Virus record (IMG/VR): IMGVR_UViG_3300034104_004238
Coordinates: 1-28,081 of that record
Direction: 5' to 3' (one strand)
From: a virus
DNA: 28,081 nucleotides
Shown here: positions 1 to 28,081 of the stretch, piece after piece
Position numbering within the stretch: the first letter of the stretch is position 1
Layout of the letters: the number at the start of each line of letters is the position of its first letter
Program-made: the position numbers and the translations under genes
The notes under the pieces: model-generated
What the model was told of the DNA's origin: nothing
Seen by the model: only the letters and a program-made list of their open reading frames with translations
Databases searched by the model: none

Positions 1-60
1 TGAAAAATAAATCAAGTGCCTACTGCGCCACTCACAATGTTCAAGTAGTCCAAAGACTTT

Positions 61-342
61 TTGAAACAGAAGAGGCTGTCATGGAGAGATTGGAAAGAGA
101 GTGCGCCAAGATTGCTAGTCGATAGAAAAATCGCTGCGACCCAATGCGAGGTCTCACCCGAAATGATTACCTACCTCACCAAGCGAGGTTACGTGAAAAA
201 GCATTTCACTTTGGGGAACAACTGGAACTACCAAGTCGACCTAGACGAAGTCAAAGAGCAGTTGCTTTTAGGTAAATCTCGTCGGGGAAACCGAACCGCC
301 AAGTCATATCGCAAACGAAAATCGGATGGAACTTTCGTCTAA
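61..342 (+). CDS. small helix-turn-helix-like protein, putative DNA-binding
   Basis: Basic 93-residue protein with a TTG start; the frame is open only from about base 49, so no ATG is available upstream. Residues about 24-60 (AATQCEVSPEMITYLTKRG) resemble a MerR/excisionase-type recognition helix followed by a wing, and the C-terminus is Lys/Arg rich. A strong intrinsic terminator begins 23 bases after the stop, which supports a real plus-strand gene. A DNA-binding role is inference only; the start codon is uncertain. Confidence 0.5.
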   Translation: MKQKRLSWRDWKESAPRLLVDRKIAATQCEVSPEMITYLTKRGYVKKHFTLGNNWNYQVDLDEVKEQLLLGKSRRGNRTAKSYRKRKSDGTFV

Positions 343-364
343 TTTCAAAGCACTTTTTTTGAAG

Positions 365-405
365 CCCTCGTAAAATCGAAACCCTTGATTTTACGGGGGT
401 TTTTC
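365..405 (+). terminator. intrinsic terminator after the HTH-like gene
   Basis: Stem of 13 bp, CCCTCGTAAAATC (365-377) with GATTTTACGGGGG (387-399), including one G-U pair, followed directly by a T run. Confidence 0.85.
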
Positions 406-645
406 TTTTGTTTGTAAAGAGAAACTGCTGCTGTCTCTCACCTCGCGCCAAAAAAACTTTTCAAACTCCATGTAACAATGTAACTATCGAACTTTGTCAA
501 AACTTAGTTCGACGGAAGAGACTGCCTTTTCTGAAGTTCTTATCGACGTTGAAACTTCGATAATAAAACTCCAAAAACTGTCGGTCGGGCCATAAGTCTC
601 TCCCCGATTGGCCCGATCGACTTTAACTTTTAACGAAGGACGTTC
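406..645 (+). promoter_or_regulatory. leader region upstream of the TerS-like gene with inverted repeats
   Basis: No ORF is supported here. It holds a palindrome TTATCGA-N10-TCGATAA (540-546/557-563), an 11-bp hairpin CGGTCGGGCCA/TGGCCCGATCG (582-592/609-619), and one AACTTTTAACGAA repeat (625-637) just before the ribosome binding site GAAGGA. No convincing -35/-10 pair was found. The palindrome could be an operator and the hairpin a 5'-UTR element; both are inferences. Confidence 0.5.
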
Positions 646-1641
646 ATGACAAGTCAGGAAGCTACCGGATCCGGCCCGGACTCAACTTTAAACGAAGCTG
701 GCGTCGACCCGTTCGGCAAGCCGGTTGAAGAGAAAGCTATTATACAAATCGATACCGCTATCGATCTACGTCCAGACCTGTCCGAACTCGGCATCGACGA
801 AACAGATCGCGGCATCTGCGAAGACACATATGAGAACCGTCACATATTACGTCGTTCAAAGTTGAACTGGATCCCGGTATATGCAACCAACGGCGTGCCA
901 ACCGGATTGATCCAGGCGATCTCCCAAGAGATGGCGACTCAGAAACGTATCATCTCCCTGGGTGAGAAGCGGCCTCTCCTTGTAGACCCTAATAACCGCA
1001 ACAGCGACTACCTAACCGGATACGATCTCATTGCAGAAGAAGCAACCGACTACCTCGTTCCACCTTGGGTGATCGGAGCTACGCGTGCCTGGATGAAGGA
1101 ACAAGATAGCCCCGTTAAAAGTCCGAAGCGTCAACCGGCAGTTCTCCCAACTCGATGTGCCGCCGTTAAAGACGATGGCATTCGCTGCCAGTTGTGGTCT
1201 TCGGGACGTCTACAGGATGACTCGCTTTGCCGCGTGCACCTGAGGTCGATCAAACATCGTCCGGGAGATGACATCGAACGAGCTCGTCAAAAGTTGACCC
1301 AGGCGGCCCCGTACGCAGTCGACGTCCTCGAGACTATGATGGAGTTTGCTGAGTCGGAGCCCGTCAAGCTAAAAGCTGCCACGGAGATTTTGGATCGAGC
1401 TGGCATCCGCGGTGGTGTCGAACTTGACACGAACGTCAATATCGATGTCCGCCCCGCGGCGTCGATCATTGCTGAGCGTTTGAATCGCCTGGCGGTTAAC
1501 GCAGCTGATGCAGCTGCAAGATTGAACGAAGCGGGGATCGCGCTAACTTCTAACGACGTTGAAGCGGCGGACCCAAAGATCATCGACGCTGAAGTTGTTG
1601 AAGACGACGCCCCGGAGATCGAAGGCGGCGAAAAAGAATGA
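646..1641 (+). CDS. putative terminase small subunit (zinc-finger type)
   Basis: 331 residues. In tailed phages TerS recognises DNA ends and loads the large subunit for packaging. Seen here: an acidic N-terminus; a Cys/His cluster C171, C181, C195, H198 with the spacing I know from actinophage TerS proteins; a helical segment from about 208; and the signature VKLKAATEILDRAGIRGG (about 240-257), typical of the TerS C-terminal part. The tail is acidic. Start ATG has GAAGGA 5 bases upstream. The stop overlaps the next start (ATGA). TerL lies far away at 25781, so the pair is split within this window. An alternative is another zinc-finger phage protein of unknown role. Confidence 0.62.
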   Translation: MTSQEATGSGPDSTLNEAGVDPFGKPVEEKAIIQIDTAIDLRPDLSELGIDETDRGICEDTYENRHILRRSKLNWIPVYATNGVPTGLIQAISQEMATQKRIISLGEKRPLLVDPNNRNSDYLTGYDLIAEEATDYLVPPWVIGATRAWMKEQDSPVKSPKRQPAVLPTRCAAVKDDGIRCQLWSSGRLQDDSLCRVHLRSIKHRPGDDIERARQKLTQAAPYAVDVLETMMEFAESEPVKLKAATEILDRAGIRGGVELDTNVNIDVRPAASIIAERLNRLAVNAADAAARLNEAGIALTSNDVEAADPKIIDAEVVEDDAPEIEGGEKE

Positions 1642-1817
1642 ACGAAGCTACGTTAGAACTTGCGAAGGATCTAGCTCTTCAGCTAGCCGATGACGTAAAG
1701 TTGGCATCTACCCGCATCGAGCATGTAAGATTAACTACAAGGGCCAACGAGGCCGCGCTGCTTGTGCAGCAGATCGAAGAGACGTTGAATGTTCAAAAAG
1801 AAATCAGCGGCAGCTAG
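1638..1817 (+). CDS. small hypothetical helical protein
   Basis: 59 residues, beginning MNEATLELAKDLALQLADD. It starts in an ATGA overlap with the upstream TerS-like gene and its last 29 bases overlap the start of the lysin gene in another frame, so the three genes look translationally coupled. Predicted to be almost wholly alpha-helical and possibly coiled-coil. No family recognised. Position between TerS and lysin is compatible with a small packaging or lysis accessory protein, which is not demonstrated. Confidence 0.6.
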   Translation: MNEATLELAKDLALQLADDVKLASTRIEHVRLTTRANEAALLVQQIEETLNVQKEISGS

Positions 1818-2565
1818 CCGCTTAGTCCAGGAAGCCGAATCACATGTCGGCTATACGGCAAACCAGACGGTACCCGATATCTTTAGTTCTTCCATCGGCC
1901 GGCCAGGCATCCCATGGGCTGGACCTTTCATCGACGTCTGTGCCCGTAAGGCAGGCATCCGATTACCGTCCTTCGTTAACACGGCGAGCGCTTTAGCAAG
2001 CTTCATTAAAACTAACCGGATCTTCCCGCGGCCAGAACCTGGAGACATCGTCTTTTTTCAAACGGCCAGTGATTCCAACCACGGCCAGCCGCACGTCGGA
2101 ATAGTAACCGACGTCGAACACTTTGAAGTTCATGGCATGTTTCAATGCGTCGAGGGGCAAACCGATAGCGGCACGCCAAAAGGACTGGCCAGTAGAAACG
2201 GTGTATATAAACGCAACCGCTACGAATACGACGTACTCGCCTTCGCGCGTCCCAACTTTGAACGAGCTGAAGCTACAGCTCAGCTCGAAGATCCAGGTAA
2301 AGATTTAACGAAGCCCGTCGTCCAAGGTCCAAGCATCAAGGCCGGCATGAAGCACAAGTACGTGGTGCACATTCAACTGGCGCTCGCGGAAGTCGTCGGA
2401 TTGCATGGGGCGAATCGCGGAGAGTTCGATCGGAAGACCCGCGCAGCATATGCAAACTTCCAACGAATGATTGGTTACGTCGGGGACCAGGCGTCCGGTC
2501 TACCAGACTCTGCTTCGTTGAAAGTACTGGCCCAACTCAGCGGCGCGTTCCGCGTCATCGATTAG
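1789..2565 (+). CDS. endolysin-like protein: CHAP-like domain plus peptidoglycan-binding domain
   Basis: 258 residues, expected to cut host peptidoglycan. Residues about 12-155 read as a CHAP-like fold: GRPGIPWAGPFIDV (37-50), PGDIVFF (84-90) and the His motif PHVGIV (101-106, H102). Residues about 183-255 are a PG_binding_1-type repeat with the FDRKTRAAYANFQ core. The residue after W43, where CHAP enzymes normally carry the nucleophilic Cys, is Ala44; the nearest Cys is C51, so activity is uncertain. No signal peptide, so export would need a holin. The ATG lies inside the upstream ORF. Confidence 0.8.
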   Translation: MFKKKSAAASRLVQEAESHVGYTANQTVPDIFSSSIGRPGIPWAGPFIDVCARKAGIRLPSFVNTASALASFIKTNRIFPRPEPGDIVFFQTASDSNHGQPHVGIVTDVEHFEVHGMFQCVEGQTDSGTPKGLASRNGVYKRNRYEYDVLAFARPNFERAEATAQLEDPGKDLTKPVVQGPSIKAGMKHKYVVHIQLALAEVVGLHGANRGEFDRKTRAAYANFQRMIGYVGDQASGLPDSASLKVLAQLSGAFRVID

Positions 2566-2846
2566 AAGATCCCGCCGCCAGGTAAACTTTTAACGAACCT
2601 CCATCCGATGTCCCGCCGTCCCGCCGGATCCTGGAAGGCGACATCAAACTTTTAACGAACGTCGACGAGCTTGAGCTCAGCGGCCCGGAAGCTGCAGACT
2701 TTTAACGAACGGTTCGTGAGATGACGGGACTTGACAAACCGGGACTCGTGTGTCGGAATAGTTTTTGTAACGGTTTGATAACGAAGACGGCGAGCGCGTG
2801 CTAAGATTCAATAACGGCACGTATAGCGGCCAGGAAAGGTTAACCG
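2566..2846 (+). repeat. non-coding region with three AACTTTTAACGAA(C) repeats and promoter-like boxes
   Basis: Three near-identical copies at 2585-2597, 2647-2659 and 2697-2709, about 50-62 bases apart; a fourth copy lies at 625-637. Downstream are TTGACA (2731-2736) with a poor -10, and TAAGAT (2802-2807) preceded by GTGC. The repeats may be binding sites for a phage regulator or remnants of small transcription units. Confidence 0.6.
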
Positions 2847-3092
2847 ATGGAAGAAATGGACTTCGAGACTTGGCTACAGTTCGGCGTGGACAAGGGCTGG
2901 TGCGGCGCGCCAGTATGTGAACCTCATGACGGCCTGCCTATGACCGAGGAAGAAGAGACCGCTTACTCTGAGGGCGAGGACCCATGCGTGCATGTCATAC
3001 GTCTGTACGAAGATCTGGACCAAAAGGCAGGCGTGGAGGAGAACCATAGCCCATCAGTCTGGCGTGCCTCTAACCGCGGCTTGTCGCTATAA
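2847..3092 (+). CDS. conserved actinophage hypothetical protein (WCG-PVC-THDG type)
   Basis: 81 residues. The pattern FETWLQFGVDKGWCGAPVC, then HDGLPMTEEEE, then DPCVHVIRLYED, then ENHSPSVWR matches a small family I recognise from many actinophage genomes; its function is unknown. Conserved Cys and His residues suggest metal binding or a structural role. Ribosome binding site AGGAAAGG lies about 8 bases before the ATG. The last few residues differ from the usual form and may be an extension. Confidence 0.75.
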   Translation: MEEMDFETWLQFGVDKGWCGAPVCEPHDGLPMTEEEETAYSEGEDPCVHVIRLYEDLDQKAGVEENHSPSVWRASNRGLSL

Positions 3093-3133
3093 CCCTTAGG
3101 GCTTGTCCAAAAATCAATAACCGCGAGCTGTTC

Positions 3134-3148
3134 TAAGATGTAAATATG
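3134..3148 (+). promoter_or_regulatory. -10 element placing the transcript start on the ATG
   Basis: TAAGAT at 3134-3139 leaves exactly six bases before the ATG at 3146, so the predicted mRNA has no leader. No ribosome binding site is visible. The -35 is poor. Confidence 0.45.
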
Positions 3149-3376
3149 GAACACTACGAGATACACCTCATCACCGAACCCAACGGCGTTCAGTCTGCCC
3201 TAAGTGCTGGCCTGCTAGATAGCCCAGAGAATCTAGCGTGCGCTCATTGCGAGGAGATAGTTGGTGAAGACCTTGATGATTTTTATCCATTTGCGATTGT
3301 CCTTGATAGTTTTGATGATGTTTGGTTCGTATGTGATGAGTGTTACACGCCTGTCATAGACCCACAAGCCTTTTAG
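3146..3376 (+). CDS. small zinc-ribbon-like protein
   Basis: 76 residues with two CxxC pairs (C32/C35 and C63/C66) around a Phe/Asp-rich middle (residues 46-62), the arrangement of a zinc ribbon or knuckle. No family recognised. It has no Shine-Dalgarno sequence but a -10 box six bases upstream, so it is probably translated from a leaderless mRNA. Composition resembles the following genes more than the preceding ones. Confidence 0.6.
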   Translation: MEHYEIHLITEPNGVQSALSAGLLDSPENLACAHCEEIVGEDLDDFYPFAIVLDSFDDVWFVCDECYTPVIDPQAF

Positions 3377-3407
3377 GTCTATCGTTATCGTTTCGTTATA
3401 AAGCAGT

Positions 3408-3460
3408 TTTCACGAGTTTCGTGAAATGATTTGGCAAAATGTCCTAGCGTGTGCTTTACT
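3408..3460 (+). promoter_or_regulatory. promoter and operator-like palindrome for a leaderless gene
   Basis: Perfect inverted repeat TTTCACGA-GTT-TCGTGAAA (3408-3426), then TTGGCA (3431-3436), an 18-base spacer and TTTACT (3455-3460). Six bases follow before the ATG at 3467. The palindrome matches 15 of 19 positions of the one at the 8789 promoter. The -35 region also resembles the TTGACAAAATGTC promoters at 12978 and 13573. Confidence 0.6.
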
Positions 3461-3466
3461 TCTCTT

Positions 3467-4033
3467 ATGCACACAATCCAAATAATGCTGGTGGAGGCTG
3501 AAACTCCACAAGAGGCTTTCGAGTATGTCGAGAGCCAACTATCAGAGGGCGAGCCACGCTGGTCTGATTGGCACAATGCCTCTAACGCAAGCACTCTCAA
3601 CTTCGCTGGTCGCTGGGAACACGACCTATTTATTACTGATGAGCAGAAAAAGCAGATAGAGGCAGGAACTCTCGACAGGTCGGAAATCCCTAACTACCTC
3701 TGCTACGCAGACGACCAAGAACTAGCAGACCAAGTAATAGGTCAGTTCCTTAGTTGGCGTAAGCAATCCCTACGAGAGAATGTTCCTGTTGGGCTACCAG
3801 ACCTCACCACTCTTATTGACAACTACGACCACGCAGAGGTCGCACTAGGCACTCCTCTATCTATGGAACTCTGGAAACTCGGTAAGTTGGTTCAGTTGCT
3901 AGGTGATGATTGGACTTATGAGAGTTCTATCTATGACCTCCAATACTATTCAGCAAGCCTCGGCAACTTCTACGAGCGTTGCTCGAAAGCACCCCACAAG
4001 CAGTTCCTAATCCCTGTGGATTTTCACCACTAA
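3467..4033 (+). CDS. conserved hypothetical protein
   Basis: 188 residues, beginning MHTIQIMLVEAETPQEAFEY. The start at 3467 is preferred over the in-frame TTG at 3431 because that TTG is the promoter -35 and the ATG sits where the transcript should begin. An alpha/beta N-terminal part (EAFEYVESQL) is followed by GRWEHDLF and a C-terminal YERCSKAPHKQFLIPVDFHH. Function unknown. Soluble, acidic, no membrane segment. Confidence 0.65.
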   Translation: MHTIQIMLVEAETPQEAFEYVESQLSEGEPRWSDWHNASNASTLNFAGRWEHDLFITDEQKKQIEAGTLDRSEIPNYLCYADDQELADQVIGQFLSWRKQSLRENVPVGLPDLTTLIDNYDHAEVALGTPLSMELWKLGKLVQLLGDDWTYESSIYDLQYYSASLGNFYERCSKAPHKQFLIPVDFHH

Positions 4034-4041
4034 ATCTCAAC

Positions 4042-4086
4042 TTGACACGAACTTCTAACAGGAGTAAAGTCAGACTTGTCAGACAA
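4042..4086 (+). promoter_or_regulatory. promoter of the AAA+ ATPase operon
   Basis: TTGACA (4042-4047), 17-base spacer, TAAAGT (4065-4070). The sequence after the -35 reads CACGAACTTC, one arm of the palindrome seen at 8793. A TTGTC-A-GACAA palindrome covers the predicted start site. The leader ends in the recurring ribosome binding sequence ACGAAAGGACAAA. Confidence 0.75.
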
Positions 4087-4103
4087 ACGAAAGGACAAAC
4101 CAA

Positions 4104-4592
4104 ATGTCAGACCACGCAGAACTAATCGGCAAGGCACTCTATCTTGAATTCCGCAAGGGAGTAAATACTGCCCAAATCATCATCACCCCAGAGGGTATGG
4201 ACAAGGAGGGGAACTATGTGCCTGTATCAACTTGGAGGCGACAGATTTCCACTTGGTCGCCTAAGAAGCCTTGGCGTTGCTACTCCTCACCAAACGAAAC
4301 TCTGCTCGCAGAACGCAAGTCAGAGTGCGTAAAAGAGATTGCTGGAAATCCAGACGAGGCTCTCGCTATGGCACAGGCAAAGGAAATGATTGTCGGTTTG
4401 ACCAAAACCCTCAATGACCTATACGATAACAAGTGGGAACTCTACAAAGAGCCAATCGTATTGGACTTCTCTATGGAGGACTTGCTAAACACTAAGGCTT
4501 GGGAAACTCCCTCGGCACTTATTCGTAGAGTATTGCGAGCCAGAACAGAACTAGGATTTCCAGAGGAACTCCTAAACGAAACAGCAGAGTAA
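4104..4592 (+). CDS. hypothetical protein, first gene of the ATPase operon
   Basis: 162 residues with a preceding AAACGAAAGGACAAAC ribosome binding sequence. N-terminal half is beta-rich with GNYVPVSTWRRQISTWSPKKPW; the C-terminal half is helical (ALAMAQAKEMIVGLTKTLNDLYD). No family recognised. The 16-base gap to the AAA+ gene suggests co-expression and possibly a shared function with the ATPase/VWA pair. Confidence 0.7.
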   Translation: MSDHAELIGKALYLEFRKGVNTAQIIITPEGMDKEGNYVPVSTWRRQISTWSPKKPWRCYSSPNETLLAERKSECVKEIAGNPDEALAMAQAKEMIVGLTKTLNDLYDNKWELYKEPIVLDFSMEDLLNTKAWETPSALIRRVLRARTELGFPEELLNETAE

Positions 4593-4608
4593 GAAAGGAC
4601 AAATTCAA

Positions 4609-5655
4609 ATGACTACTGCGACTACTACATACACCTCGGTTGAGTTCGAGGAACTCACCACAGAAATCAAAATCACCACCTCTGATAGACTTTATGAGGG
4701 TCTTGGCGAACTAATCACCTCGATTGCTGGTCAGGGTCTAATGCCCTCACTAGCAGAGGCAGAAATCGTTACCAAGCACTTTCCTAACGCTGGCAAACTG
4801 ACCAAGCGTGGGGCAACCAAGAAAGAGGAAACTCCTGTGGAAACAGAGGCTCTTATTGGCGAGGGAACTTACACTCGACCAAATGGTATGGTCTATCACT
4901 CTCGCAAGTGGGGAACTACTGACAACGCTGATGTTGAGGTTCTACGCAAGGCTCGTGAGGTCGGTCTATTCGCCCTCCTTTATGGTGCGCCCGGCTGTGG
5001 TAAAACAGCACTCGCAGAGGCTACCTTTGGCGAGGAACTAATCACTATCCTCGGCTCTGGCGACACAGAGGTAGGCGACCTCATTGGAGGTTATGTCCAA
5101 ACCCCTAGTGGCGGTTTCGAGTGGGTTGATGGTGCGTTGGTTCAGGCTGCCGAACAGGGTCGCCCAATCCTGATTGACGAGATTGGTCTGATTGACCCGA
5201 AAGTTATGTCGGTGGTCTATGGCTTGATTGACGGGCGAAAAGAACTCGTTATCACCCAGAACCCAGAGCGAGGCATTGTCAAGGCTAAGGAGGGTTTCTA
5301 CCTAATGGGTGCTACCAACCCGAACGCCCCAGGGGTCAGGCTTTCAGAGGCTCTGCTCTCTCGTTGCCTACTCCAAGCAGAAATGACTACTGACTATGGC
5401 TTGGCTCAAAAGTTAGGCGTTCCTCGTCTGGCGATTACTGCCAGCCAGAACCTCTACAAGAAACAGCAGGAGGGTCAGATTACTTGGTCGCCTCAAATGC
5501 GAGAGTTGGAGGCGTTCAGAGAAACAGCGAACATCTTTGGAACTAAGTTCGCTGTCGAGAACCTCCTAGCCTCCTCCCCTGAAAACGACAGGGCGGTTGT
5601 GGCGGAAACCTTTGCCAGAGTATTTGGCGAGGAATTCCGACCAGCCAAAATCTAG
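4609..5655 (+). CDS. AAA+ ATPase of the MoxR/CobS type
   Basis: 348 residues. MoxR/CobS ATPases are ring-forming chaperones that act with VWA-domain partners. Seen here: Walker A GAPGCGKT (126-133), the segment GDTEVGDLIGGY (151-162) typical of CobS/MoxR, Walker B PILIDE (186-191), sensor-1 ATNPN (235-239) and an Arg-finger-like SRC (251-253). The N-terminal 100 residues are variable and may bind a partner. The next gene encodes a VWA protein, the classic pairing. This is probably not cobalt chelation, since no cobalamin gene is nearby. Ribosome binding site AGAAAGGACAAA. Confidence 0.88.
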   Translation: MTTATTTYTSVEFEELTTEIKITTSDRLYEGLGELITSIAGQGLMPSLAEAEIVTKHFPNAGKLTKRGATKKEETPVETEALIGEGTYTRPNGMVYHSRKWGTTDNADVEVLRKAREVGLFALLYGAPGCGKTALAEATFGEELITILGSGDTEVGDLIGGYVQTPSGGFEWVDGALVQAAEQGRPILIDEIGLIDPKVMSVVYGLIDGRKELVITQNPERGIVKAKEGFYLMGATNPNAPGVRLSEALLSRCLLQAEMTTDYGLAQKLGVPRLAITASQNLYKKQQEGQITWSPQMRELEAFRETANIFGTKFAVENLLASSPENDRAVVAETFARVFGEEFRPAKI

Positions 5656-5681
5656 GTTATTGTCCTTTCCCTAGATTTGGC

Positions 5682-5724
5682 GAGGGGCAGGATAGTTTCC
5701 CCCAACTATCCTGCCTCTCTTTTT
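5682..5724 (+). terminator. intrinsic terminator after the ATPase gene
   Basis: 12-bp stem GGCAGGATAGTT (5686-5697) with AACTATCCTGCC (5704-5715), then TCTCTTTTT. An additional hairpin AAATCTAGG/CCTAGATTT overlaps the stop codon just upstream. Confidence 0.88.
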
Positions 5725-5734
5725 CTAAATGGAC

Positions 5735-5762
5735 TTGACACCTAGCACCAAATCACTAAACT
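5735..5762 (+). promoter_or_regulatory. promoter of the VWA gene
   Basis: TTGACA (5735-5740), 16-base spacer, TAAACT (5757-5762), followed by a leader with GAGAGGAAA before the ATG at 5795. The partner gene thus has its own promoter and is separated from the ATPase by a terminator. Confidence 0.7.
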
Positions 5763-5794
5763 TGATACCAAGACGACAAACGAGAGGAAACCAA

Positions 5795-7597
5795 ATGTCG
5801 CACTTCGGAACTAGCAAGACAGCAGTAAAGAACACACCTAGCGAGTGGCTACAAGTCGGCTCGCAGATTGGTCAGTTGGTAAATCGTTGGGCTGAACGCA
5901 ACGACCTAGTGGCTTATGTCGGTGAGGAACTTTCCGCACCTGTGCCAGCCCTCTATGACCCAAAAGCCAGCGAGATTGAGGTCAATACTCAAATCGCTTT
6001 CGGCACTACAAACCCAACCCTGATTGGCGACCTAAACGATAGGGCTATGATGTTCGAGTTCCCAAAGGCGACAGGTGCGATACTCCACGAGGCTTGCCAC
6101 GCTCGCTTTACCAAGTGGGATTTAGAGAAGTCGTCTAAGGACTTGACACCTGCCCAGAACGAGGCACTCCACTTGTTAGAGGAGGGTCGCATTGAGGGCT
6201 TGGGCATTTTGACTTTCCCAAAGAACAGATTGTTCCTAAAAGCCTGTGCTATGGAAATCGTGATTGGCGAACTTGACGAGGAGGCTCTCTCGAAACTCAC
6301 CACTACCAGAGCCTCTGCCAAACTCGCTGGTCTAGTTGGTGCGAGAATTGACGCTGGCGTTTTGGACTTGGTTGATGTGAAAGAGATTATTGACCTAGTT
6401 CGCACGAACCTCGGTGATGAACTCTATGGCAAACTACGCGACCTATGGCGTAAAGCCCAGAACTACACAATCCACAGCAACGCAGAGCCTCTGTATCCTC
6501 TCGCTATCGAGTGGGATAGATTGGTCGAGGAACGAGCAGACGAAATGGGTGAGCCAAAAGAGCCAGAGGGCGGTGCTGGTGGTTTCCCTATGCCAGAGGA
6601 AATGGTCAAGGCTATCAAGGAGGCTCTCGAAAATGGTGCTGACGAAACAGGTTTTCAGGTAATCGTTGAGGCTGGCGAACAAGAGCAAGACGAGCGTTGG
6701 GAAAACGAGGTCAAGGAAAAGGCTAACGACAGCAAGAGGCGTGAGCAGAACAAGAACGAGGCGAGCAAGGTGTTCTCTAAGAACTCTGGCGATAGTGCTA
6801 CCTCCTCCTCCTCTACTCTGGTCGAAACTCGCAAGCCAACCTCGGTTGAGCGAGTAGCCTCGGTCAAGGTTTCCCAAATGCTCGAAAAGGCAAAGTATCG
6901 TGAGCGTGATTTGACTATCAAATCCTCCGTCTTGCCACAGGGTCGCCTACGCTCTCGAACTCTGGTTCAGGGTAAGGCTCTCGCAAGCAAGGGCATTATG
7001 ACACCTGTGGAGGCGTGGGAACACAAAACTCGCAAGCACACAGACGAGCCAACTCTGTCTATCGGCGTAATGGTTGATGTGTCTGGCTCTATGGGCGGTG
7101 CTATGAACCCAATGGCGATTACAGCGTGGGTGCTGGCTAACGCTGGTCGGCGTATCCAAGCCAAGACCTCAATGGTCTATTTCGGCTCTGGTGTATTCCC
7201 AACCCTGCGTATGGGTGAGCGACTTGATGAAGTCAGAGTGTTCTCTGCCCCAGACGGAACAGAGCGTTTCGACCAAGCGTTCCGAGCATTAGACGGACAC
7301 CTCAACCTCCTAGACGGAAAAGGTGCGAGGCTCTTGGTAATCGTTTCTGACGGACACTACGCAGGGTCAGAGCCAGCCAACGCTAAGAAGTGGATTGCCG
7401 AGTGCGACAGACTTGGCGTGGCGGTTCTCTGGCTGACCTTTGATAACTCGACCTCGTATGTCGAAAACTACTTCGCCTCTGGCACTTCGGCTCACGCTGT
7501 ATCGCTGTCTGGCAAAGATGTTGAGCAATCGGCAATCCTGATTGGCGAGGCTGGGGCAAAGGCTCTCGAAAGTATTGGTAGGCGAAACGCCTACTGA
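5795..7597 (+). CDS. VWA-domain protein with N-terminal HExxH metallopeptidase-like region
   Basis: 600 residues. The start at 5795 is chosen because the upstream in-frame ATG lies before the promoter; GAGAGGAAA precedes it. Residues about 95-135 hold HEACH (98-102) and a following EEGRIE (129-134), the layout of a gluzincin-like zinc site. A charged, low-complexity segment (about 255-345) follows. The C-terminal VWA domain (about 418-595) has MIDAS residues DVSGS (428-432), T489 in DGTER and D519 in VSDG. CobT-like VWA proteins pair with MoxR/CobS ATPases. Role in the phage is unknown; protein remodelling or proteolysis is inferred. Confidence 0.85.
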   Translation: MSHFGTSKTAVKNTPSEWLQVGSQIGQLVNRWAERNDLVAYVGEELSAPVPALYDPKASEIEVNTQIAFGTTNPTLIGDLNDRAMMFEFPKATGAILHEACHARFTKWDLEKSSKDLTPAQNEALHLLEEGRIEGLGILTFPKNRLFLKACAMEIVIGELDEEALSKLTTTRASAKLAGLVGARIDAGVLDLVDVKEIIDLVRTNLGDELYGKLRDLWRKAQNYTIHSNAEPLYPLAIEWDRLVEERADEMGEPKEPEGGAGGFPMPEEMVKAIKEALENGADETGFQVIVEAGEQEQDERWENEVKEKANDSKRREQNKNEASKVFSKNSGDSATSSSSTLVETRKPTSVERVASVKVSQMLEKAKYRERDLTIKSSVLPQGRLRSRTLVQGKALASKGIMTPVEAWEHKTRKHTDEPTLSIGVMVDVSGSMGGAMNPMAITAWVLANAGRRIQAKTSMVYFGSGVFPTLRMGERLDEVRVFSAPDGTERFDQAFRALDGHLNLLDGKGARLLVIVSDGHYAGSEPANAKKWIAECDRLGVAVLWLTFDNSTSYVENYFASGTSAHAVSLSGKDVEQSAILIGEAGAKALESIGRRNAY

Positions 7598-7605
7598 CCA
7601 AACTT

Positions 7606-7639
7606 CGGGGGAGGGCAAATTCCTCTCTGCCCTCCTCCG
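7606..7639 (+). terminator. hairpin after the VWA gene
   Basis: 12-bp stem CGGGGGAGGGCA (7606-7617) with TGCCCTCCTCCG (7628-7639), one G-U pair. No T run follows, so termination may be partial, or it may protect the 3' end. Confidence 0.65.
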
Positions 7640-7648
7640 AAATCCAAC

Positions 7649-7678
7649 TTGACACGAAGTTTGGTTGGAAACTAAAAT
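7649..7678 (+). promoter_or_regulatory. promoter upstream of the YubB-like gene
   Basis: TTGACA (7649-7654), 18-base spacer, TAAAAT (7673-7678). CACGAA follows the -35 as at 4042 and 8789. The leader carries AAACGAAAGGACAAACG. Confidence 0.75.
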
Positions 7679-7708
7679 CGAAGTAAGCCAAACGAAAGGA
7701 CAAACGAA

Positions 7709-8452
7709 ATGGCGAACTATGTATCTAATTGGATTGGCGTTAGCGGAACGAAAGAGGACATTGAGGCTTTCGTTGCGAAAGCGAGCAAGCCTTACACCTA
7801 CACCTACGCAGGTGGCGAAACAGAAACCACCGAGGATTTCGATAGCGGACTTGCTTTCTGGAACTTCGTTCGACCACCAGACGAGGATTTGGACTACTAC
7901 TTTGGTCGCAAGAAAGATGAACTGCCAGAGGGCTACGAAACTTGGTCGCAGAGCGAGCAAATGGCACACCGCCTAACTTTCTCTGGCAAGAACTCTCACG
8001 ATTGGAATGTTCGGAATTGGGGCGTGAGCCACGACATTTGGGAACTGACTAACCCAGCCGAGATTGAGGTTTCGGACAACGGAAAGACCGCCAGCATAAA
8101 CTACTCGTTTGAAACCAAGTGGGCTATCCCCGAACACGCTTTTAGGGCTATGGTCGAGCAACACCCAGAACTCTCGTTCGACTTCGAGAGCGAGGAGGAA
8201 CAAGGCTGGGGTGCGGAGTATTCTGGCGTGGAGGGCGAATTCACTATGACCGACGAGTGGGACATACCTGACAGCCACGAAGACCACGCCAAGCGTAATA
8301 GCAGTTGCCGTTGCGAGTGGGATGATGAGCCTCACGATTGGTATGACGATTGCCCGAACCAAACCGAGGCTCTCAAAGAACACCACGCAGACTTCGGTTT
8401 TGACAACTGCGAGTGCGAGGGTATGGTTGAAGAACCAAACCTGATTTACTAA
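7709..8452 (+). CDS. YubB/Api92-like ferredoxin-fold protein (DUF1281-like)
   Basis: 247 residues. The start MANYVSNWIGVSGTKEDIEAF, the central HDWNVRNWGVSHDIW and the FETKWAIPEHAFRAMVEQHPELSF segment fit the Api92/YubB family found on plasmids and phages, whose function is not established. The last 50 residues are extra: a Cys-rich part (CRCEWDDEPHDWYDDC, then CEC) that may bind metal, ending GMVEEPNLIY. That ending is shared with the protein at 10490-10903. Assignment is by pattern and moderately secure. Confidence 0.72.
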   Translation: MANYVSNWIGVSGTKEDIEAFVAKASKPYTYTYAGGETETTEDFDSGLAFWNFVRPPDEDLDYYFGRKKDELPEGYETWSQSEQMAHRLTFSGKNSHDWNVRNWGVSHDIWELTNPAEIEVSDNGKTASINYSFETKWAIPEHAFRAMVEQHPELSFDFESEEEQGWGAEYSGVEGEFTMTDEWDIPDSHEDHAKRNSSCRCEWDDEPHDWYDDCPNQTEALKEHHADFGFDNCECEGMVEEPNLIY

Positions 8453-8474
8453 GTCAGATGAAAGGACAAACAAA

Positions 8475-8792
8475 ATGAGTTACCAAGTCAAAGACCTAAT
8501 CGAACGCCTATCCAAAATGCCACCAGACACCCTGCTCTGGTCGTCTTGGGCGAGCAAAGAGGATGTGAATGATTACTTCGTTGAGGGCTGTGAGATTTCT
8601 GATGATGATTTCACAGCGTTCATTGAGAGTTTCCAAGGCGATTGGGAGTATGCCGCCGAAACCATTTCTGATTGCGTTGATGTAAAGTTCTACTGCTCGG
8701 TGTGTGCCTTATTCGACTACAACGCCAAAGAGATTGCTGACGAAACTATCTGCTCGCAATGTGGCGAGGAAAAAGACCTGCTGACAACTTGA
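8475..8792 (+). CDS. zinc-ribbon small protein, paralogue 1 of 3
   Basis: 105 residues. An N-terminal helical and Trp-rich part (KDLIERLSKMPPDTLLWSSWASKEDV) is followed by a zinc ribbon with C74, C77, C93, C96 and the tail CGEEKDLL. It aligns along its whole length with the products at 9240 and 9575. Function unknown. Ribosome binding site ATGAAAGGACAAAC. Its stop codon overlaps the -35 of the next promoter. Confidence 0.75.
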   Translation: MSYQVKDLIERLSKMPPDTLLWSSWASKEDVNDYFVEGCEISDDDFTAFIESFQGDWEYAAETISDCVDVKFYCSVCALFDYNAKEIADETICSQCGEEKDLLTT

Positions 8793-8823
8793 CACGAACT
8801 TCGTGAAAACTTAGAATTGGGCT
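8789..8823 (+). promoter_or_regulatory. promoter with embedded CACGAA-C-TTCGTG palindrome, leaderless
   Basis: TTGACA (8789-8794), 17-base spacer, TAGAAT (8812-8817), then six bases to the ATG at 8824. The palindrome (8793-8805) covers the end of the -35 and half the spacer, an ideal repressor position. The -35 overlaps the preceding stop codon. Confidence 0.75.
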
Positions 8824-9237
8824 ATGGACAGAAAAACTTTTGAGGAACCAGACTTGGTTACACCTCGCATTACCTACTCGCCTTATCGAACCTATGACAT
8901 AAACATCTGGTCGCAAGACGATAGCGTAGTCAACATCACAGCCTATCGGCTAAGCGTTTATGAGAGCGACCCAGAGGAGGTTTCTGGAACGGACTATGAC
9001 AGCGAATACTTCACTTGGTCGCTCTCTACTGACCACGAACCAGATTGGCCCGCTTTGGATTGGTGGGTATGCGACAAGCTCGGCCTCCCTGATTGGACAA
9101 GCCTAGACGGACTAGACGAGTGGGATACCTACCACTCCGACACCGCTGACTATTTATCTGGCACGACCAAACCAGCACCAAGAGCAGTTGCGGAGTGGCT
9201 TGATAGTCTGACAGAATACGAACCGAGAAAGGTTTAG
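8824..9237 (+). CDS. hypothetical acidic Trp/Asp-rich protein
   Basis: 137 residues, no recognised family. Strongly acidic with aromatic-Asp patches such as DWPALDWWVCDKLGLPDW, and a C-terminal helix AVAEWLDSLTEYEPRKV. No Shine-Dalgarno sequence, but a good promoter places the transcript start on the ATG, so it is likely leaderless. It separates paralogue 1 from paralogues 2 and 3 of the zinc-ribbon set. Confidence 0.65.
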   Translation: MDRKTFEEPDLVTPRITYSPYRTYDINIWSQDDSVVNITAYRLSVYESDPEEVSGTDYDSEYFTWSLSTDHEPDWPALDWWVCDKLGLPDWTSLDGLDEWDTYHSDTADYLSGTTKPAPRAVAEWLDSLTEYEPRKV

Positions 9238-9239
9238 TT

Positions 9240-9575
9240 GTGAAAGTAAAAGACCTACAAAGGTATCTGGAAACCTTAGACCCAGAGGAAAACATCTGGT
9301 ATCTCATCTATGACAAGTCCTCCGTTGCAGACCACTACGCAACCCCCAGAGCAAAGTTCGAGGCTACTCCTGACGAGTGGGAGGACATCTATGCCAACTT
9401 TGAGTTGCGTGATTACACTTGGGAAAGCATTTCCGAGGATTTCGGGGCGACTTGCTCGGAGTTCGTAAAAGAATTTGCTTGTAACGATTGCGGAGAGTTA
9501 GATAGACAGAGTAAGGTTCTAAATACAAAGACACTCTGCTCTGATTGCGGAGAGGCGAAAGAGGTTATCTACTAA
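9240..9575 (+). CDS. zinc-ribbon small protein, paralogue 2 of 3
   Basis: 111 residues from a GTG start, with AGAAAGG about 8 bases upstream. Same layout as the neighbours: KVKDLQRYLETLDPEENIWYL, then a zinc ribbon with C81, C84, C100, C103 and a CGEAKEVIY end. Its stop codon overlaps the start of the next gene (TAATG), implying coupled translation. Function unknown. Confidence 0.75.
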   Translation: MKVKDLQRYLETLDPEENIWYLIYDKSSVADHYATPRAKFEATPDEWEDIYANFELRDYTWESISEDFGATCSEFVKEFACNDCGELDRQSKVLNTKTLCSDCGEAKEVIY

Positions 9576-9901
9576 TGGTCAAGACAGCACAGGAACTAGC
9601 AGAGATGTTTGCCAAAATGCCACCGGGCGAAAAGGTGTGGGCGTATTGGTTTGCCAAAGATGAAGTCGAAATCCACAACAGCCCAGACGGAAAGGGTGTA
9701 TCGGAGGAGGATTGGAATTTCATTGTCGAGGACATTGGTGATGAAACAGAACGCCTCTACGAGTGTTTTTCAGAGGCAGTTAGCAACAGACTTAGCCAAT
9801 TCTCGTGCGAGGGTTGCTACGAATACGACTACACAACCAAAGAAGTAGATAACGAGAGTTTTTGCCAGAACTGCGGTGAGGAAAGCGACCTTTTGGCATA
9901 G
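9575..9901 (+). CDS. zinc-ribbon small protein, paralogue 3 of 3
   Basis: 108 residues. The ATG at 9575, overlapping the previous stop, is preferred over an in-frame upstream start because it matches the length of the other paralogues. TAQELAEMFAKMPPGEKVWAY parallels the N-terminus of paralogue 1; the zinc ribbon uses C78, C81, C97, C100 and ends CGEESDLLA. Unknown function; possibly a nucleic-acid or protein-binding adaptor. Confidence 0.75.
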   Translation: MVKTAQELAEMFAKMPPGEKVWAYWFAKDEVEIHNSPDGKGVSEEDWNFIVEDIGDETERLYECFSEAVSNRLSQFSCEGCYEYDYTTKEVDNESFCQNCGEESDLLA

Positions 9902-9924
9902 TTATCAAATCGTTACCAAAATGG

Positions 9925-9953
9925 TTCGGCAGGTAGCCTCAAACTTGTATAAT
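9925..9953 (+). promoter_or_regulatory. promoter with consensus TATAAT
   Basis: TTCGGC (9925-9930), 17-base spacer, TATAAT (9948-9953). It drives the 9985-11856 gene run; the leader carries AAACGAAAGGACAAC. It lacks the CACGAA element of the other promoters in this region. Confidence 0.75.
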
Positions 9954-9984
9954 TAAATCAGACCCAAACGAAAGGACAACAAAA

Positions 9985-10296
9985 ATGGGCGACAGAGCAA
10001 GTATCTACATCACTTCGGAACAATTCGAAAAACCAATCCGACTTTATGGACACTATTCAGGCGAGGACAACATCAAGGCTGTCGAGTATGTTCTAACTCA
10101 CACAAATCGAGTGGGCGACCCCTCATACCTCGCAGCACAGATTTTTCATCAGTTCGCAATCGAACTCGGAAACTACACAGGCAACCTCGGCTTTGGTATC
10201 AGCGTTGCCAGCGACATTGACCACTATGACGACAACCCACCTGTCATTGTCAATGCGGACACAGGCAAAATCGAGTATGAGCCGAGGGAGGGGTAA
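9985..10296 (+). CDS. conserved phage/plasmid hypothetical protein (MGDRA- type)
   Basis: 103 residues beginning MGDRASIYITSEQFEKPIRLYGHYSGEDN, a pattern I recognise from small actinophage proteins of unknown function. Later motifs are LAAQIFHQFAIELG and GFGISVASDIDHYDDNPPVIVN. It overlaps the next start by one base (TAATG). Confidence 0.7.
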   Translation: MGDRASIYITSEQFEKPIRLYGHYSGEDNIKAVEYVLTHTNRVGDPSYLAAQIFHQFAIELGNYTGNLGFGISVASDIDHYDDNPPVIVNADTGKIEYEPREG

Positions 10297-10493
10297 TGGC
10301 TAACGCAAAAACCTACCGATTTATGGTGTTTGGCTCTTTCGGGCAGACAACCATAAATGTAATCACCACCGACATACCTGACGCTGTTCGGATTGCCGAG
10401 AACTTCGAGATTGACGGAGTGTTGCCACTCAAAGTCGAACTGATTGACGAGCGTAATCTCAATGTCAAGTTGCTAGGAACTTCTGACGAGTGA
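10296..10493 (+). CDS. small hypothetical protein
   Basis: 65 residues, alternating beta and alpha (YRFMVFGSFGQTTINVITTDIPDAVRIAE), like a small alpha/beta domain. Start and stop overlap its neighbours (TAATG and GTGA), so it belongs to one translation-coupled operon. No family recognised. Confidence 0.65.
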   Translation: MANAKTYRFMVFGSFGQTTINVITTDIPDAVRIAENFEIDGVLPLKVELIDERNLNVKLLGTSDE

Positions 10494-10903
10494 TTACTTC
10501 ATACGGAACGGACAGCGAGCGACAGGATAGTTGTTTCTACTCTGACGGCTCTGGCACTATGGTCGCTTGGTCTATGGCAGGGTGCGACTACTATGTGGTG
10601 GCCTCTGGCGTTATGGACATCAGATACACAGAGGTAGACGGAACTGAACACAGGATTTACGACACAGGAACTCTGGACAGCCTCGGCTTTGACACAGACA
10701 GCAAGGTTGCTGAAATGTCTGCCAAAGATGAGGAAATCTGGGCGTGGGTCAATAACAATTGGTTCGAAGTTTATTCAGACACAGACCTCGATTATTGCTC
10801 TGAACCGATTGACACGATTGACAACGCTATCGAATACGCCTTAGAATTAGCAGGTAAGTCAATACCACTCGGTATGGTTGAAGAACCAGATGTGGTCTAT
10901 TAG
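10490..10903 (+). CDS. hypothetical acidic protein with GMVEEP-type tail
   Basis: 137 residues from GTG in a GTGA overlap. The N-terminal half is beta-rich and aromatic (DSCFYSDGSGTMVAW, CDYYVVASGVMDIRY). The C-terminal ten residues GMVEEPDVVY nearly repeat the end of the YubB-like protein (GMVEEPNLIY), also at nucleotide level. No family recognised. Confidence 0.65.
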   Translation: MITSYGTDSERQDSCFYSDGSGTMVAWSMAGCDYYVVASGVMDIRYTEVDGTEHRIYDTGTLDSLGFDTDSKVAEMSAKDEEIWAWVNNNWFEVYSDTDLDYCSEPIDTIDNAIEYALELAGKSIPLGMVEEPDVVY

Positions 10904-10917
10904 AAAATGAGGAACAA

Positions 10918-11199
10918 ATGAAACTTAGATACGCACTAGGCGAAGTCCTAAGAGAAACACGCACCGAAAAGTTTATGACCCTACGCAAGTTGAGCGAGAA
11001 GTCCTCTGTGGCTCTCGGTTACATTTCCGAAGTTGAGCGTGGCTCAAAAGAAGCCTCCTCTGAAATCTTGGAGTGTTTGGCAGAGGGTCTAAATCTAGAA
11101 GTAGCCGACCTAATAATAATGGCTGGCTGGAAAATGAAAGTCGGCAACGAGGCTTTCGACAAGAACTTACGACTTGACTTGGAACTGACAAAGGCTTAG
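10918..11199 (+). CDS. XRE-family transcription regulator, ClgR-like
   Basis: 93 residues with a single HTH (about 21-42, TLRKLSEKSSVALGYISEVERG) and the adjoining KEASSEILECLAEGL. That combination is characteristic of actinobacterial ClgR/PopR regulators, which activate Clp protease genes. Binds DNA as a dimer, by family knowledge. It lies between an operon of unknown genes and ssb. It could regulate the phage promoters with CACGAA palindromes or act on host stress genes; neither is shown. ATGAGGAACAA precedes the ATG. Confidence 0.82.
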   Translation: MKLRYALGEVLRETRTEKFMTLRKLSEKSSVALGYISEVERGSKEASSEILECLAEGLNLEVADLIIMAGWKMKVGNEAFDKNLRLDLELTKA

Positions 11200-11224
11200 A
11201 CTTTATACCAGAGAGGAAATAAAA

Positions 11225-11455
11225 ATGGCAAAAGTTTACGCACTATACGACAGCAACAACAAGTTAGTTGATGTGTTCTCAAACAAACTCACAGCAGTAG
11301 AGAGTATGACAGGTCTGATTTCATCAGAAGTTAGAACCTACGCATACCTAACCGCAACACAAGTCAAGTCCCTATGCTACGCCGAGGCAATCGGTATGGA
11401 ACTGACTTTCCGTAGCAACAACAATGAACCCCTAACAGAAACAACGAGGAAATAA
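11225..11455 (+). CDS. small hypothetical protein upstream of ssb
   Basis: 76 residues (MAKVYALYDSNNKLVDVFSNKLTAVE), compact alpha/beta. GAGAGGAAA lies upstream. It ends two bases before the ssb start, so the genes are co-translated. No family recognised. Confidence 0.65.
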   Translation: MAKVYALYDSNNKLVDVFSNKLTAVESMTGLISSEVRTYAYLTATQVKSLCYAEAIGMELTFRSNNNEPLTETTRK

Positions 11456-11457
11456 AA

Positions 11458-11856
11458 ATGGCAGACATAATCACAGTTTCAGGTCTGGTAGCGACCACAC
11501 CACGACACATAGTAACCACAGAGGGACTACCAATCACTTCGTTCCGCTTGGCTTGCTCACACCGCAGGTTCGACCGAACCACTATGAAGTGGGTAGACGG
11601 AGAAACAAATTGGTATACCGTTACCTCTTTCAAAAGCCTAGCAATCAACACCGCAGGTTCTATCCAGAAAGGCGAACGGATTTTAGTTACAGGCAAACTT
11701 CTTATTCGTGATTGGGACAATGGCGAACGAGCAGGAACTTCTGTTGAGTTAGAGGCAGAGGCTATCGGACACGATTTGAATTGGGGAAACTCAACCTTTA
11801 CACGAACCGTTCTTGTTCGTGATGTCGCTAACGAGCCAGAACCAGAAATCGTCTAA
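11458..11856 (+). CDS. ssb: single-stranded DNA-binding protein
   Basis: 132 residues. OB-fold SSB protecting ssDNA during replication. Motifs include ITVSGLVATTPRHIVT at the N-terminus, FRLACSHRRFD, NWYTVTSFKSLAINTAGSIQKGERILVTGKL and RDWDNGERAGTSVELEAEAIG. It resembles the short actinobacterial SSB paralogues. The usual acidic DDDIPF-like partner-binding tip is absent; it ends ANEPEPEIV. An inverted repeat CACGAAC-N7-GTTCGTG lies inside the gene (11801-11821). GAGGAAATAAAA precedes the ATG. Confidence 0.88.
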   Translation: MADIITVSGLVATTPRHIVTTEGLPITSFRLACSHRRFDRTTMKWVDGETNWYTVTSFKSLAINTAGSIQKGERILVTGKLLIRDWDNGERAGTSVELEAEAIGHDLNWGNSTFTRTVLVRDVANEPEPEIV

Positions 11857-11861
11857 CAGAC

Positions 11862-11966
11862 TTGGTGGGAGGTTTCCCCTCATTTTTCCTCCCACCAACC
11901 AGCCGAGGTTTCGTTCATTTTCCTCGGCTCGAAACCCTCCGAGTATCCCCTTGCTCGGAGGGTTTC
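11862..11966 (+). terminator. three consecutive hairpins after ssb
   Basis: Stem 1 TTGGTGGGAGG/CCTCCCACCAA (11862-11872/11888-11898); stem 2 AGCCGAGG/CCTCGGCT (11901-11908/11922-11929); stem 3 GAAACCCTCCGAG/CTCGGAGGGTTTC (11931-11943/11954-11966). The first two loops are pyrimidine-rich and alike. Stem 3 looks like the terminator proper. Confidence 0.8.
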
Positions 11967-11980
11967 CCCTTTCGCTGGCG

Positions 11981-12097
11981 TAAATTCAAAATAAAATTCA
12001 AAGCTCGGCAAGCCTCGCAAAAAATAAGAAAACCGGCAACAAAAAAAGAAGCCGGTGCCGACCCCCTACTTGACTTGTCAGCCCCACCCGATAGACT
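11981..12097 (+). promoter_or_regulatory. array unit 1: A-rich spacer and promoter
   Basis: A-rich spacer starting AAATTCAAAATAAAATTC, interrupted by GCTCGGCAAGCCTCGC, then TTGACT (12070-12075), 16-base spacer and TAGACT (12092-12097). No clear 5' hairpin; the leader is only about 15 bases. Confidence 0.75.
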
Positions 12098-12118
12098 TGG
12101 GGTATGAGAGGAAATCAA

Positions 12119-12352
12119 ATGAACAAAAAAGTTATGTTTCTAACCACAGACGAATACGATTGGTATGGCGAGGATAAGGGTTGGGATACCGAAGTAATCT
12201 ACAAAGATGAAATGGGTATGCCTTTCGACTACTTCTACTCACCAGACGGAATAGGTCGTATCTGGCACGACACTCTAAAAGAGATGTATGACTATGTTTT
12301 TCTACCGACCACACCTATAATTGTCGTAAGACAGAAAGGCAAGTATGAGTAG
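12119..12352 (+). CDS. hypothetical protein of array unit 1
   Basis: 77 residues (MNKKVMFLTTDEYDWYGEDKGWDTEV). The start at 12119 is chosen over the in-frame ATG at 12104 because GAGAGGAAA lies between them at proper spacing. Aromatic and acidic; no family recognised. Overlaps the next gene by 8 bases. Confidence 0.65.
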   Translation: MNKKVMFLTTDEYDWYGEDKGWDTEVIYKDEMGMPFDYFYSPDGIGRIWHDTLKEMYDYVFLPTTPIIVVRQKGKYE

Positions 12353-12602
12353 CAACTATCCAGAGGGTTCTATGCGTGGTTCTGGCATTTACTCCCAAGA
12401 GGTTTCGTATGACGAGTTCGATTGCGAAAACGAGGAGTGTGGCAAAACCAACGAGGCTGGCGACACCTCAACCGACGATTGGGGCAACTACTCTGTGGAG
12501 TGCGAGTTCTGCGGAGTAACCTACCGAGAGGGTAGCCTTGACCAAGACCGAGAGGACTACGAGGCTGACCGAGCGTATGACGAGTGGCGAGATAACCGCT
12601 AA
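12345..12602 (+). CDS. small protein with zinc-ribbon-like Cys pairs
   Basis: 85 residues with C27/C32 and C53/C56 (CENEEC, CEFC), fitting a zinc ribbon, followed by a charged helix of Asp, Arg and Glu. Preceded by AGAAAGGCAAGT. Eight bases after its stop begins a compact RNA pseudoknot. Function unknown. Confidence 0.7.
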   Translation: MSSNYPEGSMRGSGIYSQEVSYDEFDCENEECGKTNEAGDTSTDDWGNYSVECEFCGVTYREGSLDQDREDYEADRAYDEWRDNR

Positions 12603-12610
12603 CAACCGAC

Positions 12611-12640
12611 TACTTCCTGAGCAAGAAGTAAAACTGCTCA
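12611..12640 (+). ncRNA. H-type pseudoknot, copy 1
   Basis: Stem 1 TACTTC/GAAGTA (12611-12616/12625-12630); stem 2 TGAGCA/TGCTCA (12618-12623/12635-12640). Linkers are 1, 1 and 4 (AAAC) bases. It lies between two co-oriented genes, 22 bases before the next ATG. Confidence 0.75.
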
Positions 12641-12662
12641 CAACTTCTAACGAAAGACAAAA

Positions 12663-12866
12663 ATGAGCGAAATCAAATACCCAGAAATCAAAGTCCAACT
12701 AACAGGTCAAGACGGAAACGCCTTTGCGATTATGGGGGCTGTCCAAAAGGCACTCCGTAAGGCTGGCGTTCCACAGACCGAGTTAGACGAATACTACCGA
12801 GAAAGCACCAGCGGTGATTATGACGGACTACTCCGAACCGCTATGCGTTGGGTTTCAGTTTCCTAA
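12663..12866 (+). CDS. conserved hypothetical protein
   Basis: 67 residues: YPEIKVQLTGQDGNAFAIMGAVQKALRKAG, then SGDYDGLLRTAMRWVSVS. I recognise this as a small conserved family in actinobacteria and their phages with no known function. The leader contains AACTTCTAACGAAAGACAAA, linking the recurring AACTTYTAACGAA motif to a ribosome binding site. Confidence 0.75.
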   Translation: MSEIKYPEIKVQLTGQDGNAFAIMGAVQKALRKAGVPQTELDEYYRESTSGDYDGLLRTAMRWVSVS

Positions 12867-12872
12867 GCGATT

Positions 12873-12898
12873 GCCCAGATAGAGAAATCTGTCTGGGC
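12873..12898 (+). terminator. terminator of array unit 1
   Basis: 10-bp stem GCCCAGATAG/CTGTCTGGGC with one G-U pair, followed by TTTCC. Confidence 0.75.
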
Positions 12899-12910
12899 TT
12901 TCCGCCCGCC

Positions 12911-13037
12911 TAAATTCAAAATAAAAACAAAAATAAGAAGGCAACAAAAAAAGAAAGTCGCCACCCCCACAATACGCTTGACAAAATGTCCTCACCTGTG
13001 GTTAGATTGTCTTGTAGGGCAAATCGACAATCCTACA
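12911..13037 (+). promoter_or_regulatory. array unit 2: A-rich spacer, promoter, 5' hairpin
   Basis: TTGACA (12978-12983), 18-base spacer, TTAGAT (13002-13007). The 5' hairpin pairs TGTAGG (13013-13018) with CCTACA (13032-13037). GACA-AAA-TGTC overlaps the -35. GGAGAAAC follows as ribosome binding site. Confidence 0.78.
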
Positions 13038-13049
13038 TAGGAGAAACAA

Positions 13050-13370
13050 ATGAGCAACAACGAGTTTCAGTTGCCAGAAAACGCAGTAGCAATCACCTCA
13101 AAAAAGGTGAAAGACGCTATCGCTGACTTTGTTCAGGCAAAGGCAGACGAGAAACTAGCAAAAGAACGCAAGGCACAAGCCGAGCAAATTTTGCGAGAGG
13201 CTCTTGCTAAGGCTGGCAAGCAGATTGGTTATGTAGGCAAGACTAAGGCGTTCAGCCTAGTAGCCAGCAAGACCACTTCGTTTGACCGAGAGATGCTGGA
13301 AACTATGTTCCCAGAGGCTTTCCAAGCCACTCTACGGACAACCGAATACGACTACATTAGAACTGCGTAG
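13050..13370 (+). CDS. coiled-coil hypothetical protein
   Basis: 106 residues. A long charged helix (about 18-56, Ala/Lys/Glu rich) is followed by a small domain with FSLVASKTTSFDREMLETMFPEAF and a C-terminal TTEYDYIRTA. It looks like a phage protein of unknown role. Sole gene of its unit; a pseudoknot follows the stop by 12 bases. Confidence 0.72.
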   Translation: MSNNEFQLPENAVAITSKKVKDAIADFVQAKADEKLAKERKAQAEQILREALAKAGKQIGYVGKTKAFSLVASKTTSFDREMLETMFPEAFQATLRTTEYDYIRTA

Positions 13371-13382
13371 TCGCACCAAACC

Positions 13383-13410
13383 CCACCTGAGTAAGTGGTG
13401 AAACTGCTCA
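13383..13410 (+). ncRNA. H-type pseudoknot, copy 2
   Basis: Stem 1 CCAC/GTGG (13383-13386/13395-13398); stem 2 TGAGTA/TGCTCA (13388-13393/13405-13410) with one G-U pair. Linkers C, A and TGAAAC. Confidence 0.72.
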
Positions 13411-13449
13411 CACATCATAGAAATCTCCTTTCTATAAATGGTTGGGCAA

Positions 13450-13492
13450 GGTTGTCTGTCAGGGAGTTATGCTTTCTACCTGACAGGCAACC
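13450..13492 (+). terminator. hairpin terminator of array unit 2
   Basis: 14-bp stem GGTTGTCTGTCAGG (13450-13463) with CCTGACAGGCAACC (13479-13492), one G-U pair; no T run. A smaller hairpin ATAGAAA/TTTCTAT lies just upstream. Confidence 0.65.
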
Positions 13493-13500
13493 GCTACCGC

Positions 13501-13666
13501 TAAATTCAAAATTAAAAGCAAAAAGAATAAGAAAAGCAACCAAAAAAGAAACCGCCGACCCCCAACTCGTTATTGACAAAATGTCGGCACACCGATTAGA
13601 CTTGACTTAGAACCGAGTGAGGTCGAGTAAATACCTCCCCCTCATTTCACTCCCTCACTCGGTTCT
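13501..13666 (+). promoter_or_regulatory. array unit 3: A-rich spacer, promoter, long 5' hairpin
   Basis: TTGACA (13573-13578), 18-base spacer, TAGACT (13597-13602). A perfect 14-bp hairpin AGAACCGAGTGAGG/CCTCACTCGGTTCT (13609-13622/13653-13666) begins at the predicted transcript start. TTGACAAAATGTC as in unit 2. Confidence 0.8.
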
Positions 13667-13688
13667 ACCTAAAATGAGAGGAAAGCAA

Positions 13689-13844
13689 ATGGCAATACAA
13701 TACCGCAAGACATTTCAAGGTGCGTGGGAACTTTACACGAGCGACAAGAACGGCTACCTAGTCTGCCGTCAGTATTTCTTTTACACCAAGCGTGAAGCAA
13801 CGCAGTTGTTTCGTGCGGAAATGAAGAAGATAAACAATGGCTAA
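13689..13844 (+). CDS. small hypothetical basic protein
   Basis: 51 residues (MAIQYRKTFQGAWELYTSDKNGYLV). The start at 13689 lies after the promoter hairpin and ATGAGAGGAAAGC; an upstream in-frame start would sit inside the hairpin. It overlaps the next ATG by 8 bases. Basic and aromatic; unknown family. Confidence 0.65.
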   Translation: MAIQYRKTFQGAWELYTSDKNGYLVCRQYFFYTKREATQLFRAEMKKINNG

Positions 13845-14055
13845 CATTGTGCCTGTAACCGACAAGGTTGGAGATGTAGTTGATTACAACTACTACTGCT
13901 CTAACTTTTGTGCCAAGCAAGACCCGAACTACGCTGGCTGGTTCGGCTGTGTGGAGAACTACTCCACTCCGTTCTGCCAGAACTGCGAAACACCGCTGTT
14001 CTGGATAGATGAAAACACCTACACAACCTATCTAGGGAAAGAGAAAGTAAAATGA
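13837..14055 (+). CDS. small Cys-rich protein
   Basis: 72 residues with C21, C25, C38, C47, C50 (CSNFC ... CQNC), compatible with zinc binding. Translation coupled to both neighbours by overlaps (second overlap ATGA). No family recognised. Confidence 0.68.
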   Translation: MANIVPVTDKVGDVVDYNYYCSNFCAKQDPNYAGWFGCVENYSTPFCQNCETPLFWIDENTYTTYLGKEKVK

Positions 14056-14420
14056 GCGAAACACAAGAAAAGCAGTATGTAACCATTCCGGTCAGCATTG
14101 ACCGCGACCTCCTATGGGAAAGCACATTCGGCGGAGGGTTTGAGTATTCCCCTTGGTGGGGTAGGCTCAAATTCGACAGCGGAGGCGAATGGAACAACTA
14201 CACCACAGGTATCTTCACTATCTCCTGCGAAGACCCAGAGAACGAGCAAGAAATGATTACCAAGACACTAACCATTGACGACTTGGCTCGTGGCTATGGT
14301 ATCGCTCTGCGTGAGAACTACCACCACTGCGGAACCGCTTGGAACTTGGAAGACCCCGACGCTTGCGTTAGCGACGGAATACTCCAACTCGCTTTCTTTG
14401 GCGAACTTATCTACGGATAA
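14052..14420 (+). CDS. hypothetical protein
   Basis: 122 residues, mixed alpha/beta: QYVTIPVSIDRDLLWESTFGG, WNNYTTGIFTISCEDPENEQ, TKTLTIDDLARGYGIAL. Resembles small phage proteins of unknown function, and I cannot name a family. Last gene of unit 3. Confidence 0.68.
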   Translation: MSETQEKQYVTIPVSIDRDLLWESTFGGGFEYSPWWGRLKFDSGGEWNNYTTGIFTISCEDPENEQEMITKTLTIDDLARGYGIALRENYHHCGTAWNLEDPDACVSDGILQLAFFGELIYG

Positions 14421-14434
14421 CTTCTAACGAACGA

Positions 14435-14460
14435 CCCTCAACGAAAGTTGGGGGTTTTTC
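14435..14460 (+). terminator. GAAA-loop intrinsic terminator of unit 3
   Basis: CCCTCAAC-GAAA-GTTGGGGG followed by TTTTT. The motif AACTTCTAACGAA (14419-14431) lies just upstream. Confidence 0.88.
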
Positions 14461-14472
14461 GTTTGTCGAGGA

Positions 14473-14606
14473 AAATTCAAAATTAAAAACCAAAAACAAA
14501 ATAAAAAATAAGAAGGCAAGCAAAAAAGAAATGCCCGCCCCCGACCCTACTTGACCCAACAAGCCGTATGTGGTTGAATTGAACCAGACAGGCAAAACCC
14601 CCTGTC
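14473..14606 (+). promoter_or_regulatory. array unit 4: A-rich spacer, promoter, 5' hairpin
   Basis: TTGACC (14551-14556), 17-base spacer, TTGAAT (14574-14579). 5' hairpin GACAGG/CCTGTC (14587-14592/14601-14606), then GAGGAGAAAA. Confidence 0.8.
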
Positions 14607-14618
14607 GAGGAGAAAACA

Positions 14619-15059
14619 ATGTCAGAAGAAAGCAAGAACCCAGAACTGCTAACCGCAGACGCTACGATTGAGAAACTCACCAACGACTTAGCCGAGGCTA
14701 ACAGCAGAGTAGAGCGTATGGAAGTCAATCGGGACTACTACGCTAACCGAGCCAACAACTACTCAACTGCGATTGACAAAGCCAAAGACTACATCTTTGA
14801 GCAGGTCAAGAACGAGGAACTAGACGCAGAAGACGAAGTTGTAACCAGCCTTGCTGAAATCTTCGGTTGGGAACTAACCACCGAGGTTGAGGCGACCGTT
14901 ACCGCAACATTCCGAGTAACGCTCACTATCCCAATGGGCAAGTCAGCAGACGACCTAGACGGAGAACTCACCGCCGACCTCACCCTTGATTGGGAACGAA
15001 GCCGAGAGGGCTACGACCTTTCGATTGACGACACCGAGGTTGAGTTGGAAATCGACTAG
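14619..15059 (+). CDS. hypothetical coiled-coil plus beta-domain protein
   Basis: 146 residues. The N-terminal half is a probable coiled coil (IEKLTNDLAEANSRVERMEVN). The C-terminal half is beta-rich (TTEVEATVTATFRVTLTIPMG, LTADLTLDWE) and very acidic. Sole gene of unit 4; no family recognised. Confidence 0.7.
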   Translation: MSEESKNPELLTADATIEKLTNDLAEANSRVERMEVNRDYYANRANNYSTAIDKAKDYIFEQVKNEELDAEDEVVTSLAEIFGWELTTEVEATVTATFRVTLTIPMGKSADDLDGELTADLTLDWERSREGYDLSIDDTEVELEID

Positions 15060-15075
15060 CCAAACAAAACCAGAG

Positions 15076-15096
15076 CCAGCCCGAAAGGGCTGGTTT
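15076..15096 (+). terminator. GAAA-loop terminator of unit 4
   Basis: CCAGCCC-GAAA-GGGCTGG followed by TTT. Confidence 0.82.
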
Positions 15097-15111
15097 CTGC
15101 GTTTGGCCCGA

Positions 15112-15233
15112 AAATTCAAAAATTAAAAGCAAAAAGCAAAAATAAGAAAGCCACAAAAGAAAAAACGCCCCGACCCGACCTACTTGACCGACCGCACCAT
15201 TCGTGGTTGAATAGTATTGCGGAACACCCCGCA
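15112..15233 (+). promoter_or_regulatory. array unit 5: A-rich spacer, promoter, 5' hairpin
   Basis: TTGACC (15184-15189), 17-base spacer, TTGAAT (15207-15212). Hairpin TGCGG/CCGCA (15218-15222/15229-15233), then ATGAGGAAAA. Confidence 0.82.
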
Positions 15234-15247
15234 GAAATGAGGAAAAA

Positions 15248-15559
15248 ATGCTACACCCTAGAAACCCAAACCAAATGCCCGACATTGACATTACGCAAGA
15301 CGAACTCAAACAACTTGTAGCGTTCGCTGGCATTATGGCAATCGGTATCCACTACGGCGTTGACCCTAGTGTTTCAGTTGACCACCTACCGAAAGACATT
15401 GAGGAAAACGGCGGTATGCTCGGCTTGATGATGAACACCATCAGAGCAAGTGAGGCAGTTGGCGAACTACTCTCGGAACTCATTGACCGAGCCGAAAAAG
15501 CCGACAACGACAAACTCAACGAGGCTTTTGAGCAAATCGTAACCGAGCAGGAGAACTGA
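15248..15559 (+). CDS. hypothetical helical protein
   Basis: 103 residues. Residues about 12-40 (DIDITQDELKQLVAFAGIMAIGIHYGV) and the rest are mostly helical, ending in an acidic amphipathic helix. A second in-frame ATG 36 bases downstream has no better ribosome binding site, so the first is kept. Overlaps the next start by one base. Confidence 0.66.
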   Translation: MLHPRNPNQMPDIDITQDELKQLVAFAGIMAIGIHYGVDPSVSVDHLPKDIEENGGMLGLMMNTIRASEAVGELLSELIDRAEKADNDKLNEAFEQIVTEQEN

Positions 15560-15909
15560 TGAACAAGGACTACCGCAACGGACAGCAAGAGGTTCTAGTC
15601 GCTATTGCCGAGTATCTCGGCAATGGCGGTGAACTCAACGCCGAGAACTTTGAGCAGTTTGCCGAAACTTACGACCGCACCGAGGACAACCCATACAGCC
15701 GATACTCCCTAGACACTCTAAGAGAATTGGCTGGTCAGTATTCATTCTTACTGAGCAATGGCAGAACCACTATCGGTAACGGAGAAGACCTCGGTCAAGC
15801 CTACGAACTTGTCTGCGAGGCTATGGAAGACCGAGAAGACACCGACCATTGTAAGCACGGCTGGTTCAAATACCAAGAGGGTTTGTGCCACGCTTGCGAA
15901 ATGGAGTAG
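15559..15909 (+). CDS. hypothetical protein with C-terminal Cys/His cluster
   Basis: 116 residues in a TGATG overlap with the upstream gene. Helical and acidic body; the last 20 residues contain CKHGWFKYQEGLCHAC, a possible zinc site of CxH...CxxC type. Unknown function. Confidence 0.68.
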   Translation: MNKDYRNGQQEVLVAIAEYLGNGGELNAENFEQFAETYDRTEDNPYSRYSLDTLRELAGQYSFLLSNGRTTIGNGEDLGQAYELVCEAMEDREDTDHCKHGWFKYQEGLCHACEME

Positions 15910-15911
15910 CA

Positions 15912-15943
15912 GAGAACCCCTGACTTCGGTCGGGGGTTTTCTC
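15912..15943 (+). terminator. TTCG-loop terminator of unit 5
   Basis: GAGAACCCCTGAC-TTCG-GTCGGGGGTTTTCTC, a long stem closed by a UUCG tetraloop with a T run in the 3' arm. Confidence 0.88.
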
Positions 15944-15947
15944 GCTC

Positions 15948-16071
15948 TAAATTCAAAATTCAAAAGCAAAACAAAAAATAAGATCAAACAAAAGAAAAAA
16001 CGCCCGCCCACCACCGCTTGACGAACCTCGCCATTCGTGACAAACTAGACTTGCGGACACAACCAACCGCA
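15948..16071 (+). promoter_or_regulatory. array unit 6: A-rich spacer, promoter, 5' hairpin
   Basis: TTGACG (16018-16023), 17-base spacer, CAAACT (16041-16046). Hairpin TGCGG/CCGCA (16052-16056/16067-16071), then CAGGAGAAAG. Confidence 0.8.
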
Positions 16072-16083
16072 CAGGAGAAAGAA

Positions 16084-16584
16084 ATGACCGAAACACAGAA
16101 ATACACTTGCACGATTACCAGCGACTGCACTTGTGAAGTCTATGATGAGGAAACCGACAGCACCTTACTAGACGAATACGGTGACCCTGCCAGACCAGAG
16201 TATTGCTTCGGCGACTGTTACAACGAGGCAGTCTACGACTTCACCGACAACTTCCTACCGATGTGGCTCGATTACCACAAATTGGACAAAGATGGAAAAG
16301 TCCTACTATTCGCTGGCGGTATCGGATGGAACAAAGTTAGCGCAACAGGTTTCGTTGATGTGTCAGACATCCACAAGGTTATGCAGATAGATGGTGACTT
16401 CCGCAATGTGTTCACTATCGAAGGTGGAGAACTGTATGCCATTCGCTACTCGCACGATGAGCCGGTCGGCTCAGGCAAGTGGAACTTCCAGCCAGCAGGA
16501 ATCTGTGACCGATGCGGTGACGGTATACCAGCCGATGTCTACGAAGATGAAAACGGTATCTGTGCAGACTGCAAAGACTACTAA
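16084..16584 (+). CDS. hypothetical protein with C-terminal zinc ribbon
   Basis: 166 residues; the start at 16084 follows GGAGAAAGAA, whereas the longer frame would begin inside the -35. N-terminal Cys-rich stretch (CTITSDCTCEVYDEE, CFGDC), central beta region, and a final zinc ribbon CDRCGDGIPADVYEDENGIC with CADC. Several candidate metal sites. No known family. Confidence 0.7.
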   Translation: MTETQKYTCTITSDCTCEVYDEETDSTLLDEYGDPARPEYCFGDCYNEAVYDFTDNFLPMWLDYHKLDKDGKVLLFAGGIGWNKVSATGFVDVSDIHKVMQIDGDFRNVFTIEGGELYAIRYSHDEPVGSGKWNFQPAGICDRCGDGIPADVYEDENGICADCKDY

Positions 16585-16597
16585 CCGCTATGCCGAA

Positions 16598-16615
16598 CCT
16601 CACCGCAAGGTGAGG
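16598..16615 (+). terminator. GCAA-loop hairpin of unit 6
   Basis: CCTCACC-GCAA-GGTGAGG, GNRA-closed, no T run. Confidence 0.7.
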
Positions 16616-16628
16616 CAAGGCTGGCCGG

Positions 16629-16762
16629 TAAATTCAAAATAAAAAAACCAAAAAGAAATAAAAATAAGAAAGCAAACAAAGAAGAAAGCTGGCGACCCCC
16701 CACCTACTTGACTCATCTACCGCTGCGTGGTTGAATAGTAGTGCGGAGCCAACCAACCGCAC
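16629..16762 (+). promoter_or_regulatory. array unit 7: A-rich spacer, promoter, 5' hairpin
   Basis: TTGACT (16708-16713), 17-base spacer, TTGAAT (16731-16736). Hairpin GTGCGG/CCGCAC (16741-16746/16757-16762), then GAGGAGAAAAA. Confidence 0.82.
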
Positions 16763-16773
16763 GAGGAGAAAAA

Positions 16774-16905
16774 ATGTCACAATTTGAAGTAGAAGTTACT
16801 GGACTCATCATCGTTGAGGCCGACACCAAGGGTGAGGCAATCGAGCAAGCCGACAAGGAACTTGCCGAAGTCCTACACCACTGGGACATCAACGGAGTGA
16901 ACTAA
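16774..16905 (+). CDS. 43-residue hypothetical protein
   Basis: Starts MSQFEVEVTGLIIVEADTKG, one beta strand pair then a helix (EAIEQADKELAEVLHHW). Well-placed GAGGAGAAAAA ribosome binding site and a TAATG overlap with the next gene support it despite its size. Confidence 0.68.
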   Translation: MSQFEVEVTGLIIVEADTKGEAIEQADKELAEVLHHWDINGVN

Positions 16906-17243
16906 TGGCAAGGGAGCGTATGTTCGGGTATGACCCGACTTGCGACAGTTGCTCGGTTTACTATGACGGTGACCCCCTAACACTTCTGGAAGTAAACAAT
17001 CCAGTCCCAGACACCGTTCGCGACATCAGCAAGATTAGAACCCTAATCAACTTCTGGCTATGCGGTGACTGCGCCCCAGAGTATCCAAACGGAGCAAAGG
17101 ACTTCTTCGTTGATAGTTACTTCACCGAAGACGAACTCTACCTCTGTATCTACTGTAAAGGCTTTATTGACGAAGAAACCCGAGAGGAGTTTGACGACAC
17201 AGATGTCTGTCTGACTTGCTCCCCTCGAACCGTCGAAGTCTGA
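16905..17243 (+). CDS. double zinc-ribbon protein
   Basis: 112 residues with eight Cys in four CxxC pairs: C13/C16, C53/C56, C81/C84, C102/C105, enough for two zinc sites. Translationally coupled to the 43-residue ORF. Function unknown; nucleic-acid binding is plausible. A pseudoknot begins 10 bases after the stop. Confidence 0.75.
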   Translation: MARERMFGYDPTCDSCSVYYDGDPLTLLEVNNPVPDTVRDISKIRTLINFWLCGDCAPEYPNGAKDFFVDSYFTEDELYLCIYCKGFIDEETREEFDDTDVCLTCSPRTVEV

Positions 17244-17253
17244 GTTTCCCTCA

Positions 17254-17280
17254 CCACCTGAGTATGTGGCTAAACTACTC
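17254..17280 (+). ncRNA. H-type pseudoknot, copy 3
   Basis: Stem 1 CCAC/GTGG (17254-17257/17266-17269); stem 2 GAGTA/TACTC (17260-17264/17276-17280). Linkers 2, 1 and 6 (CTAAAC). Compared with copy 1, a C-G pair of stem 2 has become T-A. Confidence 0.72.
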
Positions 17281-17292
17281 TCCCCTCTTTTC

Positions 17293-17416
17293 TAAATTGA
17301 AATTGAAAAAGAAAAAAGAATAAGAGCAAACCAAAAAAGAAAAGTCGCCACCGACCCGCTACTTGACCTCTACGGCCATAGATGAGAGGATTGTTATGCG
17401 GGCCCAACCCCCCGCA
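17293..17416 (+). promoter_or_regulatory. array unit 8: divergent A-rich spacer, promoter, 5' hairpin
   Basis: Spacer starts TAAATTGAAATTG rather than the usual form. TTGACC (17363-17368), 17-base spacer, GAGGAT (17386-17391). Hairpin TGCGGG/CCCGCA (17397-17402/17411-17416). Confidence 0.78.
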
Positions 17417-17428
17417 GAGGAGAAACAA

Positions 17429-17821
17429 ATGTCCCTAGATTGGAACGCAACTCGCGTCGCTAACTTCAAAGAAGGCGACGAGGAGTGGAAAGAGAACGTC
17501 GCTTACTTTTGCTTTACTCTAATGGCAATCGGCGTCGGCTCGGTTACCGAGAAGAACCTCGGCGACATCTACACCCGTATCAAAATCCTAAACGCCTTGA
17601 ACGGCCCGCTTCGTTACCACTACGACGAGGACACCAAGACCAAGACCCCCGTTTATGACTTTGACTTCATCCAGAGCGTAGTCGGTTACGGAACCAACGT
17701 CAGCAACGAAACGTTCGGCCAATGGATAAAGCGTATCGGTAACCGCGAAATCCTAGACAACCAGCGCTACTTCGAGAAAGCCTTAGAGAAAGCCAAAGGC
17801 CTAGAAGCCGAAGCGGTTTAG
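17429..17821 (+). CDS. hypothetical helical protein
   Basis: 130 residues from 17429, after GAGGAGAAACAA. Looks like a soluble helical protein: EEWKENVAYFCFTLMAIGVGSVTEKNLGDIYTR, then NETFGQWIKRIGNREILDN. Richer in C and G at third codon positions than its neighbours. No family recognised. Confidence 0.7.
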   Translation: MSLDWNATRVANFKEGDEEWKENVAYFCFTLMAIGVGSVTEKNLGDIYTRIKILNALNGPLRYHYDEDTKTKTPVYDFDFIQSVVGYGTNVSNETFGQWIKRIGNREILDNQRYFEKALEKAKGLEAEAV

Positions 17822-17828
17822 TCGAGAG

Positions 17829-17854
17829 CCACCTAGCCAGAAATGGTTAGGTGG
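17829..17854 (+). terminator. GAAA-loop hairpin of unit 8
   Basis: CCACCTAGCCA-GAAA-TGGTTAGGTGG, 11 bp with one G-U pair. Confidence 0.78.
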
Positions 17855-17868
17855 CCTCACCCCCGTTC

Positions 17869-18015
17869 TAAATTCAAAAATTAAAAACGCCTCGCAAGCT
17901 CGGCTAAAAATAAGAAAGAATAAGAAAGCCACAAAAAAGAAATGCCCCCGACCCCCCGGTTCTTGACCACGGCAGCCGTTTTTGTTAGGCTGGTTATGCG
18001 GGCCAACCAACCGCA
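17869..18015 (+). promoter_or_regulatory. array unit 9: A-rich spacer with GC insert, promoter, 5' hairpin
   Basis: Spacer holds GCCTCGCAAGCTCGGC. TTGACC (17963-17968), 17-base spacer, TAGGCT (17986-17991). Hairpin TGCGG/CCGCA (17997-18001/18011-18015). Confidence 0.82.
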
Positions 18016-18026
18016 GAGGAGAAATC

Positions 18027-18326
18027 GTGGAACTACTAACTAATGAAATCAAAGAGCAACTACCAGCGCTCTACTCAACAGACGGAAAGGACTTGACCGA
18101 AGTAAAAGCAGTAGTCAAGTTTTTCTGCCCCTGGTCGAGCTGGACTTGGTATGCCGCCGAGTTTGACGGAGAGGACACCTTCTTCGGTCTTGTCGATGGC
18201 TTCGAGCGAGAACTAGGTTACTTCTCGCTGAAAGAGTTGAGCGACCTCACAGGTCCTCTGGGTCTCAAAATCGAAAGAGATTTGCACTGGGACAAGACCG
18301 ACCTCGCAACGCTAATGCACGAGTAG
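18027..18326 (+). CDS. DUF2958-family protein
   Basis: 99 residues from GTG at 18027, with GAGGAGAAA correctly spaced. The string KFFCPWSSWTWYAAEFDGED, then FGLVDGFERELGYFSLKEL and GPLGLKIERDLHW, is characteristic of DUF2958, a family carried by plasmids, integrative elements and phages with no known biochemical role. Length is normal for the family. Confidence 0.85.
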   Translation: MELLTNEIKEQLPALYSTDGKDLTEVKAVVKFFCPWSSWTWYAAEFDGEDTFFGLVDGFERELGYFSLKELSDLTGPLGLKIERDLHWDKTDLATLMHE

Positions 18327-18343
18327 CAAGCCGAAACACCAAG

Positions 18344-18361
18344 CCCGCCTGAAAAGGCGGG
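18344..18361 (+). terminator. GAAA-loop hairpin of unit 9
   Basis: CCCGCCT-GAAA-AGGCGGG, 7 bp; no T run. Confidence 0.75.
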
Positions 18362-18375
18362 TGAGGTGCGGCTCG

Positions 18376-18491
18376 TAAATTCAAAATTAAAAAGCAAAAA
18401 TAAGATCAAGCAAAAAAGAAAACCGCGCCGCCCCAACCTACTTGCCAATGCCACCCCTACCGGCTAGGCTAGAAGTGCGGACATCACCGCA
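18376..18491 (+). promoter_or_regulatory. array unit 10: A-rich spacer, promoter, 5' hairpin
   Basis: TTGCCA (18442-18447), 17-base spacer, TAGGCT (18465-18470). Hairpin TGCGG/CCGCA (18476-18480/18487-18491), then ATGAGGAGAAA. Confidence 0.78.
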
Positions 18492-18505
18492 GAAATGAGG
18501 AGAAA

Positions 18506-19147
18506 ATGTTTCGAGTATGGAACGACGGAAATCCAGAGAACAAACTATTTGTCGGCTACCGAAGTGATTTAGCAAAAATGCCAACTCACAAGGTCTTAGC
18601 ACTACCAGAATACGGACAGGTTCTAATGCCTTACGATTTTGTAAAGTATGAATACCCTCTACCGAGAAACTACGGACAGACAAACTCGCAATACAATCGC
18701 ACCGCCGAGCCTGTAAAAATCACGCTTGTTGGTAATGACCCTGAGTGGAGAACCGCAGTTGCGAATTGGACAGAGAGCGAGTTGTATTTCCACCAGCCCT
18801 TCGGTTTGGAGTTGTTACTGCGCAAGCCACTCTTACAGGTTGGTAGAAGTATGCGGTTACACTACGCAAGGTTCTTACTGCCTCTGCCTACCGACCACGT
18901 TTATCACAGGTGGTATTCCAAGAACGGAGAGCCTGTTTACGACAAACGAGAAAGCCCGTTCTTTCTTGCCTACTATGTAGGACAAGGCGAAAACAAGTTG
19001 TTCGTGGACGAGGTGGATGTGGAGTGTGCTTACAATGCCAATCCGTCAAGTTGGAACGCAAGCGGTCGCAGAGCCTACACTATCCCTGCCGATTGGTTGA
19101 GCAATCGCATAGACGAGAACGCTCACAAATACGACCTGTTCGCCTAG
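18506..19147 (+). CDS. hypothetical protein, largest of the array
   Basis: 213 residues, no recognised family. Motifs: MFRVWNDGNPENKLFVGYRSD, LPEYGQVLMPYDFVKYEYPLP, FHQPFGLELLLRKPL and SGRRAYTIPADWLSNRIDEN. Rich in Tyr, Pro and Leu, soluble. Sole gene of its unit. Confidence 0.72.
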   Translation: MFRVWNDGNPENKLFVGYRSDLAKMPTHKVLALPEYGQVLMPYDFVKYEYPLPRNYGQTNSQYNRTAEPVKITLVGNDPEWRTAVANWTESELYFHQPFGLELLLRKPLLQVGRSMRLHYARFLLPLPTDHVYHRWYSKNGEPVYDKRESPFFLAYYVGQGENKLFVDEVDVECAYNANPSSWNASGRRAYTIPADWLSNRIDENAHKYDLFA

Positions 19148-19154
19148 CACCGAG

Positions 19155-19181
19155 AGCCTTGCCCGAAAGGGTGAGGCTTTT
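19155..19181 (+). terminator. GAAA-loop intrinsic terminator of unit 10
   Basis: AGCCTTGCCC-GAAA-GGGTGAGGCT followed by TTT; two G-U pairs. Confidence 0.85.
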
Positions 19182-19191
19182 CGGCTGGCCG

Positions 19192-19312
19192 AAAATTCAA
19201 AACAAAAAACAAAAAACAAAAATAAGGCAAACCAAAAAAGAAAGCTCCCTGACCTCGACCTACTTGACCACCACCGCCGTCAGGTGTAGGCTGGAAGGGC
19301 GGACACCTCCGC
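19192..19312 (+). promoter_or_regulatory. array unit 11: A-rich spacer, promoter, 5' hairpin
   Basis: TTGACC (19264-19269), 17-base spacer, TAGGCT (19287-19292). Hairpin GCGGA/TCCGC (19299-19303/19308-19312). Confidence 0.8.
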
Positions 19313-19328
19313 GGAAATGAGGAGAAAA

Positions 19329-19718
19329 TTGCTTACTGAATACGAATTCAACAAAATCATTGAGGCACTTGGACACGCCGAGCGTAACTCGCACCCACTC
19401 AATCGTTCGACTTGGCAGGTTCTCGCCAGACGAGCGAAAGAGGAACTGCCTCTACTGATGACAACAACCACCGCTAGTTGCCAATGCGAGGATAGACCTT
19501 GTTGCTCTTGCGACGCAGATGTTTATCAGCCAGCCGACAGCACCTACGACAGCAACGACCCAAACAACTACGACCCAGAGGAACACTTCGGTCGTATGGA
19601 ACAGCAAGAGTTAGAGCGTGAGGCTTGCTCTGTTTGTTCTACCTACTTTGAGGACACCGACAACGAGGATGATGTTGTTCAAGGTTTCCACCTAGATTGT
19701 GCCGCCTACCCCTCATAA
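19329..19718 (+). CDS. ALGHAERN-motif protein, paralogue A, Cys-rich
   Basis: 129 residues. A TTG start at 19329 is preferred because GAGGAGAAA precedes it and the N-terminus MLTEYEFNKIIEALGHAERN then lines up with MLSDFDYNRIVQALGHAERN of the product at 21721. After the shared 40 residues it diverges: C51, C53, C58, C59, C61 and C100, C103, H121, C124 suggest two metal sites. Function unknown. Confidence 0.72.
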   Translation: MLTEYEFNKIIEALGHAERNSHPLNRSTWQVLARRAKEELPLLMTTTTASCQCEDRPCCSCDADVYQPADSTYDSNDPNNYDPEEHFGRMEQQELEREACSVCSTYFEDTDNEDDVVQGFHLDCAAYPS

Positions 19719-19726
19719 AAGGAGAA

Positions 19727-19750
19727 CCCCTTAGCCGAAAGGCTAGGGGG
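19727..19750 (+). terminator. GAAA-loop terminator of unit 11
   Basis: CCCCTTAGCC-GAAA-GGCTAGGGGG, flanked by GGAGAA/AACTCTCC that extends the stem. Confidence 0.82.
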
Positions 19751-19761
19751 AACTCTCCGTC

Positions 19762-19906
19762 TAAATTCAAAATTCAAAAACAAAAATAAGATCAATCCAA
19801 AAAAGAAAGCTCCGCCGCCACCCTACTTGACCTAGCACCGCTTTCGTGAGAGGATTATCTTGTCCAGCCCGCAAGGGGAAGCCCTCTACGCAAAGAGAGG
19901 AGGAGA
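19762..19906 (+). promoter_or_regulatory. array unit 12: A-rich spacer, promoter, atypical leader
   Basis: TTGACC (19827-19832), 17-base spacer, GAGGAT (19850-19855). The leader lacks the TGCGG-type stem; CTTG/CAAG near the start and CCTCT/AGAGG by the ribosome binding site could pair, the latter partly hiding the AGGAGGAG. Confidence 0.72.
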
Positions 19907-19908
19907 AA

Positions 19909-20109
19909 ATGACCAAGTTCGTTTTTGCTAAAACCAACATCGGTGGTTTTCTTCGGGTAGATACAAGCGAGTTCAAGTTCGCTAAAATCTACACCGCAGT
20001 AGCCAAGCACAACGACCTCGTTTGGATTGACGAGTTCGACGCTGTGGATTTCCTAACCGAAATCCGCGACCGCGGAGTGAAGTTTGAGGTAACTCAAATC
20101 AACCTCTAA
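19909..20109 (+). CDS. small hypothetical protein
   Basis: 66 residues (MTKFVFAKTNIGGFLRVDTSEFKFAKIY), alpha/beta. Start at 19909 follows AGGAGGAGAAA. A pseudoknot begins five bases after the stop and a second one follows further on before the next ORF. Confidence 0.68.
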   Translation: MTKFVFAKTNIGGFLRVDTSEFKFAKIYTAVAKHNDLVWIDEFDAVDFLTEIRDRGVKFEVTQINL

Positions 20110-20114
20110 GTGCC

Positions 20115-20143
20115 ACAACCTGAGCAAGTTGTAAAAAGGCTCA
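20115..20143 (+). ncRNA. H-type pseudoknot, copy 4
   Basis: Stem 1 ACAAC/GTTGT (20115-20119/20128-20132); stem 2 TGAGC/GCTCA (20121-20125/20139-20143). Linkers C, AA and AAAAAG. Confidence 0.74.
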
Positions 20144-20239
20144 AGAGTTGTGAGTGCGGTAAACAAGGAAACTCTCTGATGGTGTAGCGCAAGCCTAAAA
20201 ACGATTGCGTAGGAAAGTAACTCTTCGGACTACTGACCG
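20144..20239 (+). other. non-coding stretch between two pseudoknots
   Basis: No ORF of note. It contains pairable GAGTT/AACTC arms around 20146-20176 and a CGCAA/TTGCG pair near 20189-20212. The whole 20110-20294 interval may be one structured RNA. Confidence 0.4.
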
Positions 20240-20268
20240 ACAACCCGAGCAAGTTGTAAAAAGGCTCA
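20240..20268 (+). ncRNA. H-type pseudoknot, copy 5
   Basis: Stem 1 ACAAC/GTTGT (20240-20244/20253-20257); stem 2 GAGC/GCTC (20247-20250/20264-20267). Near-copy of copy 4, ending 26 bases before the next ATG. Confidence 0.7.
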
Positions 20269-20294
20269 CCCACCCAAAATAGAAAAGAGAAAAA

Positions 20295-20444
20295 ATGGCA
20301 GAAATAGTTTTCACACTCGCCAGACTATCCGCCGAAAGCACCGTTCCTGTCGAACTACTAGCCGAGAACATTGACCTTGTTCGGCTTGTTCGTGACGGAA
20401 CAGATTTCGAAACCTTGCTGTCGTTCATCAACGAAAATTGGTAG
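20295..20444 (+). CDS. 49-residue hypothetical protein
   Basis: Begins MAEIVFTLARLSAESTVPVE; ends LLSFINENW. Preceded by AAAAGAGAAAAA and by pseudoknot copy 5. No own A-rich promoter unit, so it probably shares the 19909 transcript, with the structured interval between them. Confidence 0.6.
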   Translation: MAEIVFTLARLSAESTVPVELLAENIDLVRLVRDGTDFETLLSFINENW

Positions 20445-20449
20445 CAGGT

Positions 20450-20475
20450 AGCCCTCTCCGAAAGGAGGGGGCTTT
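20450..20475 (+). terminator. GAAA-loop intrinsic terminator of unit 12
   Basis: AGCCCTCTCC-GAAA-GGAGGGGGCT then TT. Confidence 0.85.
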
Positions 20476-20480
20476 CGCCA

Positions 20481-20610
20481 ATTAAAATTCAAAATTAAAA
20501 GCAAAAATAAGAAAAAATAAGATCAAGCAAAAAAGAAAACTCCACCGCCACCCTGCTTGACGAATGTCACCCTGCTCGGTTAGACTTGAATCGTGGGCAG
20601 ACAAACCACA
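20481..20610 (+). promoter_or_regulatory. array unit 13: A-rich spacer, promoter, short 5' hairpin
   Basis: TTGACG (20557-20562), 17-base spacer, TTAGAC (20580-20585). Hairpin GTGG/CCAC (20593-20596/20606-20609), then AAAGGAG. Confidence 0.76.
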
Positions 20611-20622
20611 AAGGAGATTGGA

Positions 20623-20757
20623 ATGAACGACCGTATCGCTTATCTGGTCAAGGAACTCTACAGCCGTTACCACGCCCGAGAGATTGGTGCCGAGGAAACG
20701 CTAGACCTGCTAGAGATAGCACTCAACAAAATACTAAACGCCGAAAACGAGGAGTAA
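20623..20757 (+). CDS. 44-residue helical protein
   Basis: MNDRIAYLVKELYSRYHARE..., a likely two-helix peptide. Good AAAGGAG spacing; three bases separate its stop from the next ATG. Unknown function. Confidence 0.66.
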   Translation: MNDRIAYLVKELYSRYHAREIGAEETLDLLEIALNKILNAENEE

Positions 20758-20760
20758 AAA

Positions 20761-21051
20761 ATGGGAACTGAATTACACGAAATCATTAGCAACTACGGGT
20801 TTCCCGTATTCGCTAGCGAAGAATTTGATTCGCTGATTACTTGGAACGGCTCTAACACCTTTCTATTCTGGGCACCGCTAGCCGAAGACGCTCGCAATGG
20901 CGAGTGGCTAGCTGGTGGCTACCGCCGACCAAAGCGCTGGGAGAACACCGACCTAGACACCTTCAACGGAATCACCGACATCAAAGAAGCAGAGAAGTAT
21001 GCCAAGAAGTGGCACGAATCTCTGCTCGTCGATACTGACGAAGAAGAGTAA
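20761..21051 (+). CDS. hypothetical protein
   Basis: 96 residues: MGTELHEIISNYGFPVFASEE, GSNTFLFWAPLAEDARNGEWL, then a helix KEAEKYAKKWHESLL and an acidic tail. Downstream of the 44-residue gene, whose GAGGAGTAAAAA serves as ribosome binding site. No family recognised. Confidence 0.7.
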   Translation: MGTELHEIISNYGFPVFASEEFDSLITWNGSNTFLFWAPLAEDARNGEWLAGGYRRPKRWENTDLDTFNGITDIKEAEKYAKKWHESLLVDTDEEE

Positions 21052-21061
21052 CCCCAAGACC

Positions 21062-21099
21062 CCCGACCTGCCAGACTTCCCCTAGCTGGCAGGCTCGGG
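21062..21099 (+). terminator. hairpin terminator of unit 13
   Basis: CCTGCCAG/CTGGCAGG (21067-21074/21086-21093), extended by CCCGA/TCGGG across a bulge. Confidence 0.75.
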
Positions 21100-21108
21100 C
21101 TTGCGGTC

Positions 21109-21257
21109 TAAATTCAAAATTCAAAAACAAAAATAAGATCAAGCAAAAAAGAAAGCACCGCGGGCTACCTGCTTGACTACGCCCACCACTTCGGGCAGAA
21201 TAGAACTACAACTGAATAGCAGAGCCGGTTGCCCATCCCCCCGACAGCCGGCTCTGC
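21109..21257 (+). promoter_or_regulatory. array unit 14: A-rich spacer, promoter, long 5' hairpin
   Basis: TTGACT (21173-21178), 17-base spacer, CAGAAT (21196-21201). Then CTACAACTGAATAGC and a 10-bp hairpin GCAGAGCCGG/CCGGCTCTGC (21219-21228/21248-21257). The ribosome binding site AAGGAG lies 27 bases further. Confidence 0.8.
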
Positions 21258-21292
21258 ACCCTAAACCCAGCCACCCAACCTAAGGAGTAGAG

Positions 21293-21538
21293 ATGCAAAT
21301 CCAATCCACCACCAAAATCGAAGAAGGTCGCTACCAGATTGCTAGCAAGCCTTGTCCAGACTGCAACGCCGTTGTTACTCTGGAGATTGATGGGTCTTCG
21401 CTTTACCTTGCCAATCAAGGTGCGAGCGTTCAGCAGGTTCTTCCAAACCAGACTGCCGATGTCAGAGAGCGTTTCGTATCTGGCTACTGCGCTGATTGCT
21501 GGAACCTAATCTTCGCCGACGACGACGAAGAAGAGTAG
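21293..21538 (+). CDS. small zinc-ribbon protein
   Basis: 81 residues with C21/C24 (KPCPDC) and C66/C69 (GYCADCW), ending in an acidic DDDEEE tail. Middle part beta then helical. Likely zinc binding; partner unknown. AAGGAGTAGAG precedes the ATG. Confidence 0.75.
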   Translation: MQIQSTTKIEEGRYQIASKPCPDCNAVVTLEIDGSSLYLANQGASVQQVLPNQTADVRERFVSGYCADCWNLIFADDDEEE

Positions 21539-21549
21539 CCCCTAGCCGA

Positions 21550-21574
21550 CCCCTAGCCGAAAGGCTGGGGGTTT
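21550..21574 (+). terminator. GAAA-loop intrinsic terminator of unit 14
   Basis: CCCCTAGCC-GAAA-GGCTGGGGG then TTT. Confidence 0.86.
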
Positions 21575-21587
21575 CGGCGTTGCGGCG

Positions 21588-21707
21588 AAAATTAAAACAA
21601 ACCAAAAACCAAAAATAAGAAAACAGCAAAAAAGAAAACACAACGCCGCAACCTGCTTGACCACGGGACCCTGCTCGGCTAAACTGAAAGAGCGGTAAGA
21701 CCCCCGC
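21588..21707 (+). promoter_or_regulatory. array unit 15: A-rich spacer, promoter, 5' hairpin
   Basis: TTGACC (21657-21662), 17-base spacer, TAAACT (21680-21685). Hairpin GCGG/CCGC (21692-21695/21704-21707), then AAAGGAG. Confidence 0.78.
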
Positions 21708-21720
21708 AAAGGAGATGACT

Positions 21721-22083
21721 ATGTTGTCAGATTTCGATTACAATCGGATTGTCCAAGCACTAGGACACGCCGAGCGCAACGCAAGCCAGAGCGAAAAGTC
21801 CAACTGGCGTTCCGTTCTACGGAACTTCGAAACAGAATGCTCGACCACCGCAAAGCCAACCGAGGAACTACTTGATGATGACTTCAAGCCACTAACCCTT
21901 GACGAACTAATCGTCAAAGTCCGTAAGTCAATGGACAGCACCCGAGAGCAACGCAAGGGCTTTATTGCCGAAGGCGATAAGTCAATGAAAGACTATGCCG
22001 ATGGTTGGATGCACGCTCTCACTTTTGTTCTCGCCAACGCCGACCAGAAGTGGTGGAACGAAACAGAAAAGCTGAACAGGTAA
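21721..22083 (+). CDS. ALGHAERN-motif protein, paralogue B
   Basis: 120 residues. ATG at 21721 chosen because GGAG sits 6 bases upstream; the ATG at 21715 abuts the GGAG. N-terminal MLSDFDYNRIVQALGHAERN is shared with the product at 19329. The rest differs: helical, TLDELIVKVRKSMDSTREQRKG, and YADGWMHALTFVLANADQKW. No Cys cluster as in paralogue A. Function unknown. Confidence 0.74.
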   Translation: MLSDFDYNRIVQALGHAERNASQSEKSNWRSVLRNFETECSTTAKPTEELLDDDFKPLTLDELIVKVRKSMDSTREQRKGFIAEGDKSMKDYADGWMHALTFVLANADQKWWNETEKLNR

Positions 22084-22091
22084 GCACCGCC

Positions 22092-22116
22092 GACCCCCTG
22101 CCGAAAGGCAGGGGTC
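22092..22116 (+). terminator. GAAA-loop hairpin of unit 15
   Basis: GACCCCCTGCC-GAAA-GGCAGGGGTC, 10 bp with one bulged C. Confidence 0.8.
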
Positions 22117-22128
22117 AAGGCGCAGCCG

Positions 22129-22238
22129 AAAATTAAAACAAAACAAAAATAAGAACAGCCAAAAAAGAAACACACGCGCCCGGTGGCTTGACCTAGCAAG
22201 CCACCTGTGGCAGACTAGCAGTGTGGCAAACCACCACA
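22129..22238 (+). promoter_or_regulatory. array unit 16: A-rich spacer, promoter, 5' hairpin
   Basis: TTGACC (22188-22193), 17-base spacer, CAGACT (22211-22216). Hairpin TGTGG/CCACA (22222-22226/22234-22238): a paired base change from TGCGG/CCGCA. AAAGGAGG follows. Confidence 0.82.
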
Positions 22239-22251
22239 AAGGAGGAAACAA

Positions 22252-22407
22252 ATGATAAAAGTCCTAGCGTGGATACTACGCAGAGTGAGCGCCTCGGCGT
22301 TCGCGCTGGCGCAGAACGCGTCATACGCAACCTACTTACTAGAAAGGAAAGCAAGTGCGGAACGAAACAACGACACAAATCGAAACCTATTTGAGTCAAA
22401 CCTCTAA
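22252..22407 (+). CDS. 51-residue hypothetical protein
   Basis: MIKVLAWILRRVSASAFALAQ..., an amphipathic or membrane-active N-terminal helix and a polar tail. Excellent AAAGGAGG ribosome binding site. Its 3' third overlaps another ORF in a different frame. Confidence 0.62.
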   Translation: MIKVLAWILRRVSASAFALAQNASYATYLLERKASAERNNDTNRNLFESNL

Positions 22408-22486
22408 CATAGCGCCAACCCAACTGAAACAAATCGCCTCAACCCTGGGCTACCTCATCGAGAACCTAAGACCAGCGACAGCGTAA
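22355..22486 (+). CDS. 43-residue overlapping ORF
   Basis: GTG start with GAAAGGAAAG five bases upstream; frame differs from the 22252 ORF it overlaps by 53 bases. Product (V)RNETTTQIETYLSQTSNIA... is polar and helical. It ends just before the terminator, which supports it, but at this size the call is tentative. Confidence 0.5.
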   Translation: MRNETTTQIETYLSQTSNIAPTQLKQIASTLGYLIENLRPATA

Positions 22487-22493
22487 CAAGTGT

Positions 22494-22526
22494 GCCGACC
22501 TAGACAATCCCCTAGTCTAGGTCGGC
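22494..22526 (+). terminator. hairpin terminator of unit 16
   Basis: 12-bp perfect stem GCCGACCTAGAC/GTCTAGGTCGGC (22494-22505/22515-22526). Confidence 0.78.
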
Positions 22527-22536
22527 CTTGCCGCTA

Positions 22537-22673
22537 TAAATTCAAAAGCAAAAATAAGAAGCAGCTAAAAAAGAAATGACGACCCTGCCGCCTACTTGAC
22601 TAAACCTCCGTATCGTGGCAAACTAGACCTACAACTGAATAGCGGAGTAGGTGTCCCCCTACACCTACTCCGC
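22537..22673 (+). promoter_or_regulatory. array unit 17: A-rich spacer, promoter, long 5' hairpin
   Basis: TTGACT (22596-22601), 17-base spacer, CAAACT (22619-22624). Then CTACAACTGAATAGC as in unit 14 and a perfect 13-bp hairpin GCGGAGTAGGTGT/ACACCTACTCCGC (22642-22654/22661-22673). Confidence 0.84.
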
Positions 22674-22710
22674 ACCTAAACTCCCAACCGCCGAACGAAA
22701 GGCAATCCAA

Positions 22711-22965
22711 ATGACCCAACTAACCATAGAGCAGGAACGCTACGGAATAGCGAACCGACAACTACTAGAAGTTTCGCACCGACTACTGACCGACCTGAAA
22801 AACGGACACACCACCACCGAAATCTCGGCAGTAACCATTGACGAACTACTGACCCTAATCACCCTAGTCTGTGATGAAGGAAGTTCCCACTACGACAGAC
22901 TACGCAAGTCAGTTGCCACCGAAGTCCTAGTCTTTGCCGAACGAGTATTACCTGACTACGCATAA
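22711..22965 (+). CDS. hypothetical helical protein
   Basis: 84 residues from 22711, after ACGAAAGGCAATCC; the longer in-frame start lies inside the 5' hairpin. All-helical (MTQLTIEQERYGIANRQLLEVSHRLL, IDELLTLITLVCDEG). Unknown family; followed by a small membrane protein. Confidence 0.68.
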   Translation: MTQLTIEQERYGIANRQLLEVSHRLLTDLKNGHTTTEISAVTIDELLTLITLVCDEGSSHYDRLRKSVATEVLVFAERVLPDYA

Positions 22966-22976
22966 GGAGAAAGCAA

Positions 22977-23192
22977 ATGCTCAAATACATACCAATCGCT
23001 TTTATCGCTATCGTCTGCCAGACACTAGCCAACACCGCCAGCACCGGACTTCGTATCTACCTAGACCAAGGCGACCTAGAAACTGCCAACAGGCTACTAT
23101 CTAGCGTCTGGCTATTCACCACCGCTTCAATCACTATGTATGCCCTAATAGCAATCCTTCTAGTCTTTGACCTAAGGAAGCTCGGCAACTAG
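22977..23192 (+). CDS. small membrane protein, two TM helices
   Basis: 71 residues. TM1 about 4-20 (YIPIAFIAIVCQTLANTA) and TM2 about 42-65 (SVWLFTTASITMYALIAILL), ending in a basic tail. AAGGAGAAAGC precedes the ATG. Size and topology would allow a holin-like or superinfection role; neither is shown. Confidence 0.7.
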   Translation: MLKYIPIAFIAIVCQTLANTASTGLRIYLDQGDLETANRLLSSVWLFTTASITMYALIAILLVFDLRKLGN

Positions 23193-23201
23193 CCCAAGAC
23201 C

Positions 23202-23238
23202 CCTAAGCCCTATCTGTCCCCCACAGGTAGGGCTTAGG
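23202..23238 (+). terminator. 16-bp hairpin terminator of unit 17
   Basis: CCTAAGCCCTATCTGT (23202-23217) pairs with ACAGGTAGGGCTTAGG (23223-23238), one G-U pair. Confidence 0.85.
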
Positions 23239-23247
23239 CTTGCGCGG

Positions 23248-23447
23248 AAAATTCAAAATTAAAAGCCGAGCAAGCCCGGCAAAACCAAAAATAAGAAAGA
23301 ATAAGAACCTTGAATATTCTCCCGGAGGCACACCAGTCCACTACGTTCCGATCGCTCTGCCGAGTAGTCAGGAGACCACTCGACACCCGCTCTCTCCACT
23401 ACGCGGTTTTATACACACCTTAGCATGCACGGTGGTATCATATACAT
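23248..23447 (+). repeat. orphan A-rich spacer without its promoter, then non-coding sequence
   Basis: An 18th A-rich spacer (23248-23307, with the insert GCCGAGCAAGCCCGGC) stops abruptly and is not followed by TTGAC. Base composition changes here. A hairpin CGAGTAGTC/GACCACTCG lies at 23361-23382. An extended -10, TGG-TATCAT (-10 at 23436-23441), sits six bases before the next ATG. Confidence 0.6.
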
Positions 23448-23672
23448 ATGAAAAAAGAAACTCCGACGCACATCCAAGAAGCCGTAGATAATGTCATGGC
23501 CCTGTACGATCAGTACCTATCTGGAACCATGGATCTCAAAGCACTTGATCCGATGGCAGTTTTGGATCTAGAGCGCGACTTCCAGCTAGCTGATAGGCAT
23601 CTGGACTACATCAAACACCAAGGATTATCTACTCTGCGGCAATCTTTATTCGCTTCACTCCTAGAAGACTAA
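23448..23672 (+). CDS. hypothetical helical protein
   Basis: 74 residues (MKKETPTHIQEAVDNVMALYDQYL...), helical and acidic, rich in Leu/Asp. No Shine-Dalgarno sequence; TGGTATCAT ends six bases before the ATG, so probably leaderless. First gene after the compositional boundary. Function unknown. Confidence 0.65.
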   Translation: MKKETPTHIQEAVDNVMALYDQYLSGTMDLKALDPMAVLDLERDFQLADRHLDYIKHQGLSTLRQSLFASLLED

Positions 23673-23689
23673 GCCTCTCCTCATGCGGC

Positions 23690-23713
23690 CCCCCTATAAA
23701 CTAGGGGGATTTT
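23690..23713 (+). terminator. intrinsic terminator
   Basis: CCCCCTA-N5-TAGGGGG followed by ATTTT. Confidence 0.86.
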
Positions 23714-23835
23714 GCATTTGCACGGAGATAAGGTACACTATAAGGACGTTGCAGTAAGGTCTGTGACGTATTAGGGAGAACCCAACAAGTAACGACCGAG
23801 TACTAACTCATAAACCAGGAAAGGTAGGTCGCCAG
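23714..23835 (+). promoter_or_regulatory. leader of the NlpC/P60 lipoprotein gene
   Basis: TTGCAC (23717-23722) and TATAAG about 15 bases on form a weak promoter. The leader of roughly 90 bases has no structure I recognise, and nothing resembling the c-di-AMP riboswitch that controls some host NlpC genes. AGGAAAGG precedes the ATG. Confidence 0.45.
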
Positions 23836-24507
23836 ATGAAAAGGTTACTAATAGTAGGAGTAATAGCATTAGCCCTTACAGCTTGTACATCAACAAGCTC
23901 AAGAGTCAGTGCCGAAACTCTAACTCAACCTGTACAACTAAATAACAACAAAGCGCTCGAGAAGAGAAGCTCTGTGATGTTATCGCTAAACGAAGCGATT
24001 ACTAAACTAACTTTACTTCAGCAACAGCAGCGCGCAGCTCAACAGCTAGAGAACAATAAGATCAAGATTGTCAAAGCCGTGAAGAAGGTGAAGAAGTACA
24101 AGGGTAAGACCTGGTACGTATTCTCCGGATCTTCTCCCTCCGGCTGGGACTGCTCCGGTCTTGTTCGATGGACGTATGAGCAAATGGGAGTAACACTCGA
24201 ACACTCGGCTACAAAACAAATGCGCTCCGGCACAGTTGTTAAGAAGCCGGTGGTCGGAGATATAGTTGCCTTCTACTACCCCGGTAGTAAAAGCTCATTC
24301 CATGTTGGCATATACGTTGGCGGTGGCAAGATGATTCATGCCTATCGTCCAGGTATAAAAACCAGGATTGATTCAGTAGCCGGTGTGGCAAAGGAGAACC
24401 GGGCCAAGTACAAGTACATCAGAGTCTTGTCCCAGCCTAAGCCAGTGCCGGATAATGAAAGAGTTGTTGGCAGCTTAGCTAAGGTGGAACAGCCAAGTGC
24501 TGCTTAG
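23836..24507 (+). CDS. NlpC/P60 cell-wall endopeptidase, predicted lipoprotein
   Basis: 223 residues. NlpC/P60 enzymes cut peptide bonds in peptidoglycan stems. Seen here: a lipoprotein signal (MKRLLIVGVIALALTAC) with lipobox LTAC and C17 as the lipidation site; a helical Gln-rich linker (about 48-75); catalytic C106 in GWDCSGLV, H156 in SFHVGIY and H168 in GKMIHAY; and PVVGDIVAFYYPG (138-150). Triad complete. Surface lipoprotein location is inferred. A phage-coded lipoprotein of this kind may remodel the host wall, aid lysis or block superinfection. Confidence 0.88.
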   Translation: MKRLLIVGVIALALTACTSTSSRVSAETLTQPVQLNNNKALEKRSSVMLSLNEAITKLTLLQQQQRAAQQLENNKIKIVKAVKKVKKYKGKTWYVFSGSSPSGWDCSGLVRWTYEQMGVTLEHSATKQMRSGTVVKKPVVGDIVAFYYPGSKSSFHVGIYVGGGKMIHAYRPGIKTRIDSVAGVAKENRAKYKYIRVLSQPKPVPDNERVVGSLAKVEQPSAA

Positions 24508-24547
24508 CTGAATAGATCTTAGGATCTAAACAACTAAATACATGCGG

Positions 24548-24584
24548 ATAGGTCCTAGTAGAAATGCTAGGACCTATTCCTTTT
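24548..24584 (+). terminator. intrinsic terminator after the lipoprotein gene
   Basis: 11-bp stem ATAGGTCCTAG/CTAGGACCTAT (24548-24558/24567-24577) then TCCTTTT. Confidence 0.88.
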
Positions 24585-24587
24585 CTA

Positions 24588-24596
24588 TGGTATGAT
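24588..24596 (+). promoter_or_regulatory. extended -10 promoter TGG-TATGAT
   Basis: TGG followed by TATGAT (24591-24596), same layout as TGG-TATCAT at 23433. No good -35. The leader of about 23 bases carries GGAAAGAG. Confidence 0.6.
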
Positions 24597-24625
24597 GTTT
24601 AAGTAAACGTACGGAAAGAGTAGTG

Positions 24626-24766
24626 ATGGATATATTAATGATCTTGGCCCTGGTCCTTGGAGGGTTAGTTCTATTCGCACTAGCCGTAGTTGTTGTCTCA
24701 GTGGTAGTTGCAGCTATTGGTCCACCAGAGACACTGGACTACAGCTTCGACGACGACGAGATCTAG
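24626..24766 (+). CDS. 46-residue single-span membrane protein
   Basis: MDILMILALVLGGLVLFALA..., one long hydrophobic helix (about 3-32), then an acidic tail ending DDDEI. GGAAAGAG ribosome binding site. First of three consecutive mini membrane proteins between an NlpC/P60 enzyme and a wall-binding protein; a holin or spanin-like role is possible but unproven. Confidence 0.7.
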   Translation: MDILMILALVLGGLVLFALAVVVVSVVVAAIGPPETLDYSFDDDEI

Positions 24767-24782
24767 CCGATAGGAAATCATA

Positions 24783-24959
24783 ATGGAATCTTTAGTTCTA
24801 CTCGTTGCACTTGCGGTTGTCGTTGGATGCGGTGCCGCTTATCTGTCACTTCGTCGAATCCGACACATCCCAAAGGCCCAGCCGCTCCTTGGAGTCGTTG
24901 CACCTGAGAAGCCGCAGGATGCCCTACAATCGATTAAAACCAATAGGAAGGTAAAATAA
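24783..24959 (+). CDS. 58-residue membrane-anchored protein
   Basis: MESLVLLVALAVVVGCGAAYL..., N-terminal TM helix (about 3-22) followed by a basic stretch (SLRRIRHIPK) and a polar tail. Topology N-out, C-in by the positive-inside rule. GATAGGAAATC upstream. Ends one base before the next ATG. Confidence 0.7.
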   Translation: MESLVLLVALAVVVGCGAAYLSLRRIRHIPKAQPLLGVVAPEKPQDALQSIKTNRKVK

Positions 24960-24960
24960 T

Positions 24961-25131
24961 ATGTCCCGTCTTCTATACGCCCTCAGAGACGTCGTCTGGT
25001 CAGCCGTGCTTGCGGTTGTGTTCACCGGCCTGTCGATCTTGCTTGCGGTCATTGATCCGACTGCCTTGGCACTGCCTATCGCTTTTGGAACTGCTGCTAT
25101 CACATCAGCTCTCCTCGCTCAGCGTGCCTAG
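24961..25131 (+). CDS. 56-residue two-span membrane protein, holin-like
   Basis: MSRLLYALRDVVWSAVLAVV..., helices at about 11-31 and 33-51 joined by a tight turn (IDPTA), short basic N-terminus. Size and hairpin topology fit small class II holins. AGGAAGG precedes the ATG. Holin function is inference from topology and neighbours. Confidence 0.7.
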   Translation: MSRLLYALRDVVWSAVLAVVFTGLSILLAVIDPTALALPIAFGTAAITSALLAQRA

Positions 25132-25137
25132 AGCTTG

Positions 25138-25146
25138 TGCTAAAAT
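25138..25146 (+). promoter_or_regulatory. extended -10 promoter TGC-TAAAAT
   Basis: TGC followed by TAAAAT (25141-25146), consistent with the TGN-TANNAT promoters at 23433 and 24588. Leader carries AAGGAG. Confidence 0.6.
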
Positions 25147-25178
25147 CTTTATAGACACACAAACACATAAGGAGTATC

Positions 25179-25685
25179 ATGTCTGATGAACTAAAGCCAC
25201 TCGTTGGTTCAGTTGCCCCTACCCCAGAGCCTATCGAGCCTGCGGTTGAGGAAGTTGTAGTAGAAGAAGTAGTAGAACCAGAAGCCGAACCAGAAGTAGT
25301 TGAGGCCCCAAAGCCTAAGCCACTTCCTATCAAGGTCTCTGTCCCTGTAGCCGTTGATATCAATGCGGTCAAGGATGCTTTGCCTGAGCCTGCCGGCCCA
25401 GCCGTTGTTGGCAATGGTGTAGTTGACGAAGTCTTTCTGTCTGCTTGCGTCTATCGAAACATCAACTCTCAGAAGTCGCTTACGGTGTACCACCTACAGC
25501 GTCGTCTATCCGAGCTAGGTTTCGTTGAAGCCGATCTAGACAAACAAGGTTTCTTTGGTGGAGCTACAAAGCTAGCCGTTAAAAACTTCCAGGCCTCTAA
25601 GAAGCTTGATGTCACCGGCGTAGTTGATGCGGTCACGTTCAAGACTATCTTCAAAGGCGACCCTAACGTTAAGGTCATTCTTTAA
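25179..25685 (+). CDS. peptidoglycan-binding domain protein with Pro/Glu-rich arm
   Basis: 168 residues. Residues 10-60 are a low-complexity Glu/Val/Pro arm (PEPIEPAVEEVVVEEVVEPE), likely unstructured. Residues about 98-165 are a PG_binding_1-type domain: VYHLQRRLSELGF, GFFGGATKLAVKNFQASKKLDVTG. No catalytic domain or signal peptide visible. Could be a virion or lysis accessory that attaches to the cell wall. AAGGAGTATC ribosome binding site. Confidence 0.78.
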   Translation: MSDELKPLVGSVAPTPEPIEPAVEEVVVEEVVEPEAEPEVVEAPKPKPLPIKVSVPVAVDINAVKDALPEPAGPAVVGNGVVDEVFLSACVYRNINSQKSLTVYHLQRRLSELGFVEADLDKQGFFGGATKLAVKNFQASKKLDVTGVVDAVTFKTIFKGDPNVKVIL

Positions 25686-25712
25686 GCCGATGCAGGCACG
25701 CACGCAGCCGTC

Positions 25713-25746
25713 AGGACTGGAGTTGAACTTTTCTCTTCAGTCCTTT
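25713..25746 (+). terminator. weak hairpin containing a GACTGGAGTTGAAC element
   Basis: AGGACTG (25713-25719) pairs with CAGTCCT (25738-25744), followed by TT; loop of 18 bases that contains most of the repeat. Confidence 0.5.
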
Positions 25747-25778
25747 CAGCTATTTATACACATGACTGGAGTTGAACT
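25715..25778 (+). repeat. two copies of GACTGGAGTTGAACT
   Basis: Exact copies at 25715-25729 and 25764-25778. The second supplies the GGAG ribosome binding site of the terminase gene. Further copies lie at 27189-27202 and 27331-27344. Confidence 0.8.
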
Positions 25779-25780
25779 CG

Positions 25781-27181
25781 ATGGCTAAAAGCCTGATGGA
25801 ACAGATATCTTTGATGACGCCAGAGCAGCAGGCTCTGGCTCTTCAAGGCATGGACCCTGATGTCTTGCTTTGGGACTGGTCTGTTTGGGGCCGGCCGGAG
25901 CAGCAAGCACCTGAAGGTGACTGGGCCATCTGGGCCTACATTGCTGGTCGTGGTGCTGGCAAGACCAGGACTGCTGCTGAGTGGGTAAGAGAGCAGGCCA
26001 AGTACACAACAGAGGGACAGCGTCGCTTCGCTCTTGTTGCACGTACTGCAGCAGACGTTCGTGACGTTATCGTTGAAGGTGAGTCAGGTATCATGAATGT
26101 TACCCCACCTTCTGAACGTCCACTCTATGAACCTTCCAAAAGAAGGTTGACCTGGCCCAATGGCAACACTGCCACCTGCTTCACAGCAGATGAGCCTGAC
26201 TCACTTCGTGGTCCTCAGTTCACCCATGCTTGGGGAGATGAGATTGCTGCCTGGCGTCAGACCCCTGACGCAGCAGGCATGACTGCCTTTGACAACCTTC
26301 GTGTTGGTACTCGTCTTGGTGCACATCCCAAGATCATGGTTACCACTACACCTAAGAGAGTGCCTCTACTCTACAAACTCATAGAGGAAGCTAAGACAGG
26401 TCGAGTAGTAATCACTCGTGGTTCTACTCTCGACAACTCAGGTAACCTATCAGGTGCCTACCTTGATGCAATCACAGGTGTGTACGCAGGTACTCGCCTT
26501 GCTGCTCAAGAGCTTTATGGAGAGATGCTTGATGATGTCGAAGGCGCACTCTGGACTGAGGAGCTTATCGAATCTCATAGAGCACCTTTCATGCCTCAAG
26601 GTACTCCACTTCGTATCATTGGAGTAGACCCTTCTGTTGCTGAGAATCCTCGTGATGAGTGTGGCATTGTTGTCTGTGCTGCAACCTCAGATCGCGATCT
26701 GTATCGTCGCGAAGCTTGGGTACTGGAAGATGCTTCCATACTAGGTTCACCAGAGAAATGGGCCAATGAAGTTGTTCGTATGGCTCGTAAATGGGGTTGC
26801 CCTGTTGTAGCAGAAGTGAATCAAGGTGGAGCCCTTGTTCGCAATGCTATCAATGCTATTGATCCCAACATCAAAGTGTTGGAGGTCCATAGCAAGTATG
26901 GTAAGGCACTTCGTGCTGAGCCTGTTACCCTTGCTTATGAGCAGGGACGTATTCATCACGTTGGTTACCACCCTGATCTCGAGAGTCAGATGTACTCCTG
27001 GGTCCCGGGAGAAGGCAAGTCCCCTGACAGAGTAGATGCTCTTGTACATGCAATGACAGCTCTACTCATCAAACCTCCAATGGGTTTCTCCGGAGGAAAG
27101 ATTACTGCTAAGTCAATGGGCTCTAGACGCATTGATAATGGCAAACCTGGTCGTTCAGGTGGAGTTTTCAGAGTTCGCTAA
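25781..27181 (+). CDS. terminase large subunit
   Basis: 466 residues; ATP-driven motor and nuclease that packages phage DNA. The ATG at 25781 is preferred over TTG at 25772, which lies within the ribosome binding repeat. N-terminal ATPase: Walker A GRGAGKT (56-62), Walker B with D153/E154 in FTHAWGDEIAAW, coupling motif TTTP (188-191). C-terminal RNase-H-like nuclease: D283 in IIGVDPSV, and SPDRVDALVHA near the end. Length is normal. More T-rich codons than the 3-23 kb genes. No portal gene follows in the window. Confidence 0.95.
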   Translation: MAKSLMEQISLMTPEQQALALQGMDPDVLLWDWSVWGRPEQQAPEGDWAIWAYIAGRGAGKTRTAAEWVREQAKYTTEGQRRFALVARTAADVRDVIVEGESGIMNVTPPSERPLYEPSKRRLTWPNGNTATCFTADEPDSLRGPQFTHAWGDEIAAWRQTPDAAGMTAFDNLRVGTRLGAHPKIMVTTTPKRVPLLYKLIEEAKTGRVVITRGSTLDNSGNLSGAYLDAITGVYAGTRLAAQELYGEMLDDVEGALWTEELIESHRAPFMPQGTPLRIIGVDPSVAENPRDECGIVVCAATSDRDLYRREAWVLEDASILGSPEKWANEVVRMARKWGCPVVAEVNQGGALVRNAINAIDPNIKVLEVHSKYGKALRAEPVTLAYEQGRIHHVGYHPDLESQMYSWVPGEGKSPDRVDALVHAMTALLIKPPMGFSGGKITAKSMGSRRIDNGKPGRSGGVFRVR

Positions 27182-27425
27182 CTATATAACTGGAGTTGAA
27201 CTTAGTCACACACTATCAGGCTTTGCCTGATGCTCGCTAGTCACTCGCTAAGACTTCGCTTTGCTCAGACCCCTTTCTTATTTCTCGCCAAAGGCTCGAA
27301 GTGTCTTAGCATATGTCCTACATATACTAAGACTGGAGTTGAACCAGCCGATACCTAGCCGATACCTAAACCGATACAAAAGAAAACCCCCCGCCGGCTG
27401 GCAGAGGGTTTTCGAGGGTTTGAGG
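27182..27425 (+). repeat. non-coding region with GACTGGAGTTGAAC repeats and small hairpins
   Basis: Copies of the repeat at 27189-27202 and 27331-27344, neither next to an ORF. Hairpins: ATCAGGC-TTT-GCCTGAT near 27215, and CTTAGCATATG/CATATACTAAG (27305-27331) ending where the second repeat begins. Then a CCGATACCTA direct repeat (27348-27368). Confidence 0.6.
27383..27412. terminator. bidirectional terminator between convergent genes
   Basis: AAAACCC (27383-27389) pairs with GGGTTTT (27406-27412), with an inner GCC/GGC stem. A-run on one side and T-run on the other suit both the terminase transcript and the minus-strand gene. Confidence 0.75.
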
Positions 27426-27590
27426 CTATCTCCCCCAATTCTCCTCCGCTTTGAATTCAGCATAGGCTACTGCCTCATCAGTTAGGCACTCCTCGCATTG
27501 GTTTCGGTCAGCAATAGGTAAGTCCTTGCGGTCAAGGGTTACGCCACAGGAGTAGCAATCAACAATAGGGCAGATAGGGAGAGAGTTCAC
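27426..27590 (-). CDS. small zinc-ribbon protein on the minus strand
   Basis: 54 residues from GTG at 27590: (V)NSLPICPIVDCYSCGV..., Cys at 7, 12, 15, 32 and 35, with DCYSC and QCEEC forming a likely zinc ribbon, and an acidic helical tail. GAAAGG lies seven bases before the start. The only minus-strand gene I support. Its promoter and 5' hairpin match those of the plus-strand array. Confidence 0.75.
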   Translation of the reverse strand: MNSLPICPIVDCYSCGVTLDRKDLPIADRNQCEECLTDEAVAYAEFKAEENWGR

Positions 27591-27620
27591 TTGGAGCCTT
27601 TCGGTTGGGGCTTGCGGTTG

Positions 27621-27663
27621 CTTGCCTATGGCAAGTCTATTCGCTTGCGGTGGCAGTTGTCAA
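27621..27663 (-). promoter_or_regulatory. minus-strand promoter with 5'-terminal hairpin
   Basis: Read on the minus strand: TTGACA (27663-27658), 18-base spacer, TAGACT (27639-27634), then hairpin CTTGCC-ATA-GGCAAG (27635-27621) at the predicted transcript start. Confidence 0.8.
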
Positions 27664-27683
27664 GTCAGCTTGCCTCATTGGTC

Positions 27684-27701
27684 GGTAACGATTAGGTAAC
27701 G
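27684..27701. repeat. GGTAACG direct repeat
   Basis: Two GGTAACG copies 11 bases apart (27684-27690, 27695-27701), about 20 bases upstream of the minus-strand promoter; possible regulator site. Confidence 0.45.
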
Positions 27702-27705
27702 CTTG

Positions 27706-28081
27706 GGCTAGGGCTGGGAGTCAGGGTCAGGGTCAGGGCTGGCTGGGTCAGGGTTGGCTGGCTGGGCTGGGGTCAGGCTTGCGGTGGCGTGTTTGGCTGG
27801 CTGGCTGGGGTCAGGGCTAGGGCTAGGGGGTCAGGGTCAGGGCTAGGGCTAGGGTCAGGGTCAGGGTTGGCTGGCTAGGGCTAGGGGGTCAGGGTCAGGG
27901 TCAGGGTCAGGGCTAGGGCTGGGGGCTGGGCTGGGTCAGGGTCAGGGTCAGGGTCAGGGCTGGGGGTTAGTGTGCGGTGGAGTGTTTGGCTGGGCTGGGG
28001 TATCCGTCTAGGTAATCCGTTGCCTAATCCGTCTATGGCTGGGGGTCAGGGTCAGGGCTGGGCTGGCTGGCTGGCTGGCTG
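27706..28081. repeat. G-rich telomere-like tandem repeat region
   Basis: Mixed tandem GGGTCA, GGGCTA and GGCTGG units on the plus strand, running to the window edge. Many GGG-N3-GGG-N3 runs give strong G-quadruplex potential. Two blocks around TGCGGTGG(C/A)GTGTTTGGCTGG (near 27782 and 27973) show a longer-period duplication. Three ATCCGT repeats lie at 28002-28032. No ORF is supported here. Confidence 0.85.

Follow-up and report, generated by a model that had tools for sequence, protein, structure and literature searches.

Covarying stem-loops at the predicted 5' ends of transcripts from a phage gene array

We analyzed a viral sequence of 28,081 nt (IMG/VR record IMGVR_UViG_3300034104_004238, positions 1 to 28,081; hereafter, the window) and found that almost every unit of its gene array, and of the corresponding arrays in related contigs, carries a stem-loop whose base coincides with the predicted first transcribed nucleotide. 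Selection has kept this +1 hairpin before almost every array unit, across phages without a shared stem sequence. Stem-loops at the 5' ends of mRNAs are known singly, from ompA, papA and the T7 gene 10 leader; an array in which nearly all promoters are followed by one appears to be new. The phages form an uncultured group, and their hosts are probably freshwater actinobacteria.

Position of the hairpins relative to the array promoters

In the window, the main stem-loop begins 4-7 nt past the -10 element in 13 of the 16 array leaders (Table 1), where shuffling predicts 2-3, and in units 14 and 17 it begins 17 nt past this element. When any stem of at least 4 bp at offset 4-7 is counted, 15 of the 16 leaders carry one, versus 3.3 on average and never more than 10 in 3000 dinucleotide shuffles of these leaders, and the summed stem score reaches 229 (shuffle mean 37, maximum 132). 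The full comparison set comprised the window and seven related contigs, with 104 array leaders, and 57 TTGAC promoters located elsewhere in these contigs served as controls. Among the 89 array leaders of relatives that were kept out when the idea was formed, 73 had the hairpin (11.1 expected), and in the full set the best stem lies at offset 4-7 in 85 of 104 leaders versus about 13 in shuffles, although the contigs are kin, such that the leaders are partly dependent and orthologous near-copies raise the pooled counts; the window by itself is still significant. Array leaders have a median MFE of -7.6 kcal/mol (z -2.7) versus -0.9 (z 0.0) for the control promoters, which lack the trait, and displacement by 4 nt reduces the number of leaders with the hairpin from 77 of 104 at the correct register to 14-18. 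Stems span 4-15 bp, commonly 4-7 bp, and loops 3-39 nt. The first-pass annotation of the window had reported short hairpins about 4-8 bases after the -10 of nearly every array unit; both the spacing and the frequency hold, and all of the stems that it quoted were found where it placed them, but its list omitted the hairpin of unit 13.

The array promoters are sigma-A-like (TTGAC-17-TAnnnT), with an A-rich element before the -35 that contains 29-41 A per 60 nt in units 2-17 versus 7-22 at the non-array promoters of the window. At offset 6 after the -10, the predicted +1, 79% of cases have G and 96% a purine; at offset 5, the predicted -1, T accounts for 66% and pyrimidines for 83%. The predicted +1 coincides with the base of the stem in a sharp register, the initially transcribed sequence is biased to GYRRR, and the start codon, preceded by an SD, lies about 33 nt past +1. 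These features support the earlier suggestion of a structure at or near the first transcribed base, with the starts being predicted ones, except in units 14 and 17.

The strict register and the GYRRR bias could also reflect an effect on transcription initiation, with the early RNA hairpin aiding promoter escape or preventing backtracking or R-loops. We consider this very unlikely, given that a stem starting at +1 would be unnecessary for such an effect and that long hairpins such as that of unit 3, which close only after 30-60 nt, do equally well in the array. Transcripts from T7 late promoters, such as the gene 10 leader, also fold at +1 and are thus phage mRNAs that open with a hairpin before the SD; however, T7 relies on an RNA polymerase of its own and its sequence is nearly constant, whereas the array combines host-type promoters with variable, covarying stems. 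A leader of the T7 late type was rejected on account of the TTGAC-17-TAnnnT promoters and the variable initial sequences. Two further phage examples of hairpins at or close to promoters or transcript 5' ends are those of the N4 early promoters, which form in promoter DNA before +1 and are recognised at the DNA level, and the two specific stem-loops of the HK022 put RNA, which are 5' antiterminator hairpins; the array differs from both in having one variable hairpin downstream of +1.

Table 1. Promoters, hairpins and start codons of the array units in the window
Feature	Span	Strand	Promoter	Hairpin	Stem	Start codon	Remarks
A-rich element (example)	12907..12956	+					precedes -35 in array units
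Unit 1	12070..12097	+	12070-12097				TTGACT-16-TAGACT, A-rich upstream; leader without 5' hairpin (exception)
Unit 2	12978..13037	+	12978-13008	13013-13037	TGTAGG/CCTACA	13050	SD from 13039; compensatory changes in orthologs
Unit 3	13573..13667	+	13573-13602	13608-13667	15 bp	13689	long hairpin
Unit 4	14551..14606	+	14551-14579	14587-14606	GACAGG/CCTGTC	14619	
Unit 5	15184..15233	+	15184-15212	15218-15233	TGCGG/CCGCA	15248	
Unit 6	16018..16071	+	16018-16046	16052-16071	TGCGG/CCGCA	16084	
Unit 7	16708..16762	+	16708-16736	16741-16762	GTGCGG/CCGCAC	16774	
Unit 8	17363..17416	+	17363-17391	17397-17416	TGCGGG/CCCGCA	17429	
Unit 9	17963..18015	+	17963-17991	17997-18015	TGCGG/CCGCA	18027	GTG start
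Unit 10	18442..18491	+	18442-18470	18476-18491	TGCGG/CCGCA	18506	TTGCCA-17-TAGGCT
Unit 11	19264..19312	+	19264-19292	19299-19312	GCGGA/TCCGC		
Unit 12	19827..19908	+	19827-19855			19909	without +1 hairpin; different conserved leader (GTCCAGCCCGCAAGGGGAAGCC..AGAGGAGGAG)
Unit 13	20557..20609	+	20557-20586	20593-20609	GTGG/CCAC	20623	
Unit 14	21173..21257	+	21173-21201	21219-21257		21293	predicted +1 A 21208; unpaired ACAACTGAATA 21208-21218; long hairpin
Unit 15	21657..21707	+	21657-21685	21692-21707	GCGG/CCGC	21721	
Unit 16	22188..22238	+	22188-22216	22222-22238	TGTGG/CCACA	22252	
Unit 17	22596..22673	+	22596-22624	22642-22673	13 bp	22711	unpaired ACAACTGAATA 22631-22641; long hairpin

Conservation of pairing and spread of the trait

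Orthologous genes can carry stems that are wholly different and yet paired, as in one gene family with the ortholog stems GTGTGG/CCACAC, GGGTAG/CTACCC and GCGAACG/CGTTCGC, and the orthologs of unit 2 show compensatory pairs. We employed an arm-swap test that asks whether each arm finds its complement in its own leader compared with permuted leaders. Pooled, 71 of 101 arms were complementary in their own leader versus 21.5 after permutation; the window alone yielded 11 of 15 versus 4.9 (p = 0.0004), and the held-out leaders 60 of 86 versus 17.6, with a maximum of 33 among 20000 permutations. The small contigs G002 and G003, taken singly, gave no significance. Irregular pairs within stems are G-U in 12 cases versus A-C in 2 (p = 0.006, for 14 events only). 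Because ortholog stems stay paired, arm swaps break the pairing and irregularities are G-U rather than A-C, we infer selection on RNA structure of the transcribed strand, indicating that the trait is a feature of RNA, not of DNA, in which pairing is constrained and sequence is free. The proposition that sequences differ while pairing is kept is upheld by the arm-swap test, the ortholog stems and the compensatory pairs, and covariation, which had been proposed as a check, is evident in the unit 2 orthologs and in the long stem of units 14 and 17.

The same observations bear on a DNA-level explanation, namely, that a DNA-binding protein uses the inverted repeats as operators or activator sites. 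Cluster K mycobacteriophages carry SAS/ESAS repeats near translation starts, where departures in the ESAS arms generally do not support RNA pairing and DNA-binding sites are favoured; there, as in the array, small non-structural actinophage genes have recurring inverted repeats by their promoters and start codons (PMC3203893). However, the ESAS inverted repeats are imperfect, measure 17 bp and follow a consensus, and their arms are not kept complementary, whereas in the array, there is no clade-wide arm consensus, and the arms vary between units while complementarity is kept. Moreover, a double-stranded DNA site would not discriminate between G-U and A-C. Tested in this way, by the arm-swap and the G-U versus A-C counts, the DNA-operator explanation is disfavoured and appears highly improbable. 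The 13-bp SAS GGGATAGGAGCCC found at the start codon is absent from the listed leaders, which carry an ordinary AGGAG-type SD.

Only one TerL clade has the trait. Among other relatives, the stretches from DSL-LC01, Pumpernickel and Forza contain no arrays of +1 hairpins; in DSL-LC01, a promoter of a different type recurs about 28 times, and 2 of these copies have a stem at offset 4-7. The window had no megablast match among the INPHARED phages, and TerL had no relative in GTDB genomes, so no host is assigned. Relatives of the protein encoded at 18506-19147 were not found when it served as the query; 195-aa homologs are nevertheless present in the contigs. Rfam yielded no match at the gathering score, and none of the weak matches was convincing. 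The hairpins are followed by the SD or A/C-rich sequence, with no T run after the stem, and a terminator scan listed no +1 hairpin on the + strand, which does not fit intrinsic terminators or attenuators.

Candidate roles of the +1 hairpin

The position of the hairpin, its pairing, covariation and transcribed-strand specificity, and its restriction to one clade are established at the level of sequence; for its function, the best explanation, to which we assign a probability of about 0.55, is a sequence-independent 5'-terminal stem-loop that would shield the triphosphate end from attack of the RppH/RNase E/RNase J type. The array units are small, individually transcribed units, each driven by a host sigma-A-like promoter that follows an A-rich element, and transcription is predicted to start at the purine on the base of the stem-loop, such that the first nucleotide of the mRNA would be paired. 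The hairpin would keep the 5'-triphosphate end from being single-stranded, which might slow pyrophosphate removal of the RppH type as well as 5'-end-dependent degradation by RNase E or RNase J, and the short phage mRNAs could then last longer. The free turnover of stems fits end protection because only a base-paired 5' end would matter, not its sequence.

The array hairpins share with ompA and papA, single host mRNAs with stabilising 5'-terminal stem-loops (Emory, Bouvet and Belasco 1992, reviewed in PMC3997798), a sequence-independent 5' stem-loop upstream of the SD. More generally, 5' secondary structure stabilises mRNA, as RppH and RNase E require single-stranded 5' ends, and in Bacillus, a hairpin located at the 5' end or close to it can stabilise a long stretch of the mRNA that follows (PMC3997798). 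As in stem-loops of the ompA/papA/ermC type, which lie within a few nucleotides of the 5' end and depend on pairing rather than sequence, the hairpins are located at the predicted +1 and keep their pairing, the latter seen here solely as evolutionary conservation. They differ from ompA and papA in being present at almost all units of the phage array and of the related arrays, in exact promoter register. In Mycolicibacterium smegmatis, predicted structure near 5' ends did not correlate with how RNase E depletion altered mRNA half-life (PMC10641625); this result, the hairpin-less leaders, the tails of units 14 and 17 and the loops that are alike within subclades count against end protection.

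Alternatively, the hairpin could be a translation element that, beside the SD, organises a short leader, keeping the SD and start codon free or 30S loading good, with secondary effects on decay. The stem stops 0-1 nt short of the SD in 31 of 91 hairpins, as in a compact leader. However, the distance is fixed to the promoter, not to the SD, with stem-to-SD gaps of 0 to 89 nt while the stem stays at +1. The open ribosome binding site noted in the first-pass annotation is not supported as a special feature: in array leaders, the SD is predicted to be unpaired with a median probability of 0.51, no higher than at other promoters of the same contigs (0.61). A role in translation is, in our judgment, unlikely.

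Loops are alike only inside subclades, with GGATACAACCA loops in G001-G003 and GGAAAGTATCC loops in G006 and G007. Pure end protection does not need this likeness, and shared descent would also yield it. Together with the limitation to one TerL clade, it would suit a hairpin read by a phage or host RNA-binding protein, or by RNA polymerase as with the HK022 put RNA, that marks, antiterminates or times phage transcripts. However, the clade as a whole shares neither a stem nor a loop sequence, so that a sequence-reading factor would need re-adaptation in each subclade, and stems (4-15 bp) and loops (3-39 nt) vary in length. In addition, every unit is short and has a promoter to itself, and no candidate RNA-binding protein was identified. 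We regard recognition as unlikely, and the proposed marking of phage mRNAs is weaker than protection from 5' decay.

More tentatively, this phage clade might have built the +1 hairpin into its promoter cassette as a regular component, rendering all of its array mRNAs selectively stable (or selectively recognised) inside infected cells, with subclade-specific loops, and with the leader that combines an AYAACWRAAUA tail and a long stem acting as a separate regulatory RNA on a few mRNAs. The arrays offer dozens of independent natural variants that bear on how 5'-end structure controls mRNA lifetime in actinobacteria, for which the rules have yet to be settled. The hairpin could also serve as a simple sequence-free marker for predicting transcription starts of uncultured phages, which can be checked in metatranscriptomes.

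Units 14 and 17 and leaders without the hairpin

In units 14 and 17, the predicted transcript opens with an unpaired 11-nt tail, ACAACTGAATA (also written ACAACUGAAUA), that is conserved as AYAACWRAAUA and precedes a long, strongly covarying stem. Because of this tail, the hairpins of these units are not at the first base, and the two units represent a separate leader type with another role. No site complementary to the tail was found elsewhere in the window, and a 14-base pattern for the motif, scanned over IMG/VR, gave mostly chance matches. The array leaders without a hairpin include unit 12 and those at 45472 in G008 and 51510 in G010.

Array layout and phage kinship

The window, a linear IMG/VR virus record of 28,081 bases, has no close match in 50,697 phage records, and many of its relatives are present in IMG/VR. 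Its TerL shares 77% identity with the TerL of Actinomycetia phage DSL-LC01, a metagenome assembly from a lake, and ~60% with those of Microbacterium phages, a kinship that makes freshwater actinobacteria the likely host. The array of short gene units spans ~12.0 to 22.7 kb, and most units follow the order A-rich element (29–41 A per 60 nt in units 2–17), TTGAC, 16–19 nt, TAGACT-like -10, leader, AGGAG-type SD and start codon. Before the -35, each subclade carries a nearly invariant A-rich element of its own (e.g., AAAAAATTAATAAAAACAAAAGAAAACAACTAGAAGATTAC in TerL relative L015; L015/L016), which suggests that the cassette was copied inside genomes or that the element acts like a strong UP element. 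Further TTGAC promoters upstream (e.g., 4042, 5735, 7649, 11174) lack both the A-rich element and hairpins, and are an internal control. At the contig end (27640–28081) lies a long degenerate G-rich repeat (GGGTCAGGGTCAGGGCTAGGG...) that could be a terminal repeat, a low-complexity repeat or a quadruplex former.

Hairpins at the predicted transcript start

The first-pass annotation described hairpins in nearly all array leaders; every stem it quoted was found, and unit 13, absent from its list, carries one as well, while the leaders of units 1 and 12 have none. Numbering the base directly after the -10 as offset 0, with +1 expected at offset 6, the main hairpin lies at offset 4–7 in 13/16 array leaders (units 2–17) and at offset 17 in two. 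Among the 15 window leaders scored, 12 fell at offset 4–7 against a shuffle expectation of 1.9; a looser count gave 15/16 leaders, compared with at most 8/16 random window positions of equal lengths.

Promoters were then located, without use of the hairpins, in the window and nine related contigs (ten in all) before leaders were scored; array leaders came from seven relatives, since no unit of G004 passed the strict rule and the leaders of G009 were not classed as array leaders. The best stem was at offset 4–7 in 73 of the 89 held-out array leaders (expected 11.1), and 7 more had a stem starting at offset 17 or later. Median MFE was -7.6 kcal/mol (z -2.7) for 104 array leaders versus -0.9 (z 0.0) for 57 other promoters, some of which are probably chance matches inside genes, so that the contrast is one of array leaders with everything else promoter-like.

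In array leaders, offset 6 carries G in 79% and a purine in 96% of cases, and offset 5 carries T in 66% and a pyrimidine in 83%, matching the usual pyrimidine -1/purine +1 pattern. The stem base coincides with this predicted +1 (stem starts at offset 5, 44; 6, 32; 7, 9), and shifting the register by 4 nt in either direction lowers the count from 77/104 to 14–18. Together, the base pattern and the register test indicate that the first transcribed base of array mRNAs, at predicted start sites, is probably paired, upholding the original placement of a structure at or near that base. Three exceptional leaders (G007, 20682 and 27628; L015, 6240) have a GTAAGCA hairpin whose 5' arm starts 1–2 nt past the -10 and thus ahead of the predicted +1. 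Either transcription begins elsewhere in these leaders or their hairpin fails to fold. Two other G007 leaders (19978 and 22788), ahead of unrelated genes, have long 5' hairpins with a common loop-side sequence, AAGTCTGCGGGAACAG.

Selection on pairing and a proposed role at the mRNA 5' end

In an arm-swap test, the reverse complement of +1 to +4 occurred in its own leader in 71/101 cases, against a mean of 21.5 with tails permuted among leaders. This held for the window only (11/15 versus 4.9, p 0.0004) and for held-out leaders (60/86 versus 17.6; maximum 33 in 20,000 permutations); the small contigs G002 and G003, each alone, were not significant. Orthologs with homologous proteins have stems wholly replaced with pairing kept (e.g., in family 1, GTGTGG/CCACAC, GGGTAG/CTACCC and GCGAACG/CGTTCGC), and an alignment-based covariation test on five unit 2 orthologs found 100% of cells paired, with both-sided changes in two pairs. 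Irregular pairs within stems or at the transcribed outer edge favored G-U over A-C, 12 to 2 (p 0.006); the loop-facing position had 7 G-U and 10 A-C. No such preference on the transcribed strand is expected of duplex DNA, and a DNA-level site is thus disfavored. At the level of sequence comparison, these tests together show selection on RNA pairing, bearing out the proposal that sequences differ while pairing is kept.

Protection of the mRNA 5' end, as initially suggested, is the best reading of the array hairpins, since stems of 4 to 15 bp and any sequence, anchored at +1 in short units that each have a promoter, fit such a role. It also fits the biochemistry: RppH and RNase E both require single-stranded 5' ends, and 5' structures stabilize mRNAs in E. 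coli and Bacillus (PMC3997798). Counting against it, no correlation was seen in M. smegmatis between predicted 5' structure and the response of mRNA half-life to RNase E depletion (PMC10641625). The position, pairing, selection and clade of the hairpins are demonstrated steps; beyond these, array transcripts would start at the stem base, and the hairpin would alter mRNA decay by keeping off a decay enzyme, putatively of the RppH, RNase E or RNase J type. In this the hairpins would act like the T7 gene 10 leader and the stabilizing stem-loops of ompA and papA.

The similarity of loops within each subclade also counts against end protection and allows for a protein that recognizes the 5' hairpin. 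A role in translation is less likely, because the SD, described at first as open, is predicted to be no more open than elsewhere, and the stem-to-SD distance is loose (0–89 nt). A terminator scan rejected terminator identity for the +1 hairpins, and the array hairpins matched no known Rfam family. Membership in the cluster K ESAS family was likewise rejected: according to the authors who described ESAS, departures in its arms do not, as a rule, argue for RNA pairing (PMC3203893), whereas array arms are kept complementary. We found no report of such a hairpin array in phages in an open literature collection that lacks many journals.

Distribution and other leader types

The 13 rows labelled as array bearers group as a single clade in a TerL tree with 82 rows (support 99/80; one change), counting L019, labelled a bearer though its contig, G009, has only a few such leaders. 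Beyond this clade, +1 hairpins occur sporadically (offset 4–7 in 14/96 strict promoters, versus 3 at 0–3 and 9 at 8–11), and the stretches examined of Pumpernickel, Forza and DSL-LC01 had no array. A different promoter type, TTCTAAAG...TTATAATAGAATCA, recurs ~28 times at 22–44 kb of DSL-LC01 (L141), ahead of small genes and with few 5' hairpins.

Units 14 and 17, originally grouped with the others, depart from a 5'-terminal hairpin: transcription is predicted to start on the first A of ACAACTGAATA, an 11-nt unpaired tail that precedes a 13-bp stem. Such leaders form a second leader type, a structured RNA distinct from the array hairpins: 11 unpaired nt (AYAACWRAAUA) at the predicted start, a long covarying stem, often a C-rich loop, and then a C-rich stretch. 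Aligning seven leaders from six phages gave 98% of cells paired and 11/13 pairs changed on both sides, with 0/500 shuffles as high on any alignment measure. A covariance model added weaker-scoring members in array-clade contigs only (L020/G010, L014, L017 and a second in L009); L018 has a variant tail, ATAACAAAATA. Each genome holds one or two copies, preceding differing, unrelated genes (zinc-ribbon-like, helix-turn-helix-like, membrane proteins).

In four phages, one and the same gene of 66 aa follows another conserved leader, GTCCAGCCCGCAAGGGGAAGCC(C)TCT...AGAGGAGGAG, with no +1 hairpin or Rfam match. CCTCT in this leader could pair with AGAGG overlapping the SD, and the leader may therefore be a cis-regulatory RNA.

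Coordinates of genes and leaders (G-numbers, contigs compared; L-numbers, rows of TerL relatives)
Feature	Source	Position
TerL	window	25772-27181
Endolysin-like gene	window	1789-2565
AAA-ATPase	window	4609-5655
Second leader type	window	21208-21257 and 22631-22673
Second leader type	L009	5956-6002 and 8052-8104
Second leader type	L014	1976 and 5344
Second leader type	L015	2853
Second leader type	L017 (G007)	4155
Second leader type	L018	6988
Second leader type	L020 (G010)	5935
66-aa-gene leader	window	19862-19908
66-aa-gene leader	G001	30804
66-aa-gene leader	G002	3767
66-aa-gene leader	G003	6259
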